Shown here piece after piece: positions 1-64,000 of a stretch of DNA of 64,000 nucleotides. The position numbers and the translations under genes are program-made. The stretch's first letter is position 1; each line of letters begins with the position of its first letter. Location: the NCBI GenBank assembly GCA_001657395.1, contig LYSY01000002.1, positions 248,001 to 312,000 of the forward strand, written 5' to 3'. The notes under the pieces were generated by a model. That model was not told the DNA's origin. It saw only the letters and a list, made by a program, of their open reading frames with translations, and did not search any database. This DNA comes from Rhodospirillales bacterium BBD 1991-14. Lineage in GTDB: Bacteria; Pseudomonadota; Alphaproteobacteria; Kiloniellales; Kiloniellaceae.

Positions 1-3000
1 AGCATACCGTTGCCGAAGACGTCGCCGGACATGTCGCCGCAGCCGATGCAGGTGAAGTCCTGGGTCTGGATGTCCTTGCCCATCTCGCGGAAATGCCGCT
101 TCACGGATTCCCAGGCACCCCGCGCGGTGATGCCCATCTTCTTGTGGTCGTAGCCGGCCGACCCGCCTGACGCAAAGGCATCGTCGAGCCAGAAACCGTA
201 GTCGGCGGAAACGCCGTTGGCGATGTCGGAGAAGGTGGCGGTGCCCTTGTCGGCGGCGACCACGAGGTAAGGATCGTCGCCGTCGTAGCGCCGCACGTCT
301 TTCGGTGGGATGACGCGGCCGCGCTTCAGGTTGTCGGTGATGTCCAGAAGGCCGCGGATGAAGGTCTTGTAGCACTCGACGCCGGCGGCCAGAAAGGCGT
401 CGCGCCCGGCCTCCGGCGGCGGCGGCTGTTTCATGACGAAACCGCCCTTGGAGCCGACCGGAACGATGACCGTGTTCTTCACCTGCTGCGCCTTTACCAG
501 ACCCAGCACCTCGGTTCGGAAATCCTCCTGCCGGTCCGACCACCTGAGGCCGCCGCGGGCGACCATGCCGAAGCGCAGATGAACGCCTTCGATCCCCGGG
601 CTGTAGACGAAGATTTCCCGCAGCGGCTGGGGCTGCGGCAGTTCCTCGATGGCGCGGGAGTCGAACTTGAAGGAGCAGTAGACCTTCTCGCCGCCATCCC
701 TGCCGCCGCCTGCGGCCGGCTGAAAGAAGTTGGTGCGCAGGGTCGAGAGGATGAGGTTCAGGTAGCGCCGGATGATGCGGTCTTCGTCCAGGTTCGACAC
801 CTGGTCGAGCAGCCCTTGGATCGCCTTGACGATGCGCTTGCTCTCACGCTCGCCGGTCTTGGCCTTCGCCGGGTCGAAGCGGGCGAGAAAGAGATCGACC
901 AGAAGCCGGGTAAGCTTCGGATTGCGGACCAGCGTGGCCTCCATATAGGCCTGGCTGAAGGGAATGCGCGCCTGGCGCAGATACTTGCAGTAGGCACGCA
1001 GGATGATCACCTCCCGCGCCGTCAGCCCGGCATGAAGCACCAGCTTGTTGAAGCCGTCGTTTTCCATGCTGCCGTGCCAGACCCGCTGGAAGGCGTCGTG
1101 GAAGGCGTCGCGCACGGGTTCCAGATCGATCGCCGCCTGCCCTTCGGCGATCATATCGAAGTCGTGCATCCAGACCGGCTCCTTGCGGTCCATCACGTCG
1201 ATGTCGTAGGGCACCTCGCCGATGACCTTCAGCCCCATGTTTTCCAGCATCGGCAGAATGTCGGACAGCGGCACGGGCCGGTCGAGAATGTAGATCTTGA
1301 AATGCAGCAGCTCCGCCGGACCCCCGTCTGGCCGGTAGAGATTCATCGCCAGATCGTCGTTCTCGATCGCCTCCTCGATGCGGTCGATGTCGAAGACGGC
1401 GATCTGGGAATCGTAGTGGCGCTGATAGCTCGGCGGGAAGGCACGCTCGAAGCGGCGCAGCCGGCGGATACCCCTCTGCTCGCCATACTCGGCGACCAGA
1501 GCCTCTTCCAGAAGGTCGCTCCAGGAGCGGGAGGCCTGGACGAGATCCTCCTCCAGCTTGTCGAGGTTGACCGGCGGGATCTTGCCCGGGGTGGTCTTGA
1601 TGATCAGGTGCAGGCGCGCCAGAACCTCGTCACCCAGGTGAGTCGAAAAGGCGGCGCAGTGCCCGTCGAAGGCATCCGAGAGCAGATCCTGCATCCGGCG
1701 CCTGAGGCTGGTGTCATAGCGGTCGCGCGGAACATAGACCATGCAGGAGACGAAGCGCTCGAAAGGATCCCGGCGGATGAAAAGCGCGGTGCGCTGGCGC
1801 TCCTGCAGGTGCAGCACGCCGGTGGCAATCGTGCCGAGCTCGTCGGTCGGGATCTGAAACAACTCGTCGCGCGGATAGGACTCGAGAATATGCATCAGCG
1901 CCTTGCCGTCGTGGCTGCGCGGCGCAAAGCCGGAGCGCTTCATCGCCGCGTCGATCTTCTGGCGCAGCAGGGGAATGGCGCTGGGCGAGCGCGAGTAAGC
2001 GACCGACGTGAAAAGACCGGCGAAGAGACGCTCGCCGATCACATTGCCTTTCTTGTCGAACTTCTTGATGGCAACCGTGTCCAGGTGGACGGCGCGATGA
2101 ACCGTGCTGCGACGGTTGCCCTTGGTGATGCGCAACAGCTGCGGTTTGCGCACGAAGTCGCGCACCTCCGGCGGCAGCTTGCCGAGGTTGCGCAGGGCAT
2201 CGAAGACGCGCACGTCGGGATCGCGCAGGACACCCAGGCCGCTTTGCTTGTCGATCCTGGTCACCGCGTCGCCGCCGCGGCCGTGAAAGGTGAACTCGCG
2301 ATAGCCCAGGAAGGTGAAATGGTCGTCGTTCATCCACTTCAGGAACTCCAGGCCCTCGGAGATCTCGCCCACCGGCAGCATCGGCGGCGAGGTCTCCAGT
2401 TCCGTGATCACATCGGCGCAGCGCTCCCGCATGCCCGGCCAGTCCTCGACCGCCGCGCGGACGTCGGCGAGCACGGATTCGATGCCTGCCGCGATCTCGG
2501 CCAGCCGCTCGGCGGGCTGCTCGCTGATCTGGATCTGCATGACCGATTCGCTGCTCGGCGCCACAGAGCCGGGCGTCGCTGCCGCCTTTGCATCGGCCAG
2601 TTGCAGAAGCTTGCCCTTGTCGTTGCGCCGCAGCGCCATGATCGGGTGGATCACCAGGCGCACCTCGGCATCACGCCGGTTGATTTCAGCCGTTACCGAA
2701 TCGACCAGGAACGGCATGTCGTCGTTGATGATCTCGATGATGCTGTGCGCCGAATCCCAGCCGTCAGACTTTTTGTCGGGATTGTAGGCGTGGACCAGCG
2801 CCTCGCCCGGTATGCGGTTTTGAAAGCGGCCCCAAAGCGCCAGGGCCCCGCCGGCCAGGTTGGCCGCCGTTTCACCGCGCAGGTCGCTGGGCGGAACGTT
2901 CGCGAAGAGCTGCTGAACGAAAGCCTCGGCGTTCTTGGATTTCCTGGCCCCCAGGCGCTTACGTGCAGCCTGCAAGACCTGACTGATCAAACGGGACCGG

Positions 3001-3023
3001 CCTTGTGCGCTGGTGTCGGCCAT
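1..3023 (-). CDS. gdhB: NAD-specific glutamate dehydrogenase, large type (C-terminal part off the window)
   Basis: Oxidative deamination of glutamate to 2-oxoglutarate with NAD+, in the cytoplasm. The reading frame is open from an ATG at 3023 (MADTSAQGRSRL) to the left edge, about 1007 codons; members of this family are usually about 1600 residues, so the C-terminal third is missing. Family hallmarks can be read in the translated minus strand: an N-terminal regulatory half, then the start of the catalytic core with GVHLRFGMVARGGLRWSDR, a glycine/lysine-rich VPVGSKGGFV, and the nucleotide-site region QTQDFTCIGCGDMSGDVFG at the window edge. A long plus-strand frame across the same bases (579-3143) is a GC-rich shadow. 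The gene stands alone here; the nearest upstream gene ends 276 bases away. High certainty on family; partial only because of the window edge. Confidence 0.95.
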   Translation of the reverse strand, partial: MADTSAQGRSRLISQVLQAARKRLGARKSKNAEAFVQQLFANVPPSDLRGETAANLAGGALALWGRFQNRIPGEALVHAYNPDKKSDGWDSAHSIIEIINDDMPFLVDSVTAEINRRDAEVRLVIHPIMALRRNDKGKLLQLADAKAAATPGSVAPSSESVMQIQISEQPAERLAEIAAGIESVLADVRAAVEDWPGMRERCADVITELETSPPMLPVGEISEGLEFLKWMNDDHFTFLGYREFTFHGRGGDAVTRIDKQSGLGVLRDPDVRVFDALRNLGKLPPEVRDFVRKPQLLRITKGNRRSTVHRAVHLDTVAIKKFDKKGNVIGERLFAGLFTSVAYSRSPSAIPLLRQKIDAAMKRSGFAPRSHDGKALMHILESYPRDELFQIPTDELGTIATGVLHLQERQRTALFIRRDPFERFVSCMVYVPRDRYDTSLRRRMQDLLSDAFDGHCAAFSTHLGDEVLARLHLIIKTTPGKIPPVNLDKLEEDLVQASRSWSDLLEEALVAEYGEQRGIRRLRRFERAFPPSYQRHYDSQIAVFDIDRIEEAIENDDLAMNLYRPDGGPAELLHFKIYILDRPVPLSDILPMLENMGLKVIGEVPYDIDVMDRKEPVWMHDFDMIAEGQAAIDLEPVRDAFHDAFQRVWHGSMENDGFNKLVLHAGLTAREVIILRAYCKYLRQARIPFSQAYMEATLVRNPKLTRLLVDLFLARFDPAKAKTGERESKRIVKAIQGLLDQVSNLDEDRIIRRYLNLILSTLRTNFFQPAAGGGRDGGEKVYCSFKFDSRAIEELPQPQPLREIFVYSPGIEGVHLRFGMVARGGLRWSDRQEDFRTEVLGLVKAQQVKNTVIVPVGSKGGFVMKQPPPPEAGRDAFLAAGVECYKTFIRGLLDITDNLKRGRVIPPKDVRRYDGDDPYLVVAADKGTATFSDIANGVSADYGFWLDDAFASGGSAGYDHKKMGITARGAWESVKRHFREMGKDIQTQDFTCIGCGDMSGDVFGNGM

Positions 3024-3299
3024 TGCGTGTTCCCCCTGCCGCGAAACCTTTTTTGTCTCTTGGCGCGAGCGGCCATGACGGCCGCTCGAACCGCTTGTGC
3101 GACACCGGGCGCTACGACCGCTGGATGTGAACGCACAGACTAGAAGCTAAACCAATAACCCCGAAAAGGTGAATGAAGGATTTGTTCGCACACCAAGATT
3201 GACGACGGAAAATCGCTTCTGCCGCAAGTTCGGCCGTGCATCAAGCCCGCCGCAAAGCGGTGGCAGGGGGGCAGAAGGTCCGGCGTCTCACCGCCTTGG

Positions 3300-4556
3300 C
3301 TAGCGAGATGCGAAGAGGTAGCGCCCCGTATCCGGGTTGCCGCGCCGCCACATGACGTTGTCCAGCAGGTAGTGGTGGACGTTGATGAAGATCCAGACCA
3401 GGAAGAAGAAGAGGCTGGGTCCAAACACCGCCTGGTCGACCGGAACCCCAATCTTAAGGGCCACTGGCAGGAGCCAGAACCCGAGGAAGCCAAGCAGCAG
3501 GCCCGTACCCACAAACACTGTGAATCGCGCGGTTGCGCGCTGGGCAACCCAGCGCTTCATCCTGAGGAGCCACCCTGCATCGTCTTCGTTGGTTCGACCG
3601 GCCGGGGCCGAATCCGAGTTCTCCTCAGCCGCTCTTGTCTGCGCAGCCCTATCGCGTTCAGCGTTCAACTGATAGCGCCAGACCACGACCAGATACTGCA
3701 GCGAATGGCAGGCGGGGATCACAAGCAGATAGAGGGGATCCAGGCTGAAGAGAAGCCAGGCATAAAGGGTGACCAGATAAGCGATCACGCCGTTAAACGG
3801 CAGCCGTCGCTTTTCACTCGCCCATTTGCGAGCCAGCATCCAAAGTGTGGCGGCCGTGGTGCCCGCGCTGAGCGCGATGGCAAGAACCACCAACCAACCG
3901 GGCATGTCGAAGGTGTAGTAGGCCAGCCCCCAGAAGTTCCGCTCATTGAACACCCAGTTCGCAATCAACCAGTCGGCGGCCCAGACAACATAAGCATTGA
4001 TCAGCAGAACCCGCTTCTCAATGTCGCTGAAAAACTGACGTTTCAGGACAGAGCAAACGATCAGCATGCCATAGCCCTGCTTGACGTAGTGCCAGCCGAC
4101 CAGAAAGAACATGAGATTTGCGGTGAGGCCGAGCGCACGGACGTCCTGTAGAAGGACCGCGCCGAGAAAGTAGGCCAGCAGCGCCAGCGGCGCGACGATG
4201 CCGGCGAAGATGTAGCGCAGGCGCAAGACCGGGTCATAGTGGGCGCCGAAAGCCTTCTGGCCGAAGTCTCGGTAGAAGATCTGGTAGGAATGGGCAAAGT
4301 GAGGATGGTTGATGACGTGGGCCACCCACAGCATCGCGACGGCCAGGGTCGGCTCGCTGCTCGCCGGCGGCCTGACGACCAGAAGCAAGAGCATCAGGAT
4401 CAGCGCACCGCCGCCAAGGCAGAGAAAATCGACCAGGGGGTGAAACAGGCAACCGTCACGCCCGGCACGGCGACCCGAGGGGTTGCCCGGCTCCGCGCCT
4501 TGACGGCCCGCAGGGGTCAGCGTGCCGGCGTGCGGGATCGTCTCCTGGAGCGCCAT
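3300..4556 (-). CDS. Histidine-rich multi-pass membrane protein of unknown function
   Basis: I do not recognise a named family. The 418-residue protein has about 8-10 hydrophobic segments (for example LILMLLLLVV, YIFAGIVAPLALLAYFL, WLVVLAIALS, LLLGFLGFWLLPVAL) and histidine clusters near membrane ends: HVINHPHFAHSY, WHYVKQGYGM, HSLQYLVV and NVHHYLLDNVMWRRGNP. Such paired histidines are what membrane di-iron or haem proteins use, so metal binding is plausible but only inferred. A charged loop (around residues 295-325, rich in E, R and A) separates the last two membrane segments. The ATG at 4556 lies 10 bases downstream of GGAGAT. It is monocistronic, convergent with nothing, and followed by the 5' region of the glutamate dehydrogenase. 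Confidence 0.8.
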   Translation of the reverse strand: MALQETIPHAGTLTPAGRQGAEPGNPSGRRAGRDGCLFHPLVDFLCLGGGALILMLLLLVVRPPASSEPTLAVAMLWVAHVINHPHFAHSYQIFYRDFGQKAFGAHYDPVLRLRYIFAGIVAPLALLAYFLGAVLLQDVRALGLTANLMFFLVGWHYVKQGYGMLIVCSVLKRQFFSDIEKRVLLINAYVVWAADWLIANWVFNERNFWGLAYYTFDMPGWLVVLAIALSAGTTAATLWMLARKWASEKRRLPFNGVIAYLVTLYAWLLFSLDPLYLLVIPACHSLQYLVVVWRYQLNAERDRAAQTRAAEENSDSAPAGRTNEDDAGWLLRMKRWVAQRATARFTVFVGTGLLLGFLGFWLLPVALKIGVPVDQAVFGPSLFFFLVWIFINVHHYLLDNVMWRRGNPDTGRYLFASR

Positions 4557-4631
4557 GACCGAAGATCTCCTTCAATAGCATCACCCTCCATTCTGCAGCG
4601 GACAGGCTCAGGATATCGTTAAGCAACCGCA

Positions 4632-4698
4632 GTATTTGTCAGGTATTAGTATTTGTCGGGCATTGGTATTTGTCGGGCATTGGTATTTGTCGGGCATT
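4632..4698. repeat. 17-bp tandem repeat, four copies
   Basis: Units start at 4632, 4649, 4666 and 4683 with core GTATTTGTCGGGCATTG; the first copy differs at several bases. It lies between the start of the membrane protein gene (4556) and the stop of the small gene at 4764. No spacers, so not a CRISPR. Confidence 0.9.
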
Positions 4699-4763
4699 CG
4701 GCGCGAAGGGGCGGTCAGCAGAGGGGAACCGGCCGCGGGCAGCCCCGGTCCGCGTCCGGACGC

Positions 4764-4994
4764 CTAATCTTCGGCGATCGCGCGCGGATCAAAGGGCAGG
4801 TCGCCCAGGTCGCGCTGTGACATCGCCCGCAGGGCGGGGTGGGAAAGGGGGTCGCGGCTCCAGCCCGGCGCGGCCCGCGAAGCCGCCCGGCCGGTTCTGT
4901 CGTGGAGCCGCCTGCGCAGGGAAGACAGGGCCTGTAAGGGGTCCCCAGGGACCGCGGCGACGCGCCGCAGCAGATCTTCGAAAGTCCATAGCAT
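4764..4994 (-). CDS. Small DUF1127-like protein
   Basis: A 76-residue frame whose C-terminal part, LRAMSQRDLGDLPFDPRAIAED, resembles the DUF1127 signature (an arginine-rich stretch followed by LSDRxLxDIGL..R..I). DUF1127 proteins are small basic alphaproteobacterial proteins, some implicated in RNA binding and phosphate or stress physiology. It starts 71 bases from, and divergent to, the LysR-type gene at 5066. A small DUF1127 gene next to a GcvA-like regulator is a common alphaproteobacterial arrangement, which supports it being real and possibly the regulator's target. The rest of the protein is low complexity (many R, A and P) and overlaps other open frames, so the call is moderate. Confidence 0.5.
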   Translation of the reverse strand: MLWTFEDLLRRVAAVPGDPLQALSSLRRRLHDRTGRAASRAAPGWSRDPLSHPALRAMSQRDLGDLPFDPRAIAED

Positions 4995-5065
4995 GCCTAT
5001 AACAATGGGCGATGAATGCCCTGAAAAAACTGTATTTGTTCGAAACTGATCTATAGTATTTCTAT

Positions 5066-5980
5066 ATGACTGAATTGGCCGGCGTGCATCTGAACGGGCT
5101 GCGGGCGGTGGAAGCCGCGGGACGCCTGGGAAGCCTGACGGCGGCGGCGCGGGAGCTGGGCGTGTCCCTGGGGGCGGTCAGCCAGCAGGTCTTGAAGGCC
5201 GAGGCGCAGCTGGGCCAGCCGGTCTTTGTGCGCAGCCCGAAAGGACTGCAGCCGACGGCCTTCGGCCAGGAGGTTCTTGTCCATCTGCGCGAAGGGTTTC
5301 GCCATCTGGCCGCGGCGGCGGCACTGGGCCGGACCGAAGCCGTCAATACCCTGACCGTCTCGGTGCCGCCGGTCCTCGCCGCGAAATGGCTGGTCCCGCG
5401 CCTCTCACACTTCAGCGAACGCTTGCCGGACCTGAAACTGCGCATCGATGCCTCCATCGAGCTGGCCGACCTGGATCACTCCGACGTCGACCTCGCCATC
5501 CGGATGGGACCGGGGCACTGGCCCGGCGTGAGTGCAGACCACCTGATGGATCAATACATCTTTCCCGTCTGCAGCCCCGCCTTCGCCAAGCGCCTGAAGC
5601 GCCGCGAAGATCTCGCCGGGGTCCCCATTCTGCAGGACCGCAGCGCCATGTTCACCTGGGAGGCCTGGCTGGAGCCGGAGGGATTGAGCGGCCTGGTCCT
5701 CCAGGAAGGATCGGTCTACTCCGACGCGGCCCTCTGCCTGCAGGCGGCCATTGCCGGTCAGGGCGTCTTTCTCGCCTGGCCGACCCTGGCGGACTATGCC
5801 ATTGCCAGCGGCCAGCTGGTCGCACCCTTTCCCGGGCGCCACAAGACCGGGCTGGCCTATTGGCTGGTCACCTCGGCGCGCAAACGGCGGACGGCCAAGC
5901 TCAAGGCCTTCGAGGCCTGGCTGCGCGAGGAACTGGCCGCCTTCGCCGCCGAGGACGCCGCCCTGGCCGGAAAGACCTGA
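5066..5980 (+). CDS. LysR-family transcriptional regulator, GcvA-like
   Basis: A 304-residue DNA-binding regulator. The N-terminal winged helix-turn-helix spans about residues 8-65 (LNGLRAVEAAGRLGSLTAAA, then VSLGAVSQQV), and the rest is the periplasmic-binding-like effector domain, with the GcvA-type segments LAAKWLVPRLSHF and DVDLAIRMGPG. The ATG at 5066 is preceded by AT-rich DNA (CTGATCTATAGTATTTCTAT), a likely promoter shared with the divergent small gene ending at 4764. The effector is unknown; GcvA-like proteins in this group regulate amino-acid, beta-lactamase or small-gene targets. The stop codon sits inside a 14-bp tandem repeat array. Confidence 0.9.
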   Translation: MTELAGVHLNGLRAVEAAGRLGSLTAAARELGVSLGAVSQQVLKAEAQLGQPVFVRSPKGLQPTAFGQEVLVHLREGFRHLAAAAALGRTEAVNTLTVSVPPVLAAKWLVPRLSHFSERLPDLKLRIDASIELADLDHSDVDLAIRMGPGHWPGVSADHLMDQYIFPVCSPAFAKRLKRREDLAGVPILQDRSAMFTWEAWLEPEGLSGLVLQEGSVYSDAALCLQAAIAGQGVFLAWPTLADYAIASGQLVAPFPGRHKTGLAYWLVTSARKRRTAKLKAFEAWLREELAAFAAEDAALAGKT

Positions 5981-6046
5981 CCAGAGTGATCTGACCGGAA
6001 TGCCCTGACCGGAGTGCCCTGACCGGAGTGCCCTGACCGGAAAACC
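5977..6046. repeat. 14-bp tandem repeat, five copies, overlapping a stop codon
   Basis: Units beginning CTGACC at 5977, 5991, 6005, 6019 and 6033 (consensus CTGACCGGAGTGCC). The first unit supplies the TGA stop of the LysR gene. Directly downstream is a tRNA gene on the other strand. Confidence 0.9.
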
Positions 6047-6128
6047 CCGGGCGGCCCCGGCCGGGAAGCCAAACGAAAAAAGCGCCCCCGGAAAAGGGAC
6101 GCTTTATCGCCGCGAAACCGCGAGAAAC

Positions 6129-6203
6129 TGGAGCGGGCGATGAGATTCGAACTCACGACCCCAACCTTGGCAAGGTTGTGCTCTACCCCTGAGCTACGCC
6201 CGC
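6129..6203 (-). tRNA. tRNA-Gly (GCC anticodon)
   Basis: The minus strand folds as a tRNA. The acceptor stem GCGGGCG (6203-6197) pairs with CGCCCGC (6139-6133). The D-arm is GCTCAGGGGTAGAGC, and the anticodon stem-loop is CAACCTTGCCAAGGTTG with loop anticodon GCC. The T-arm is GTGAGTTCGAATCTCAT. The discriminator is T, followed by an encoded CCA (6131-6129). It decodes GGC and GGU glycine codons. It is single, not in an rRNA operon. Confidence 0.97.
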
Positions 6204-6389
6204 ATCGGCGAAGCGGGGAAATACCCCCTTTCGCCCGGCTTTGCAAGCCCGCTTTCGTGCAGGCCCGGCGCTACGCGCCCCCTAATCGCTTGCCCGAGCC
6301 ATGGGTCCAAGGCTATTAGCCTTTCCCTACTCAAGACTTAATGCCCTCAAGGCTTAACGCCCGCAAGAACGCCCCACAGGAGGACCGCC

Positions 6390-6935
6390 ATGGCCGAAAC
6401 CGGCAGCAAACAGGGCGCTGAGCAAGGCGCTGGGGAAGCGGCCCTGCCGACCTCGCCGGAGGCGCTGCTGGCGCGTCTGGCCGCGCTCGGCATCGACGCC
6501 CGGACGGTATCCCACCCGCCGGTCTACACTGTAGAGCAGGCCAAGGCCCTGCGCGGCGAGCTGCCGGGCGCCCACATCAAGAACCTCTTCCTGCGCAACA
6601 AGAAGGGGGCAATGTGGTTGGTCACCTGCCTGGAGGACCGGGACATCGACCTGAAATCCCTGGGCCAGAGGCTGGAGGCCGGGCGCTTCTCCTTCGGCAG
6701 CGCCGAGCGGCTGATGACCTACCTGGGGGTCCTGCCCGGTTCGGTGACGCCCTTTGCCGTGATCAACGACAGCCAGCAGTCCGTGACCATGGTGCTGGAC
6801 AGCGGCGTGATGGCGCACGACCTGGTCAACTGTCACCCCCTGATGAACGACCGCACCACGGCCATCAGCCCGGACGACCTGCTGCGCTTCCTGGAGGCCG
6901 AGAACCACAGCCCCCAGATGCTCGACATGGACTGA
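6390..6935 (+). CDS. YbaK/ProX-family aminoacyl-tRNA deacylase (ProXp-ala/PrdX type)
   Basis: A free-standing trans-editing protein that removes wrongly attached amino acids, typically alanine, from tRNA-Pro in the cytoplasm. The 181-residue protein has the family core: HPPVYTVEQAKALRGELPG (about 42-60), then GAHIKNLFLRNKKG carrying the catalytic-site lysine K64, and later SFGSAERLMTYLGVLPGSVTPF and VNCHPLMND. A Gly/Ala/Gln-rich N-terminal leader of about 20 residues precedes the domain. The ATG at 6390 follows AGGAGGACC, a strong ribosome site. The specificity (alanine versus another amino acid) cannot be settled by eye. Confidence 0.9.
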   Translation: MAETGSKQGAEQGAGEAALPTSPEALLARLAALGIDARTVSHPPVYTVEQAKALRGELPGAHIKNLFLRNKKGAMWLVTCLEDRDIDLKSLGQRLEAGRFSFGSAERLMTYLGVLPGSVTPFAVINDSQQSVTMVLDSGVMAHDLVNCHPLMNDRTTAISPDDLLRFLEAENHSPQMLDMD

Positions 6936-7202
6936 TCGCTGTGGACTGGCGCCGGCGGCCGGTCTGCGGACCAAAGCGACGGTGAAGGCCCGGGAGGGAA
7001 GCCTTGAGCGCCCTGCGACAGCGGGTGGGCTTGCTTCGGCAGCCGAAAGCCGCCATTTATGGTGGAGAGGGGCAGGCGGTCCACTGCTGGCCAGGCAGAA
7101 CGCCTCGGGTGTGGCGCCTGAACGGCCTTCCCTAGGCCTTTGACAGCAGGCAATCCGGTTCATGGCGCGCGAAACCAACAGAAATCAGACGGAAGACGAG
7201 AT

Positions 7203-8141
7203 ATGGAACCGATAATCGGTGGCGACGGCGCGGGCCCGGGCATGGCAGGCGGCGCCGCTGAGGATGTGATCAAGGACGGCTCTCAGCAGACCTTCGCCCA
7301 GGACGTCATCGAGGCCTCCATGTCGGTGCCGGTGATCGTGGATTTCTGGGCGCCCTGGTGCGGCCCCTGCAAGCAGCTTGGGCCCCAGCTTGAAGCCGCC
7401 GTGCAGGCCGCGCGCGGAGCCGTGCGCATGGTGAAGATCAACATCGACGAGAACCAGCAGCTCGCCGCGCAGCTGCGCATCCAGTCCATCCCCACGGTCT
7501 ATGCCTTCTTCCAGGGCCAGCCGGTGGACGGGTTCCAGGGGGCGCAGCCCGAAAGCGAGGTTAAGGCCTTCGTCGACCGGCTGCGTCAGGCGGGCGAGGC
7601 CGGGCGCGGCCCGAGCCCGATCGAGCAGGCCATCGAACAGGCCCAGGCGGCGCTCGAAGCCGGCGATGCCGGCGCTGCCTCCGCCCTGTTCTCCCAGGTG
7701 CTGCAGCACGAACCGGAAAACCCAGAAGCGCTGGCCGGCCTGATCGGTTGCTACCTGGCCGGCGGCGACACCGAGACCGCACAGGAGATGTTCGACGGCC
7801 TGACCGAGGAGTTGCACAAGCACCCGGCCTTCGCCTCCGTCGCCGCCCAGCTGAACCTGCAGGCCCAGGCCGGCGACGCCGGAGAGGTTCCCAAGCTCAT
7901 GGAGCAGGTGGCGGCCAATCACGACGACCACCAGGCGCGCTTCGATCTGGCCATGGCCCTGCATGCCAGCGGTCAGAAGCAGGCCGCCGCCGAGGAACTG
8001 CTGGAAATCGTACGCCGCCAGCGTAGTTGGAAGGATGAGGAAGCGCGCAAGCAGCTGCTGACCTTTTTCGAGGCCTGGGGGCCGACCGACCCGCTGACTA
8101 TCGAAACACGGCGCCGCCTGTCCTCGCTGCTGTTCTCCTGA
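7203..8141 (+). CDS. cnoX: CnoX/YbbN-type thioredoxin-TPR co-chaperone
   Basis: A thioredoxin-fold holdase that protects proteins from oxidation and hands them to GroEL or DnaK (known for the family). The thioredoxin domain covers about residues 22-130 with an intact active site WCGPCK (W52-K57) and the cis-proline segment IQSIPTVYAF. The second half is a helical TPR-like region (EQAIEQAQAALEAGDAGAAS, EALAGLIGCYLAGG, ARFDLAMALHASG). The intact CXXC implies redox activity, unlike the E. coli protein. I chose the ATG at 7203 because GGAAGACGAG precedes it; an ATG 63 bases upstream is also open. It heads a cluster with the LON-domain, Trm112-like and DUF971 genes. Confidence 0.92.
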   Translation: MEPIIGGDGAGPGMAGGAAEDVIKDGSQQTFAQDVIEASMSVPVIVDFWAPWCGPCKQLGPQLEAAVQAARGAVRMVKINIDENQQLAAQLRIQSIPTVYAFFQGQPVDGFQGAQPESEVKAFVDRLRQAGEAGRGPSPIEQAIEQAQAALEAGDAGAASALFSQVLQHEPENPEALAGLIGCYLAGGDTETAQEMFDGLTEELHKHPAFASVAAQLNLQAQAGDAGEVPKLMEQVAANHDDHQARFDLAMALHASGQKQAAAEELLEIVRRQRSWKDEEARKQLLTFFEAWGPTDPLTIETRRRLSSLLFS

Positions 8142-8167
8142 CCCGCAGGTCCTTTCCTTCAGGTGCC

Positions 8168-8830
8168 ATGAGCCGAACCGCCTTTGATCCCAGTTACGAT
8201 GACCTGCCGAGGGTGCTGCCGATCTTCCCTCTCGGCGGAGTGCTGCTGCTGCCCGGCGGCCGCTTGCCGCTCAACATCTTCGAACCGCGCTATCTGGCGA
8301 TGTTCGACGATGCGCTGGCCTCCAACCGCATGATCGGGATGGTGCAGCCCGTCGAGAACAGCGAAAGCCAGGATGTCCCCAAGGTCTACGAAACAGGCTG
8401 CGCCGGCCGCGTCACCTCGTTCAACGAGACCGATGACGGGCGCTACCTGGTGACACTCTCCGGCCTCATCCGCTTCGATCTGATCCGCGAACTGCCGGGG
8501 GACAGCTATCGGCTGGTGGAACCGAATTACGAGCGCTTCCGCAACGACATGAGCGAGGACACAGGCACCATCGACCGTGACCGCCTGGTTCAGGTGTTGG
8601 GCGCCTACTTCGAAGCCAACTCCATCGAGGGCGATTGGGAAGCCATTGAGCAGACCGGCGACGAACGCCTGGTCACCTCGCTGGCCATGATCTGCCCGCT
8701 GGGGGCGCCGGAAAAGCAGGCCCTGCTGGAAGCCATGACCCTGACCGAGCGTGCCGAGACGCTGACCGCCATCATGGAGATGGCGACCCACGGCAGCGGC
8801 GACGGCGAGAGCGAAACCAAGCATCACTGA
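8168..8830 (+). CDS. LON-substrate-binding-domain protein
   Basis: A 220-residue stand-alone version of the N-terminal domain of Lon protease, lacking the ATPase and peptidase parts. The diagnostic start is present: [20 protein letters not shown], followed by [14 protein letters not shown]. Further on come [19 protein letters not shown] and LSGLIRFDL, typical of this fold. It lies 26 bases after cnoX and 67 before the Trm112-like gene, a gene order widely conserved in alphaproteobacteria. That order suggests a shared role in protein quality control; the exact role is unknown. An ATG at 8168 preceded by AGGTGCC is the only sensible start. Confidence 0.92.
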
Positions 8831-8897
8831 GCGCGCGCCGGGCGCCCGCAAGGCCCCAGACCCGAAAGGCCCCAGACCCGCAAACCCGAGAAGCACC

Positions 8898-9080
8898 ATG
8901 AGCCAGAACACCGTCGACCCCAAGCTGCTGGAGATCCTGGTCTGTCCGCTGACCAAGGCGCCGCTGGACTATGACGCCGAAGCGCAGGAACTCATCAGCC
9001 GCCAGGCGCGGCTGGCCTACCCCATTCGCGACGGCATCCCGATCATGCTGGTCGACGAGGCGCGGCGCCTGGACGACTGA
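8898..9080 (+). CDS. Trm112-family small zinc-ribbon-like protein
   Basis: A 60-residue protein matching the bacterial Trm112/YcaR family: [17 protein letters not shown] at the N-terminus and [18 protein letters not shown] at the C-terminus. Only one cysteine remains of the zinc ribbon, as is usual for bacterial members. Eukaryotic and archaeal Trm112 activates methyltransferases; the bacterial function is not settled. The start at 8898 is preceded by GAGAAGCACC. The spacer upstream contains a doubled 16-bp unit (8849-8880). Confidence 0.93.
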
Positions 9081-9125
9081 GTCCCCAGTTCAGACAGGTA
9101 GCCGGGCAAAACAGGTAAAAGCACG

Positions 9126-9518
9126 ATGACGGTGAAAGAGGAAAACCAGCAGGACTTCGGCAGCGAGCACTGGCCGGAAGAGATCCGCTACGTCTCGGAA
9201 GACAAGACCCTGGTCATCCGTTTCGACAGCGGCGAGACCTTTACCTTTCCCGCCGAGTTCCTGCGCATCGAAAGCCCCTCGGCCGAAGTGCAGGGTCACG
9301 GCCCCGGCCAGAAGCAGATCGTGCCGGGGCGCCGCCACGTCGGCATCATGGCAATCGAACCGGTGGGCAACTACGCCGTGCGCATCAAGTTCGACGATCT
9401 GCACGACACCGGCATCTTCTCCTGGCAGTACCTGCACAAGCTGGGCCGTGAACAGGACAGCCTCTGGCAGGCCTATCTCGACCACCTCGCCGCCAAAGGC
9501 CTCAGCCGGGATCCATAA
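9126..9518 (+). CDS. DUF971 protein (gamma-butyrobetaine hydroxylase N-terminal-like domain)
   Basis: A 130-residue protein formed almost entirely of the DUF971 domain: HWPEEIRYVSEDKTLVIRFD, FTFPAEFLRIESPSAEVQGHG, then VGNYAVRIKFDDLHDTGIFS and WQYLHKLGRE. In other bacteria the domain is found alone next to iron-sulfur or MoCo/Mrp genes, or fused at the N-terminus of hydroxylases. The catalytic 2-oxoglutarate oxygenase domain is absent, so no enzyme activity is implied. It is the last gene of the cnoX cluster and runs tail to tail into the histidine kinase gene 28 bases further on. Confidence 0.9.
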   Translation: MTVKEENQQDFGSEHWPEEIRYVSEDKTLVIRFDSGETFTFPAEFLRIESPSAEVQGHGPGQKQIVPGRRHVGIMAIEPVGNYAVRIKFDDLHDTGIFSWQYLHKLGREQDSLWQAYLDHLAAKGLSRDP

Positions 9519-9546
9519 GGTTGCGCGGCACCGCAGCCGGAAGTGC

Positions 9547-10677
9547 TCAGGCCGCGGGAAGGTCCCTTTTGGGCCGGGCCTCCGCAGAAGCGCGGCCCGG
9601 CAGGATGCGTGACGCCGGCAGCCTTACGGTCACGGTGGTCCCGGCACCCGGCTGGCTCTGAAGGTCCAGCGTGCCGCCGTGCTGTTCGACCAGGCCCTTG
9701 GTCAGCGGCAGGCCCAGCCCGGTACCCTGAAACCTGCGGTCCAGACCGCTGTCGATCTGGCCGAAAAGCGCCAAGGCCTTGTGGATGTCTTCGGGCGCCA
9801 TGCCGATCCCGGTGTCGCGGATCTGGAACACGCAGCCGCTCGCCGGTCTGCACCAGGCCCTGAGCATCACGGTGCCGCCCGCTTCGCTGAACTTGATCGC
9901 ATTGGAGAGCAGGTTGGTCAGAGCCTGCTTGAGCTTGCGCTCGTCGGCACAGAGGTCCGGCAGATCGTTTTCGACCTCGGTGGCAAGATCCACACCGCGC
10001 TGTCTGGCGCGTTCCTTCACAAGGGTGATTGCCGAGCCGATCAAGGCGCCGACTTCGACCGCGCTCTCGTGCAGTTCGTCACGGCCGGACTCGATCTTGG
10101 AGAGGTCCAGAATGTCGTTGATGAGGTCGAGCAGATGCAGGCCCGACTCGTGGATGTCGGTCGCGTAATCCCGGTACTTCGGGTTTCCGGCAGAACCCAG
10201 TGTTTCCTGGCTGATGATGTCGGCAAAGCCGATGATCGCGTTCAGCGGAGTGCGCAGCTCATGGCTCATCGTCGCCAGGAAATGCGACTTTGCCTGGCTG
10301 GCGGCAAAGGCTTCGTCCCGCGCCGTCTGGAGGCTGGCCGCAAGGCGTTCCAGTTCCACCTTCTGCTCGAGGAGCAGGGCGTTCTGGCTGCTGACCAGCC
10401 TGTGCGCCTTCGAGTAGGTGAACAGGTGACGCCACGACAAGCAGAGCACACCCACGGCAAGCCCAATGGCGGGAAACAGGATCTCGTCCAGCTCAAGGTG
10501 TTCGTAGTCATGGGCCCACGCGTCGAAAGCCTCGTGCAGATCGAAGGTCGCGGCCACCACGTAGATCGCAATGGCAAGAACCACGACAAAGCCGAGTTCC
10601 ACTGCAACCGACCTGCGGCCGAAAACAATTCGCTCACCCTCCAGCGGGGCGCGGTGACGCGCAAGGAATTCAGGCAA
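9547..10677 (-). CDS. Membrane sensor histidine kinase
   Basis: A 376-residue kinase with two membrane spans (about 24-44 and 66-82), no large sensor domain between them, a coiled stretch, then the HisKA dimerisation domain with the phospho-accepting histidine H139 in MSHELRTPLNAIIGFADI. The ATPase domain is complete: N-box NLLSNAIKF (about 255-263), G1 DTGIGM (288-293) and G2 GTGLGL (318-323). It should autophosphorylate and pass phosphate to a response regulator, but none is adjacent. The short periplasmic loop, FDLHEAFDAWAHDYEHLELD, is acidic and carries four histidines. It is monocistronic. Confidence 0.9.
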   Translation of the reverse strand: MPEFLARHRAPLEGERIVFGRRSVAVELGFVVVLAIAIYVVAATFDLHEAFDAWAHDYEHLELDEILFPAIGLAVGVLCLSWRHLFTYSKAHRLVSSQNALLLEQKVELERLAASLQTARDEAFAASQAKSHFLATMSHELRTPLNAIIGFADIISQETLGSAGNPKYRDYATDIHESGLHLLDLINDILDLSKIESGRDELHESAVEVGALIGSAITLVKERARQRGVDLATEVENDLPDLCADERKLKQALTNLLSNAIKFSEAGGTVMLRAWCRPASGCVFQIRDTGIGMAPEDIHKALALFGQIDSGLDRRFQGTGLGLPLTKGLVEQHGGTLDLQSQPGAGTTVTVRLPASRILPGRASAEARPKRDLPAA

Positions 10678-10915
10678 TGTTGGTTCCCGGACAGGGGCGC
10701 ACCGCAGCGTGATGTCTCAGGACACGGTAGCTGAAGTGCACCAATACAACGCTACCGAGTATCATGGTGGGCATTGGTTAACGTAAGGCTAAGCGAATTG
10801 TCCCCACAGGTCGCCCGGGCCAGCAGACAGCGGTCGTGAATGCTTTGCGGTTTGAGGGCCGGTGCGTTAAGGAGCCGGTGCGTCAGCGGGCCGCGGCGGC
10901 GGCCGTCGTTCGGTC

Positions 10916-11584
10916 CTAGCGGTCGCTGACGACCTGGCGTTCTTCGACGATCCGCCCGGCGGCGAGGCGGACCTCGGAGAGAAAGCGGTCAAAAACCCGC
11001 GCCGTCGCGCGGTTGAGCGCCACGACCGCAGCCTCCACGGTCTCGTTTTCCGCCGGCTCTTCGGCCACGTAGCTGTCGACGACAAGCAGGCGGCCGTCGG
11101 CAAGACGCAGCAAAGCCAGTTCGATTTCGACGATGACGCGCGGCGGCCCGCCGCCGAGCAGACGCTCGAGACGCCGGGCCTTGCCGCTGACCTGGTAGTC
11201 GGCGCGGATCCGCATGTCGGGCGTCACCACAAGCCCGGCCACGCCGCTGCGGCGCAGATAGGCGACCATCTGGTCCTGCAGCATGCGCGGCGGCGCGTCG
11301 TTCCAGTAGTGATAGTGGTGCTGCTGAAGCTCGAAGGACTGACCGCTTTCGCTGTAAAGCAGCGGGCGCTCCCGCAGCAGCCCGTCGGCCTGCAGAAGCT
11401 CGACCGCCATGACGCCGGGCAGCGGTGCCTCCTGTGCGCTCTGCGCCGGCGTGGGCACGAGGAGCCGGTAGTAGTGGTCGCGCGGCACCGGGGGCGCAGC
11501 GCCGAGGCAGCCGGCCAGCAAAGGCGCAATCAAGAACGCAGGCAGAAGCTTGGCCGTCACCCCTTTCATCACCCGGTCCATCAA
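10916..11584 (-). CDS. ABC-type transport auxiliary lipoprotein (PqiC-like) of the MCE transporter
   Basis: A 222-residue outer-membrane lipoprotein candidate: signal sequence with lipobox LLAGC near residue 25, then the DUF330-type fold (RDHYYRLLVPTP, VMAVELLQADGLLRERPLLY, YHYWNDAPPRMLQDQMVAYL). Proteins of this family accompany MCE transporters and are thought to form the outer-membrane end of the lipid path. The start codon overlaps the stop of the MCE gene by four bases, so it is translationally coupled and is the last gene of the seven-gene operon. The first of two N-terminal methionines is used here; the third (residue 6) is possible. Confidence 0.88.
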   Translation of the reverse strand: MMDRVMKGVTAKLLPAFLIAPLLAGCLGAAPPVPRDHYYRLLVPTPAQSAQEAPLPGVMAVELLQADGLLRERPLLYSESGQSFELQQHHYHYWNDAPPRMLQDQMVAYLRRSGVAGLVVTPDMRIRADYQVSGKARRLERLLGGGPPRVIVEIELALLRLADGRLLVVDSYVAEEPAENETVEAAVVALNRATARVFDRFLSEVRLAAGRIVEERQVVSDR

Positions 11585-12621
11585 TTGTCCCTCCGGATCG
11601 GACCGGAAGGCCGGGTCGTTTCGACGTTGACCTCCTGGGGCGGCGAGCCGCCCAGCAACAGCCCCGGGTTCTGCCGGATCAGGCGACTGAACTCGTTCAT
11701 GTTGCGGGTTGTGCCGGCAAGGTTGTGGTTGATGGTGTCGATGTTCTGGGCGATGGAGCGCAGGATGTAGCGGGTGTCGTCCAGCGAATCGTTGACGTTG
11801 GCTTCGTTGCTTTCGACGACCTGCTGCAGGTCGGCGACGATGCCGTCGAGCTGGGCGAGGGTATGCTGAACCGCTGCGGTGATCTCGACAAAGTCGCGCG
11901 ACACGGTTTCGATGTTCTCGACCGTGTGATTGATTCCCGCGACATTGCGCTCGGAAAGCAGGGCCTGCACCGACGCAAGCGTGGCATTCAGCCGCTCGCT
12001 GAAGATCCGCAGTTCGTTTGTGATTGCGGGCACGTCGCCGCGGGCACCGGCTGCGGCGGTGTTCAGCGATCCCAGAAGGGGTGCCACGTCGCTGTCGATC
12101 AGGCGGTTGGCATTGACCGCCAGCTCGCCCAGCCGGGCGAGCAGCGGCTGCAGGCCGTCGCGGGACAGCACACCGACTTCGCCGGCGATATCGGCCATGG
12201 CCGCAAACATGTCGGCGCTCGGCGCGGAGGCGATCTGCGCACCCGGGGAGAGGCTTGCCGGGGACTCGCCCCGCGTGATCTCCACCGTCTTGGCGGCCAG
12301 AAACTTCGAGCTGTGAATGCGGGCCACGCTGTCGGCGGGAATGACCCAGCCCTTTTGGACGGAGACATCGAGATGGAACGCCATCGCGCCGTCCTCCGCG
12401 ACCGGTTCGATCGCCTCGACCTGGCCGACGGGAAAACCCTCGTAGCGGACCTGGGTTCCGAACTTCACGTCGGCCACGTTGTCGAAGACAATCGTGTAGT
12501 GGTCGCGCGGGCCCGCGCCCCCGCTGAGCGCGATCATAGCCGCCACCGCCGCCACCAGCATGGCGATCACAAAGCCGCCGACCAGGGCGTAGTTCAGTCC
12601 TTGGTGTCGCATGGTCTTCAA
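11581..12621 (-). CDS. mlaD: MCE-domain periplasmic lipid-binding protein (MlaD family)
   Basis: A 346-residue protein anchored by one N-terminal helix (NYALVGGFVIAMLVAAVAAM), followed by a single MCE domain at about 40-115 (YTIVFDNVADVKFGTQVRYE, PVGQVEAIEP, AKTVEITRG). A long helical tail follows (about 130-325: ADMFAAMADIAGEVGVLSR, LNATLASVQALLS). The hexameric MCE ring with helical tube carries phospholipid between membranes in the known systems. It is longer than E. coli MlaD (about 183 residues) because of the tail. It overlaps the ATPase gene upstream and the lipoprotein gene downstream by four bases each. Confidence 0.92.
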   Translation of the reverse strand: MKTMRHQGLNYALVGGFVIAMLVAAVAAMIALSGGAGPRDHYTIVFDNVADVKFGTQVRYEGFPVGQVEAIEPVAEDGAMAFHLDVSVQKGWVIPADSVARIHSSKFLAAKTVEITRGESPASLSPGAQIASAPSADMFAAMADIAGEVGVLSRDGLQPLLARLGELAVNANRLIDSDVAPLLGSLNTAAAGARGDVPAITNELRIFSERLNATLASVQALLSERNVAGINHTVENIETVSRDFVEITAAVQHTLAQLDGIVADLQQVVESNEANVNDSLDDTRYILRSIAQNIDTINHNLAGTTRNMNEFSRLIRQNPGLLLGGSPPQEVNVETTRPSGPIRRDN

Positions 12622-13502
12622 GGAGCTCCTGAGTCTTCGCTGTGCAGTGGCGCGGCCGGCGGCACCTCTCCGGTGAGGCGCCGGAGATAGGCCCCGGCGT
12701 CGACCTCCGTTTCCTCGGAGCGCCGGTTCAGCAGATTTTGAATGCGCGGATTGCCGGACCGCCGAACGCCGGCCACGTCGTCGACCAGAAGAATGCGGCC
12801 CTGGTCGAGCACGGTGATGCGGTCGGCGATCTTGAAGGCGCTTTCCAGTTCGTGGGTCACCACGACGATGGTCATGTTCATGGCATCGCGCAGTTTCAGA
12901 ATGAGATCGTCGAGTGCTGCAGAGACGACGGGATCGAGGCCGGCCGAGGGCTCGTCGAAGAACAGCAGCGCCGGGTCCATCACGATGGCCCGCGCCACCG
13001 CCGCGCGCTTCAGCATGCCGCCGGAAAGCTCCGCCGGCATCATTGCCTCGGCCTCCGCCAGGTTGACCACCTCCAGCTTGAGGCGGGCCATGATTTCCAT
13101 GGTCTTGCGGTCGAGCTGCGTGTGCTCCTGCAGGGGCAGCATCACGTTCTCCAGAACCGTCATCGAACTGAAGAGCGCGCCGCCCTGAAAAGCGACGCCG
13201 AGCTTGCGGCGCAGGCGCATCATCTCCATGGCGCGGGCCCGGGTGATGTCGAGACCCAGCAGCTCGACGCGCCCCGCCGTCGGCCGCGTAAGCCCCACGA
13301 GATGGCGCAGCAGGGTCGACTTGCCGGAGCCGCTGCCGCCCATGATCACCATGATCTCCCCCGGCGACACGGTGAGGCCGATATCGTACAGGACCTGCCG
13401 TTCGCCGTAGTGCGCCTGCAGGTTTTCCACCCGAACCACCGGCGCGGCGGCAGCCTGCGTCTGCAGGCGTTCCGAGACTCTTGTGTCGCTGCGATCCGTC
13501 AT
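12618..13502 (-). CDS. mlaF: ABC transporter ATPase of the MCE/Mla system
   Basis: The energising subunit of the lipid transporter, at the inner face of the inner membrane. In its 294 residues the ABC motifs are intact: Walker A GGSGSGKST, Q-loop VAFQGGALFSSMTVLENVMLP, signature LSGGMLKRAAVARAI, Walker B LLFFDEPSAGLDP and switch VVTHELE. The LSGGM signature and the acidic EPSAGLDP are typical of MlaF-type ATPases. The first 20 residues are extra and poorly conserved. It lies four bases after the permease gene and overlaps mlaD by four. Confidence 0.95.
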   Translation of the reverse strand: MTDRSDTRVSERLQTQAAAAPVVRVENLQAHYGERQVLYDIGLTVSPGEIMVIMGGSGSGKSTLLRHLVGLTRPTAGRVELLGLDITRARAMEMMRLRRKLGVAFQGGALFSSMTVLENVMLPLQEHTQLDRKTMEIMARLKLEVVNLAEAEAMMPAELSGGMLKRAAVARAIVMDPALLFFDEPSAGLDPVVSAALDDLILKLRDAMNMTIVVVTHELESAFKIADRITVLDQGRILLVDDVAGVRRSGNPRIQNLLNRRSEETEVDAGAYLRRLTGEVPPAAPLHSEDSGAP

Positions 13503-13506
13503 GGCG

Positions 13507-14298
13507 CTACCCGCTGGTCACCACGAAGGCGAAGATCATGTCGACCATGATGATGGCGGCGATGGAGTGCACCACCGCCCGTGTCGTCCGCCGCCCGACC
13601 CCCTCGGCGCCGCCGTCGGCCAGCGCACCGTTCACCGCCGAGACCAGCGCAACCACGGCGGCGAAGAGCACGCTCTTGCCGAGGCCGTGGGCGAGATCGT
13701 TCACCGAGAGCGCAGCAAGGACGTCGGCGTGGTAGGCCGCCAGGGAAATCTCCAGGCTGGCCGTCACCATGAGACCGGCGGCCGCCAGCGCGACGATGTT
13801 GGCCCACATGGTCAGGACGGGAACCATGATCATCATCGCAAAGAGCGCGGGGGCAACGAGGAAACGCACCGGCGAAATGCCGATGACGCGCAGCGCGTCG
13901 ACTTCCTGATTGATCGTCATGGTGCTGAAGCGCGCCGCAAGCGCCGAGCCGGAGCGGCCGGCGATCAGGATGCCGATGATCAGCGGCGCAAACTCCCGCA
14001 CCACCGAAAGGGCGATGCCGATGGTCGCGAAGGACTCGGCGCCGAACAGGCCGAGGCTGTAGAGGCTCTGGATCGCCAGCATCATGCCGATGGTTGCGGC
14101 GAGCACCGTGGCGATCGGCAGGGCCTCGATACCGATCTGCATCATCTGGGCGAAGACCGCGGGCAGGCGCACCGGCTGGCGCCGCGCCGGGCCGGCACAG
14201 GCCCAGAACAGCGACTCGGCGAAGAGCGCGCCGGCGAAGCCCACTTCCTCGACGCCGCGCACGACGCCCCGCCCGATGCCTTCGGCAAACCGCAGCAT
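13507..14298 (-). CDS. mlaE: MlaE-family permease of the MCE lipid transporter
   Basis: A 263-residue inner-membrane permease. Family features: the elbow region FAQMMQIGIEALPIATVLAA, the hydrophobic IGMMLAIQSLYSL, the coupling segment VREFAPLIIGILIAGRSGSA, then MTINQEVDALRVIGISPVRFLVAP, the most conserved MlaE stretch. Five to six hydrophobic helices are visible. The gene follows the STAS gene by nine bases and precedes the ATPase gene by four, so transporter and signalling proteins share a transcript. Confidence 0.95.
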   Translation of the reverse strand: MLRFAEGIGRGVVRGVEEVGFAGALFAESLFWACAGPARRQPVRLPAVFAQMMQIGIEALPIATVLAATIGMMLAIQSLYSLGLFGAESFATIGIALSVVREFAPLIIGILIAGRSGSALAARFSTMTINQEVDALRVIGISPVRFLVAPALFAMMIMVPVLTMWANIVALAAAGLMVTASLEISLAAYHADVLAALSVNDLAHGLGKSVLFAAVVALVSAVNGALADGGAEGVGRRTTRAVVHSIAAIIMVDMIFAFVVTSG

Positions 14299-14307
14299 GG
14301 CGCGCGC

Positions 14308-14640
14308 CTAACCGGCCGCCTTCAAGGCGGTATCGATGTCGGGATGGATGGTGAAGACCTGATCGAGGCGGGCCAGCTCGAAGACGCGCAGCGCCTGGGG
14401 GCTGACGGCAACCAGGCCGAAGGCGGTGCCGCCCTTGCCGGCGCTCTGCAAGGCCTCCACCAGGCTGGCGATGCCGGAGCTGTCGATGTAGCTGACCTGC
14501 GAAAGGTCGACCAGCAGGTCGCGGCCCCGCGCGACGCAGTCCAGCAGGATCCTGCGCACGTGGGGGGCGCGGTCGAGGTCGATCTCCCCGCCCAGTTCGA
14601 CAACCGTCTTGCCGCTTTCTTCGCGGATCGTCTGACTCAT
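14308..14640 (-). CDS. STAS-domain protein (anti-anti-sigma type), MlaB position
   Basis: A 110-residue single STAS domain. The loop that is phosphorylated in SpoIIAA/RsbV is present as YIDSSGIASL (D53, S54, S55), preceded by GGEIDLDRAPHVRRIL. In E. coli Mla the equivalent position is held by MlaB, a STAS protein that binds the ATPase. Here the serine site is intact and the kinase and phosphatase genes lie directly upstream, so this protein may be a phosphorylation-controlled MlaB, a sigma-factor antagonist partner, or both; which one is inference. It is separated from the kinase gene by four bases and from mlaE by nine. Confidence 0.9.
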   Translation of the reverse strand: MSQTIREESGKTVVELGGEIDLDRAPHVRRILLDCVARGRDLLVDLSQVSYIDSSGIASLVEALQSAGKGGTAFGLVAVSPQALRVFELARLDQVFTIHPDIDTALKAAG

Positions 14641-14644
14641 CTTG

Positions 14645-15085
14645 CTATGCCCTTTTCTTGGTCATCAGCAGAACGTTGCCCACGCCGTCGGGGGCGGGGG
14701 CGAAGTCCGCGCTGTCCATCAGTTCCTGAATGAAGTGAATGCCGAGGCCGCCGGGCCGCAGGTCGCCGAGATCGCGCGGTTTCCAGGCCGCCGGATCGAT
14801 CGCCTGGCCGAAGTCGGTCACGCGCAGGATCAGCCCCTCCGGACCGCGCAGCATGGCGACGACGATGCTGCCGTCGGCGCAGCCGGCATAGGCATGCAGG
14901 ATTGCGTTCTGACAGGCTTCGCCGACGGCCAGAACGATGTCCTGAACAGTCTGGTCGTCAAAGCCGCAGTAGCGCGCCGCGCTGCGCACGGCATCGCGCA
15001 CCATGACCATGCGGTCCGCGCGCGCCGGAAAGTGCAGCTCCAGCAGGCTCTCGGCGCCCGCTTCGCGGATCACCTGCGCCGTCAT
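14645..15085 (-). CDS. RsbW-type serine kinase / anti-sigma factor (GHKL ATPase)
   Basis: A 146-residue ATPase of the SpoIIAB/RsbW class. The N-box VGEACQNAILHAY holds the expected Glu and Asn, the G1 box is VTDFGQAID and the G2 box GGLGIHFIQELMD. Such kinases phosphorylate the serine of a partner STAS protein and, when free, bind a target protein (a sigma factor or other). Its start overlaps the phosphatase gene's stop by four bases, and the STAS gene follows four bases after its own stop. No sigma-factor gene is in this operon, so its binding target could be another protein. Confidence 0.9.
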   Translation of the reverse strand: MTAQVIREAGAESLLELHFPARADRMVMVRDAVRSAARYCGFDDQTVQDIVLAVGEACQNAILHAYAGCADGSIVVAMLRGPEGLILRVTDFGQAIDPAAWKPRDLGDLRPGGLGIHFIQELMDSADFAPAPDGVGNVLLMTKKRA

Positions 15086-16185
15086 TTCGCTTTCCGCGGC
15101 GGCGCCGCTGCGGCCTCCGAACCGGCGTCGGCCTGGACCTCATCAGCCTGGACCCAGGAATCGTCGATGGCCAGGACCGTCAGGTCGTCGCGGACCTCCC
15201 AGCCCTCGTCCTGCTCCAGGTTCTGCAACAGGGTCTCGAGGCGGCGGGCAAGCGGGGCCTCGGAGAGGGATTCGATGAGCTGGATCAGGCCGTCGACGCC
15301 CAGTTCCTCGCCGCTGACGTAGCGGTACTCCGTCAGGCCGTCGGTGAAGACGTAAAGTTCCCCGCCGCCGAGGTCGATGTGCTCTTCCGAAAGCTGCATG
15401 GAGGGCAGAATGCCGAGCGGTGGGGCGGAGGCGGGAAAGGCGGTGTAGCTGCGGTCGCGGCCGCGCAGCAGCGGCGGCTGATGGCCGGCGTTGGCCAGGC
15501 AGATCGTTCCGCTGCCGGTCTGATAGTGGCCCGCCACCATGGTCACGAACATGCCCCGCGTCGCGGTCTCGCAGAGTTCGGCGTTGATCGCCTCGAGAAG
15601 CTGCGCGGGCCGGTCGATGCGCTTGCCGAGACAGCGGAACAGGCTGATGGCCTTGGCCATCAGCAAGGCCGCGTTCATGCCCTTGCCGGAGACATCGCCC
15701 AGCGCAAAGGCGATGCGCCCGTCATCGAGACGGTAGAAGTCGAAGAAGTCGCCGGAAACCTTGCGTGCCGGCCGGTTGACGCCCCAGATCGGCAGGTGGC
15801 CCGGCGCGCAGTCCGGCTGCAGGCTCTGCTGCAGGTCCGCCGCCGTTGCGATGCTGTCCCCGACGCGCAGCTGCTCGATCAGGCGCTCGCGCAGGGCAGC
15901 ATTTTCGAGAGCAAGCTTCGCCAGACCCGTTACGACCCTGTCGAATTCCGCCTGCACCGGGTCTGCGGTTTGGGCCCCTGCAGTCCGGGCCCCTGAAGTC
16001 TGGGCCGAGGCGGCGCTGCCGACCGTCATCAGCCGCGCCAGGGCGCCCGGGCAGGCCGCCTCCAGCACCGCCGGCGCATCTTCGGCGCCGGCCAGGCGGT
16101 TGCTCAGGTCTGCGAGAAACGTCAGGCGATCGGAGAGGTCGCGACCGATTTCACCGGGCACCTTGCGGTATTGCTGATCCGACAT
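15082..16185 (-). CDS. SpoIIE/RsbU-type PP2C phosphatase
   Basis: A serine phosphatase that would reset the phosphorylated STAS partner. A short N-terminal part and coiled helix (ENAALRERLIEQLRVGDSIA) lead to the linker ATAADLQQSLQPDCAPGH, typical of RsbU. The PP2C domain follows, with metal motifs VSGDFFDFYRLDDG, ALGDVSGKGMNAALLMAK, VFTDGLTEY and VRDDLTVLAI. I chose the ATG at 16185 (MSDQQYRKV); an in-frame ATG at 16230 adds 15 low-complexity residues. A stretch near residue 70 (TSGARTAGAQTADP) is encoded by a 15-bp repeat. It is the first gene of the operon that continues into the MCE transporter. Confidence 0.9.
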   Translation of the reverse strand: MSDQQYRKVPGEIGRDLSDRLTFLADLSNRLAGAEDAPAVLEAACPGALARLMTVGSAASAQTSGARTAGAQTADPVQAEFDRVVTGLAKLALENAALRERLIEQLRVGDSIATAADLQQSLQPDCAPGHLPIWGVNRPARKVSGDFFDFYRLDDGRIAFALGDVSGKGMNAALLMAKAISLFRCLGKRIDRPAQLLEAINAELCETATRGMFVTMVAGHYQTGSGTICLANAGHQPPLLRGRDRSYTAFPASAPPLGILPSMQLSEEHIDLGGGELYVFTDGLTEYRYVSGEELGVDGLIQLIESLSEAPLARRLETLLQNLEQDEGWEVRDDLTVLAIDDSWVQADEVQADAGSEAAAAPPRKAK

Positions 16186-16425
16186 CGGCTTACTGCGTCC
16201 GGCTCCCCCACGCGCTGCGTCGCCGGCCATTCTATTGGCGAAAGGTTAACCTTCCCTTGGGCAGGCGCCGCAGAACTGCTCGCTGGACCACCTCCATTCC
16301 GGCACACCGGATTTGCGGCAGCCTTTGTCATCTCCGCCATGGGCGAAGTCGCGGGCGGACAAGAAGGTCCCTCCTGCGCTGGCAAGCTTTGCGGTGCGAG
16401 ATCCAAAAGCAGCGGAGCGACGGCC

Positions 16426-17673
16426 ATGGCACCCGACGGGCAGACGACGCAGGACGCAGACCGCACACACGAGAGCACGACGGCCGCCATCGATATGCGC
16501 GCCTTGCGGGCCTATCGCCTGGCGCGGGTCCGAGCCGAACTGCGGCGCCACGACTATGCGGGCGCCCTGCTCTACGACCCCATGAACATCCGCTATGCCT
16601 GCGACAGCCGCAACATGGCGGTCTGGTGCCTGCACAACCCCGTGCGCTACTGCTTCGTCGCCACCGAGGGGCCGGTTGTGATCTTCGACTTCCACAACTG
16701 CGAGCATCTCTCCGAAGACATCGAGGTGATCGACGAGGTGCGCCCGGCCACCTCGTGGTTCTATTTCGAGGCCGGCCAGCGGTCGGAGGAACTGGCTGGA
16801 ACCTGGGCGGCGGAGCTGGCCGACCTGGTGACCCGCTACGGCGGCGGCAACCGGCGCCTGGCCGTCGACAAATGCGACCCCTTCGGCATCAGCGCCCTGC
16901 AGGCCCTCAACATCACGCTGCGCGACGGCCAGGAAGTGATGGAACTGGCCCGGGTGATCAAGGGGCCGGAGGAGCTGCAGGCGATGCGCGCCTCGGTAGC
17001 GGTCTGCCAGATGGCGATGGCGGAGATGCACCGCCGGCTCACCCCCGGCATGACGGAAAACCAGCTCTGGGCGATCCTCAACCAGGTGAACGCGGCCAAC
17101 GGCGGGGAGTGGATCGAAACCCGCCTGCTGTCCGCCGGCGGACGCACCAATCCCTGGTTCCGCGAATGCGGCGCCAACGCCATCCAGGCTGGCGACATCG
17201 TCAGCTTCGACACCGACATGATCGGCCCCTACAGTTACTGCTCCGACATCTCCCGCACCTTCCTCTGCGGCGACGGCCGGGCCAGCGACGAACAGCGCCG
17301 GCTCTATCAGCTCGCCTGGGAACAGATCAACACCAACACCGCGTTGCTGAAGCCGGGCCTCAGCTTCCGCGAGCTGTCCGAGACCGCCTGGAAGCTGCCG
17401 GCCTCCTGCGCCGCCAACCGTTACTCCGTCGTGGTGCACGGGGTCGGGCTCTGCGACGAGTACCCTGCCGTGCGCTATCAGCGCGACTTCGGGAAGGCCG
17501 GCTACGACGGCGTGTTCGAGGAGAACATGACCGTCTGCGTCGAAAGCTACATCGGCGAGGAAGGCGGCCATGAAGGCGTGAAGCTGGAGCAGCAGGTGCT
17601 GATCACTTCAGACGGTGCCGAACTGCTCTCCGACTTCCCCTTCGAGGAACGCCTGCTGCTGCGGGAGGTGTGA
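16426..17673 (+). CDS. dddP: M24-fold metalloenzyme, candidate DddP-type DMSP lyase
   Basis: A 415-residue protein of the peptidase M24 (creatinase/Xaa-Pro) fold. Long stretches resemble the DMSP lyase DddP: YDPMNIRYACDSRNM, GGEWIETRLLSAGGRTNPWF and HGVGLCDEYP. All M24 metal ligands can be read: D262 and D264 (FDTDM), D274 (YCSDIS), H338, E373 and E388. Their spacing (2, 10, 64, 35, 15) equals that of the DddP ligands as I recall them, and D344 sits where DddP has its proposed catalytic base. DddP splits dimethylsulfoniopropionate into acrylate and DMS. A related peptidase of unknown substrate is the alternative. Start 16426 is preceded by AGCGGAGCGACGGCC; upstream in-frame ATGs would overlap the divergent phosphatase promoter. 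Confidence 0.68.
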   Translation: MAPDGQTTQDADRTHESTTAAIDMRALRAYRLARVRAELRRHDYAGALLYDPMNIRYACDSRNMAVWCLHNPVRYCFVATEGPVVIFDFHNCEHLSEDIEVIDEVRPATSWFYFEAGQRSEELAGTWAAELADLVTRYGGGNRRLAVDKCDPFGISALQALNITLRDGQEVMELARVIKGPEELQAMRASVAVCQMAMAEMHRRLTPGMTENQLWAILNQVNAANGGEWIETRLLSAGGRTNPWFRECGANAIQAGDIVSFDTDMIGPYSYCSDISRTFLCGDGRASDEQRRLYQLAWEQINTNTALLKPGLSFRELSETAWKLPASCAANRYSVVVHGVGLCDEYPAVRYQRDFGKAGYDGVFEENMTVCVESYIGEEGGHEGVKLEQQVLITSDGAELLSDFPFEERLLLREV

Positions 17674-17736
17674 CCACTAAAGCCGCTACGCATTTACGCA
17701 GTGGACAGCGCGCAAAAGTTGATTGAGACGTCTGCG

Positions 17737-17767
17737 ATGACAACACTACCTGATTGATTCATATAAT
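17737..17767 (+). promoter_or_regulatory. Possible sigma-70 promoter in AT-rich spacer
   Basis: TATAAT at 17762-17767, with a weak -35 (ATGACA, 17737-17742, 19-bp spacing), upstream of the formyltransferase gene. The spacer from 17690 to 17815 is much richer in A+T than its surroundings. By eye only. Confidence 0.35.
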
Positions 17768-17822
17768 GTAATCAATCTTAACGAGTATTTCTCTTTTAGA
17801 ATGCGCGTGATACATTCGCGCT

Positions 17823-18452
17823 ATGGTTTTCCATCGTCAGTGTCTGGTTGTTTCCCCTTATCCCGAATCCATCGTCCGGTCGATCCAAGCAACAGGTGAC
17901 AAGCCCTTCGTATCCGATCGCATTGAGGGAGAACCTGACTGGGTTATCTGCTTCGGGCACCAGCGGATTATCCGCGAGCCTGAGCTGACACTGTTCAAGG
18001 ACCGGATCGTCAACCTGCACATTTCCTGCCTGCCTTGGGGCCGCGGCACGGATCCGAACCTTTGGGCCTGGGTGAACGGTGAGCCTCACGGGGTGACCCT
18101 GCACTACGTCGACGCCGGCATCGATACCGGGGACATAATCGCCCAGCGGCTTGTGGACATGGACAAGAGCGAAACGCTCCGCTCGTCCTACGACAAGCTT
18201 CAAGAAGCTGCTGTTGCGCTGTTTCGCGACGCTTGGCCCGCATTGCGCAACGGTCGTGCGCCGAGGACACAACAGTCCGGTGAGGGGTCCTCTTACCGAC
18301 TGCGCGATCGCGACAGGATTGCGCTGCCGCAGGGCTGGGATACCCCGGTGAGCCAACTGAGGCGGCCGGGCCATCGACGCCGAGACCGTACGGGCGCGGA
18401 AGGCGTGCAGAAGCGCAGCCCGAACCCTCACAGCGACGCGGATAGGATCTAA
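17823..18452 (+). CDS. Formyltransferase-family protein, orphan
   Basis: A 209-residue protein with the catalytic core of folate-dependent formyltransferases: VNLHISCLPWGRGTDPNLWA (Asn-His-Ser triad region, about 60-80) and HYVDAGIDTGDII (the catalytic aspartate loop). The family includes methionyl-tRNA formyltransferase-like and sugar-amine formyltransferases; this short stand-alone type usually ends soon after the GWDTPV motif, which is present at about 174-179. The last 30 residues are basic and unlike the family, so a frameshift near 18355 is possible. No Shine-Dalgarno sequence is obvious before the ATG. The AT-rich leader and lack of functional neighbours suggest acquisition by transfer. 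Substrate unknown. Confidence 0.75.
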   Translation: MVFHRQCLVVSPYPESIVRSIQATGDKPFVSDRIEGEPDWVICFGHQRIIREPELTLFKDRIVNLHISCLPWGRGTDPNLWAWVNGEPHGVTLHYVDAGIDTGDIIAQRLVDMDKSETLRSSYDKLQEAAVALFRDAWPALRNGRAPRTQQSGEGSSYRLRDRDRIALPQGWDTPVSQLRRPGHRRRDRTGAEGVQKRSPNPHSDADRI

Positions 18453-18518
18453 GAGGAGTCGGCGTTTGTCGTCAGAAACCGACGAGCGCTGCTGTCGGTC
18501 GCCGCCCGCCGCGCGCGC

Positions 18519-19874
18519 CTAAAGCGCCTCGCCCTTCAGCAGGCGCGGGAGCTCGCCCACCAGGCCCATGGCGTGGCGCATGAAAAAGCGCTTCAGCGGC
18601 GGCATGCGGTTCACCGCCGCCAGGCCGAGGTCGCGCAGCAGGCGGACCGGCGGCAGGTCGTTGGAGAACAGCCGGTTCAGCGAGTCCGTCGCCGCGATCA
18701 GCGCCAGGGTGTCGAAGCGCCGCCAGCGCTGATAGCGCTCCAGCACCTGGGGGCTGCCAATGTCCAGGCCGAGGCGGCGAGCGTCGACGATGGCTTCCGC
18801 CAGTGCCGCCACGTCGCGCAGGCCGAGGTTCAGCCCCTGGCCGGCAATGGGATGGATGCCGTGGGCGGCGTCGCCCACCAGGGCGAGGCGCTGGTCGATC
18901 ATGCGTTCGGCATGCAGCAATGACAGCGGGTAGGACCAGGTTTTGGCCGACCACAGGCTGAGCTGCCCCAGCGAGTCGCCGAAGCGGCGCTGCATCTCGG
19001 CTGCGAAACCGGCGCGGTCGAGGGCTAGCATGGCCGGGGCCAGATCGCTGCGCTCCGTCCATACCAGCGAGGAGCGATGAACCATCAGGCCGGTTTCGTC
19101 CTCGGCATCGTTCATCGGCAGCAGGGCGAAGGGCCCGGCCGGAAGAAAGTGCTCGTGGGCGACGCCGTGGTGCGGGCGCTCGTGGGCCACGGTGGCGACG
19201 ATCCCGGTCTGGGAATAGCCGACCTGGGTGATCCTGATGCCGGCGGCCTGACGTTGCGCCGAGCCGCGCCCGTCGGCGGCCACCAGCAGCCGCGCCGCGA
19301 CCGCGGTGCCGTCGCTGAGCCGCGCGGTGACGCCCTTAAGCCCACGCGCCACCTCGGTCAGTTCCGCCGGCGCCCGCAGGTCGAGGCTGTCGAGCTCCGC
19401 AGCGCGCGCCAGACAGGCCCGGCGGATCACCGTGTTCTCGACGATATGGCCCAGGGGCGGGGCTGCTGCAGCCCCCGTCTTTTGGGCTCCCGTCTTTTGG
19501 GCCCCTGTGTTTTGGCCCCCTGTACTTTGGGCGACATCGCCATGGCTGAAGTGCAGGTGGAGGGCGGAGGCGCCGCCGCGGCGGGCAACCGCTGTAGGGC
19601 CGCCGAAGGGCGCCCCGTCGGAGATCCGGATATCGAGGATCGGCGAGGCCGCGGCCGCCATACCCTGCCAGAGACCGGTGACGGCCAGCGCCTGCTGGGA
19701 GCCGCGGGCGATGGCCGAGCCGCGGCCGTCGAAGGCCTCCTCCCGCATGGCCGCCGGGTCGAGACGGTCTACCACCATGACCGCGACGCCGGCCTTGGCC
19801 AGGGCCGACGCCAGGGTCAGCCCGACCATGCCGCCGCCGGCAATCAGCACCTCGGTTTCGATCCGCTCCGCCAT
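18519..19874 (-). CDS. UbiH/UbiF/VisC/COQ6-family FAD-dependent hydroxylase
   Basis: A probable ubiquinone-biosynthesis monooxygenase of 451 residues. The FAD fold is clear: the dinucleotide motif EVLIAGGGMVGLTLASALAK at the N-terminus, the middle motif ARLLVAADGRGSAQRQAAG, and the second FAD motif LALVGDAAHGIHPIAGQGLNLGLRD, diagnostic for this family. Which ring carbon it hydroxylates cannot be told. Start 19874 follows GGAGGGCCG; a 14-residue upstream extension is open but lacks a site. An insertion at about residues 115-134, STGGQNTGAQKTGAQKTG, is made by a 15-bp tandem repeat and should form a surface loop. Confidence 0.9.
   Translation of the reverse strand: MAERIETEVLIAGGGMVGLTLASALAKAGVAVMVVDRLDPAAMREEAFDGRGSAIARGSQQALAVTGLWQGMAAAASPILDIRISDGAPFGGPTAVARRGGASALHLHFSHGDVAQSTGGQNTGAQKTGAQKTGAAAAPPLGHIVENTVIRRACLARAAELDSLDLRAPAELTEVARGLKGVTARLSDGTAVAARLLVAADGRGSAQRQAAGIRITQVGYSQTGIVATVAHERPHHGVAHEHFLPAGPFALLPMNDAEDETGLMVHRSSLVWTERSDLAPAMLALDRAGFAAEMQRRFGDSLGQLSLWSAKTWSYPLSLLHAERMIDQRLALVGDAAHGIHPIAGQGLNLGLRDVAALAEAIVDARRLGLDIGSPQVLERYQRWRRFDTLALIAATDSLNRLFSNDLPPVRLLRDLGLAAVNRMPPLKRFFMRHAMGLVGELPRLLKGEAL
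19474..19533. repeat. 15-bp in-frame tandem repeat inside the FAD hydroxylase gene
   Basis: Four units at 19474, 19489, 19504 and 19519 (consensus CCCGTCTTTTGGGCT), decaying toward the last. Each encodes a five-residue unit on the minus strand (GAQKT-like). Confidence 0.9.
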
Positions 19875-20716
<842 letters not shown>

Positions 20717-20737
20717 GTCAAGAAGGGATCGAAAGAC

Positions 20738-22108
20738 ATGGGAGTTCTGGGAAAAACCGTAACGCGGACGGCGAGCCTGACGGGCCTCGCGGGCGCCGTG
20801 CTGCTGCTGGCGACGACGCCGGCCCGCGCGGAGGTCAGCGAAGAAACGGCCTTCGTCTTCAACACCTTTGCGTTCCTGGTGAGCGGCTTCCTGGTGATGT
20901 GGATGGCCGCCGGCTTCGCGATGCTGGAATCCGGCCTGGTGCGCACCAAGAACACGGCGACGATCTGCCTGAAGAACATCGCCCTCTATTCCATCGCCGG
21001 CATCATGTACTACGTGATCGGCTACAACCTGATGTACAGCGGCGTTGACGGCGGCTTCTTCGGTTCCTTCGGCGGCTTCTACAACACCAGCGATGCCGAA
21101 GTGGCACTGCTGGGCGCCGACGAGGCGACGCCGGAGCTGATTGCCGCGGTGACGGGCAACGGCTATTCGGTGATGTCCGACTGGTTCTTCCAGATGGTCT
21201 TCGTCGCGACAGCCGCCTCCATCGTCTCCGGCACCCTGGCCGAGCGCATCAAGTTCTGGCCCTTCATGATCTTCGTGGTGGTGCTGACCGGCTTCCTCTA
21301 CCCGATCCAGGGCTCCTGGACCTGGGGCGGCGGCTGGCTCGCCGAGCGCGGCTTCTCCGACTTCGCCGGTTCGACCATCGTCCATTCCGTGGGCGGCTGG
21401 GCGGCCCTGGTGGGCGCCATCATCCTGGGCCCGCGCAAGGGCAAGTACGGCGCCGACGGCTCCGTCCACCCGATGCCGGGCGCCAACCTGCCGCTGGCGA
21501 CCCTGGGCACCTTCATCCTCTGGCTCGGCTGGTTCGGCTTCAACGGCGGCTCGCAGCTCGCCCTGGGTTCCGCTCTCGACGCCTCGGCCATGGCGATCGT
21601 CTACGTGAACACCAACCTGGCGGCGGCCGGCGGCGTGGTCGCGGCGATCATCCTGACCCAGATCGTCTACAAGAAGATCGACCTGACCATGGCCCTGAAC
21701 GGCGCCATTGCCGGTCTGGTGGCGATCACCGCCGGGCCCGATCTGCAGAACCACTTCCTCTCCATCCTGATCGGCGCCATCGGCGGCGTGCTGGTGGTCT
21801 TCGCGATCCCGCTGTTCGACAAGCTTAAGGTCGACGACGTGGTCGGTGCCATCTCGGCCCACCTGGTGGCCGGCGTCTGGGGCACCCTGGCGGTGGCCAT
21901 CTTCGGCGGCGGTGACTTCGTGGTGCAGGTGATCGGCATCATCGCCATCGGCGCCTTCATGGTGGTCACCAGCGCCATCGTCTGGCTGGTGCTGAAGTTC
22001 ACCATCGGCCTCCGGGTCGACGAGGAAGGCGAGGAGATGGGCCTCGACAAGGCGGAACTGGGGATGGAGGCCTATCCCGAGTTCGGCCACGGCTCCCAGT
22101 CTCTCTAG
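20738..22108 (+). CDS. amtB: Ammonium transporter AmtB
   Basis: A 456-residue inner-membrane channel for ammonium. It has a cleavable signal sequence ending near ATTPARA, then eleven hydrophobic helices. The family signature is in FAGSTIVHSVGGWAALVGA, which holds the first pore histidine, and the second pore histidine is in VGAISAHLVAGVWGTLAVAI. The phenylalanine-gate and Trp segments (DWFFQMVFVATAASIVSG, WLGWFGFNGGSQLAL) are also present. The C-terminal tail, rich in acidic residues (DEEGEEMGLDKAELGMEAY), is the part that binds GlnK. Cotranscribed with glnK. Confidence 0.97.
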   Translation: MGVLGKTVTRTASLTGLAGAVLLLATTPARAEVSEETAFVFNTFAFLVSGFLVMWMAAGFAMLESGLVRTKNTATICLKNIALYSIAGIMYYVIGYNLMYSGVDGGFFGSFGGFYNTSDAEVALLGADEATPELIAAVTGNGYSVMSDWFFQMVFVATAASIVSGTLAERIKFWPFMIFVVVLTGFLYPIQGSWTWGGGWLAERGFSDFAGSTIVHSVGGWAALVGAIILGPRKGKYGADGSVHPMPGANLPLATLGTFILWLGWFGFNGGSQLALGSALDASAMAIVYVNTNLAAAGGVVAAIILTQIVYKKIDLTMALNGAIAGLVAITAGPDLQNHFLSILIGAIGGVLVVFAIPLFDKLKVDDVVGAISAHLVAGVWGTLAVAIFGGGDFVVQVIGIIAIGAFMVVTSAIVWLVLKFTIGLRVDEEGEEMGLDKAELGMEAYPEFGHGSQSL

Positions 22109-22461
22109 GAGCAACGGCTGAGAGTTGAATGACGTGATTACTCAGGTGGTTGCATCGGCAAAAAGACAGGCTCTTCGCGGGGCCGCCCCTTGATGCGGAT
22201 GTGATTTTCCTCTGCCAAACTGGCCCGGAAGCGCCGCTTCCGGGCCTTTTTTTTGCCCAGATCGCGGGGCAGGCTTTCTGCTATGGACTGGGATACCGCC
22301 CCGCAGCAGCGCTTGTGAGGGCGCGGCCGGGCCGTTAGAATCGTTTGCGTTTTGTACCACCTCCGGGAGGGCCGCCCGGACGAGTACCTCCCGGGCCGCC
22401 GAAGATAACTGGGCGACAGCAAGCCGACCGCAGTCTCCGAATCCTGAGGACAGAAAGCACC
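22109..22461. other. Intergenic region between amtB and dapC
   Basis: About 350 bases without a gene. It holds the amtB terminator (22222-22254) and, nearer dapC, an inverted repeat CCGGGAGG (22363-22370) / CCTCCCGG (22387-22394) of unknown meaning. Confidence 0.6.
22222..22254 (+). terminator. Rho-independent terminator after glnK-amtB
   Basis: GGCCCGGAAGCG pairs with the complementary arm CGCTTCCGGGCC, with a very short loop, followed by eight T residues. Confidence 0.9.
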
Positions 22462-23739
22462 TTGGCCGACCGCCGTTCGCTGCAAGCCTTTCACCCCTTC
22501 GCCAAGCTGAACAGCCTGCTGGACGGCATTGCCCCCGGCTGCCCATCCAGCACGGAGGCCGGTAGCGAGCCCATTCTGCTGTCGATCGGCGAGCCGAAGA
22601 ACCAGCCGCCGGCCTTCGTCGCCGAGGAGATCACCGCAACGGCCGCCACCTGGTCGCGCTATCCGCCGCCGCGCGGGACGGAGGCTTATCGTTCGGCCTG
22701 CGTCGACTGGCTGAACCGGCGCTTTGCCCTGCCGGAGGGGCTGATCGGCGAAGACCGCTCGATCCAGCCGCTGCCCGGCAGCCGTGAGGGGCTGTTCTTC
22801 GCCCTGCTGGCGGCCGCCCAAGGCTATGCGGGCGCGCCTGAAAGCAAGGGGCCACCGGCGGTGCTGATCCCCAATCCCTTCTATCACGTCTATGCCGGCG
22901 CGGCGCTGGCGGCGGGGGCCGAGCCGGTCTTCGTGCCGGCCACAGCCGAAAACGGCTTCCTGCCGGACTTCGCGGCGCTGGACACAACGACTCTGGACCG
23001 CGCCGTCTTCTGCTTTCTCTGCTCGCCCTCCAACCCGCAAGGCGCCGCCGCCGACGTCGAGGCCCTGGGGCGGCTGATCGAGCTCGCGCGGCGCCACGAC
23101 TTCATCGTCGCCTTCGACGAGTGCTATGCCGAGATCTACGACCGCGACGCGCCGGCCGGCGCGCTGCAGGCCGCCGCACTGACGAACAGTGGCGAGGCGG
23201 CCCTGGACCGGGTGCTGGTGTTTCACTCGCTCTCCAAGCGCTCCTCCGCCCCCGGCCTGCGCTGCGGCTTTGCCGCCGGGTCGGCCAGGTTGATCGACGG
23301 CCTGGACATGGCGCTCCGCGTCGGCGGGGCCGGCGTGCCGCTGCCAATCCTGGCTGCCGGCACGCGTCTGTGGCGCGAAGAAAGCCATGTCGAGGCCAAC
23401 CGCGCCTACTACCGGGAAAACTTCGCCATCGCCGAACGGCTGCTGGGCAACCGCTTCGGCTTCCGCAAGCCAGACGGCGGCTTCTTCCTCTGGCTCGACG
23501 TCGGTGACGGCGAAGCCGCCGCGGTGAAGCTGTGGCGCGAAGCCGGGGTGCGGGTCGTCCCCGGCGCCTATGTCAGCGAGACCGATGCCTCCGGCGACAA
23601 CCCGGGGCGGCCCTACATCCGCGTCGCCCTGGTCTATGACGCCAAGACCACGGAAGACGGCTTGAAACGGATTGTCGACGTTCTGGCCCGGGACGGCTCG
23701 AAAGCGCCGCCGGCGGCCGCCGTCGGAGCAGGGAGATAG
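22462..23739 (+). CDS. dapC: Succinyldiaminopimelate transaminase-type aminotransferase (DapC)
   Basis: A class I/II PLP aminotransferase of about 425 residues, assigned to lysine/peptidoglycan precursor synthesis. Motifs: SIGEPKNQPPAFVAEEI, YPPPRGTEAYRSACVDWL, the substrate-site asparagine in LCSPSNPQGA, the aspartate in FIVAFDECYAEIY, and the PLP lysine in FHSLSKRSSAPGLRCGF. I chose a TTG start at 22462, with GAGGACAG upstream; the frame stays open much further upstream without family resemblance. It lies four bases before ftsK. The exact substrate is inferred from the family and from the dapC-ftsK-lolA order seen in relatives. Confidence 0.82.
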   Translation: MADRRSLQAFHPFAKLNSLLDGIAPGCPSSTEAGSEPILLSIGEPKNQPPAFVAEEITATAATWSRYPPPRGTEAYRSACVDWLNRRFALPEGLIGEDRSIQPLPGSREGLFFALLAAAQGYAGAPESKGPPAVLIPNPFYHVYAGAALAAGAEPVFVPATAENGFLPDFAALDTTTLDRAVFCFLCSPSNPQGAAADVEALGRLIELARRHDFIVAFDECYAEIYDRDAPAGALQAAALTNSGEAALDRVLVFHSLSKRSSAPGLRCGFAAGSARLIDGLDMALRVGGAGVPLPILAAGTRLWREESHVEANRAYYRENFAIAERLLGNRFGFRKPDGGFFLWLDVGDGEAAAVKLWREAGVRVVPGAYVSETDASGDNPGRPYIRVALVYDAKTTEDGLKRIVDVLARDGSKAPPAAAVGAGR

Positions 23740-23742
23740 GCC

Positions 23743-26274
23743 ATGGTCCTGCGCCTCGGCAATGCCGGCGCCCGTGAAGCCCGCCCGCCGCTGCTGCCCA
23801 GCGGCACGTCGGAGTTTTTCAAGAAGCGTGCGATCGAGTTCGCCGGTCTGCTGCTGGCGGTCTTCGCATTCGCCGTCTTCCTCGCCTGCCTGACCTATCA
23901 CCCGCAGGACCCCTCCTGGAACGACGCGGTCGGCCCCAGCACAAGCGTACCGGGAACCTTGGGGCCGGAGAGCGTGGCGCCCGACGGAACCCTGGCGGTC
24001 CCCCTGGACAATGCAGCCGAAAGCGCAGTGGGCAGCCCGGCGGGGGGTGCGACCGTGCGCAATCCGCTCGGGCTCTTCGGCTCCCACACCGCCGATCTCG
24101 TGATGCAGACCCTGGGCCTTGCCGGCCTGCTGGCGCCGCTGGTTCTTTTCGCCTGGGGCTGGCGCCTGATCCGCGAGCGCCATCTGCCGGGCCGCTGGTG
24201 GTGGCGTCTGGCGGCCTATCCCGCCGGGCTCATTCTTCTGGCCATGGCGCTGGAATCGCTGCCGCGGCCGGCCTCCTGGCCGCTGGACAACAAGCTTGGC
24301 GGCTTCGTCGGCGACCTGACGCTGACCGAACTCGGCCTCTTTCTCGGCATGCCGTTCTGGACCCTGGCACTGGCCGCCTTCGGGCTGGGTGTCTCGGCCT
24401 TGGCCTTCGCCCTCGGCCTGACGCGCGAGGAATGGCGGGTGCTCGGCGGCGGTGTCGCCTGGATCTTCGGCGGCGCCAGCCGCGGCCTGCGGCGCGCCGT
24501 GCAGCCCCAGCCGCGCGCGGACTCGGGCGAGGCCCGTGCCCTCAGGCGCAAGGCCGAGCGCCAATCTGGGCGCCATCGCGTCGAGCCGCGCCTGGACGAA
24601 GACGACCTCGATCCGGAAGAGACGGAAACCGCAGAGGTCGCCTACGAGGAAGCGGCCTTTGACGAGGAAGAAGAGGCGGAACTGGTCGCGCCCAAGCCGC
24701 GCCGCGCCCGCCCCGGCAAGCGCGCCAAGGCCGCCGTACAGGGCCGCTTCGATCTCGGCGCCACCGGCGCCTACGAGACGCCGCCGCTGAACCTGCTGGA
24801 TCTGCCGCGCGACGCCGGCAAGAGCCAGGCCCTGAACCGCGACTCCCTGGAGAAGAACGCCCGCATTCTGGAGACCGTGCTGGAAGACTTCGGCGTGCGC
24901 GGCGAGATCGTGAAGGTGCGCCCCGGCCCGGTGGTCACCCGTTACGATCTGGAACCGGCACCCGGCACCAAGACAAGCCGGGTGGTCGGTCTCGCCGACG
25001 ACATCGCCCGTTCGATGAGCGCGGTTTCGGTGCGCGTCGCCGTGGTGCCCGGGGATTCGGTCATCGGCATCGAGCTGCCCAATGCAAAGCGCGACACGGT
25101 TTATTTGCGCGAGCTGCTGGCCGCCGAGGACTACGAGAAGAACAGCGGCAAGCTGCCGCTGGTGCTGGGCAAGGACATCGGCGGCACGCCCACCATGGTG
25201 GACCTGGCACGCATGCCCCACCTGCTGGTCGCCGGCACCACCGGCTCCGGCAAGTCGGTGGCGATCAACGCCATGATCCTGTCGCTGCTCTACCGCATGG
25301 GGCCGGAGCGCTGCAAACTGATCATGGTCGACCCCAAGATGCTGGAGCTGTCGGTCTACGACGGCATTCCCCATCTGCTGGCGCCGGTGGTCACCGAGCC
25401 CAAGAAGGCGGTGGTCGCGATGAAGTGGGCGGTGCGCGAGATGGAGGAGCGCTACCGCGCCATGTCGCGCATGGGCGTGCGCAACGTCGAGGGCTACAAC
25501 GCCCGCGTCCAGGAAGCCCAGCGCAAGGGCGAGGTGCTGACCCGCAAGGTGCAGACCGGCTTCGACCCGGAGACCGGTCAGCCGATCTTCGAAGAACAGC
25601 CGTTCGATCTCGACCCGCTGCCGCTGATCGTGATCATCGTCGACGAGCTGGCCGACCTGATGCTGGTGGCCGGCAAGGACGTGGAGGCGGCGATCCAGCG
25701 CCTCGCCCAGATGGCCCGCGCCGCCGGCATCCACCTGATCGTCGCCACCCAGCGTCCCTCGGTGGACGTCATCACCGGCACCATCAAGGCCAACTTCCCG
25801 ACCCGCATCTCCTTCCACGTCACCTCCAAGATCGACAGCCGCACCATTCTGGGCGAGCAGGGCGCTGAACAGCTCCTGGGCCAGGGCGACATGCTCTACA
25901 TGGCCCAGGGCGGGCGCATCGCGCGCGTCCACGGCCCCCTGGTCACCGACCAGGAGGTCGAAGACGTGGTAGCCTTCTTGAAACGCCAGGGGGAGCCTTC
26001 CTACATCGAAGCCATAACCGAGGATGTCGAGGGCGACGCCGAGGGCGGCGCCATGGGCATGGGCGAGAGCAGCGGCGACGACCTCTACGACCGTGCCGTG
26101 GCGCTGGTGCTGCAGCACCGCAAGGCCTCGACCTCCTTCGTGCAGCGCCACCTGCAGATCGGCTACAACCGGGCGGCGCGGATTATCGAACGGATGGAGA
26201 GCGAAGGATTGATTTCCGCAGCCAACCACGTCGGCAAACGCGAAGTGATCCCACCGGGCGGAGGCGACGTATGA
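23743..26274 (+). CDS. ftsK: DNA translocase FtsK
   Basis: Septum-anchored motor that pumps DNA during chromosome segregation and triggers dimer resolution. The 843 residues contain four N-terminal membrane helices (about 25-210), a charged linker rich in E, R and P (about 245-350), and the motor alpha/beta domains with Walker [13 protein letters not shown] and Walker [14 protein letters not shown]. The C-terminal gamma winged-helix domain (last 65 residues, [20 protein letters not shown]) reads KOPS sites. It starts four bases after dapC and overlaps lolA by four. Confidence 0.97.
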
Positions 26275-27026
26275 CGCCCAAGCTTCCGGTGACGCCCCGG
26301 CTCCTGGCTCGCAGAAAGCTGCTGACCGCCGGCCTTAAGGGCGCCTTTGGCGTGGCTGCAGCCGGCCTGATCGGGACCAGCCTTTTCGGTGCCTCACCGG
26401 CGGCGCATGCCCAGGGTGCGGTGCCCCAGGGTGCGGTTCAGGGCGGCGCGCTGGAGGCGCTGGGGCCGCTGTCGCCGGACCAGGTCGCGGCGCTCACGCG
26501 CGTCGAGCGCTATCTGAACGACATCAATACGATGCAGGCACGCTTCGTGCAGATCTCCAACAACGGCGGTTACGCCCAGGGCGACCTCTATGTCGACCGG
26601 CCGGGCCACATGCGCTTCGACTACGACGCGCCGACGCCGGTGCTGCTGATCGCCAATGGCCTGACGCTGCTCTACTACGACAAGGAACTGAAAGAGGCGA
26701 CCTTCCTGCCGCTGTGGGAGACGCCGCTGTGGTTCCTGATCCGCGAAGAGGTCCGCTTCGACGACAATGTCGAAATCGTCGGCATCGAAGAGGCGCTGGG
26801 TACCCTGCGGGTTTCCCTGCGCGACCCGGACACGCCCGACGGCGGCGTGGTCACCCTGGTTTTCTCCGACCGGCCATTGACCCTGCGCAAGTGGGAGCTG
26901 ATCGATCCCCAGGGCATCGAGACCCAGGTCTCGCTCGTCAATCCGGTCTATGGCGAGGCGATCGACGGCGACCTCTTCAAGTACCACGATCTGGAAGTAC
27001 ACAACCGCCGGCGGCGCGAACGCTGA
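26271..27026 (+). CDS. lolA: Outer-membrane lipoprotein carrier protein LolA
   Basis: A 251-residue periplasmic chaperone that takes lipoproteins from LolCDE to the outer membrane. The signal sequence contains an RRK motif ([20 protein letters not shown]), suggesting possible Tat export, and ends near PAAHAQG. The LolA core follows: [38 protein letters not shown] and the closing [16 protein letters not shown] short duplicated VPQGAVQGG lies just after the signal. ATGA overlap with ftsK; this coupling is common in alphaproteobacteria. Confidence 0.92.
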
Positions 27027-27115
27027 ACGCGACGGAGCAGCGCCGGGCGGCGCTGCTCCATCTTGCGGGCACAGTGGCGCCCCGCGCATGGTGGCGCGGA
27101 ACGCTGCACTCATCA

Positions 27116-27568
27116 TTACCAGTTGAAGAAGAGACGGTTGTTGGTCTCGTCGGACTCGGCGTATTTCTTCGTCTGGTCGGCGATCACACGGATCCGGGTT
27201 CCCTTCGGAACATCCTCGCAATAGCGGATCGTGTGGGACGAGACGGCGCCGGGGGCCAGGGCCGGAACCATGAAGTAGGTGCCGCAGCCGACGTTGTTGT
27301 CATGCGTGGCAAGGCCTTGAGACTTGCCGACCGCTGCGGCGCCGGCGTTCTTGATCTGCAGGAAGATGCGCCCCTGGCCGTTCGAGTAGTCCGGGCCGCG
27401 CACGGCCTTGATGACCACCAGATCCGGCTTTTTCACGGTACCTTTCTCAATCTGCAGCTCGGGCGCCGGCGGCTTCGGCGTGCTCGGCTGAAGACGGGAC
27501 TGAGCAAGAGCGGCATCCATGGAGGCGAGAGCAAGGGCGCCCAGAAGCGCCGAGGTAACAATACGCAT
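27116..27568 (-). CDS. Secreted CARDB-domain protein
   Basis: A 150-residue protein with a signal peptide (MRIVTSALLGALALASMDAA) cleaved near ALAQS. A single CARDB-type immunoglobulin-like domain follows: KPDLVVIKAVRGPD, IFLQIKNAGAAAVGKSQG, and a closing ADQTKKYAESDETNNRLFF, the signature end of that domain. CARDB domains mediate adhesion or protein-protein contacts outside the cell. Two cysteines (CGTYF and RYCEDV) may form a disulfide. It is convergent with lolA and has no functional neighbours. Function unknown. Confidence 0.82.
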   Translation of the reverse strand: MRIVTSALLGALALASMDAALAQSRLQPSTPKPPAPELQIEKGTVKKPDLVVIKAVRGPDYSNGQGRIFLQIKNAGAAAVGKSQGLATHDNNVGCGTYFMVPALAPGAVSSHTIRYCEDVPKGTRIRVIADQTKKYAESDETNNRLFFNW

Positions 27569-27702
27569 AGCAAGTAATCCTTAGTTTGGTTATTGGGCGG
27601 TGATTCTCGGTAATGGGCTTGCGTCGAGAGCACCGCGAAAACGGTTCAAAAAAATTCTGCTGTTGCGTGTGGATACCGGGAAGCCATGGCCGGAAAGGCT
27701 TG

Positions 27703-27750
27703 GCCGGGCCGGGGGCCGGACAAGGGGGGCCGGACAGGGGGGCCGGACGG
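27703..27750. repeat. 13-14-bp GGGGGCCGGACA tandem repeat, three copies
   Basis: Units begin at 27711, 27725 and 27738. They lie just downstream of the fatty-acid hydroxylase family gene (minus strand, stop at 27792). Confidence 0.75.
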
Positions 27751-27791
27751 GAGGGCGGTCTCGGGCCGCTCCGGCGGCGACCGAAGAGGCG

Positions 27792-28622
27792 CTAGCGCTT
27801 CGGGGAGTCCCGGCGGGTCGGCGCGACCGGCGCGCCCTGGCTGTGCAGGGGATGGATCAGCAGCGACAGCATGGGCTCTTCCGGCCGCCCTTCCACACCG
27901 ATGGGCATGTCGGGGTCGCGCTGCTTGGCGCTGCGGGTTCCGAACAGCCGGTCCCAGAAGCTGAAAAGGGTGCCGTAGTTGGAATCGGTGTCGCGGCGCC
28001 TGGCGTGATGGTGCACCCAGTGGATCGAAGGGGTGATGATGAGGCGCGAGAGCAGCGCCTCGAAGGCCGCCGGCAGGCGCAGGTTGGAATGGTGGAAGAT
28101 GGCGCAGAGCAGCACCAGCGCTTCGAAGACCAGCACCGAGGTGAAGGGAAAGCCGAGCAGCAGGATGATCCCGGCGCGGGCCAGGGCCGACAGCAGCACC
28201 TCGCCGAAGTGAAACCGCAGCGCCGAGGTGGTGTCGAGGAATCGATCGAGGTGATGGACCTCGTGGAAGCGCCAGAGAAAGGGGATCTCGTGGTTGGCCC
28301 GGTGCCACCAGTAGATCAGCACATCGAGCAGCAGGATATCGAGGGCGAGCCCCGGCAGGCCCTGCCACCACTCCGGACGCCAGACCCAGGCGTGGCTGGC
28401 GGCCCAGAAGGTGACCGGCAGCACGATCAGCGGTGAGAGCCCCAGGTTCACCGCCCAGAGGCCCAGGTTGCGGCCCAGGCGCCTGAGGCCGCCGGACGGG
28501 CCGGCGACCGCAGCAGGCGGGCGGGCAGCGGGCAGAAGACGCTCCGCTGCGAAGAACAGCAGGATCCACAGGCCGACGGCGGCCGTCTTCCAGCCCAGCA
28601 GGGCCTCCAGTTCGGCGATCAT
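27792..28622 (-). CDS. Fatty-acid hydroxylase / sterol desaturase superfamily membrane protein
   Basis: A 276-residue membrane di-iron oxygenase. It has four to five hydrophobic helices and the complete set of histidine boxes: WWHRANHEIPFLWRFHEVHH (about 105-124), FHHSNLRL, and HWVHHHARRRDTDSNYG. These ligands identify the superfamily, which includes lipid hydroxylases and carotenoid or sterol desaturases. The substrate is unknown; bacterial members often act on ornithine lipids, hopanoids or ether lipids. The C-terminal 30 residues are cytoplasmic and unconserved. Divergent from the amidotransferase gene at 28759. Confidence 0.9.
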   Translation of the reverse strand: MIAELEALLGWKTAAVGLWILLFFAAERLLPAARPPAAVAGPSGGLRRLGRNLGLWAVNLGLSPLIVLPVTFWAASHAWVWRPEWWQGLPGLALDILLLDVLIYWWHRANHEIPFLWRFHEVHHLDRFLDTTSALRFHFGEVLLSALARAGIILLLGFPFTSVLVFEALVLLCAIFHHSNLRLPAAFEALLSRLIITPSIHWVHHHARRRDTDSNYGTLFSFWDRLFGTRSAKQRDPDMPIGVEGRPEEPMLSLLIHPLHSQGAPVAPTRRDSPKR

Positions 28623-28758
28623 GACGCTGATATGGCAGGACCGCGGAGGCCCGGCAAGTCACGGCCCTGCGAGGTAAGCCGGAACCCTTGTAACGGCCCC
28701 TGTCGCCAGCCTTGGAGTGGTCCTTGTCAGGGGGGCAGCCAGGGCGTACCTATGATCC

Positions 28759-29568
28759 ATGGACAGCGGGACAACCAAACCCTTCGCACCCCTGGTGGCG
28801 GTGCCGGCCTGCGTTCGGGCCGTGGACGGCCAGCCGTTCCACACGGTGGGCGACAAATACGTGCGCGCGCTGGCGCTCTGCGCCGGGGCGACGCCCCTGA
28901 TGCTGCCGTCACTGGGCGACGACCTGCCCGATCTGAAGGGCCTGGTGCGGCGTCTGGACGGGGTGATGCTGACGGGCAGCCCCTCCAACGTGCATCCCGA
29001 CCACTACGGCAAGATCGCCACGCCGGCGGCCGAGCCCTACGACCTGGAGCGCGACGCGACCAGCCTCGCCTTCATCCGCCTGGCACTGGCCGAGGGCCTG
29101 CCCCTGCTGGCCATCTGCCGCGGCTTTCAGGAGCTGAACGTCGCCCTCGGCGGCAGCCTGCACGCCCGGGTACACGAGCTCGAGGGCCGCATGGATCACC
29201 GCCGTCCGAAGCATCCGGAGCTGGACGTGCAGTACGGCCCCAAGCACCCGGTGCGCCTGCGCGCGGGCGGGCCCTTTGCCGCGCTGGCCGGCGCCGAGAG
29301 CCTTATGGTGAACTCGCTGCACTGGCAGGCCCTGGACCGGGTCGCGGACGATCTGGTTGAAGAGGCCTGGGCCGAGGACGGCACCGTGGAGGCTGTCTCG
29401 GTGTCCGGCGCGAGGGCCTTCGCCCTGGGTGTGCAGTGGCACCCGGAGTACAAGGCCTGGGAAAACCCTTTCTCCCAGCGCCTGTTCGAGGCCTTCGGCA
29501 CCGCCGCCGCACGGCGCGCCGCGGACCGGAACAACGCTCAAGACCACAGGCTCTCTGCGGTCTCTTGA
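28759..29568 (+). CDS. Class I glutamine amidotransferase-like hydrolase (PuuD/peptidase C26 type)
   Basis: A 269-residue cytoplasmic gamma-glutamyl hydrolase candidate. The catalytic cysteine is in LLAICRGFQELNVALGGSLH, and the His-Glu pair in LGVQWHPEYKAWENP. The N-terminal GKYVRAL-type segment appears as VGDKYVRALALCAGATPLML, and GVMLTGSPSNVHPDHY follows. Family members cleave gamma-glutamyl-GABA in putrescine breakdown or other gamma-glutamyl compounds; no putrescine genes lie nearby, so the substrate is open. Start 28759 is an ATG without a clear ribosome site. Confidence 0.88.
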   Translation: MDSGTTKPFAPLVAVPACVRAVDGQPFHTVGDKYVRALALCAGATPLMLPSLGDDLPDLKGLVRRLDGVMLTGSPSNVHPDHYGKIATPAAEPYDLERDATSLAFIRLALAEGLPLLAICRGFQELNVALGGSLHARVHELEGRMDHRRPKHPELDVQYGPKHPVRLRAGGPFAALAGAESLMVNSLHWQALDRVADDLVEEAWAEDGTVEAVSVSGARAFALGVQWHPEYKAWENPFSQRLFEAFGTAAARRAADRNNAQDHRLSAVS

Positions 29569-29778
29569 CCGGCTTTTTGACGCCAAGACATTGATCTCAA
29601 AAAGCTTTCGGGCCCCAGGCGATGCGGCGCAAAATCGTACCGCGCACGCAGATGTGAGATTGTAATGGCGTCGAATGATCCTAAATTAAGTGTTAACAGC
29701 CGGTGCCGCAAAGGCGTGCCGGCAATGAGCGGAAGGATGCATTCCCCTGCCTTCCTTTCGCTTCTCCGCGGAGAGAAT

Positions 29779-29818
29779 GGAACGCCCGGATCCCCCCCGA
29801 CCGGGCGTTCCTGCTTTT
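29779..29818 (+). terminator. Terminator-like hairpin
   Basis: Perfect 11-bp stem GGAACGCCCGG (29779-29789) / CCGGGCGTTCC (29801-29811), then TGCTTTT. It is 210 bases after the amidotransferase stop, far for that gene, so it may end a small transcript. Confidence 0.7.
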
Positions 29819-30010
29819 CAGCTCCCGGATCTGGCCGGCCGGCTGTGCAGCCACAGGCTTACACCCCCTTCTGATCTGGCTCGGCGTCCGCAGATCGTTG
29901 AGGGATCGTTGCGGGATCGTTGCGCAGGCGGTTCCATCGCCCCGCGCCTTGCATTAGCCTGCAGCCCGCAGTCCGCGCTTTTATTGCGATCCCGGAACGA
30001 TTCAATTCCA

Positions 30011-30030
30011 TTGTTCCGTTTCCGGAACAA
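30011..30030. promoter_or_regulatory. 20-bp palindrome upstream of xth
   Basis: TTGTTCCG-TTTC-CGGAACAA, 27 bases before the xth ATG; a second CCGGAACG lies 20 bases further up. It could be an operator; the binding protein is unknown. Confidence 0.45.
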
Positions 30031-30057
30031 CCACACCTCTAGCCCTTTGGAGCGCCC

Positions 30058-30849
30058 ATGCCCTTGCGCATAGCCACCTGGAACGTGAACTCGCTGCGCC
30101 AGCGCCTGGACCACCTGGCGCGCTTTGCAGAGGCCCACAGCCCCGACGTGATCTGCCTGCAGGAAATCAAGATGCCGACGGAGATCTTCCCGACGGAGGC
30201 CCTGGCGGCCATGGGCTATCCGCACTGCCTGGTGCATGGACAGAAGGGCTACAACGGGGTCGCCATCGTGTCCCGGCGTCGCTTCACGAAACCGAACAAG
30301 CAGGTCTGGTGCGGGCGGGACGACTGCCGGCACGTCGCCGTGGCGGTCGGCGGCGTCGAGCTTCACAACTTCTATGTGCCGGCCGGCGGCGACGTTCCGG
30401 ACCCGGAACAGAATGACAAGTTTGCCCACAAGCTCCGGTTCCTGACCGAGATGGCACGCTGGGCCAAGAAAGAGAAGCTGGCCGAGCGCAAGGCGGTGCT
30501 GGTGGGCGACCTCAACGTCGCGCCGCTGGAAAACGATGTGTGGAATCACAAGCGTTTACGCCGCAGCGTCGGCCATACGCCGGTGGAGAGCGAGCACATG
30601 GCGAAGCTCTGGAAGGCCGGCGGGCTGATCGACGTGCCGCGCCACTTTATTCCGGAGCCGGAACAGCTCTTCACCTGGTGGGGCTACCGCTTCCCGCAGG
30701 CCTTCGCGAAGAACTATGGCTGGCGGCTGGACCATATCCTCACCACCGAGCCTCTGCGCAAGCGGCTGAAAACACTGACGATCGCCCGCGAGACCCGCAC
30801 CTGGGAGAAACCCTCGGACCATGTGCCGGTCGTTTTGGACCTGAAATGA
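30058..30849 (+). CDS. xth: Exodeoxyribonuclease III (AP endonuclease)
   Basis: A 263-residue base-excision repair enzyme that nicks DNA at abasic sites and trims 3' ends. EEP-fold motifs are intact: RIATWNVNSLRQRL, DVICLQEIKM (metal Glu), LHNFYVPAGG, VLVGDLNVAP (Asp-Asn), the region WWGYRFPQAFAKNYGWRLDH, and the catalytic His in KPSDHVPVVLDL. Start 30058 follows TTGGAGCGCCC. A palindrome just upstream may regulate it. It runs tail to tail into the methyltransferase gene at 30895. Confidence 0.96.
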   Translation: MPLRIATWNVNSLRQRLDHLARFAEAHSPDVICLQEIKMPTEIFPTEALAAMGYPHCLVHGQKGYNGVAIVSRRRFTKPNKQVWCGRDDCRHVAVAVGGVELHNFYVPAGGDVPDPEQNDKFAHKLRFLTEMARWAKKEKLAERKAVLVGDLNVAPLENDVWNHKRLRRSVGHTPVESEHMAKLWKAGGLIDVPRHFIPEPEQLFTWWGYRFPQAFAKNYGWRLDHILTTEPLRKRLKTLTIARETRTWEKPSDHVPVVLDLK

Positions 30850-30894
30850 TCCCGCAGATCCGCCGCGCGGGTGGGCGATAAGCCCTGTGGCGGC

Positions 30895-31383
30895 CTATTC
30901 CTTGCGGAACAGGTAGTAGCGGCCCGGCCGCACCCCTTCCGGCAGGGCGATGACCTCGGCCTGCGGCCAGACCACGTCCTGGTCCGAAGCCACGACCCCG
31001 CCGCTGGCCAGCAGCAGCGGCAGTTGCCGGGCGACGAAGGCGGAGAGCCGGGCATCGTGGTCCGGCCGGCCGCTGCCCAGATCGGCATGGATCAGCGCGA
31101 TGCGGCCGTGAAAGCGCTCCACCGCGCCCTCAAGGGTCGCCTCCAGCGGGCCCTCGAAGAGATGGTCCGCGTCGGGAATGCAGTCCGGATGGGCGGCCAC
31201 CTTGCGTTCGAAGACGAAGATCTCGCGGCCCGGACAGCGCGTGCGCAGGTGGTCGAACGTACGTCCGTTGCCCAGCCCCAGTTCGAAGACCGGACCGGGC
31301 AGCGCCCCGACCAGGTCGACTGCCGCGTCGATGCAGGCCCGCTGGGCCTCCAGCCGGCGGATAAAGCTGTCGAGACGGCTCAC
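30895..31383 (-). CDS. Small class I SAM-dependent methyltransferase
   Basis: About 162 residues from a GTG at 31383 (MSRLDSFIRRLEAQRACIDA). The SAM-binding glycine loop is VFELGLGNGRTFDHLR, with later LIHADLGSGRPDHDA and the terminal PGRYYLFRKE. It matches my memory of the Methyltransf_17 type, whose members begin the same way. The frame remains open up to 31554 through a low-complexity SLRTDSLRT repeat and into the preceding gene, so the start is uncertain. It is the last gene of a minus-strand set after the ABC exporter and the cyclic-nucleotide-binding protein. Substrate unknown. Confidence 0.75.
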   Translation of the reverse strand: MSRLDSFIRRLEAQRACIDAAVDLVGALPGPVFELGLGNGRTFDHLRTRCPGREIFVFERKVAAHPDCIPDADHLFEGPLEATLEGAVERFHGRIALIHADLGSGRPDHDARLSAFVARQLPLLLASGGVVASDQDVVWPQAEVIALPEGVRPGRYYLFRKE

Positions 31384-31507
31384 GAGGAGGCAGGTCCGCA
31401 GGCTGTCGGTCCGCAGGCTGTCCGGGCGGACAGAGCAGCGATAGGCACGCCGGCCGCTGCCGGGTCTTGCCTCTGCAAAGCGGTGATGCGGGATCCGGGC
31501 TCGGTCC

Positions 31508-31957
31508 TCATCCAGCCGCCCGGGCAACGCGAAGCTGCGTCGTCGTCTGCTCAAGGCGGTGGGCCAGCACGCGCATCACCTCCACACCCATCTCCGGAAA
31601 GTCCATGATCATGCGAAAGAAGAGATCCTTCGTGATCTTTAAGGTGGTGAGTTGAGAGGCCGCTTCAACAGAGGCGGTGCGCGGAATATCACAAAGAATG
31701 GCGATTTCGCCGATAATCTCGTTCTCGGCCAGTTGGGCCACCCGCAGCGGGCCGTCATCCCCCTCGACCAGGATGTCCGCCTTGCCGTCCAGCACGATGT
31801 AGGCCGCATCGCCCATTTCGCCCTGATTGAACAGCCGCTGGCCCGGTTTGAAGGTCAGGCGTTCGCTGGCAAAGGCCATGAGTTTCAGCTTTGCCGGATC
31901 GATCTCCGAAAAGATCGGTATCCGCCGCAGGATCTCGACTTCTTGATCAATGCTCAT
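31508..31957 (-). CDS. Stand-alone cyclic-nucleotide-binding domain protein
   Basis: A 149-residue CRP-fold sensory domain without a DNA-binding helix-turn-helix. The beta-barrel is complete (FKPGQRLFNQGEMGDAAYIV, DGKADILVEGDDGPLRVAQL), and the phosphate-binding cassette reads GEIAILCDIPRTASVEA with the Glu and Arg needed for cyclic nucleotide. Only the C-helix follows (RVLAHRLEQTTTQLRVA). It lies 69 bases downstream of the ABC exporter gene and probably shares its transcript, so it may regulate that exporter by direct contact. A membrane adenylate cyclase is encoded 15 kb away. Confidence 0.92.
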   Translation of the reverse strand: MSIDQEVEILRRIPIFSEIDPAKLKLMAFASERLTFKPGQRLFNQGEMGDAAYIVLDGKADILVEGDDGPLRVAQLAENEIIGEIAILCDIPRTASVEAASQLTTLKITKDLFFRMIMDFPEMGVEVMRVLAHRLEQTTTQLRVARAAG

Positions 31958-32026
31958 CGCCCGCTTCCTTGTTCCTCTCTTATCGGGCGCGCCCGCACCG
32001 GGGCGCAGCCTTTATTGGCCCGTCGC

Positions 32027-34744
32027 CTACTCTGCGGCGACCAGCGTTTTGAATGTCGTGCCCTTCTCCCGCAGGTCCTGATAGCTGCCCTGCTCGACCA
32101 GACGACCGTTACCCATCACCAGAATCATCTCGAAGCGGCTGGCCAGTTCCGGGCGCTGCAGCGTCCAGATGACGCCGCGCCCCTTGCGCCGTTCGAGGAT
32201 GCTCTCGATCAGGCGCACCTGGCTGGAACGGTCGAGCACCGAGGCGGCCTCGTTGACGATCAGGAGATCCGGGTTCTTGAGCAGCGCCCGGCCGATCGCC
32301 AGCTTCTGGCGCTGACCGGCGGAAAGCCGGCCGCCGCCGATGCCGACGTTGTAGTCCAGGCCAACCTCGATCACCGTCTGACGCAGACCGAGGTCGTCGA
32401 GCACTTCGAGGAGGGTCCGTCCGATGGTCTCTTCCGCCTGGGCCTGGCCGTAAGCCAGCCGCCCGAACAGGATGTTGTCCTGCAGCGAGGCGGCGGCGTT
32501 GTAGGCATCGGCGCGGTAGAACTCGACCGCATCGGGACAGTCCCGCTCCAGGCGTTCGGCCAGGCGCCGGCGCGCATCGATCAGACGCTCGGCCATGCTC
32601 TCGTCGACCAGCCCCAGGCGGTGGCGGGCCTCGACATACTTGAACGGCAGGCCCAGCAGCAGCTGGCGTGCCGCCTTGTCCAGCGCCTCGATGCCCAGGT
32701 TGTCGACGCGCGTGACGATGGTGCGGAACTCCGGCAGGTCGTCGTCGCTGATGAAGCTGAACTGCTCGAAGAAGGGATGGCCCGGCGGCAGATCGGCGAA
32801 GATCTCCACCATGGTCTTGGCAATGGTCACGCCCATGGTGACGAAGTTGTCGGTGAGCCCTGCCTCGCGGAGGATGGTGCGCACCGTTTCGTTGCTGGCC
32901 AGTTCCTCCGACACGAAGTCGTGGCGCCGGGGCGTCCCGAACAGCAGGTTCTCGGCAACGCTGGCGTTGAAGTTGTAGGCATCGGCCTCGAAGCGGATGA
33001 CGAGGTCTTCGTTGCCGCTGGTCGCCAGCCGCTCGATGATCGCGGCGCGGGCCATCAGGATCCCGTCGGCCACATCCGGCTTGCTGACCGGGTCGATGGT
33101 GCCCGTGAGCCCGAAACGATAGGCATCGTCGACAAGGTCCACGGTGGAGAGCACGTCGAGCATGCGCTCGGTGATGTCCGCCTCTCCCTCCGCACCGGCG
33201 GCGTGATAGTCGATCCAGTCGTCGTGGATATCCAAGTCCGGATTGCCGGACCTGCGGCTTTCGGCCCTGTCGAAGGCAGAGGTGGAGTGCTCCGGGTCGG
33301 CGGAGATCACCGGCCGGTGCTTGAGGCCGTAGAGCAGGTTGTTCCGCAGCGAGCCGGTGAAGTGATAGGCGTTCTGGCCGACGTAGGAGATGCGCCGGCC
33401 AGTCACGGCGGCGGGCAGCGCATCGACGTCACGGCCGCCGATGCGCAGTGACCCGGAGCTCGGCTCCAGCAGTCCGGCGAGCAGGAGGCTGAGCTGCTCC
33501 ATCCCGCTGCCGCTCTGGCCCACAACGGCGATGTGCTGGGTGGACTCCGCAGTGAAGCTGACCGACCGCAGCAGCGGGATGTCGTTCTCGTCCAGGAGCG
33601 AGAGAGCGGAAGCGACCAGGGGGCCCTCCAGCGGCGCACCCGGGTCGTTCTCGACGGCCTGGCGCTCAGGATCGATCAGCGCCGGGGGCTGGAACTGTTC
33701 GATCACCTGCTCGTACTTGATCTGCACGTCCAGGCGTTGCTGGTCCCAGTTGATCAGTTCCTTGATCGGCGCCGGCAGGTCCTTGTAGGCGGCGATGACC
33801 GCCACCAGGGCACCGATGTCCAGATGGCCGGTGATCGCCAGCAGACCGCCGCCGAGGTAGAACATGAAGGGCGTGATCTGGGCCAGCAGGTTGTTCAGGA
33901 ACTTGACGAAGAACTTACGCTGATAGATCTCGTAGCGGATCTTGAAGATGCGGCCCAGACGCGCCGTCAGATCCGCGCGCTCGTAGTTGGTGGTGTCGTT
34001 GGCGTGGATCTCGACCGCACCGTCGATCAGCTCGCCGATCCGCCCGGCCAGCATGCGCGCCGTCAGCTGCCGCTCGCGCCCCAGCACCAGAATGCGCCGC
34101 CGCAGCCGCGGGATCAGAAAGGCCTGGAACAGCACCACCGCGGCCGCGACCAGACCGAGCCAGATCGACTGCACCATGATGAAGGCCAGCGCAGTCAGCG
34201 CCTGTCCGCCGAGGAAGATGGGCGTCGCGAAGGCATCGCCGATGAAGCCGCCCAGCGGCTCCACCTCGTCCTTGATCATCGTCGCCATTTCGGACGGCTT
34301 GACGCGGCGGATCTGCGGCAGCGGGAAGCGCAGGATGCGGTCGCTCAGTTCGTAGCGCAGACGCCGCAGCAGGCGTTCGCCCAAGCGCCCCTTGCGGGTG
34401 TTGATGACGAACTTGAAGAGCCCGTTGACGATGACCAGGCTGAGAAAGACCAGACTGAGGGCGGTCAGCATGTCGGCCTGAGCCAGGGACAGGCCGTCGA
34501 ACAGCAGCACCGGCTCCCCGAAAAGGCTCTCGCCGAAAGGCATATGCAGCCGGAAAAACGGCTGCGTGGCGCCGGGGCCGTCGAAGCCCTGACCCTGGAT
34601 GCCCTGGTTGACGATCTGCTTGGGCAGGTTCAGGGAGAAGTAGTAGAAGGGCAGCGATACGATAACCAGAAGCAGAATGAAGAGCTGCTCGGGCCGGCTG
34701 TGGTGCCACACGTATTTGAAGATGTTTGGTTCCATACCCATCAC
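32027..34744 (-). CDS. ABC exporter with split, degenerate nucleotide-binding domain
   Basis: A 905-residue half-transporter; ordinary members are about 600. An N-terminal exporter membrane domain (about 1-340, helices LFILLLVIVSLPFYYFSL, MLTALSLVFLSLVIVNGLF and others) is followed by an ATPase domain interrupted by about 280 residues between its Q-loop and signature. Walker A is GQSGSGME (409-416), with Met in place of the phosphate-binding Lys. Walker B is LLIVNE, with Asn for Asp. The switch His is absent (WTLQRP, 860-864). The signature LSAGQ (807-811) is normal. Q-loop-like motifs recur at about 454-473, 587-603 and 745-761 (NAYHFTGSLRNNLLYG, DAYNFNASVAENLLFG, DAYNAAASLQDNILFG). Starts GTG 34744, ATG 34741 and ATG 34735 all lack a clear ribosome site. 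Substrate unknown. Confidence 0.88.
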   Translation of the reverse strand: MMGMEPNIFKYVWHHSRPEQLFILLLVIVSLPFYYFSLNLPKQIVNQGIQGQGFDGPGATQPFFRLHMPFGESLFGEPVLLFDGLSLAQADMLTALSLVFLSLVIVNGLFKFVINTRKGRLGERLLRRLRYELSDRILRFPLPQIRRVKPSEMATMIKDEVEPLGGFIGDAFATPIFLGGQALTALAFIMVQSIWLGLVAAAVVLFQAFLIPRLRRRILVLGRERQLTARMLAGRIGELIDGAVEIHANDTTNYERADLTARLGRIFKIRYEIYQRKFFVKFLNNLLAQITPFMFYLGGGLLAITGHLDIGALVAVIAAYKDLPAPIKELINWDQQRLDVQIKYEQVIEQFQPPALIDPERQAVENDPGAPLEGPLVASALSLLDENDIPLLRSVSFTAESTQHIAVVGQSGSGMEQLSLLLAGLLEPSSGSLRIGGRDVDALPAAVTGRRISYVGQNAYHFTGSLRNNLLYGLKHRPVISADPEHSTSAFDRAESRRSGNPDLDIHDDWIDYHAAGAEGEADITERMLDVLSTVDLVDDAYRFGLTGTIDPVSKPDVADGILMARAAIIERLATSGNEDLVIRFEADAYNFNASVAENLLFGTPRRHDFVSEELASNETVRTILREAGLTDNFVTMGVTIAKTMVEIFADLPPGHPFFEQFSFISDDDLPEFRTIVTRVDNLGIEALDKAARQLLLGLPFKYVEARHRLGLVDESMAERLIDARRRLAERLERDCPDAVEFYRADAYNAAASLQDNILFGRLAYGQAQAEETIGRTLLEVLDDLGLRQTVIEVGLDYNVGIGGGRLSAGQRQKLAIGRALLKNPDLLIVNEAASVLDRSSQVRLIESILERRKGRGVIWTLQRPELASRFEMILVMGNGRLVEQGSYQDLREKGTTFKTLVAAE

Positions 34745-34986
34745 GGACCCGGGCTAACCGCTTGATCCAGCAGCCAGCTTCCGCTTTGCTCCCGTCTTTT
34801 CCGCTTGGCAACTTAGCCCATGGTCCGCAGCGGGTAAACGCCTGCCCCGGAGTGCGGCGGCAAACCCGGATCACGGCTTTGTGGGCTCCCGCCGGCGAGG
34901 ATTGAGTGGGGTTCCGGGTCGGCGGGGCCTATGTCATAGTCCCGCCGGCGCCCGGCGCATCGTCTAGGGAAGAGGGAGGAGGCCGC

Positions 34987-36213
34987 GTGAAGGATAGCCG
35001 CAAGGGCAAGCGTGTCCTCATCTACAGCCACGACAGCTTCGGCCTGGGCCACCTGCGCCGCTGCCGGGAGATCGCCCATACCCTGGCGGAAGCCCACAAG
35101 GCGCTCTCGGTGCTGATCCTCTCCGGGTCCCCCATCATCGGATCCTTCGATTTCCGCGCCCGGGTCGATTTCGTGCGGGTGCCCGGCGTGATCAAGCTGC
35201 GCAACGGCGACTACACCTCCCTGGCGCTGCACATCGACATCGAGCAGACCATGGAGATGCGCGCCTCCATCATCGAGCACACCGCCAAGGCCTTCGACCC
35301 GCACCTCTTCATCGTCGACAAGGAACCGCTCGGCCTGCGTGGGGAGGTGGAGGGCACCCTCGCCATGCTGCATCAGCGGGGCACGCCCTGTGTTCTGGGT
35401 CTGCGCGACGTCATGGACGAGCCCGGGCTGCTGGCACCGGAGTGGGAGCGCAAGCAGGTGGCACCGGCGCTGGCGCGCTACTACGACGACATCTGGGTCT
35501 ATGGTCTGCCCCAGGTCTGCGACCCGCTGGAGGGCATCGACCTGCCGGACTCCGTTCGCAAGAAGATGACTTACACGGGCTACCTGCGCCGCAGCATGCC
35601 GGAGGCGGGCGCCCAGGTGACCCTGGAGAAGATCGGCGAGCCCTATATCCTGGTCACGGCCGGCGGCGGCGGCGACGGTGAGGCGATCATCGACTGGGTG
35701 CTGCGCGCCTACGAGGGCGATGCGGAAATGCCCCATCCGGCCCTGCTGGTTCTCGGACCCTTCATGAACAGCGAGGTCCAGGCGGATCTGCAGGCGCGGG
35801 CGGCGAAGCTGCCCAACGTCGAAGCCATCACCTTCGAAGCGCGCATCGAGAACCTGGTCGACCGCGCGGTCGGCATGGTCTGCATGGGCGGCTACAACAC
35901 CTTCTGCGAAGTGCTCTCCTTCGACAAGCGTGCGCTGGTGGTGCCACGCACGGAACCGCGCATGGAACAGCACATCCGCGCGTCCCGGGCGCAGGATCTG
36001 GGGCTGATCCGCATGCTGCGCGACGACGGCGTGCGCGATGCGAAGCTCATGGCAACGGCGCTGCGCAACCTGCCGCAGCAGAGCCGCCCGTCGGAGGTGG
36101 TGATCCCGGGCCTGCTGGACGGCGCCGGGAACGTCGTGCGCCTGGCCGACCATTGGCTTGAGCAAGGCGGCAGCGGACTGAGCCTGGCCGAAGCAACGCA
36201 GGGGCAGGCGTGA
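34987..36213 (+). CDS. GT28/MurG-like glycosyltransferase
   Basis: A 408-residue GT-B-fold protein. The N-terminal glycine-rich entry is YSHDSFGLGHLRRCREIAHT, and the donor-site half carries LVTAGGGGDGEAIIDWVL and VCMGGYNTFCEVLSFDKRAL, then VVPRTEPRMEQHIRA, all typical of MurG/UGT-type enzymes. It is homologous to the enzyme at 39428. I chose the GTG at 34987 because GGGAGGAGG lies just upstream; an ATG 81 bases earlier is open. It is the first of seven tightly packed plus-strand genes, divergent from the unusual ABC exporter. Sugar and acceptor unknown. Confidence 0.85.
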   Translation: MKDSRKGKRVLIYSHDSFGLGHLRRCREIAHTLAEAHKALSVLILSGSPIIGSFDFRARVDFVRVPGVIKLRNGDYTSLALHIDIEQTMEMRASIIEHTAKAFDPHLFIVDKEPLGLRGEVEGTLAMLHQRGTPCVLGLRDVMDEPGLLAPEWERKQVAPALARYYDDIWVYGLPQVCDPLEGIDLPDSVRKKMTYTGYLRRSMPEAGAQVTLEKIGEPYILVTAGGGGDGEAIIDWVLRAYEGDAEMPHPALLVLGPFMNSEVQADLQARAAKLPNVEAITFEARIENLVDRAVGMVCMGGYNTFCEVLSFDKRALVVPRTEPRMEQHIRASRAQDLGLIRMLRDDGVRDAKLMATALRNLPQQSRPSEVVIPGLLDGAGNVVRLADHWLEQGGSGLSLAEATQGQA

Positions 36214-37640
36214 CCGAACCCGCAGTCCGGCGCCCGGCGGCGGAGACGCCCCCTGCAGACGCCCTCCCAGACACTGCCGCAGACACTGCCGCAGCGCAGG
36301 GCGCGGCAGGCGGCAGCCCCGGGCAGGATCAAAGGCCGGCCCGAAAGCAGGTTCGAAATCAGGTCCAAGGGCCGATCCAGGGACCGACCTTAGGGGTCGT
36401 GCTGAAGGGCTATCCGCGCCTTTCGGAAACCTTCATCGCCCAGGAACTCCTGGCCCTCCAGCAGCGCGGCTTCGGCCTGCGCCTGATTTCCCTGCGCCAT
36501 CCGACGGACCGCAAGCGCCACCCGGTTCATGACGAGATCACGGCGCCGGTCTGCTATCTGCCGGAATACCTCTACCAGGAAGCGCTGCGCGTGCTGGCCG
36601 GCTGGTGGCACGCCCGGCGCCTGCCCGGATATCGCGCGGCGTGGCGTGCCTTCCTGAAGGACCTGCGGCGCGATCTGACGCCCAACCGGGTGCGGCGCTT
36701 CGGCCAGGCCTGCGTGCTGGCCGCCGAGTTGCCGGCGGAGGTGGAGAGGCTCTACGCCCACTTCCTGCACACGCCGGCCTCGGTGGCGCGCTATACCAGC
36801 CTGCTGCGGGGACTGCCCTGGAGCGTGTCGGCCCATGCGAAGGACATCTGGACGATCCCGGACTGGGAAAAGCGCGAGAAGCTGGCAGAGGCGGACTGGC
36901 TGGTCACCTGCACGGCCTACGGCGCCCGGCACCTGCGCGACCTGGCGCCGGAGCCCGGGCGCGTGACGCTGCTCTACCACGGGCTCGACCTCACCCGCTT
37001 CGCCGCACCTGCGCCCCAGGAGACCGGGGCCCCGCCGCACGACGGCAGCGCGCCCGACCGCCGGGTCCGCCTGCTTTCGGTCGGCCGCCTGGTCGAGAAA
37101 AAGGGCTATGACGACCTGCTGCCGGCGCTCGCGGCGCTGCCGGACAGCCTGCACTGGGACCTCACCCATGTCGGCGGCGGCCCATTGGCTGAAAAACTGA
37201 AGGCGCAGGCCGCCACGCTCGGCCTGGGCGCGCGGATTGCGTGGCGCGGCCCCCTTGCGCAGGAGGAGATTCTGGCCCTCTACCGCCAGAGCGACCTCTT
37301 CGTCCTGGCCAGCCGTATCGCCAGGAGCGGCGACCGCGACGGGCTGCCCAACGTTCTCATGGAGGCGCAAAGCCAGGGTCTGGCCTGTCTTGCCACTGCC
37401 GTCGCCGCCATTCCGGAACTGATCGAGGACGGCGTCAGCGGCGCCCTGGTTCCGCCCGGGGATCCGGCCGGCCTTGCCGCGGCTCTCGCCGCGCTGATCG
37501 CCGACCCGGCACGGCGCGCGCGCCTCGGCAGGGCCGGCCAGGCCCGGGTGCGCGGCGAATTTGATATGAAGCGCGGAATCGATACGCTAGACAGTTTGTT
37601 CAGGGCCGGCGGGGCGAATACCCTTGCCGGATCGCTATAG
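36210..37640 (+). CDS. GT4-family glycosyltransferase
   Basis: A 476-residue GT-B enzyme of the colanic-acid type. After a low-complexity N-terminus of about 60 residues (rich in A, P, Q; DTAADTAA duplicated) come GVVLKGYPRLSETFIAQELL, HAKDIWTIPDWEKREKLAEA and LLYHGLDLTRF. The donor site follows with LLSVGRLVEKKGYDDLLPAL, and the family's second Glu in RSGDRDGLPNVLMEAQSQGL. It transfers a sugar from a nucleotide donor with retention, probably to a lipid-linked or surface glycan. Its ATG overlaps the stop of the preceding gene by four bases. Confidence 0.9.
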   Translation: MTEPAVRRPAAETPPADALPDTAADTAAAQGAAGGSPGQDQRPARKQVRNQVQGPIQGPTLGVVLKGYPRLSETFIAQELLALQQRGFGLRLISLRHPTDRKRHPVHDEITAPVCYLPEYLYQEALRVLAGWWHARRLPGYRAAWRAFLKDLRRDLTPNRVRRFGQACVLAAELPAEVERLYAHFLHTPASVARYTSLLRGLPWSVSAHAKDIWTIPDWEKREKLAEADWLVTCTAYGARHLRDLAPEPGRVTLLYHGLDLTRFAAPAPQETGAPPHDGSAPDRRVRLLSVGRLVEKKGYDDLLPALAALPDSLHWDLTHVGGGPLAEKLKAQAATLGLGARIAWRGPLAQEEILALYRQSDLFVLASRIARSGDRDGLPNVLMEAQSQGLACLATAVAAIPELIEDGVSGALVPPGDPAGLAAALAALIADPARRARLGRAGQARVRGEFDMKRGIDTLDSLFRAGGANTLAGSL

Positions 37641-37659
37641 GATTTGTGTATTCAGCGTT

Positions 37660-38790
37660 ATGCGTATTGCCTTTTATGCTCCACTGAAGCCCCCGACACA
37701 TGTGAATCCATCCGGTGACCGGCTGATGGGGCGGCTGCTCATGCAGGCGCTCGAACAGGCCGGCCACGATGTCACGCTGGCCAGCCGCTTTCGCAGCCGC
37801 GAGGCCGTCGGGGACCCGGAGCGCCAGGCACGCCTGCAGAAAGTGGGGGGCGGCCTGGCCAAGCGGCTGATCCGCCGCTACAAGGCGCTGCCGGCGCGCC
37901 AGCGCCCGCAGCTCTGGTTCACCTACCACCTCTATTACAAGGCACCGGACTGGATCGGCCCGGCGGTTGCCGCAGCGCTGAAGATCCCCTACGTGGTCGC
38001 CGAGGCCTCGGTCGCCCACAAGCGGGCCAGCGGCCCCTGGGCCGCCAGCCACCGTTCGGTCCTGCAGGCCCTGGAGCAGGCTGCCGCGGTCGTCACCTTC
38101 AACCCCCTGGACGCCAAGCTGATCCCCGATCAGGACAAGGTGCGGCCGCTGAAGGCCTTTCTCGACACCGCGCCCTACGACGCCGTGCGCCCGCTGCGGG
38201 GCGAGTACCGCCAGGCCCTGGCCAAGGAGCAGCATCTGAACCCGGAGCTGCCCTGGCTGCTGGCCGCCGCCATGACGCGGCCGGGCGACAAGCTTGCGTC
38301 CTACCAGCTCCTGGCCCAGGCACTGCGCGCCATCCCCGACATGCCCTGGCAGCTTGTGGTCGCCGGCGACGGCGCCGCCTATGAGGAGGTGCGCCAGGCC
38401 TTCGCCTGGGCCCAGCCGGAGCGGGTGCGCTTTCTCGGGCGGGTCCAGCCGGAGGTCATGCCGGCGCTCTATGCGGCCTGCGACCTGCTGGTCTGGCCGG
38501 CGGTGAACGAGGCCTTCGGCATGGCCCTGCTGGAGGCCCAGGCCGCCGGTCTGCCGGTCGTTGCCGGGCGCAATCCGGGCGTGGAGACCCTGGTCGAGGA
38601 GGGCGTGACCGGTTACCTCTGCGATCCCGGGCTGGCGACCTTTGCCGCCAGCGTCCGCGAAATCCTGACCCAGACCGCCAGCCGCAGCGCCATGGGCGAG
38701 GCGGCCCCCAGGGTGGTCGCCGAGAACCACAGCCTGCTGGCCGCGGCCCGGCGGCTGAACGCGATCCTGGAAGAAGCGAGCCGCGGGTGA
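37660..38790 (+). CDS. GT4-family glycosyltransferase
   Basis: A 376-residue GT-B enzyme. The N-terminal MRIAFYAPLKPPTHVNPSGD holds the glycine/proline entry loop. Later comes the donor-site half: LVVAGDGAAYEEVRQAF, RFLGRVQPEVMPALYAACDL, and the conserved VNEAFGMALLEAQAAGLPVV with two glutamates. Between them, TYHLYYKAPDWIGPAVA and YVVAEASVAHKR mark the acceptor side. I chose the ATG at 37660 on resemblance to other family starts, 19 bases after the previous stop; there is no strong ribosome site. The next gene overlaps its stop. Confidence 0.88.
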   Translation: MRIAFYAPLKPPTHVNPSGDRLMGRLLMQALEQAGHDVTLASRFRSREAVGDPERQARLQKVGGGLAKRLIRRYKALPARQRPQLWFTYHLYYKAPDWIGPAVAAALKIPYVVAEASVAHKRASGPWAASHRSVLQALEQAAAVVTFNPLDAKLIPDQDKVRPLKAFLDTAPYDAVRPLRGEYRQALAKEQHLNPELPWLLAAAMTRPGDKLASYQLLAQALRAIPDMPWQLVVAGDGAAYEEVRQAFAWAQPERVRFLGRVQPEVMPALYAACDLLVWPAVNEAFGMALLEAQAAGLPVVAGRNPGVETLVEEGVTGYLCDPGLATFAASVREILTQTASRSAMGEAAPRVVAENHSLLAAARRLNAILEEASRG

Positions 38791-39404
38791 CGGCGCTGCT
38801 GCTGCTCCGCCACGGCCCCACCGCCTGGAACGAGCAGGGGCGCCTGCAGGGCCGCAGCGACCAACCGCTCTCCGCCGCGGGACGGGCCGCCGTTGCGACA
38901 TGGCGCCTGCCCGCCGAGGCCGCCGCGGCGGCCTGGATCTGCAGCCCCCTGAAGCGGGCCCGCGAAACCGCCGAAATCCTGCGCCGCCGCCTGCCGGCAG
39001 GCGGCCCGAAATCCCCCGCTCTGGGACAGGACGCGCGGCTGATCGAGGCCGACTGGGGCGACTGGGAGGGGCAGCGCCTGGACGACCTCCGCACCGCCGG
39101 CGGATCGGCGATGGCCGCCAACGAGGCCCGGGGATTGGACTTTCGCCCGCCGAACGGCGAGAGTCCCAGGGCCGTGCAGAAAAGGGTCCTGCCATGGCTG
39201 CGCGAACAGGCGGGCGAGGACCGCGATGTCGTTGCGGTGACGCACAAAGGTGTGATCAGGGCCATCTATGCCCTGGCCAGCGGATGGGATATGCGTGACA
39301 GGCCGCCCGTAAAGCTGAAATCCGCGCGCGCGCACCGCTTTGCCCTGGCCGCGGACGGCCGGCCCTCGGTTGCGGCCCTGAACATCGCCCTCGACGGCGC
39401 GTAA
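38787..39404 (+). CDS. Histidine-phosphatase (phosphoglycerate-mutase-like) protein
   Basis: A 205-residue cytoplasmic phosphatase. The catalytic LLLLRHGPTAWNEQGRLQGRSD holds the RHG motif, and later motifs CSPLKRARETAEIL, EADWGDWEG and the second histidine VAVTHKGVIRAIYAL are intact. Such enzymes dephosphorylate sugar phosphates or phosphoglycerate derivatives, among others. Set between glycosyltransferase genes, it probably removes phosphate from a glycan intermediate. GTG start overlapping the previous stop (GTGA). Confidence 0.9.
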   Translation: MTALLLLRHGPTAWNEQGRLQGRSDQPLSAAGRAAVATWRLPAEAAAAAWICSPLKRARETAEILRRRLPAGGPKSPALGQDARLIEADWGDWEGQRLDDLRTAGGSAMAANEARGLDFRPPNGESPRAVQKRVLPWLREQAGEDRDVVAVTHKGVIRAIYALASGWDMRDRPPVKLKSARAHRFALAADGRPSVAALNIALDGA

Positions 39405-39427
39405 CCCTCTCACCGAAGGTGTAATCG

Positions 39428-40687
39428 ATGAACCGGGAGGCAATCGAAGGCATGGCGGAAGAGCGCTGCGACGTGATGCTTTATGTCCAGCACCTCCTGG
39501 GGATCGGGCACATCCGCCGCGGCGTCGTCCTGGCGCGGGCGTTCCAGCGGGCCGGCCTGAAGGTCGTGTTCGTCACCGGCGGCCTGCCGATCGGCGATCT
39601 CGGCCTGCCCGGGGTAGAGGTGGTGCAGCTGCCGCCGGCCCGCGCCCAGGACGAGACCTTCGCGGTCATCGTGGACGCCCAGGACCGGCCCATCGACGAG
39701 GCCTGGATGGCGGCGCGGCGAGAACAGCTCTTGGACCTCTATCGCCGCAAGCGCCCACGGGTGGTGATGATCGAGCTCTATCCCTTCGGCCGGCGCAAGA
39801 TGCGCTTCGAACTGGAGCCGCTGGTGGCCGAGGCGCGCCGGGCCGACCCGCCGGCGTTGATCGCCTGTTCGCTGCGCGACATCGTCAACCGCCCGGAGCG
39901 CCCGGAGAAGGCAAGCTGGATGCTGGAGACCTTTCGCCGCGATTTCGACCTGCTCTACGTGCACGGCGATCCGGCCTTCTTTCGCATCGAGACCAGCTTT
40001 CCCGAGGCCGCGGCGCTGTCCGAGCGTCTGCGCTACACCGGCTACGTCACCGAGGCGGGCCGCGTGCTTCCGGCCCCCAAAGCCGACGATCCGGAGGCCG
40101 GGCATGGCGAGGTGATCGTCTCCGTCGGCGGCGGAGCGGTCGGCCGCCATCTGGTCGAAGCGGCCCTGGCGGCGCGGCCGCTGACGGTGTTCGGCGCGAC
40201 CCCCTGGCGCATTCTGATCGGCCCCAACATGCCGGAGCCCGAGTACCGGCAACTGGCCGCCCTCGCCCCGCCAGGCGTCGTCGTGGAGCGGGCACGCAGC
40301 GATTTCGCCCTGCTGCTGACACGCGCGCGCCTGTCCATCAGCCAGGCCGGCTACAACACCATCATGGAGGTCTTGGCCGCGGGCCTGCCGGGCGTCGTCG
40401 TGCCCTTTGCCGGCGGCACCGAGACCGAGCAGACCCTGCGCGCCGAGCGCCTGGCCGCCGACGGCTACCTGACGGTGGTCGACGAACAGGGGCTGAGCGG
40501 CGAGAGTCTGGCGGCAGGCATTGCCCGCGCCCTTGAGAAACGGACGACCAACACCCGCGAGCCCTTCCGCATGGAGGGAGCCGACGAAACCGCCCGCCAC
40601 CTGCAGGCGCTGCTGGCGGCACCGGATGCCGGAACCGAGGCAACCCCGGCCCCACCCCCGGCCTCGTCTTTGGAGCAGGGCGCGTGA
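39428..40687 (+). CDS. GT28/MurG-like glycosyltransferase (second copy type)
   Basis: A 419-residue GT-B enzyme related to the one at 34987: YVQHLLGIGHIRRGVVLARA at the N-terminus, then IVSVGGGAVGRHLVEAAL and SISQAGYNTIMEVLAAGLPG, VVPFAGGTETEQTLRAERLA in the donor half. The C-terminal 25 residues are proline/alanine-rich. The pair of homologous enzymes at each end of the cluster suggests two sequential sugar additions. It starts 24 bases after the phosphatase gene; its stop overlaps the deacetylase start. Confidence 0.87.
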   Translation: MNREAIEGMAEERCDVMLYVQHLLGIGHIRRGVVLARAFQRAGLKVVFVTGGLPIGDLGLPGVEVVQLPPARAQDETFAVIVDAQDRPIDEAWMAARREQLLDLYRRKRPRVVMIELYPFGRRKMRFELEPLVAEARRADPPALIACSLRDIVNRPERPEKASWMLETFRRDFDLLYVHGDPAFFRIETSFPEAAALSERLRYTGYVTEAGRVLPAPKADDPEAGHGEVIVSVGGGAVGRHLVEAALAARPLTVFGATPWRILIGPNMPEPEYRQLAALAPPGVVVERARSDFALLLTRARLSISQAGYNTIMEVLAAGLPGVVVPFAGGTETEQTLRAERLAADGYLTVVDEQGLSGESLAAGIARALEKRTTNTREPFRMEGADETARHLQALLAAPDAGTEATPAPPPASSLEQGA

Positions 40688-41499
40688 GCGACTGGGCGGC
40701 CCTGGAGCGGGAGCTGGACCGCTGGGAGGAAGCCGGACAGGCGGCGACCCTCTGGTGGCGCGACGATGACGCCACGGCCCGGACCGCCGCCCTCGACCGC
40801 CTGCTCGACCTTGCCGACCGCCACGGCCTGCCCCTGGCCCTCGCGGTGATCCCGCAGGCCGCCGAGACCGCCCTCACAGACAGCCTGGAGGGCCGCGCTG
40901 CGGGGGTCCGGGTGCTGCAGCACGGCTTCGCCCACCGCAACCACGCCGGCCCGGACGCCAAGAAATGCGAACTCGTGGCTGCCGCGCTGCGCCCCGAAAT
41001 CGCCGGGGAGCTGCGCCAGGGCCAGGCCCTGCTGGCCGCGCTCTGCAGCGAGCGGCTGGTCCCTGCGCTGGTGCCGCCCTGGAACCGCATCGATGCCGAC
41101 CTGGTGGCGGCCCTGCCATCCCTCGGCTTCGGGGGCCTTTCGACCTACAAGGCCCGCCGCCTGGCAGAGCCCGTCGCCGGGCTGCGGCAGGTCAACTGCC
41201 ATCTCGACATCATGCAGTGGCGCCCGCAGCGCCGCTTCCTGGGAACCGCGGCCGCCCTGCAGCTTCTGGTCGGGCACCTGGAGGCACGGCGGACAGGGGA
41301 AGCCGATGCGGACGAAGCCACCGGCATCCTGACCCATCATGCCGTCCACGACGCGGAGGCCTGGCGCTTCCTGGAAGACCTGCTGCCGCGCCTCGCCGGC
41401 CATCCGGCCAGCCGCTTCCCGCCGCCCGATACGCTCTTCGCCGCCCCGGCGGACAGGGTCCCGGCGTCTTCGCCCCAATCCGTTTCGGGGGCGGCATGA
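40684..41499 (+). CDS. Polysaccharide-deacetylase-like protein
   Basis: A 271-residue protein with a degenerate NodB-type fold: LWWRDDDATARTAALDRLL (Asp-Asp pair), RVLQHGFAHRNHAG (the HxxxH metal site), PALVPPWNRIDADLVAAL and ILTHHAVHDAEAWRFLEDLL. This short, signal-less form occurs next to glycosyltransferase genes in related bacteria. It may deacetylate an N-acetyl sugar on the inner side of the membrane. The GTG start overlaps the previous stop by four bases; the stop overlaps the next gene. Confidence 0.85.
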   Translation: MSDWAALERELDRWEEAGQAATLWWRDDDATARTAALDRLLDLADRHGLPLALAVIPQAAETALTDSLEGRAAGVRVLQHGFAHRNHAGPDAKKCELVAAALRPEIAGELRQGQALLAALCSERLVPALVPPWNRIDADLVAALPSLGFGGLSTYKARRLAEPVAGLRQVNCHLDIMQWRPQRRFLGTAAALQLLVGHLEARRTGEADADEATGILTHHAVHDAEAWRFLEDLLPRLAGHPASRFPPPDTLFAAPADRVPASSPQSVSGAA

Positions 41500-42020
41500 T
41501 CGTGCTCCGCTACCCCTCCCGCGCGCTGTTCGGGGACTACCTGCGCTCCGGCGCCGGCCTTGTGGTCGGCCTCGGCGTCCTGGTCGCCGTACCGCCGAAC
41601 ATTCCCGTGGTGGTGATCTTCGGCGGGATCGCCGTGCTCTTTGGCGTGTTCGGCCTGCGGACCCTGCAGCGCCAGAAGCTGGAGGTGGCGCTGACCGAAA
41701 ACGAGATCGCCTGCCGCGGTCTCGGCACCAAGGTTCTGGCCTGGTCCGACCTGGACTTCATGCGCCTGCGCTACTTCGGCCGGCGCGGCAAGCGCGGTGT
41801 CTTCGGCGCCGGCTTCATGGAGCTGAAGCTGAAAGGGGCGGGCACCGCCCTCACCTTCGAATCCAGCCTGGAGGGCTTCGAGAAGGTCGCGGAAATGGCC
41901 GCTCGTTCGTACAAGAACAATGGCCTCAGTCTCGATCCCGCGACGGCCAGCAACCTGATCGACCTGGGCATCGACAGCGATGCGGCGGTGGGGTGCGATT
42001 CCCCGCCAAACGTCCTATAA
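41496..42020 (+). CDS. Small membrane protein with PH-like domain
   Basis: A 174-residue protein of no named family that I recognise. Two hydrophobic helices near the N-terminus (VVGLGVLVAVPPNIPVVV, IFGGIAVLFGVFGL) are followed by a beta-rich cytoplasmic part, VALTENEIACRGLGTKVLAW, SDLDFMRLRYFGRR and FMELKLKGAGTALTFESSLE, resembling bacterial PH-like domains. The end has a helix and an unconserved tail. Its ATG overlaps the deacetylase stop; it ends the cluster 34 bases before the peptide ABC transporter. It might anchor the glycosyltransferases at the membrane (inference). Confidence 0.8.
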   Translation: MIVLRYPSRALFGDYLRSGAGLVVGLGVLVAVPPNIPVVVIFGGIAVLFGVFGLRTLQRQKLEVALTENEIACRGLGTKVLAWSDLDFMRLRYFGRRGKRGVFGAGFMELKLKGAGTALTFESSLEGFEKVAEMAARSYKNNGLSLDPATASNLIDLGIDSDAAVGCDSPPNVL

Positions 42021-42054
42021 CCCTGCGATATTGCCTGGGGACCGGGGAGCCACT

Positions 42055-43992
42055 GTGCGGAACCTTTTGCAGATTAAGGACCTGCGGATCAGTTTCGATC
42101 TGCCGGAGGGGCGCCTTGAAGCGGTACGCGGCGTAAGCTTCCGCGTCCCGGCCGGGCGCACTGTCGCCCTGGTCGGCGAGTCCGGGTCCGGCAAATCGGT
42201 GGTCAGCCAGGCGATCATGGGCATCCTGCCGCGCAGCGCCAAGATCGACAGCGGGCGGATCCTGTTCAACGACCCGGCCAGCTCCAGCGACGTCATCGAC
42301 ATCGCCAGCCTGCACTCCGACAGCGAGGCCATGCGCGCCATCCGCGGCAGCCGCATCTCGATCATTTTCCAGGAACCCATGACGTCGCTGTCGCCGGTGC
42401 ACACCGTCGGCAACCAGATCCTCGAAGCCCTGCACCTGCACCGGAACGTCACCGCCAGCGAAGGCCTGGCACTGGCGACGGAGATGCTGCGGCTGGTGGG
42501 CTTTCCCGATCCGGCCAAGGCGATCAAGACCTACCCCTTCGAACTCTCCGGCGGTCTGCGCCAGCGCGCCATGATCGCCATGGCGCTGGTCTGCCGGCCG
42601 GCGCTGCTGATCGCCGACGAGCCGACCACCGCCCTCGACGTGACGATCCAGGCGCAGATCCTGAAGCTGATCAAGGACCTGCAGTCGGAGCTGGGCATGG
42701 CGGTGCTGATGATCACCCACGACCTGGGCGTGGTCGCCAACGTCGCCGACGAAGTGGTCGTCATGTACCACGGCGAGATCATGGAGAGCGGCACGCTGGA
42801 GGACATCTTCCGGGCCCCTGCGCATCCCTATCTCTCCGCCCTGCTGCGCGCCGTGCCGCGCTTTCACATGGAGCCCGGCGAGCGGCTGGTGCCGATCCGC
42901 GAAATCAAGAAGCAGGCGGACGGCGCCTTCCTGGGCGAAAAGATCGAACGCTCCAAAGACGCCGATGGAACGATCCTGAAGATCGAAGGGCTGACCAAGC
43001 GCTTCACCATCCGCAAGTCCGGCCTCTTCGGCGGCAGCAGCAGCGACGTGCTGGCCGTCGACGACGTCACGCTGACGGTGCGCCGCGGGGAGTGCCTGGG
43101 CCTGGTCGGCGAGAGCGGCTGCGGCAAGACGACGCTTTCCAAGATGATCATGCGCGCGCTCACCCCGGACAGCGGCAGCATCACCTTCACCGGCGGCCGG
43201 CCCGGCGACGGGGAGACCAACGTCCTGACCCTGGAAAACAAGGCGTTGATGAACTTCCGCAAGCAGATCCAGTTCGTCTTCCAGGACCCCTTCTCCTCGT
43301 TGAATCCGCGCATGACGGTGGGCGAGATCATTGCCGAGCCGCTGGTGATCCACGGCATCGGCACGGCCGCCAGCCGGCGCCGGGTGGTCGAGGAACTGAT
43401 GGGCGTCGTCGGCCTCAACCGCCAGCACGTCCGCCGCTATCCGCACAGCTTTTCCGGCGGCCAGCGCCAGCGCATCGGCATCGCCCGCGCCCTGGCGCTG
43501 CGCCCGCAGTTGCTGATCTGTGACGAGCCGGTCTCGGCGCTGGACGTCTCCATTCAGGCCCAGGTGCTAAACCTGCTGAAGGACCTGAAGGCGGATCTGG
43601 GTCTGACCTACATCTTCATCAGCCATAACCTGGCGGTGGTCGACTACATCGCCGACCGCATCGCGGTGATGTGCCGGGGCGGTCTGGTGGAACTGGCGCC
43701 GCGCGAAAGCCTGTTCCGCGACCCGGTCCACCCCTACACGCGCGCCTTGCTGTCTGCCGTGCCGGAACCGGATCCGCACCAGCGTCTCGACCTGACGGCC
43801 CTGATGGAGGGGCGCGCGTCCGACCCGACGGCCTGGCCCCAGCCCTTCACCATCGCGCCCGGCGGAGATGGCCAGCCGATGACCATGATCGACCTGGGCG
43901 ACGGACATTGGGTGCGCGCGCGCGCCGGCAGCGATCCGGCAGTGCTCACCTGCCGGCCCCAGCCGGCGCGGCAACACGAGGCGAAGGTCTAA
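42055..43992 (+). CDS. Oligopeptide-type ABC transporter ATPase, fused DppD-DppF form
   Basis: A 645-residue protein with two complete ABC ATPase domains in tandem, as in YejF. Domain 1: Walker [13 protein letters not shown], signature [13 protein letters not shown], Walker [10 protein letters not shown]. Domain 2: [36 protein letters not shown]. Each domain ends in the oligopeptide-type C-terminal extension ([12 protein letters not shown] and [12 protein letters not shown]). GTG start at 42055 with GGGGAG upstream. It energises import of peptides, opines or related solutes through the two permeases encoded next. Confidence 0.93.
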
Positions 43993-43997
43993 ACCCC

Positions 43998-44996
43998 ATG
44001 CTGAGCTACTTCGCCCGCCGCCTGCTGGTGATGATCCCGACGCTGCTGGTCATCAGCCTGGTCGTCTTCTTCATCATTCAACTGCCCCCCGGCGACTATC
44101 TGGAAACCCTGATCGCCGAGGAGCAGGCGCGGGGCGAGACCGTCGATCAGGAGCGCATCGCCTTCCTGCGTGAGCAGTACGGCCTCGACAAGCCGATGAT
44201 CGAGCAGTACTGGATCTGGCTGCTCGGCCTGCTGCAGGGCGATCTCGGCTATTCCTTCGAGTTCGAGCTGCCGGTGGTGGAGGTGATCGGCGACCGCTTC
44301 TGGTTCACCGTTGTCCTGGCGCTGGCCACCACGCTCTTCACCTACATCCTTTCCTTTCCCATCGGCATCTATTCCGCCGTGCGGCAGTACTCGGTCGGCG
44401 ACTACGCGGCGACCTTCGTGGGTTACTTCGGCCTGGCGATGCCGAACTTCCTCTTCGCCTTGGTGCTGCTCTACTACGCCAACGTCTGGTTCGGGCTTTC
44501 GATCGGCGGGCTGATGGACCCGCAGTACATCGGTGCGCCCTGGACCGTCGACAAGGTGATCTCGGTCATCAACCATCTCTGGATTCCGATGCTCGTGATC
44601 GGGACCTCCGGTACCGCGGCGATGATCCGCCGCCTGCGCGCCAACATGCTGGACGAACTGCAGCGCCAGTACGTCATCACGGCACGGGCCAAGGGCCTCT
44701 CGCCGATGAAGATCATCCTGAAGTATCCGCTGCGCCTGGCCCTCAACCCCTTCATCGCCGACATCGGTATGATCCTGCCGCAAGTGGTCTCCGGCGCCGC
44801 ACTGGTCTCCGTGGTGATGGATCTGCCGACCAACGGGCCTCTGCTGCTGCGCTCCCTGCAGAGCCAGGACATGTACCTGGCCGGCGCCTTCCTGATGTTC
44901 GAGGCAACGCTGGTGGTGATCGGGGTCTTCATCTCCGACATTCTCCTGGCCATGCTCGATCCGCGCATCCGCCTGGGAGGGGCCTCGTCGAAATGA
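43998..44996 (+). CDS. Oligopeptide-type ABC transporter permease (DppB/YejB family)
   Basis: A 332-residue inner-membrane permease. N-terminal MLSYFARRLLVMIPTLLVIS and FFIIQLPPGDYLETL with the following LREQYGLDKPMIEQYWIWL are diagnostic of the DppB/OppB family. Six hydrophobic helices can be read, and the ATPase-coupling loop appears as YVITARAKGLSPMKIILKYP. It follows the ATPase gene by five bases and overlaps the next permease by four. Peptide substrate is inferred from the family. Confidence 0.93.
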   Translation: MLSYFARRLLVMIPTLLVISLVVFFIIQLPPGDYLETLIAEEQARGETVDQERIAFLREQYGLDKPMIEQYWIWLLGLLQGDLGYSFEFELPVVEVIGDRFWFTVVLALATTLFTYILSFPIGIYSAVRQYSVGDYAATFVGYFGLAMPNFLFALVLLYYANVWFGLSIGGLMDPQYIGAPWTVDKVISVINHLWIPMLVIGTSGTAAMIRRLRANMLDELQRQYVITARAKGLSPMKIILKYPLRLALNPFIADIGMILPQVVSGAALVSVVMDLPTNGPLLLRSLQSQDMYLAGAFLMFEATLVVIGVFISDILLAMLDPRIRLGGASSK

Positions 44997-46168
44997 CCGA
45001 CCGCAATCTCAGGCCGGGCGAGCCGCTGCCCCACTACGTCAACGAAGCGCCCTTCGACCCTTACCGTGCCGACACGCTGACGCCGGAGCAGGAGCGTTAC
45101 TATCAGGCATCCGAGTGGCGCATCATGTGGTGGAAGTTCCGCCGCCACCGGGTCGCCGTATGGTCCGGCGCTTTCCTGCTGGCCATCTACTTCGCCATCG
45201 TCATCTGCGAGGTCCTGGCACCTTACAATCTGCACAGCCGGGACACGGGCCACATCTACGCCCCGCCGCAGTCGCTGCACCTGTTTCATGAGGGCGAGTT
45301 CATCGGGCCTTTCGTCTACGGCTTCGATTTCAAGCTGAACATGGAAACCCTGGCGCGCGAGTACGTGCCCAATCCGGAAAAGATCCAGAGGGTCCGCTTT
45401 TTCTGCCGCGGCGATGCCTACGAGTTCTGGGGCGTCATTCCGGGGGACATCCACCTCTTCTGTCCCGCCGAGGGGGGAACGCTGTTCCTCTTCGGCACCG
45501 ACCGCCTGGGACGCGACATGCTGAGCCGCATTCTCTACGGCGCGCGCATCTCCCTCAGCCTCGGCTTCATCGCCGTCGCCATCTCCTTCGTGCTCGGCGT
45601 GATCATCGGCGGTGCCGCCGGCTACTACGGCGGCTGGGTGGATGCGATCGTGCTGCGCGTGATCGAACTGATCCGCTCCTTCCCGGAGCTGCCGCTGTTC
45701 ATGACGCTTTCGGCTCTGCTGCCGGTGACCTGGAGTCCCATCGGGGTCTTCGTCGGCATCTCGGTGATCATCGGCTTCCTCGACTGGCCGGGACTGGGCC
45801 GCGCGGTGCGCGCCAAGATCCTCTCCCTGCGCGAGGAGGACTTCACCACCGCCGCCCAGCTCATGGGCGCCTCGCCGCGGCGGATCATCGGGCGCCACCT
45901 GCTGCCCAGCTTCACCAGCCACCTGATCGCCTCGGTGACCCTTTCGATCCCGACGGCCATTTTGGGCGAGACGGCGCTGTCCTTCCTGGGCATCGGTCTG
46001 CGCCCGCCAGTGACCTCCTGGGGCGTTCTGCTGAACGAGGCGCAGGACCTCAACATCGTCGAGCTCTATCCCTGGCTGATGCTGCCGGTGGTGCCGCTCT
46101 TCCTTGTGGTGCTGGCCTTCAACTTCCTGGGCGACGGGCTGCGCGACGCGGCCGACCCTTACAGGTAG
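44993..46168 (+). CDS. Oligopeptide-type ABC transporter permease (DppC/YejE family)
   Basis: A 391-residue permease. The first helix (VWSGAFLLAIYFAIVICEVL) is followed by an extended periplasmic segment of about 95 residues (with KLNMETLAREYVPNPEKIQR) that ordinary DppC proteins lack. Then come the family elements FGTDRLGRDMLSRILYGARI, the helices, and the coupling loop DFTTAAQLMGASPRRIIGRH. The end, LGDGLRDAADPYR, is typical. No periplasmic binding protein gene is adjacent, so one must be encoded elsewhere. Its stop is followed at once by a 15-bp repeat array. Confidence 0.93.
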   Translation: MTDRNLRPGEPLPHYVNEAPFDPYRADTLTPEQERYYQASEWRIMWWKFRRHRVAVWSGAFLLAIYFAIVICEVLAPYNLHSRDTGHIYAPPQSLHLFHEGEFIGPFVYGFDFKLNMETLAREYVPNPEKIQRVRFFCRGDAYEFWGVIPGDIHLFCPAEGGTLFLFGTDRLGRDMLSRILYGARISLSLGFIAVAISFVLGVIIGGAAGYYGGWVDAIVLRVIELIRSFPELPLFMTLSALLPVTWSPIGVFVGISVIIGFLDWPGLGRAVRAKILSLREEDFTTAAQLMGASPRRIIGRHLLPSFTSHLIASVTLSIPTAILGETALSFLGIGLRPPVTSWGVLLNEAQDLNIVELYPWLMLPVVPLFLVVLAFNFLGDGLRDAADPYR

Positions 46169-46170
46169 CG

Positions 46171-46275
46171 GCCCTTTGGGAAACGCCCCTTTGGGAAACG
46201 CCCCTTTGGGAAACGCCCCTTTGGGAAACGCCCCTTTGGGAAACGCCCCTTTGGGAAACGCCCCTTTGGGAAACG
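46171..46275. repeat. 15-bp perfect tandem repeat, seven copies
   Basis: CCCCTTTGGGAAACG repeated at exact 15-base intervals between two convergent genes: the permease stop at 46168 and the cyclase stop at 46286. Each unit holds CCC-TTT-GGG. No spacer sequence and no obvious T-rich terminator nearby. Confidence 0.95.
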
Positions 46276-46285
46276 CTCTGCGGAC

Positions 46286-47611
46286 TTAGGCCGCCAGGAC
46301 CACCAGGCCAAGAGAGTCTCTGACGCCGCCGACGGGTACCGCCTCCAGAAGCCTCGTCTGCTCGGGCGGGCTGTAGCCCTGGGCCACCGCGGTCTCGTAG
46401 GTCTCGCGGTCGCAGACCGCGCGCACGCCCAGCTCCTTGTTGTGTTTCTCTAGCTTGGCCGAGAGGTTCACCGCGTCGCCGATGACCGTGTACTCCAGCC
46501 GCGTGTCGTCGCCCACCGCGCCGAAGAGGATGGTGCCCGCAGCCACTGCGCCGTTCACCGCCGGGCAGCTGCGGCCCGCCATGCGGCAATCCTTCTGCCA
46601 CTCGGCGGCAGCGGCCATCGCCTCGTCCAGCGCCCGCAGCGCGTCGGCAGCATAGCTCTCCGAGGGCTCGGCCGCGCCAAAGGTGGCCATGATTCCATCA
46701 CCCAGGAACTTGTCGATGGAACCGCCGTGGCGGCGGATAATCGGCACCATCTGCTGCTGGTACTCGGCCAGCAGGGTCATCACCTGATCCGGCGGCGCCT
46801 CGCCGGCCAGGCGGGTGAAGCCGCGCATGTCGAGATTGAGAATGGCGGCCTGGCGCAGCTCGCCGGTGCCGGCGCGGATGTGGTCTTCGGAACCCTTGAT
46901 GCGCTCGGCAATCTCCGGCGCGAAGAAACGCGACAGCTCACGCGCGGCCGCCTGTTCGGAGACGGCGCGCACCAGCAGACTCTTGGCGCGGTAGATCGCA
47001 AAGGCGATGAGCGCCGTCACCATGAGGATCGAGAGGATCTTGTCGAACTCCGCCCCCAGCAGCACCGAGTTCGAGGTCATGTAGGCGACATAGTCGCGCG
47101 TGATCATGTTGTCGGCGGGATCGTTGGAGATGACGTAGAGGATCATCAGACCCCAGCCCAGCGCCGCGACCGCCCCGGCGAGCAGCACGAAGCGGGCGTC
47201 GAAGCGCAGCGCGCGCAGCGCGATGAAGATGAAGACGTAAAGCAGCGTCGGCGCCTTCAGATAAAAGGAGGCGGGCTGCATGTACTGGATGTGGAAGCTC
47301 CAGATCAGGACCATCAGAAGCGTGATGTCGAAGAACACCGAGACCGCAAGCGACCAGTCCGGCAGGCGGCCGATGTGGGACCAGACGACGCGAATGACCG
47401 TCAGCACCAGATAGACGGAAAGCGCCCAGGGCACGGGCGCGATGTCGACCTCCGGCTTCGGCGAGATGATGTAGAGCGCGCCGAAGGTCAGAACGATGGC
47501 GAGCTGAATCCAGGAGATCAGGCGCTCGGTCGCGTCTTCCTGTTCGCGCACGGCGGCTTTCACCCGCGTCGGCAGGCCGGCCTCAAGATCCTTTCGCCAC
47601 CAGCTCAACAT
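46286..47611 (-). CDS. Membrane adenylate/guanylate cyclase, class III
   Basis: A 441-residue protein. Six hydrophobic helices (about 33-210) are followed by a coupling helix (EQAAARELSRFFAPEIAERI) and the catalytic domain (about 250-420): metal-binding aspartates in AAILNLDMRGFTRLA and DKFLGDGIMATFGAA, then the substrate/transition-state region YTVIGDAVNLSAKLEKHNK. The arrangement matches six-helix class III cyclases with a 6TM sensor. The product is probably cAMP; guanylate specificity cannot be excluded. It may feed the cyclic-nucleotide-binding protein encoded at 31508. Convergent with the ABC permease. Confidence 0.93.
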   Translation of the reverse strand: MLSWWRKDLEAGLPTRVKAAVREQEDATERLISWIQLAIVLTFGALYIISPKPEVDIAPVPWALSVYLVLTVIRVVWSHIGRLPDWSLAVSVFFDITLLMVLIWSFHIQYMQPASFYLKAPTLLYVFIFIALRALRFDARFVLLAGAVAALGWGLMILYVISNDPADNMITRDYVAYMTSNSVLLGAEFDKILSILMVTALIAFAIYRAKSLLVRAVSEQAAARELSRFFAPEIAERIKGSEDHIRAGTGELRQAAILNLDMRGFTRLAGEAPPDQVMTLLAEYQQQMVPIIRRHGGSIDKFLGDGIMATFGAAEPSESYAADALRALDEAMAAAAEWQKDCRMAGRSCPAVNGAVAAGTILFGAVGDDTRLEYTVIGDAVNLSAKLEKHNKELGVRAVCDRETYETAVAQGYSPPEQTRLLEAVPVGGVRDSLGLVVLAA

Positions 47612-48040
47612 GGCCTTTCCCCTCGAACGCCCGCATGGGGCCTTAACGCGGTTCAGGTTTGGGGGGCGCCCTCTACGCGGCTCCGCCCAAACAAGTAAGT
47701 CCGCCCCAGATCAAAGAGTTAGAACAGGTTTGCCGGCCGCCGGGCCTTCGCGGAGGTGCCGTCAGGGCGTCCATGCGATCCGGACCCGCTCTGGAATATC
47801 CACCGGTATTTTACGGGATGAGCCGGGACGAGGCTTCTCGCGGCGCATAACTTCTGCGTGACCGCGGCGTGCGCTGCCGTCAGCGCCGGAAGCACAAAGC
47901 GCGCCTGTTTCCCGCAGATGTGGCGCTCTCGCAGCCGGCGGGAACCGACGGGCTATCCGGCATACTTCGATCTCGACCGGAACGTCTCCTCAAACAATGA
48001 GCCCCTTGCCGGGAAAGCTGACGGTGCGTTGCAGCGCATC
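47612..48040. other. Intergenic region, no gene seen
   Basis: 429 bases between the cyclase start and the metallo-hydrolase stop. Short open frames exist (for example 47659-47850, plus) but show no family resemblance. No RNA or repeat recognised. Confidence 0.5.
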
Positions 48041-48874
48041 TCACGGCCGCAGGACCATGCCTTCCCTGGCGACCACGGTACCGGGGCGCAATGCTTCGGC
48101 TTCTTCGGCGACGCGGTCCATGAAGTCGTCGTCGTGGCCAGGGTCGTGGTGAAAGATGACCAGCTTGCCGGCGTCGGCCTGGTCGCAGAGCCGGACCCCC
48201 TCCTGCCAGGTGGAGTGCCCCCAGTTGCGGTACTTGGGAAACTCCTCGTCCGTATATGTGCTGTCGTAGATGACGAGATCAGCGCCCTGGATCAGGTCCA
48301 GAATGTTGCGGTCGGGCTTGCCTTCCAGGTGCTCGGTATCGGTCACATAGCAGATCGCATGGCCGCGGAAATCGACCCGGTAGCCGGTGGCGCCGTTGGG
48401 GTGATTGAGCGGTGCGGTGATCAGGCGCACGCCGGGTTTGGGTTCCAGAACGTCCCCGGCGGAGAAGTCGTGGAAGGAGACGTTGGCGGCGAAGATCTTC
48501 GGCGGCACCGGGAACAGGGGCGCGTTCATGAACTGGACCAGCACGTCGTGCAGGGTCAGTTCCGGGATCAGGTGCCCGGCCCAGAGACGGATGCGGTTGC
48601 GCTTGTCGAACAGCGGCGCAAAGAACGGCAGGCCGACGATGTGGTCGTGATGGGTATGGGTGAGGAAGATATCGGCTTCCAGGGGAGAGTTTTCGGTCAG
48701 CTCCCGCCCCAGCGGCCTGAGGCCGGTGCCGGCATCGAAGATCAGCAGCTTCTCGCCGCAACGGATCTCCAGACAGGCTGTGTTGCCCCCGTAGCGAAGG
48801 TGGCTTTCGCCGGGGCAGGAAATCGAGCCCCGGGTGCCCCAGAAACGAACAAAAAAATCGCTACCGTTCTGCAA
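48041..48874 (-). CDS. Metallo-beta-lactamase-fold hydrolase, cyclic-phosphodiesterase-like
   Basis: A 277-residue enzyme beginning VRFWGTRGSISCPGESHLRY, the hallmark of a group of MBL-fold proteins that includes class II cyclic nucleotide phosphodiesterase-like and PhnP-like enzymes. The two-metal site is intact: FLTHTHHDHIVGLPFF, the histidine in LNHPNGATGYRV, the aspartate in CYVTDTEHLEG, and the histidine in LVIFHHDPGHDDDFMDR. The gene lies upstream of the adenylate cyclase on the same strand, so hydrolysis of the cyclase product is an attractive but unproven role. Confidence 0.85.
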   Translation of the reverse strand: MQNGSDFFVRFWGTRGSISCPGESHLRYGGNTACLEIRCGEKLLIFDAGTGLRPLGRELTENSPLEADIFLTHTHHDHIVGLPFFAPLFDKRNRIRLWAGHLIPELTLHDVLVQFMNAPLFPVPPKIFAANVSFHDFSAGDVLEPKPGVRLITAPLNHPNGATGYRVDFRGHAICYVTDTEHLEGKPDRNILDLIQGADLVIYDSTYTDEEFPKYRNWGHSTWQEGVRLCDQADAGKLVIFHHDPGHDDDFMDRVAEEAEALRPGTVVAREGMVLRP

Positions 48875-49028
48875 AATGCCTTTATCCCTTCGATCCGGCA
48901 GCCAAGAATACGGCCCGCCGATCTAGCGGACGAGAAAAGCATAGCCGAGAATTGGTTCACTCTAGCGAATAGGAGCGGCCCGCCCCAATGAAAATTCGCC
49001 AAAATTCGGGGCCTGGAGGCGGCGGAGC

Positions 49029-50348
49029 TTGACATCCGGCGGCGGCGGCAGCGGGCCACAGGCGGCCCCGAGGGGCGCGCTGATCGGCCTCGGACTGGTG
49101 GTTCTGGTGTTCGCCGCCTTCTCACAATTCAAGCTGCCGGTCGTCCTGCCGCTGCTTCTCGACCGCTATGCTTACGATCCCGTGCTGGCTGGTGGCTTCA
49201 TGTCGGTCTACGCGGTGCTGGGGATCGCGCTGTCGCTGTGGATCGGCCGGCATGTCGAGGCACGGGGTCCGCTGAACCTGATCCTTCTGGCCCTGCCGCT
49301 GATGGCCGGCGGGACCCTGGTCAGTCTGGCCGCCCCCCAGCTTGGCGGTATCGTGCTGCTGGGCCGTGCTGTCGAGGGCGCGGCCTTTGCCATCCTCGCC
49401 GTGGCCGGCCCGGTTCTGGCGACGTCCCTGGTCTCCGAGCGGCACCGCAATCTGGTCGTCGGCCTTGTCGCCGCCTGGATGCCGGCCGGGCAGCTGCTCG
49501 CCGCGGTGCTGGCGCCCCTGGCCCTCGCCACCACCGGCTGGACCGGCCTGTGGCTGGCCAGCGTTGCGATGGCCCTGGGCCTGATCGCCTGGGCCTGGCA
49601 TCTGCGCGGCAAGGGGTCGATGGCAGCCGGCCCATCCCGCGCCAAGGCCCAAGCCCAAGCCCAAGCCCAGGCACAGACACAGACCGGCGGGGCGGCGGCA
49701 GGCGAGGCTCTCCGCACGCCCTGGACCCGCGGACAGAAGCAGGCGCTCTGGCTCACCGCCGGGGTCTTCATGCTGTGGTCGGGCCAATACCTGGCCTACA
49801 TGACCTGGCTGCCGGAGTACCTGGTCGGCGCCCTTGGGCTGACGGTGGAAGAGGCGCTCTGGATCTACCTGATCCCCATCGTCCTGGTCGGCGTCTTCAA
49901 CGTGTTGAGCGGCCTCGTTCTGCGCCGCGGTCTTGCGGTCGAGCGGCTGTTGCTAGGCGCCGTCACCGTGCAGGCCCTCTTGTGGTGGCTCTTGCCGGTC
50001 AGCAGCAGCGGGCTTGCCGGCCTGCTGTCGCTCTGCCTCTACGGCATCACCGCCGGTATCGTGCCGACCTGTCTGTTCACGCTGCCGACCGAAGCGGTGC
50101 GCAACACCGGACAGCGGGCGCGCGCCTTCGGCAGCGTGATGACCGGCCGCAACCTCGGTGTCTTTCTGGGGCCCCTCTTGCTGGCCCAACTGGTCAAGTG
50201 GTCCGGCGACTGGGTCGCCAGCAGCCCGGCTTTCGCCGTTCTGACCAGCCTGGCGGCGGTGCTCAGCCTGCTGCTGCTGTTTGTCATGCCGGACCTGCGC
50301 GGCACCGGGCAGGCCGACCTCGCGGCGTCGAAACCGGAAACGCTTTAG
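49029..50348 (+). CDS. Major facilitator superfamily transporter
   Basis: A 439-residue 12-helix transporter. Hydrophobic helices run throughout (LIGLGLVVLVFAAFSQFKLP, VGLVAAWMPAGQLLAAVLAP, LAGLLSLCLYGITAGIVPTC), split by a central cytoplasmic loop at about residues 200-235 that contains a hexanucleotide-repeat-encoded run of Ala-Gln (AQAQAQAQTQT). The substrate cannot be told; it resembles cyanate/aromatic-acid type MFS proteins only loosely. TTG start at 49029 with GGAG upstream; the stop is shared by four bases with the convergent response regulator. Confidence 0.88.
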   Translation: MTSGGGGSGPQAAPRGALIGLGLVVLVFAAFSQFKLPVVLPLLLDRYAYDPVLAGGFMSVYAVLGIALSLWIGRHVEARGPLNLILLALPLMAGGTLVSLAAPQLGGIVLLGRAVEGAAFAILAVAGPVLATSLVSERHRNLVVGLVAAWMPAGQLLAAVLAPLALATTGWTGLWLASVAMALGLIAWAWHLRGKGSMAAGPSRAKAQAQAQAQAQTQTGGAAAGEALRTPWTRGQKQALWLTAGVFMLWSGQYLAYMTWLPEYLVGALGLTVEEALWIYLIPIVLVGVFNVLSGLVLRRGLAVERLLLGAVTVQALLWWLLPVSSSGLAGLLSLCLYGITAGIVPTCLFTLPTEAVRNTGQRARAFGSVMTGRNLGVFLGPLLLAQLVKWSGDWVASSPAFAVLTSLAAVLSLLLLFVMPDLRGTGQADLAASKPETL

Positions 50349-51049
50349 GGAACCAGCCGGTAGCCGCCGGGCTCGGTCACCAGGATCTCGGCCGCCGAGG
50401 GATCGCTCTCGATCTTCTGGCGCAGGCGATAAACGTGGGTCTCCAGGGTGTGGGTCGTGACCCCGGCGTTGTAGCCCCAGACCTCGCCCAGCAGCTTGTC
50501 GCGTCCGACGACGGTGTCGCCGCTGCGGTAGAGGTACTTCAGGATCGAGGTTTCCTTCTCGGTCAGGCGGACCTTCTTTTTCGACTCGCCATGGGTCAGC
50601 AGCTTGGCGCTGGGCCGGAAGGTGTAGGGCCCGATGGTGAAGACGGCGTCCTCGCTCTGTTCGTGCTGGCGCAACTGCGCGCGCATGCGCGCCAGCAGGA
50701 CGCCCAGCCGAAAGGGCTTGGTGACATAGTCGTTCGCCCCGGCATCCAGGGCCAGGATGGTGTCGGCATCCGACTCCGCCGCCGTCAGCATGATGATCGG
50801 CGACTTGACGCCGCCGCGGCGCATCAGCCGGCAGACGTCGCGGCCGTCCATATCCGGAAGACCGAGGTCGAGCAGGATGAGGTCGTAGTAGTCCGCCTTG
50901 GCCATTTCCAACCCGGCAGCCGCAGTTTCCGCCTCGGCGGTGTCGAATTCCTCGTGCAGCCGCAGCTGTTCGCTAAGCGATTGACGAAGCGCCGAATCAT
51001 CGTCGACGAGCAGGATCTTTTTTCCGGCGGCGCCGTTCATGGCCGACAT
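50345..51049 (-). CDS. OmpR-family response regulator, orphan
   Basis: A 234-residue regulator. The receiver domain (about 11-125) has the acidic pocket LVDDDSA, the phospho-aspartate in LILLDLGLPDMDG, and the conserved Thr and Lys in MLTAAES and DYVTKPF. The C-terminal winged helix (about 135-233) ends with TTHTLETHVYRLRQKIE and EPGGYRLVP, typical of OmpR/PhoB DNA-binding domains. No kinase gene adjoins it; the kinase at 9547 is the only sensor kinase in the window, so pairing is open. Convergent with the MFS gene (four-base overlap of stops). Confidence 0.93.
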   Translation of the reverse strand: MSAMNGAAGKKILLVDDDSALRQSLSEQLRLHEEFDTAEAETAAAGLEMAKADYYDLILLDLGLPDMDGRDVCRLMRRGGVKSPIIMLTAAESDADTILALDAGANDYVTKPFRLGVLLARMRAQLRQHEQSEDAVFTIGPYTFRPSAKLLTHGESKKKVRLTEKETSILKYLYRSGDTVVGRDKLLGEVWGYNAGVTTHTLETHVYRLRQKIESDPSAAEILVTEPGGYRLVP

Positions 51050-51111
51050 CCAACTCCCAAATCCACCTCCAACCCCTGTAAATTCTCAGATACCATCGCG
51101 GGCGCTGCGGT

Positions 51112-52020
51112 TCAAGAAACCTGCCCGGACAGTATTTGCTGCACTGCAGCGTAGAGGGGGTGACCTTCTTCGCCCAGCGCATCCACCGCGTTGAAGTGAT
51201 GACGCCCGGGCAGCGGAACGTCCACCAGAGGCAGCCCGCGGTCCTGCCAGGCGGTCGCGTACTCGGCGTGCTGGCGCCGGAACTCCTCGGTTTCCTCGGC
51301 GCCGACCGCGACGATCAACGGCGGTGCGGCCTCCGGCAAGGTGTGCAGCGGGCTCCAGGCCGCGGTGCGGTCGGCGGGAACCTTCAGAACCGCGTTGTGG
51401 TAGCTGAGGCGGACCGGCTCCAGGTCGTAGACCCCGGAGATCGAGCATCCCCCGGCCAGCAGGCCGGCCGGCAGTCCGGTCTCGAAGCCCGGCCAGTCGG
51501 TCGAAAGCGCCATGGCCGCCAGATGACCGCCGGCGGAGTGTCCGGCGACGACGATGCGTGCCGGGTCGATGCCGTAGGATCCGGCGTTGCGGTGCAGCCA
51601 GACCAGGGAACGGCGCACCTGGCCGATCATGGTGCCGATGTCGGCCGCCGGGGCCAGGCTGTAATTCAGGCTGGCAAAGGCGATGCCGCGGTCGACGAAA
51701 GGCGGGGCAAGGTAGCTGTAGTCGTTCTTGTCCAGCGCCTGCCAGTAACCGCCGTGGATGAAGGCGAGCAACGGGACCGGCCCTTCACCGGACGCCGGAA
51801 AGAGATCCAGCGTCTCTTCGGGCCCGCTGCCGTAAGCCAGGTCCAGTTTTCCGCCGCGCGCGGCACGGATCGCCGCCGAGTCCGCGGCCCAGCGCTCAAA
51901 GAACTGCGGATGCTCCGGCCAGCGGGCGCGCAGGTTGAGCTGGGCATCCAGAGCCGCCTGATCGTAATCGCGGAACACCGGCACAGCCGCCGCGGCGCCG
52001 GATCCTGGCTGACTGGTCAT
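51112..52020 (-). CDS. Alpha/beta hydrolase, kynurenine-formamidase-like
   Basis: A 302-residue hydrolase with the HSL-type oxyanion motif FIHGGYWQALDKNDYSYLAP, the nucleophile elbow VVAGHSAGGHLAAMAL, the acid region VAVGAEETEEF and the catalytic histidine in PLPGRHHFNAVDAL. The HGGYW motif and the following KNDYSYLA are characteristic of arylformamidase (kynurenine formamidase)-type members. An N-formylkynurenine role is thus likely but not certain; no tryptophan-catabolism genes are near. Start 52020 (MTSQPGSG) with GGGGGGAG about 12 bases upstream; the open frame continues upstream without resemblance. Confidence 0.87.
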   Translation of the reverse strand: MTSQPGSGAAAAVPVFRDYDQAALDAQLNLRARWPEHPQFFERWAADSAAIRAARGGKLDLAYGSGPEETLDLFPASGEGPVPLLAFIHGGYWQALDKNDYSYLAPPFVDRGIAFASLNYSLAPAADIGTMIGQVRRSLVWLHRNAGSYGIDPARIVVAGHSAGGHLAAMALSTDWPGFETGLPAGLLAGGCSISGVYDLEPVRLSYHNAVLKVPADRTAAWSPLHTLPEAAPPLIVAVGAEETEEFRRQHAEYATAWQDRGLPLVDVPLPGRHHFNAVDALGEEGHPLYAAVQQILSGQVS

Positions 52021-52259
52021 GGACTTGTCGTTCTCCCCCCAATAGGCGCCCCAGGTGGGCCGTTTCGCTGGGCCGGCCCCCTTCGTTTGCGGCCCTCCAG
52101 GGCCTTGCTGCGACCGGTTGCCCCGTTCGGCGAAATCCGGCTGGTCAAGCGCGCCTCGGCGGCTTATCTCCTGGGCGCAAGACCCGGGCAAGGAGCCCAA
52201 GGGACCGGCGGGAGCCAACGTGACACGGCCCGGCCGCAGCCGTAAAGTGACCATTCGAT

Positions 52260-53405
52260 ATGGAAAAGCCTGCGCAACGACCGAAAACCCCCGATGCCGC
52301 CGTCCTGCAGACGGTGGAGCGCGCCCTGGCGGAGCTGCGCCGCGGCGCGACCATTGTGCTGCACGACTGGTCGGGCCAGGGCGCCCTGGTGCAGGCGGCC
52401 GAGCAGGCGAGCGCGGAAGGTCTGGCCGACCTGGCGGCGCTGACCGGCACCGAGGCCATGCTGCTGCTCACCGCACGGCGCGCGCAGGCGCTGGGCATGC
52501 CCGAGGCCGCGGGGCTGATCGCCAGCGGCGGCGTGCTGGCGCTGGCGGTCGAGGACCGCGAGGCGGAGCGCATCCGCGCCCTGGCCGACCCGACGGCGAC
52601 CCAGATTGCGGTGGGGCGGAGCCGGCGGGTGATCAGCGCGCCGGCGGGCTTGGACGTCGCGGCGGTGGAACTGGCGAAGCTGGCGCGCCTGCTGCCGGCG
52701 GCGCTTCTGGCGCCGCTGCCCGGCACCCCGGTGCAGAGCCCCCGGGCCTGGGCGGATGCACGGGATCTGATGGCGGTCACCGCCGCCAACGTCGCCGAGT
52801 ACCGCTTTGCCGCGGCGCGCAACCTCACCTCCGTAGCCGAAGCCGCCGTGCCCCTGGCCGACGCGGAAGACGCGCGGATCGTTGCCTTTCGCCCCGACGA
52901 CGGCGGCACCGAGCACCTGGCCATCATCATCGGCGATCCCAAACCGGAAGACCCGCTGCTGCTGCGCCTGCATTCGGAGTGTTTCACGGGCGACCTGCTG
53001 TCCTCGCTGCGCTGCGACTGCGGCGAACAGCTGCGGGGTGCCATCCAGGCGATCGCCGCGGACGGGGCGGGCATCCTGCTGTATCTGGCGCAGGAGGGCC
53101 GCGGCATCGGCCTGGTCAACAAGCTGCGGGCCTATACCCTGCAGGACCTCGGCGCCGACACCCTCGACGCCAACGAGCAGCTGGGCTTCGACGCCGACGA
53201 GCGGGTCTACCTGCCTGCCGCCCAGATGCTGCACCGCCTGGGCTTTCGCAGGGTGCGCCTGCTCACCAACAACCCGCAGAAAGTGGCCGCCCTCAGCCGC
53301 TTCGGAATCGCAGTGGAGGAGCGGGTGGCCCACAGCTTTCCCTCCAACGGCCACAACGAGGCCTACCTCGCCACCAAGGCGGAACGCTTCGGGCACCTGT
53401 TCTAG
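52260..53405 (+). CDS. ribA: GTP cyclohydrolase II with divergent N-terminal domain (riboflavin synthesis)
   Basis: The C-terminal half (about 200-381) is a complete GTP cyclohydrolase II: RLHSECFTGDLLSSLRCDCG with the three zinc cysteines, LLYLAQEGRGIGLVNKLRAY with the catalytic arginine region, and LTNNPQKVAALSRFGIAV. It opens the GTP ring in the first step of riboflavin synthesis. The N-terminal 190 residues look like a decayed DHBP synthase (RibB-type) domain (MLLLTARRAQALGMPEAAGL), without its acidic metal motif, so it is probably not bifunctional. Divergent from the hydrolase gene. No FMN riboswitch seen upstream. Confidence 0.92.
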   Translation: MEKPAQRPKTPDAAVLQTVERALAELRRGATIVLHDWSGQGALVQAAEQASAEGLADLAALTGTEAMLLLTARRAQALGMPEAAGLIASGGVLALAVEDREAERIRALADPTATQIAVGRSRRVISAPAGLDVAAVELAKLARLLPAALLAPLPGTPVQSPRAWADARDLMAVTAANVAEYRFAAARNLTSVAEAAVPLADAEDARIVAFRPDDGGTEHLAIIIGDPKPEDPLLLRLHSECFTGDLLSSLRCDCGEQLRGAIQAIAADGAGILLYLAQEGRGIGLVNKLRAYTLQDLGADTLDANEQLGFDADERVYLPAAQMLHRLGFRRVRLLTNNPQKVAALSRFGIAVEERVAHSFPSNGHNEAYLATKAERFGHLF

Positions 53406-53445
53406 AGCCCCTTCCGGAGCCCCTCCCTGAGCCCCTCCCGGAGCC
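53405..53445. repeat. 12-bp tandem repeat after ribA
   Basis: GAGCCCCTCCCG-type units at 53405, 53417 and 53429, plus a partial fourth; begins on the last base of the ribA stop codon. Confidence 0.85.
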
Positions 53446-53633
53446 GCAGCCACACGGGCCCGAGGACCCGCTGAAAGGCGCCGGGCCCGGCAATTCCGCC
53501 GGGCGGCCGGGCGGGGCCGGGCAGAACTTGCCGCCGATCCCCAGCGCCATGGCCGCTCCACCAGGCTAAACCCTTGATCTGAATAGCCATTAATCCTGGC
53601 CCGCATCTTGCTTTTTGGTTCTTTGGAGGACCA

Positions 53634-54716
53634 ATGGGCGACATTCAGTTTTACCGCGGTTACGTTAACGCACAGGAGGCTGCGGCCGGGCGCTTCGGCG
53701 CGACGGCCAAGGCGCCCGAGGCTGCGTCCGCCTCCGGTTCAGCGGGAGCCGATGCCGAAACAGACGAGAACGAGTTCTCCTTTTCCGACTTCCTCGACGT
53801 CATCAACCCGCTGCAGCACATTCCTGTGGTCTCCACCCTCTACCGGGCCATCACCGGAGACGAGATTTCGGCCCCGGCCCGGATTTTCGGCGGCACGCTC
53901 TATGGCGGGCCCACCGGCTTCGTCGGTGCGGTCGCCAACCTGCTGGTCGACGAGGTGGCCGGCCAGGATGCCGGGGCCAGCGTGCTGGCCTTGTTCGACG
54001 GCGGCGCAGAGCAAGCCGAAGCCGTCGCGGCGGCCCCAGAGAAGACGGCCCCGGCGACAGTGGCGCCAACGACAGTGGCGCCGGCTGGCTTCCCCCTGCC
54101 CCCTGGCACCTTCAACGCGCCACCTCTGATCACCGCGGCGGATAGCGAACCGGCAGCAGTGCGGGCCATGGCCCCCGGAACACCCACCGGAGCACCCACC
54201 GGAGCACCGGCGGGATTTGTGCCGGCTGCTTTCGGAGCAAGCCCGCACAGCCTGACGCCGGCACCGTCGCCGGCTGGCACTGACCGCACGCGCGCGCACC
54301 GGACAGAGGACGGCTGGGCCGAAGAGCACGACGGCCTGCTGACCGGCCAGGCGGCCCTGGATGCCCTGTTCAACGACCTGAGCCCAGGGGCGGCGGCGGT
54401 GCCGCAGGGGCCCGCCCCGGCGGAGCCAGCCGCAGCGGCCACTGCCCCTGGAATCAGCAGGGCCGGGATCGGCGGTGGCAGCCGTGCTGCTGATCCCACA
54501 GGCGAGAGCATCGACCAGGCGGCCGCCCCGGTACCCCAGCAGGCCGTCGAGCCTGGAGCCCATCCTCTGCTGCAGGCCGCCGATGCGCCCGATGCGGCCC
54601 TGGCCGAGCAGATGCTGATGGCCCTGGACAAGTACCGGGCCATGGCGGGACAGCAGCGCTCGACCAACGACGGTCAGCCGCCCGGCCCGCTTCCCGCTTA
54701 CCCGGCAAACCGCTAG
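53634..54716 (+). CDS. Conserved unknown protein with Pro/Ala-rich tail
   Basis: A 360-residue protein. One block, about residues 45-115, looks conserved: FSFSDFLDVINPLQHIPVVS, TLYRAITGDEISAPARIFGG and TLYGGPTGFVGAVANLLVDE. It has hydrophobic glycine-rich character, like a short membrane-associated hairpin, and I recall similar blocks in other alphaproteobacterial hypothetical proteins. The remaining two-thirds is low complexity (Ala, Pro, Gly, Thr; GTPTGAPTGAPAG repeat), probably disordered, ending in a helix AALAEQMLMALDKYRAMAG. Start 53634 is well placed (TTGGAGGACCA upstream). No function assigned. Confidence 0.8.
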   Translation: MGDIQFYRGYVNAQEAAAGRFGATAKAPEAASASGSAGADAETDENEFSFSDFLDVINPLQHIPVVSTLYRAITGDEISAPARIFGGTLYGGPTGFVGAVANLLVDEVAGQDAGASVLALFDGGAEQAEAVAAAPEKTAPATVAPTTVAPAGFPLPPGTFNAPPLITAADSEPAAVRAMAPGTPTGAPTGAPAGFVPAAFGASPHSLTPAPSPAGTDRTRAHRTEDGWAEEHDGLLTGQAALDALFNDLSPGAAAVPQGPAPAEPAAAATAPGISRAGIGGGSRAADPTGESIDQAAAPVPQQAVEPGAHPLLQAADAPDAALAEQMLMALDKYRAMAGQQRSTNDGQPPGPLPAYPANR

Positions 54717-54740
54717 CGATCCGGGCCGGGGTCGGCGCCC

Positions 54741-54788
54741 CTGCGATCCTTCAGCCCTGCCATCCTTCAGCACTGCGATCCTTCAGCC
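54741..54788. repeat. 16-bp tandem repeat, three copies
   Basis: CTGCGATCCTTCAGCC at 54741 and 54773, with a two-base variant at 54757. It sits between the unknown protein and the L,D-transpeptidase gene. Confidence 0.9.
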
Positions 54789-54875
54789 CCACTGTCCCTG
54801 AAACCGTCTCCTTGATGTGCCCCGCCTTGAGATCGCATTCTTGAGATCTCTGGCGCCCGGCATAGACTGGCGCTC

Positions 54876-55394
54876 ATGGAACTGGTGGTGACACGCGACG
54901 GCGAGGCGTATCGGGCGCGCTGGGGCGAACAGCAGTGGCGCTGCGCTGTCGGACGCGGCGGCTTCACAGCGACCAAACGCGAAGGCGACGGCGCCACCCC
55001 CGTGGGGCGCTGGCCGTTCCGGCGCCTGCTCTACCGCGCCGACCGCTTGGCGGAACCTCAGACGGCCCTGTCCGCCGCGGCCATCGCCGCAGACGACGGC
55101 TGGTGCGATGCCCCCGGCGACCCGGCCTACAACCAGCCCGTCCGCCTGCCCTACCCGGCAAGCCATGAGGTGATGCAGCGCAGCGACGGACTCTACGACC
55201 TGGTGGTGGTGCTGGGCTACAATGACGACCCGGTCGTTGCCGGGCTGGGATCGGCCATCTTTCTCCATGTCGCGCAAGACGACTATCGGGGCACCGAGGG
55301 CTGCGTCGCCCTGGCGAAGGCGGACCTGCTGCGCGTGCTGGCAGAGGCGGAACCAGGCGATGCAGTCCGGGTCGTCGATGGCGATCCCTCATAG
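54876..55394 (+). CDS. L,D-transpeptidase catalytic-domain (YkuD) protein
   Basis: A 172-residue protein formed by the YkuD domain, without a signal peptide. It begins with a beta-strand set (VVTRDGEAYRARWGEQQWRC, GDGATPVGRWPFRRLLYRAD) and has the catalytic block FLHVAQDDYRGTEGCVALAK, in which the histidine and the cysteine (GTEGC, where many have HGC) are spaced as required. L,D-transpeptidases make 3-3 crosslinks or attach proteins to peptidoglycan; this short alphaproteobacterial type has a less certain role. Start 54876 is an ATG in DNA with weak ribosome site. Confidence 0.88.
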   Translation: MELVVTRDGEAYRARWGEQQWRCAVGRGGFTATKREGDGATPVGRWPFRRLLYRADRLAEPQTALSAAAIAADDGWCDAPGDPAYNQPVRLPYPASHEVMQRSDGLYDLVVVLGYNDDPVVAGLGSAIFLHVAQDDYRGTEGCVALAKADLLRVLAEAEPGDAVRVVDGDPS

Positions 55395-55565
55395 CGCGCC
55401 AGCGACCCGTGACGCGCCAGATGCCGGGTGAAGCCCTGCCAGCCCGATCAACGCAGTGTGCCCGATCAACGCATTGTGAGTGCAACCGCCGGCAAACTTG
55501 GAAACGCCCGCGGCTCCGCCTACGTACTTCCTAGGGCACAACCAACGATTTCTGGAGCCCGGATC

Positions 55566-56183
55566 ATGACACCATCCCGTTTTGGTACCGCAGCAGAGAC
55601 CGGCAAAACGCGGCGGATCCTTCTTCTCAGCGCCGTCATGGCCGGTCTCACCGCGCTCGGCGCCTGCGCCGGCAATCAAGGCGTGGTCTACAACAAGAAC
55701 TTCACGGCCGGATACTCGCCGGACAGTCTGGCGGCCCTGCGCACCCCGTTGCTCGTGGAGACCTTTGGAACGCCGGCCGCCGGGGTCTCGCAGGCGGCGG
55801 TGACGGCCTCGACCGTGGACGGCCTGAGGGCATCGGGGCCGCGCTGGGCGCGCCTCGGCTACAGCGGCAACCCCGGCGACGCGCCGGACCCCGCTTACCG
55901 GCTGCGCTTTGCCTACGGTGCCGAGCGGAGTTTCTCGCGCCAGGACTTCTGCAAGACCGACCGGGAACCCGGCAATGTCACGACGGACGGCAGCACCGCC
56001 CGTACGGTGGTCGCCCTCTGCCGCGGCGAACGCTTCGTCAGCATCGCCGAGGGATCGCCCGGTCAGGGAACAGACATCGGCTCCGAGCGGTTCTCCAACT
56101 TCGTCGGCGCGATCGGCCGGCAGGTGATGCCGCGCGAGAACCCTGTGATCGAGAACGAATGCCTGTTCCGGGCCTGCGACTAG
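55566..56183 (+). CDS. Putative lipoprotein of unknown function
   Basis: A 205-residue protein with signal sequence and lipobox LTALGAC near residue 34, so probably anchored in a membrane. The mature part (VVYNKNFTAGYSPDSLAALR, LVETFGTPAAG, ARLGYSGNPGDAPDPAYRLR) includes four later cysteines that may form disulfides (FCKTD, ALCRG, ENECLFRACD). I do not recognise a family. Start 55566 with TGGAGCCCGG upstream. Its stop codon overlaps the first base pair of the palindromic element at 56182. Confidence 0.78.
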   Translation: MTPSRFGTAAETGKTRRILLLSAVMAGLTALGACAGNQGVVYNKNFTAGYSPDSLAALRTPLLVETFGTPAAGVSQAAVTASTVDGLRASGPRWARLGYSGNPGDAPDPAYRLRFAYGAERSFSRQDFCKTDREPGNVTTDGSTARTVVALCRGERFVSIAEGSPGQGTDIGSERFSNFVGAIGRQVMPRENPVIENECLFRACD

Positions 56184-56243
56184 AGCGGATCATGCTTAGA
56201 CGGAAACGCTTTGGGTTTCCGTCTAAGCATGTGAATCCGCTCT
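56182..56243. repeat. Palindromic intergenic element, copy 1
   Basis: Perfect 16-bp stem ATGCTTAGACGGAAAC (56192-56207) / GTTTCCGTCTAAGCAT (56215-56230) with a 7-base loop, inside outer arms AGAGCGGAT and ATCCGCTCT. It overlaps the TAG stop of the lipoprotein gene and could serve as its terminator-like hairpin. Confidence 0.85.
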
Positions 56244-56256
56244 ATTTGTAACATTT

Positions 56257-56333
56257 AGAGCAGATTCACCGGCTTGATGGATCGCCCCCCTAAATGACGA
56301 TGGGGCCGATTCCATCAAACGCGGATCTGCTCT
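56257..56333. repeat. Palindromic intergenic element, copy 2
   Basis: Arms AGAGCAGAT (56257-56265) / ATCTGCTCT (56325-56333), with an inner pair TTGATGGA (56274-56281) / TCCATCAA (56311-56318). The outer arms are near-identical to those of copy 1 (AGAGCRGATTCAC), but the inside differs. Confidence 0.8.
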
Positions 56334-56370
56334 AGAGCCTGCCTGAAGCTGGAGCCCGCAAAGCAGCCCC

Positions 56371-57072
56371 TTACGCCGGGGCCGCCTTGACCGGACGGGG
56401 ACCGAAGACGCCGGTACCGACCCGCACCAGATCGGCGCCGAAGCGGATCGCCGTTTCGTAGTCCGCGCTCATCCCCATGGACAGGGCGAGCGGCGCGCCG
56501 TCACGGTTGCGCAACGCGATCTCCCGCAGCAGGGCGAAGTGGAGGGCCGGCTCCTCGTCGACCGGCGGGATGCACATCAGCCCCGCGACCCTGAGTCCGA
56601 GGCCGCGGCACTCGGCGATGAAGGCGTCCGCCTCGGCAGGCGGAACGCCGGCCTTCTGCGGCTCTTCGCCGGTGTTGACCTGGATGAAGCAGTCGGGATG
56701 CAGGTCGCGTTTTTCGCCCTCCTGCGCCAGGGCGCGGGCCAGCTTCGGGCGGTCCACCGTCTCGATCACGTCGAAGAGCGCAAGGGCATCCTTGACCTTG
56801 TTGGTCTGCAGCGGGCCGATGAGATGCAGCCGCAGGTCCGGATAGTCCTCGCGCAGCGGCGGGAACTTGGTTTTGGCTTCCTGCACCCGGTTTTCGCCGA
56901 ACAGACGCTGGCCTGCGGCCAGGGCCGCGCGGACCGCCTCGGCGGGTTGCACCTTGCTGACCGCGACCAGGTCCGCCGCCTGGGGGTCGCGGCCGGCATC
57001 CTCGGCTGCCGCCGCCATGCGGCGGCGCACTTCCGCCAGGTTTGCGCCGATGTCGGCGCCGATGTTGGCCAT
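56371..57072 (-). CDS. yggS: YggS/PLPBP-family pyridoxal-phosphate homeostasis protein
   Basis: A 233-residue TIM-barrel PLP-binding protein that influences vitamin B6 and amino-acid pools. The PLP lysine is in DLVAVSKVQPAEAVRAAL (about residue 40). Further motifs are FGENRVQEAKTKFPPL, HLIGPLQTNKVKDAL, DCFIQVNTGEEPQKAGV and SMGMSADYETAIRFGADLVR, followed by RVGTGVFGPR, all diagnostic. Start 57072 (MANIGADIGANLAEVR) follows GGAAGGC; the frame is open further upstream through the sulfotransferase gene. Confidence 0.95.
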   Translation of the reverse strand: MANIGADIGANLAEVRRRMAAAAEDAGRDPQAADLVAVSKVQPAEAVRAALAAGQRLFGENRVQEAKTKFPPLREDYPDLRLHLIGPLQTNKVKDALALFDVIETVDRPKLARALAQEGEKRDLHPDCFIQVNTGEEPQKAGVPPAEADAFIAECRGLGLRVAGLMCIPPVDEEPALHFALLREIALRNRDGAPLALSMGMSADYETAIRFGADLVRVGTGVFGPRPVKAAPA

Positions 57073-57095
57073 GCCTTCCGGTCCTCGCTGCACTC

Positions 57096-57923
57096 TTATA
57101 AATAGCCGAAACGGCGCATCTGGGTACCATGGTCGCGTTCGATACGCGCCACCTGTTCGGCGCTCAACACCTGCTGCCATCCCCCCGAGCGGCCGGAGCG
57201 AAAGAACTTCTCGCTGTGCACGGAGCGTTCCGAGAAGCCCTGTTCCGCCTCCTGCTTCTGCAACTGGTCGAAAGAGGAAAAGGCGATCGCCTTTTCGATC
57301 CGCCCGCTGTCGTCGGAGATGCCGAAGCGGCGGGCGACCCGCGAGAACTGGTCCTGGGGCGCCGCCACCATGTCTTCGTAGCGCAGCGTATAGATGCCGG
57401 GGTGGTTCCATTTGGTCCAGGATTCGACGTGGTTGGACCAACTGCTCTGCATTTCGTGAACGATGGTACCGGCCATGGCGGCCGCCATGGCACCGGGATC
57501 GGCCAGTTTTTCGATCATCTGGTCAAGGGTCAGGCCGAAGTGATCTGCCGCCGAGAGCACCACGTCGCGCGGGTCGCGGATGATGTAGAGGGCCCCGAAG
57601 ATGGCCTTCATGGAAAAGATCGGATGCCCGTAGTCCTCGCCGAAATAGCTGTGGGTCTTCATCGGAATGACGTTGGTGTTCAGGCTGACCGCGCGCTCCT
57701 GCGCCCGGACGCGCAGCGCGGCGACCTGGGCCGCATCGAGGCCCGCCACGGCGCCCTTGCAGAAAGGCTGAAACCAGCGCTCCGCAGGCTCGGAGGGACA
57801 GATCTGCCCTATGCGGTTCAGGGGCAGGGGCTGCGGCGGATCGACGATGAGGTTGGCCAGGAAGGCGCGCATCCAGGTATTGCCGGACTTCGGGTAGGAC
57901 GCCAGCCAGAGAATACCCGGCAT
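57096..57923 (-). CDS. PAPS-dependent sulfotransferase (paralogue A)
   Basis: A 275-residue cytosolic-type sulfotransferase. The 5'-phosphosulfate loop is LASYPKSGNTWMRAFLANLI at the start, and the 3'-phosphate site ALYIIRDPRDVVLSAADHFG, both intact. The histidine in MKTHSYFG is the likely catalytic base position. The end, RSVHSEKFFRSGRSGGWQQV, matches the family's C-terminal RKG-like PAPS loop. It transfers sulfate from PAPS to a hydroxyl or amine of an unknown acceptor. It is close to its paralogue upstream and 23 bases before yggS. Start 57923. Confidence 0.92.
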   Translation of the reverse strand: MPGILWLASYPKSGNTWMRAFLANLIVDPPQPLPLNRIGQICPSEPAERWFQPFCKGAVAGLDAAQVAALRVRAQERAVSLNTNVIPMKTHSYFGEDYGHPIFSMKAIFGALYIIRDPRDVVLSAADHFGLTLDQMIEKLADPGAMAAAMAGTIVHEMQSSWSNHVESWTKWNHPGIYTLRYEDMVAAPQDQFSRVARRFGISDDSGRIEKAIAFSSFDQLQKQEAEQGFSERSVHSEKFFRSGRSGGWQQVLSAEQVARIERDHGTQMRRFGYL

Positions 57924-58032
57924 GCCTAGCGCCCTCCGGCAGCGACCGGCCACCGCGACGCCAGCCACCGCGACGCCGGGCGACGGGAAGCAAGTCGACG
58001 AGAGGCGGCAGCGGTACTCCTCAGTGCAATCA

Positions 58033-58860
58033 TCACAGATATCCGAAGCGTTTCATCTGGGCTGTGTGATGCCGCTCGATGGCGGCGGACTGGTTCGCGG
58101 TCAGGGTCTCGCGCCAGGATCCGGCCCGTCCGGAACGGAAAAAGCGCTCGCTGTTCACCGACTTCTCGGTGAACCCGGTCGCCTGTTCCTGGGCCTGCAG
58201 GGCCTTGAAGGAAGAAAACCTGACGGCCCGGGCGATCCGCTCGTCATCACTGGAGATCCCCAGTTTGCGGGCGAGGCCGCCGAGCTGCCCCAGGGAGTCG
58301 GCGAGCATGTCCTCGTAGCGCAGGACGAAGAGCGGGGTGTGCCGCCACTTCGTCCACGACCGGACATGATCGGACCAGCTGCCCATCCGTTCATAGACCG
58401 TCGTGCCGGCCAGGGGCCGCCCCCGGGCCGAGGTGTCGGCCATCATCTCGATGGTCTGATCGATGCTCAGGCCATAGTGGTCCGCTGCGGAGATCGCCAC
58501 ATCCCGCGGGTCGCGGACGATGTAGATCACCCCGACGCTGGCCTTTGCTGAAATCGTGGGATAGCCATAGTCCTTGCCGAGAAAACTGTGGGTTTTCATA
58601 GGCATGATGTTCTTGTTGATGCTGGCCGCGCGGTCCTGGGCCCGCACCCTGAGCGCGGCGATCTTCTTGTTCGGAAGCGCGCCGGGCGGGCCCTTTGTGA
58701 ACGGCTTGAACCAGACTTCGTTGGGCTCGCTGGAGCAGACTTCGTTGATGCGCGCCAGGGGCAGGGGTTGCGGCTCGTCGAGAATGAGGTTCGCCAGGAA
58801 GACCCGCATCCAGGTGTTGCCGGATTTGGGGTAGGAGGCCAGCCACAGTATTCCGGGCAT
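58033..58860 (-). CDS. PAPS-dependent sulfotransferase (paralogue B)
   Basis: A 275-residue tandem copy of the downstream gene: MPGILWLASYPKSGNTWMRV, the same 3'-phosphate motif VIYIVRDPRDVAISAADHYG, and the same C-terminal SVNSERFFRSGRAGSWRE. The two proteins have equal length and match in most family positions, but differ in the mid-protein acceptor region (for example ADTSARGRPLAGTTVYERMG versus ADPGAMAAAMAGTIVHEMQS), so the acceptors may differ. Start 58860 with GAGG upstream. Duplication by recombination is likely. Confidence 0.92.
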   Translation of the reverse strand: MPGILWLASYPKSGNTWMRVFLANLILDEPQPLPLARINEVCSSEPNEVWFKPFTKGPPGALPNKKIAALRVRAQDRAASINKNIMPMKTHSFLGKDYGYPTISAKASVGVIYIVRDPRDVAISAADHYGLSIDQTIEMMADTSARGRPLAGTTVYERMGSWSDHVRSWTKWRHTPLFVLRYEDMLADSLGQLGGLARKLGISSDDERIARAVRFSSFKALQAQEQATGFTEKSVNSERFFRSGRAGSWRETLTANQSAAIERHHTAQMKRFGYL

Positions 58861-59388
58861 CGACAGGAACCTCAGAGTGCAATCGATTGGAGTGGAACGG
58901 GCGAATAGAGTGTAACGGGAGGCTGGCACCACAGCGCCGCGGCGGGAACCGCAGAGCGAAGGCTGCGATTTGCCCCCTGCGACCTGCCCCCCACAACCTG
59001 CCCCCTGCGACTTGTCCCGGCGGGCGGGCCGTGAGCGGCATCGCGCTGTCTTCTGCTCTAGGCAAAAGGCCGCCGCTGCGCAAGCGTCGGCTGCCGCCTC
59101 CGGGCCGCGGGCTGGACCAGCCCAGCCAAATTTCCCGTTATAAGAGAATAATACAGTGTTTAATTGCGCGAAACGCGCAACTCAACGTTCTCTCAAGATT
59201 CTAAGGGCTGCTCGGAAGTCCCTGGCAGGACGCCAAAAAACCGAACTGTTGCGCCAAAAGCACAGTGTGTCGCAAAAACAACTTAACACGCTTGCGCCCC
59301 CTTGCGATCCCCGCACCGGGCGAGTACCAACGGATATCCCGTGGCTTGGGGTACCCACAATAGACACCGTATTTGGAGCTTTTCGGAA
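58861..59388. other. Intergenic region upstream of the porin
   Basis: About 530 bases without a supported gene. Contains a 14-bp tandem repeat, four units (58963, 58977, 58991, 59005; consensus CTGCGACCTGCCCC), an AT-rich stretch at 59130-59165 (GTTATAAGAGAATAATACAG) that may hold the promoter, and a short hairpin TTGCGCG-AAA-CGCGCAA (59164-59180). A long porin 5' leader is therefore likely. Confidence 0.6.
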
Positions 59389-60456
59389 ATGAAAAAAGTT
59401 TTGATGGCAAGCAGCGCCATTGTCGGGGCCGCGGTTCTGACTGCCTCGCCTGCTGCCGCCCAGACGCTGGAGCTGAACGCGTTCCAGTTCTTCATCGTGT
59501 CTGGCGGTGATGCGAGCGAGGAGAACAGCAATTCCGACGGCGGATCGGACAGGGGTTTCGGCTTCTCGACGAACACGGAAGTGCACGTCAAGGGCGAGAT
59601 CATGGCCGACAACGGCATCACCTTCGGCTTCCGGGTCGAGTTCGAGGCTGACTCCGGCGAAGACACCAACGTCGACGAGAACAGCATCTACGCTCAGGGC
59701 AGCTTCGGTAAGCTGGAATTCGGCAACAACGACGGCGCCGAAGACACCTTCATGGTGAACGGCTCGAACTCCGGCGTTGACTACGGCGGCATCGGTAACC
59801 CGACCTCGAACTTCCTGGACTCGGCCTATGTCGGTGCAGCCCGTACTTCTGTTGATTTCGCCAATGGCGTCGACAGCAGTGACGGCACGAAGATCACCTA
59901 CACCACGCCGAACTTCAATGGGTTCAGCGCCGGTGTCAGCTATTCGCCGGACACCAGCGATGGCGACGACGGCAATGACTTCAACCGTGCTGACGATGAT
60001 GGTATCCACGATCACATCGGTATCGGCCTGGGCTTCGACGGCGAGTTCAACGGCGTCGGCGTTGAGATCGGCCTGGTCGGTGCTTTTGGCAAGGCTGACG
60101 CCGAACCCGAAGACGACGTCTATGGCATCGGCGGTGGTGCGGCCATCAGCTATGCCGGCTTCACCTTCGCTGTTGGTGGTATCTTTGACGATGCCGACGG
60201 CAACGGTGGTGAGGGTTATGCCTTCGACGCCGGTATCGGCTACGCCACCGGCCCGTGGTCGTTCTCCGTCAACGGCATCTACTCCGAAGACGACGACTCC
60301 GATGACGAACTGCTCGCGGGTTCGGCCAACGTCGGTTACAGCGTGGCACCGGGCGTGCGCATCTTCCTGACAGGTTTTGTCGGCGAGGAAGATCTCGGCT
60401 CCGGCGACAGCAATGACATCGTTGCAGTCACCAGCGGTCTCGGCGTTTCTTTCTAA
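59389..60456 (+). CDS. Outer-membrane porin, highly acidic
   Basis: A 355-residue general porin. Signal peptide of about 24 residues (MKKVLMASSAIVGAAVLTAS, then PAAAQ), followed by alternating beta-strands: VHVKGEIMADNGITFGFRVE, GSFGKLEFGNNDGAEDTFMV, FNGFSAGVSYSPD, and a C-terminal aromatic end GLGVSF that marks insertion by the BAM complex. Loops are very rich in aspartate and glutamate (SDGDDGNDFNRADDDG), suggesting a cation-preferring pore or a saline habitat. ATG at 59389 in an AT-rich leader. A strong terminator follows. Confidence 0.93.
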   Translation: MKKVLMASSAIVGAAVLTASPAAAQTLELNAFQFFIVSGGDASEENSNSDGGSDRGFGFSTNTEVHVKGEIMADNGITFGFRVEFEADSGEDTNVDENSIYAQGSFGKLEFGNNDGAEDTFMVNGSNSGVDYGGIGNPTSNFLDSAYVGAARTSVDFANGVDSSDGTKITYTTPNFNGFSAGVSYSPDTSDGDDGNDFNRADDDGIHDHIGIGLGFDGEFNGVGVEIGLVGAFGKADAEPEDDVYGIGGGAAISYAGFTFAVGGIFDDADGNGGEGYAFDAGIGYATGPWSFSVNGIYSEDDDSDDELLAGSANVGYSVAPGVRIFLTGFVGEEDLGSGDSNDIVAVTSGLGVSF

Positions 60457-60480
60457 GCCGAACCAAGACTGTTACTGGTC

Positions 60481-60515
60481 ATGGGCGGCGCCTGACGGCG
60501 CCGCCCATTTCTTTT
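60481..60515 (+). terminator. Rho-independent terminator after the porin
   Basis: Perfect 12-bp stem ATGGGCGGCGCC / GGCGCCGCCCAT with loop TGAC, followed by TTTCTTTT. Confidence 0.92.
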
Positions 60516-60637
60516 GCCCGCTTTCGGGCCCTGTGATATCTACGCCCTGTAGCATCCATTCTCCCGGGCTTCGGGCCGCCGTGCCAACGACCCAGGGGTG
60601 TGAGAGACAGCCAAACGCACGCAGGAACGTGAGAGCG

Positions 60638-61213
60638 ATGACCTTGGAAGCGACGACACGACCCGCCGAAGAACGCAGAATCCCGGCCGGCAAGCGGCTG
60701 GGCCTCTCTCTGGCGGCCGCGGCCGCAATGCTGGCCTTGGCCGGCTGTGGCCTTGGCGGCGAGCCGGTGTATTACGACGAAACGGCTGAAAAGCTCGCTG
60801 ACACCGGTGGCTCCATCCTCGGCGACGATCAGATCGGCATCGGCAACGACCGTGACCAGCCGAGCAATCTCAGCGGCGGCGATGCCGGTATCGGCGTGAA
60901 TTCCTATCTGTGGCGCGCGTCCCTGGATACGGTGTCGTTCATGCCGCTGGCCTCGGCCGACCCCTTTGGCGGCGTTATCATCACCGATTGGTTTTCACCG
61001 CCCGAGTCCGCCAGCGAGCGCTTCAAGATCAACGTCTACATCCTGGGCCGCGACCTCCGCGCCGATGGGGTACGGGCAGCCGTGTTCCGTCAGCTCCAGG
61101 ATCCGCGCAGCGGCGCGTGGGTCGATGCGGCTGTGGAGGATCGGACACCCGTCGACATCGAGAACGCGATCCTTACCCGGGCCCGGCAGCTGCGCATCGC
61201 CTCGATCCAGTAA
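60638..61213 (+). CDS. DUF3576 lipoprotein
   Basis: A 191-residue lipoprotein with signal sequence and lipobox LALAGC near residue 36. The conserved DUF3576 parts follow: GVNSYLWRASLDTVSFMPLA, SADPFGGVIITDWFSPPESA, ERFKINVYILGRDLRADGVR, and DIENAILTRARQLRIA. This family occurs immediately upstream of leuS in many alphaproteobacteria and may link to the outer-membrane or LPS-assembly genes that follow leuS; its role is not established. ATG at 60638 after GTGAGAGCG. Confidence 0.9.
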   Translation: MTLEATTRPAEERRIPAGKRLGLSLAAAAAMLALAGCGLGGEPVYYDETAEKLADTGGSILGDDQIGIGNDRDQPSNLSGGDAGIGVNSYLWRASLDTVSFMPLASADPFGGVIITDWFSPPESASERFKINVYILGRDLRADGVRAAVFRQLQDPRSGAWVDAAVEDRTPVDIENAILTRARQLRIASIQ

Positions 61214-61405
61214 CCGGCATCGCTGCCACGGCAGCAAGAAGGATCGGCAGGATGATGTACGCAGCGCCGTACGCTGCGGCGCTAGGCGTACGTCTGTTTG
61301 AAGGCGGCAGACTCTTAAGACGGCGTCCTCAGATACCCATCCATCCACAGCCTGAAGCTCCCCGAAAAGCAACCGTCTTGAACCCCTGATCCGCGACCAC
61401 CCCAA

Positions 61406-63970
61406 ATGAGCCGATACAACGCAAAAGAACTCGAAGCAAAGTGGCAGAAGCGCTGGGAGGATGCCCGCTGCTTTGCGGTACAGGAAGAGCCGGGACGCGA
61501 GAAGTACTACGTGCTGGAGATGTTTCCCTATCCGTCGGGAAAGATCCACATGGGACACGTACGGAACTACACCATCGGCGATGTCATCGCCCGCTACAAG
61601 CGGGCCAGGGGCTTCAACGTGCTGCACCCGATGGGCTGGGACGCCTTCGGGCTGCCGGCCGAGAACGCGGCGATGCGGCGCGGCATTCACCCGGCGCGCT
61701 GGACCTATGACAACATCGCCACCATGCGCGGCCAGTTGAAGCTGATGGGCCTGTCGATCGACTGGGACCGCGAAATCGCCACCTGTCATCCCGGCTACTA
61801 CGCCCAGCAGCAGAAACTGTTCGCCGCCTTCATGAAGGCGGGTCTGGTCTACCGCAAGGAATCGGCGGTGAATTGGGATCCGGTGGACCACACCGTGCTG
61901 GCCAACGAGCAGGTGATCGACGGCCGCGGCTGGCGGTCCGGCGCGCTGATCGAGCGCCGCAAGCTCTCCCAGTGGTTCTTCAACATCACCGCGTTCTCCG
62001 ACGAACTGCTGGACGCCCTCGACGGGCTGGAGCGCTGGCCAGACAAGGTCCGCACCATGCAGCGGCGCTGGATCGGCCGCTCGGAAGGGGCGACCATCCA
62101 GTTCGAGATCATCGGCCGCGACGATCCCCTGACGGTGTTCACGACGCGCCCGGACACCCTGTTCGGTGCCTCCTTCTGCGCACTGTCGCCGGGCCATCCC
62201 CTGGCCGCAGAAATCGCCGCAGAGAACCCTGACGCGAAGGCCTTCATCGACGCCTGCAACCGCCTGGGCACCAGCGAGGAGGCCATCGAGAAGGCTGAGA
62301 AGCAGGGCTTCAATACCGGGCTGACCGTGCGCCACCCCTTCAAACCGGATCAGACCCTGCCGGTCTACATCGCCAACTTCGTGCTGATGGAGTACGGCAG
62401 CGGCGCCATCTTCGGCTGTCCGGCCCACGACCAGCGGGACCTCGACTTCGCCCGCAAATACGGCCTGCCCGTGGTCCCGGTGGTGCTGCCCGAGGGGGAG
62501 GACGCCGGGGCCTTCACGATCGGCGACGAGGCCTATACCGGCGACGGCCTGGCCATCAATTCGGAGTTTCTGGATGGCCTGGGCGTCGAGGCCGCCAAGC
62601 GGGCGGCCATCGACCGCCTGGCGACGGAGGGGCGGGGCGAGAGCACCACACGGTACCGGCTGCGGGACTGGGGCATCTCGCGCCAGCGCTACTGGGGCTG
62701 TCCCATCCCCGTCGTCCACTGCCCGGCCTGCGGTGCGGTGCCGCTGCCCGAGGACCAGCTGCCGGTGGTGCTGCCGGAGGATGTCACCTTCGACAAGCCG
62801 GGCAATCCGCTGGCCCACCATCCGACGTGGAAGCACACAAAATGCCCCACTTGCGGCGGCGCGGCCGAGCGCGACACCGACACCATGGACACCTTCGTCG
62901 ATTCCGCCTGGTACTTCGCACGGTTCTGCAGCCCGCGTGCCGAGGAGCCGATGGCCCGGAAGGCGGTCGACTACTGGCTGCCGGTGGACCAGTACATCGG
63001 CGGCGTTGAGCACGCCATCCTGCACCTGCTCTATGCGCGTTTCTTCACGCGCGCGCTGGCAAAGGTCGGTCAGGTGGCGGTGCAGGAGCCCTTCGCCGGA
63101 CTTTTCACCCAGGGCATGGTCTGCCACGAGACCTACAAGGACCAGGACGGCAACTGGCTCTATCCGGAAGAGGTCGAAAAGCTGGCCGACGGCACCGCGC
63201 GGCGGATCGAAGGCCAGGGCCCGGTCACGGTGGGCCGCTCGGAATCCATGAGCAAATCCAAGAACAATGTGGTGGATCCGGAGGCCATCATCGGAACCTA
63301 CGGCGCCGATACGGCGCGCTGGTTCATGCTCTCCGACAGTCCGCCGGAGCGCGACATGGAGTGGACCGACGCCGGCGTCGAGGGCGCCTGGCGCTTCACG
63401 CAGCGGCTCTGGCGGCTGGTGATCGAGAACCTCGATCACATGGCGACGGCAGGCACGCCGGTGCCGGCCACCCTGGGCGGCACGGCACTCGACATGCGCC
63501 GGGCCGTGCACAAGACCGTGCAGGCCTTCGGCGACGACATCGAGAAGTTCCGCTTCAACCGTGCGGTGGCGCGGATCCACGAGATCGCCAACACGCTCTC
63601 GGGTTTCCAGCCTGCCGACGACGGTGGCCGCTTCGTGCTGCGCGAGGCCTGCGAGCTGCTTGTCCGCCTGATCGGGCCGATGATGCCGCACCTGGCCGAG
63701 GAGCTGTGGGAGCGGCTGGGATATCAGGACTTGCTGACCGACCAGTCCTGGCCCGAGGCCGAGGCGGCGCTGGTGGCAGACGAGCAGGTGGTTCTGGCGG
63801 TGCAGGTGAACGGCAAGAAACGGGCGACCGTGTCGCTGCCGATGGATGCACCCGAAGACCAGGCCCAGGCGTTGGCACTGGCCGAGCCGGCCGTGCAGCG
63901 GGCGATGGACGGAAAGACCGCGCGCAAGGTTATCGTGGTTAAGAATCGCATCGTGAACGTGGTAGTGTGA
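61406..63970 (+). CDS. leuS: Leucyl-tRNA synthetase
   Basis: An 854-residue class I synthetase that charges tRNA-Leu. The HIGH motif is HMGHVRNY (about residues 50-57), and the KMSKS motif is SMSKSKNN (about 615-622). The editing (CP1) domain runs about 220-410, with the threonine-rich [15 protein letters not shown] and the catalytic Asp region VRHPF. The zinc-binding cysteines lie in [10 protein letters not shown] and KCPTCGGA. The complete protein ends [13 protein letters not shown]. It is followed after three bases by the next gene. Confidence 0.98.
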
Positions 63971-63973
63971 GCC

Positions 63974-64000
63974 ATGGAGAAATCGCGCAGGCGCTTTTGT
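63974..64000 (+). CDS. lptE: Start of a gene, probably lptE (partial)
   Basis: Nine codons (MEKSRRRFC) from an ATG three bases after the leuS stop. Short spacing, a basic N-terminus and the position usually occupied by the LPS-assembly lipoprotein LptE in alphaproteobacteria support the guess; too short to prove. Confidence 0.4.

Follow-up and report, generated by a model that had tools for sequence, protein, structure and literature searches.

What can an ABC exporter still do when most of the residues with which it would hydrolyse ATP have gone? The question is raised by a gene in a 64,000-nucleotide stretch of contig LYSY01000002.1 of Rhodospirillales bacterium BBD 1991-14, called here the window. 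As originally predicted, it is an open reading frame on the minus strand, between positions 32027 and 34744, for a half-transporter of 905 residues. In the alignment of family members the first Met is residue 4 in most homologues, and for this reason the true start is probably the ATG at 34735, which would give a protein of 902 aa. We refer to the protein as pseudo-ABC; its parts, with residues counted from the GTG, are:

32030-34744, minus strand: pseudo-ABC half-exporter, 905 aa from the GTG at 34744; stop codon at 32027-32029
33710-34735, minus strand: type IV (ABCB-like) transmembrane domain, residues 4-345 (from Pfam ABC_membrane and conservation)
33497-33520, minus strand: degenerate Walker A, residues 409-416 (GQSGSGME)
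33317-33397, minus strand: repeat 1 motif (R1) at the native Q-loop position, residues 450-476
32534-33316, minus strand: extra segment, residues 477-737, the remainder of repeat 1 plus repeat 2
32930-32998, minus strand: repeat 2 motif (R2), residues 583-605
32456-32524, minus strand: repeat 3 motif (R3), residues 741-763, continuing into the native signature region
32306-32335, minus strand: signature region, residues 804-813 (GGRLSAGQRQ)
32249-32266, minus strand: degenerate Walker B, residues 827-832 (LLIVNE; Asn replaces Asp)
32156-32158, minus strand: switch-His position, residue 863, a Gln (WTLQRPE)

Pfam ABC_membrane matches residues 93-317 with 41.8 bits, above its cut-off of 28. The best NCBIfam match is MsbA (TIGR02203), with 178.4 bits against a cut-off of 602.

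The family occurs in alpha- and betaproteobacteria; relatives were found in 59 of 98 genomes, the source genome counted, and 58 of the 59 positive genomes gave one match, i. e. the gene is nearly single-copy across many families. The 105 loci yielded 82 distinct proteins of more than 600 aa, of which 73 remained below 90% identity; counts out of 70 leave out three partial proteins (L090, L099, L102), and L097 was excluded from alignment A1 on account of unreadable letters. An additional set comprised 26 more divergent members. That the gene is decaying, or that its missing catalytic residues reflect a sequencing or assembly error, is so improbable that we reject it: the insert is conserved in 73 non-redundant members, dN/dS was 0.12-0.20 in seven pairs, which indicates clear purifying selection, and among the 73 aligned members there was no homologue that had normal Walker motifs and lacked the insert, which was the sign by which such an error was to be recognized. 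Pseudo-ABC belongs to an old bacterial family. In public records many such proteins are labelled 'ABC transporter ATP-binding protein'.

The losses described for the protein of the window are real: Walker A has no Lys (GQSGSGME), Walker B has Asn for Asp (LLIVNEA), and Gln replaces the switch His. Six ATPase residues were scored throughout the family, namely Walker A Lys and Ser/Thr, the Q-loop Gln, Walker B Asp and Glu, and the switch His. Pseudo-ABC of the window retains only Q457 and E832. Among the 70 members K415 is retained in 48, S/T416 in 10, Q457 in 20, D831 in 14, E832 in 33 and H863 in 15; the complete set is found in none of them (0/70), the maximum being four residues, in five members. 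This supports the predicted non-hydrolysing character, which, as judged from these residues, would hold across the family. The complete set is also absent from the 26 more divergent members (0/26), 12 of which have none of the six residues; three of them, L139-L141, retain Lys, Ser, Asp and Glu. On the membrane-domain tree each catalytic site underwent 2-11 state changes. The signature motif LSAGQ had been called normal, which is correct for the window's protein but not for the family, as its Gly (G810) is retained in just 4/70 members. ATP binding is nevertheless possible in part of the family, since the Walker A Lys is so often kept, L139-L141 have four of the six residues, and the signature region is fairly conserved (0.76).

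The second peculiarity is the interrupted ATPase domain. The distance from Walker A to the signature is 398 residues, whereas nine other exporters encoded in the source genome have 104-109, and hence about 294 residues are extra. The Q-loop-type motif does occur three times in parallel form, at residues 450-476, 583-605 and 741-763. For each motif, a profile of the surrounding 90 residues was set against those of 37 sliding windows, overlapping ones being excluded, and every one of the best eight windows per motif contained at least part of another motif. The pairwise values of this control reached E 7e-15 for R2 against R3 and 8e-5 to 4e-4 for R1 against R2 or R3 where the motif was whole; a separate profile comparison gave E 2e-12 for R2-R3 and E <1e-3 for R1 against each. 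The match of R1 to the other two is modest. In addition, residues 370-480 align with positions 2-106 of a canonical nucleotide-binding domain (NBD) and residues 733-903 with positions 82-239. These alignments overlap, which means that canonical positions 82-106 are used twice. At the level of profiles it is thus shown that the stretch of the NBD that begins at the Q-loop and extends into the helical subdomain has undergone two duplications, so that three tandem copies are present. Structural comparison of the insert model by VIA is in line with this, its top five rows being NBDs of ABC exporters over the same segment (Z 4.7-5.1) and the next two rows being ABC exporters as well, though in loose superposition (rmsd 6.0 and 12.1). 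All these matches have Z of about 5 or less, under the level that stands alone, and the case for triplication therefore rests mainly on the profile comparisons. The insert alone had no match among PDB sequences at E<=10 and none in Foldseek at E<=0.001; given that its top VIA rows are ABC NBDs, a foreign domain was rejected as its source. Across 142 class-wide genomes, the hits of the insert profile at E<=1e-5 were ORFs 876-1386 aa in length, apart from two short matches (308 and 596 aa). Residues N599 and F602 of repeat 2 are identical in 73/73 members. Of the features whose conservation was in question, the insert is conserved, whereas the degenerate residues vary from member to member. The suggestion of a new ABC subtype is supported.

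Despite these changes the NBD is predicted to fold completely. In the AlphaFold model of the monomer all 239 of 239 residues of the ComA NBD (3vx4) could be aligned, with an rmsd of 1.6 A and Z 29.9. The conservation pattern is inverted relative to an active exporter: in 23 pseudo-ABC members the membrane domain (0.806) is above the NBD core (0.699) and Walker A stands at 0.70, whereas 20 orthologues of another exporter from the same lineages, for which three of 30 loci were dropped, gave 0.686, 0.804 and 0.95, respectively.

The genes that neighbour pseudo-ABC in the window are:

30895-31554, minus strand: S-adenosylmethionine methyltransferase-like gene (Pfam Methyltransf_17), a neighbour in 51/75 loci
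31508-31957, minus strand: cyclic-nucleotide-binding-domain (CNB) protein, 149 aa, with Pfam cNMP_binding as its sole Pfam domain; the partner
34906-36213, plus strand: GT28-type glycosyltransferase-like gene, divergent neighbour
36210-37640, plus strand: GT4 glycosyltransferase
37624-38790, plus strand: GT4 glycosyltransferase
38787-39404, plus strand: histidine phosphatase family gene
39428-40687, plus strand: GT28-type (weakly MurG-like) glycosyltransferase-like gene
40684-41499, plus strand: polysaccharide deacetylase-like gene (Pfam under cut-off here; so annotated in related regions)
41980-43992, plus strand: fused OppD-OppF type importer ATPase
43671-44996 as listed, plus strand: Opp/Dpp permease B, true start probably near 43977
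44993-46168, plus strand: Opp/Dpp permease C
46286-47611, minus strand: class III nucleotidyl-cyclase-like gene (Pfam Guanylate_cyc; co-occurrence)
48041-48874, minus strand: MBL-fold hydrolase (Pfam)

The CNB gene follows pseudo-ABC directly on the same strand in 68/75 loci and is fused to it in one more. Four of the six loci without a CNB neighbour are cut contigs, which brings the count to 68/71 loci with a usable flank. In further lineages the CNB domain is fused in all seven long divergent proteins scanned (7/7). Its phosphate cassette is intact (Gly 69/69, Glu 66/69, Arg 69/69). The CNB partner is a likelier sensor than the inserted repeats, which had been proposed to sense a ligand and are extra Q-loop/helical copies. 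The other suggestion, a regulated pair with a second ABC subunit, was borne out in altered form: the constant partner is the CNB protein, and a second ABC exporter was found near pseudo-ABC in 0/75 loci by a search of low sensitivity, whose queries recovered pseudo-ABC itself in 15/75. This near-constant linkage, together with the fusions, ties an ABC architecture to cyclic-nucleotide binding.

Taken as a whole, the neighbouring genes form a glycan cluster that also includes an Opp importer, a gene resembling a cyclase, and an MBL hydrolase, the latter resembling NCBIfam models of RNase Z and cyclic-nucleotide phosphodiesterase, all far below cut-off. The window's cyclase is present in 52/58 genomes with the ABC gene (absent from six) and in 7/38 without it, a co-occurrence that was tallied by hand and for which Fisher's test ignores relatedness. 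In 35/58 genomes the cyclase lies within 25 kb of the ABC gene on one contig (distances checked); the cyclase genes found close to the cluster do not constitute a single orthologous group. MFS genes occur near pseudo-ABC in some regions. In Ruegeria a fused pseudo-ABC/CNB protein lies outside any glycan cluster.

In Sinorhizobium the cluster very probably corresponds to the PPP surface-polysaccharide locus of S. meliloti (smb21252-smb21271; PMC10128002), whose gene content and order fit the cluster around the rhizobial orthologue by order and product names, not by locus tag. The gene itself is not named in the portion of that account available to us. For this surface polysaccharide, which reportedly protects Sinorhizobium against a peptide antibiotic, pseudo-ABC is a candidate for the membrane step. 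MsbA2 of S. meliloti was rejected as the counterpart, as its tag and operon (smb21188-smb21191) differ (PMC3687685, in part). The tags of the cluster are absent from PMC12239276 and PMC7268258, and the accessible parts of PMC5498481, PMC5539429 and PMC3484140 contain nothing on the gene. In the mostly open-access literature on degenerate or inactive ABC proteins, CNB domains, helical subdomains, the cluster and its tags, we found no description of the protein.

The decayed ATP residues, the tripled piece and the nucleotide-sensing partner make it probable that pseudo-ABC belongs to a surface-sugar system, as a part under signal control, and is no ordinary pump. The interpretation we somewhat favour is a non-hydrolysing, CNB-controlled component of surface-glycan assembly, the glycan role being suggested by the gene neighbourhood. 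Pseudo-ABC would be homologous to half-transporters of the ABCB/MsbA type and probably homodimeric, having kept the membrane domain and the NBD fold, lost residues of ATP hydrolysis and tripled the Q-loop/helical segment. Cyclic nucleotide on the CNB partner could then replace ATP as the signal that sets the conformation of NBD and membrane domain. The extra helical subdomains could serve as a docking or coupling surface for the CNB partner and possibly for glycosyltransferases too, and the membrane domain could act in the adjoining surface-glycan pathway as a regulated gate or flippase that is not driven by ATP. More tentatively, the protein could be a cyclic-nucleotide-gated, ATP-independent ABC-derived flippase or channel in which a diffusible messenger bound to the CNB subunit drives the NBD dimer in place of ATP, with the tripled helical subdomain as the enabling adaptor. 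The family may be regarded as a natural experiment on the abilities of an ABC exporter that does not hydrolyse ATP.

A rather doubtful, though by no means negligible, alternative is that pseudo-ABC moves nothing and, like SUR, is a purely regulatory or scaffold protein, which in response to a membrane or periplasmic signal keeps the glycosyltransferases, the Opp importer or the cyclase in place or switches them. Drifting ATPase residues beside a strongly conserved membrane domain, the constant CNB neighbour and a cluster containing an Opp importer and a cyclase-like gene all agree with it, but the five annotated regions, whose gene tables are incomplete, list no other ABC exporter, so that a transport role would fill a gap; MFS genes are near in some. 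It is unlikely that the protein still depends on ATP as an exporter, whether by binding the nucleotide and not hydrolysing it or by forming a heterodimer in which it is the inactive half and the other is a canonical half-exporter encoded elsewhere in the genome. Lys415 in 48/70 members, the residues kept by L139-L141 and the presence in its own genome of nine further exporters that have Walker A and a signature would allow this, but the low-sensitivity search described above found no linked exporter, 12/26 divergent members have none of the six residues, and the catalytic sites change freely on the tree. The degenerate sites of working exporters, by contrast, show no deviation among orthologues in the part of PMC7756269 available.

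It is very unlikely that pseudo-ABC serves as the membrane effector in a cyclic-nucleotide defence system similar to Pycsar. There is indeed similarity between the CNB protein and the CNB portion of Pycsar effectors (E 7e-15), as well as between the cyclase and PycC (E 1.3e-19 with the PADLOC model, the best stretch being the cyclase domain only), yet these likenesses are those of shared domains, and the gene is nearly single-copy in many families and usually sits within a glycan cluster, not in a patchy island. Pycsar effectors join a CNB domain to a TIR or membrane part; the fused divergent members combine a membrane domain with a CNB domain, and the 149-aa protein of the window is CNB alone. 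PADLOC also matched pseudo-ABC to mad3 (E 2.5e-12, NBD end only).

Compared with known systems, pseudo-ABC has the membrane domain and NBD fold in common with type IV ABC exporters (MsbA, ABCB1, ComA, PCAT1, TM287/288), from which it differs in its non-conserved ATPase residues and the threefold Q-loop/helical segment. SUR1/SUR2 and CFTR are ABC proteins turned regulator or channel; with pseudo-ABC, in the favoured interpretation, they would share an ABC exporter fold serving a non-pump role, and SUR structures were also among the rows of the structural comparison of the pseudo-ABC model. SUR1/SUR2 and CFTR still bind and use ATP and, unlike pseudo-ABC, are not known to have a tripled segment. 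TAP and TmrAB are examples of exporters with one degenerate site. In such exporters Walker, switch and signature residues are non-canonical, as in pseudo-ABC, but one site is active and the degenerate one constant according to the accessible part of PMC7756269, whereas pseudo-ABC has no complete site and its residues drift. HetC of Nostoc, as far as described in the available part of PMC10986499, likewise joins an ABC exporter to a CNB-type domain. Unlike in pseudo-ABC, this domain is N-terminal and bound ppGpp, a peptidase is present, and one ATPase residue is essential to the function of HetC.

The original prediction described a half-exporter with a long interruption of its ATPase domain, a threefold Q-loop motif and non-canonical catalytic residues. 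All of these features are present, and the reading frame is genuine and complete. It encodes 905 amino acids from a GTG start at 34744 to the stop at 32027; the first Met of most homologues corresponds to residue 4. The gene, here called pseudo-ABC, and the neighbours considered below are located in the window as follows:

31508-31957, minus strand: cyclic-nucleotide-binding (CNB) protein
32030-34744, minus strand: pseudo-ABC
34906-36213 and 39428-40687: two distantly related GT28-type glycosyltransferases in one cluster
41980-46168: Opp-type importer
46286-47611: cyclase-like protein

Pfam assigned residues 93-317 to an ABC membrane region and split ABC_tran into two stretches. Walker A and the signature motif are 398 residues apart; in nine further exporters encoded by this genome the distance is 104-109. 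The full model (mean pLDDT 85.9) aligned across the entire nucleotide-binding domain (NBD) of ComA. In sequence and predicted fold the protein is an ABC exporter.

For each of the Q-loop-type motifs (R1, residues 450-476; R2, 583-605; R3, 741-763), a 90-residue profile was compared with 37 windows sliding across the protein, overlapping windows being excluded. Every one of the eight best windows shown per motif contained another motif, at least in part. E-values went down to 7e-15 between R2 and R3 and were 8e-5 to 4e-4 for R1 against R2 or R3 with the motif whole. A canonical profile was made from eight NBDs encoded by this genome; residues 370-480 matched its positions 2-106 (E 1e-32), and its positions 82-239 were matched by residues 733-903 (E 8e-33). 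Because these alignments overlap at canonical positions 82-106, the Q-loop and the next helix are used twice; R2 is a third copy of the Q-loop segment (E 5e-4 against the canonical profile). In four genomes of a class-wide search, the profile of the insert (residues 477-737) matched not only itself but the third repeat as well (E 3e-6 to 8e-6). The predicted secondary structure recurs in each repeat, i.e. a strand, a short helix bearing NxLxG, then helices. With the insert-only model (pLDDT 89.7) Foldseek gave no significant match. With VIA the first five rows were ABC-exporter NBDs, matched over one segment (e.g. MsbA 416-492; Z 4.7-5.1, rmsd 2.5-3.2 over 70-77 residues), which is weak alone and agrees with triplication. 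A further 26 members, from rhizobia, Azospirillum, Ruegeria and others, are for the most part more divergent; most of the 26 have a related stretch with Asn and a hydrophobic core at all three repeat places, and some have lost the Gly of the motif. The segment is shown to be tripled, mainly by the sequence profiles.

The catalytic residues were counted in 70 full-length, non-redundant members, the window's own included. The canonical residue is retained at Lys415 in 48, Ser/Thr416 in 10, Gln457 in 20, Asp831 in 14, Glu832 in 33 and His863 in 15. No member has all six; the maximum is four, in five sequences. A Walker A GK[S/T] occurs in four of 73 listed members (L060, L076, L084, L093). The remnants vary by lineage: betaproteobacterial members have the Walker B Asp without the Lys, most others the Lys with Asn. 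A quick membrane-domain tree gave 5 state changes for Lys, 6 for Ser/Thr, 8 for Gln, 2 for Asp, 11 for Glu and 10 for His. None of the 26 further members has all six residues and 12 have none. Two findings count against loss of these residues. Four of the six (Lys, Ser, Asp, Glu) are present in L139-L141, three of the 26, and residues 804-815, the signature region, have a conservation of 0.76 despite the lost Gly. L139-L141 may stand nearer to an ATP-binding ancestor; their ORFs (1092-1133 amino acids, in G448, G452 and G339) lack the Q-loop Gln, the switch His and LSGGQ. At the sequence level, the catalytic residues of the family drift. In contrast, the degenerate sites of working exporters are described in a review as constant among orthologues (PMC7756269). 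Pseudo-ABC probably does not hydrolyse ATP.

The gene is still under selection. In seven pairs dN/dS was 0.12-0.20 for the whole gene and 0.10-0.35 for the insert. Whereas in a canonical exporter the motor is most conserved, in pseudo-ABC it is the membrane part and the three repeat motifs. In 23 pseudo-ABC members the majority residue had a mean frequency of 0.806 in the membrane domain, 0.699 in the NBD core and 0.70 in Walker A; the corresponding values in 20 orthologues of the canonical exporter, from the same lineages, were 0.686, 0.804 and 0.95. Over the 70 members, conservation was 0.71 in the membrane part and 0.73, 0.80 and 0.75 in the repeat motifs.

The gene was found in 59 of 98 genomes (E<=1e-80; own genome counted; two with a fragment, G008 and G057), 58 of the 59 having a single match. 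One GTDB genome scan gave 75 strong loci, whose record titles name alpha- or betaproteobacteria (or a genus thereof) or Proteobacteria only, and two weak ones, in an Anaerolineae and a Rhodospirillaceae record. In a phylum sample the family profile matched 27 of 398 genomes, all within the window's class, where the insert profile was found in 44 of 142 genomes (140 genera). Among 72,556 plasmid records 266 carry a relative, 224 of them from Rhizobium or Sinorhizobium. Three genomes of the phylum sample (G126, G175, G207) have two divergent copies each, at separate places.

Pseudo-ABC is linked to the CNB protein (about 149 amino acids). In 68 of 75 loci the CNB gene immediately follows that of pseudo-ABC in the same orientation (median gap 53 bases, counted from the last aligned base), and at L112 the domain is fused in frame. 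Four of the six loci without it (L090, L099, L102, L104) end within the gene, therefore the domain is present in 69 of 71 loci with flank; no CNB gene was found downstream at L076 and L084. Pfam placed a C-terminal CNB domain in all seven long proteins scanned (Azospirillum sp. B510, Ruegeria conchae, Aestuariispira and four others). The phosphate-binding cassette is intact in the 69 aligned copies, fused ones included (Gly 69, Glu 66, Arg 69; Asp replaces Glu in three). Adjacency and fusion are strong, though indirect, evidence that the two proteins form a complex.

Around pseudo-ABC the window has divergent glycosyltransferase, histidine phosphatase, deacetylase-like, Opp-type importer, cyclase-like and MBL hydrolase genes, a set also seen in records of Rhizobium, Mesorhizobium, Sinorhizobium and Azospirillum and absent from Ruegeria. 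In flanks of up to 8 kb, the 75 loci had the glycosyltransferases GT28a in 50 and GT28b in 48 (about six and five rows, respectively, being cross-matches to the other GT28 at 23-28% identity), the fused importer ATPase OppDF in 45 (nine rows being the ABC gene itself, at distance 0), GT4a in 41, the deacetylase-like gene in 38, GT4b in 37, the histidine phosphatase in 34, the cyclase in 12 and MBL in 6. No substrate-binding protein was found for the window's importer, whereas rhizobial and betaproteobacterial clusters have its gene between OppDF and OppB. By hand tally, 52 of the 58 genomes that carry the ABC gene also have the window's cyclase, versus 7 of the 38 that lack the ABC gene (Fisher p 1e-12, ignoring relatedness); in 35 of the 58 it lies within 25 kb on the same contig. 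Key residues of cyclases near the cluster are unlike between lineages, so a cyclase recurs, though not as one gene. Among those compared (the window's, L054, L069-L100, L145, L146, L151), positions that we take to be the metal-binding Asp are retained where covered, and the presumed purine-specifying and transition-state positions vary by lineage; the window's has Lys for the usual Arg. At L146 (Mesorhizobium pWSM1497), a stretch of about 32 kb surrounding the cluster contains five genes with adenylate/guanylate-cyclase domains and one DUF3095 gene.

In S. meliloti the order is GT4, deacetylase, MBL, nucleotide-sugar dehydrogenase, cyclase, Opp genes, glycosyltransferases, methyltransferase, pseudo-ABC, CNB and FkbM, then LacI and purine genes. 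By numbering and product names, this fits smb21252-smb21271, the PPP locus (PMC10128002); smb21257 is listed as a truncated adenylate cyclase (PMC12542648). Nine PPP genes are reported to be required for an uncharacterised surface polysaccharide, and insertions to lower fitness with phazolicin (PMC10128002); seven of the nine are reported as up-regulated under predation (PMC10315480). Pseudo-ABC is probably one of the nine. Literature searches on inactive ABC proteins, CNB domains, helical subdomains and the cluster tags turned up no paper on the protein.

We propose that pseudo-ABC would act as a homodimer, with CNB-bound nucleotide as the conformational signal, the repeats as a putative adaptor and the membrane domain as a gate or flippase for the glycan. 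In the closest alternative, it would be a regulator that transports nothing. Whether gate, flippase or such a regulator, pseudo-ABC does not pass as a working exporter by its residues.

On pSymB of S. meliloti 1021 (L195, 841400-845200), the orthologue is broken into two overlapping frames of 237 and 762 amino acids; compared with strains 2011 and Rm41, the match here has one extra base.
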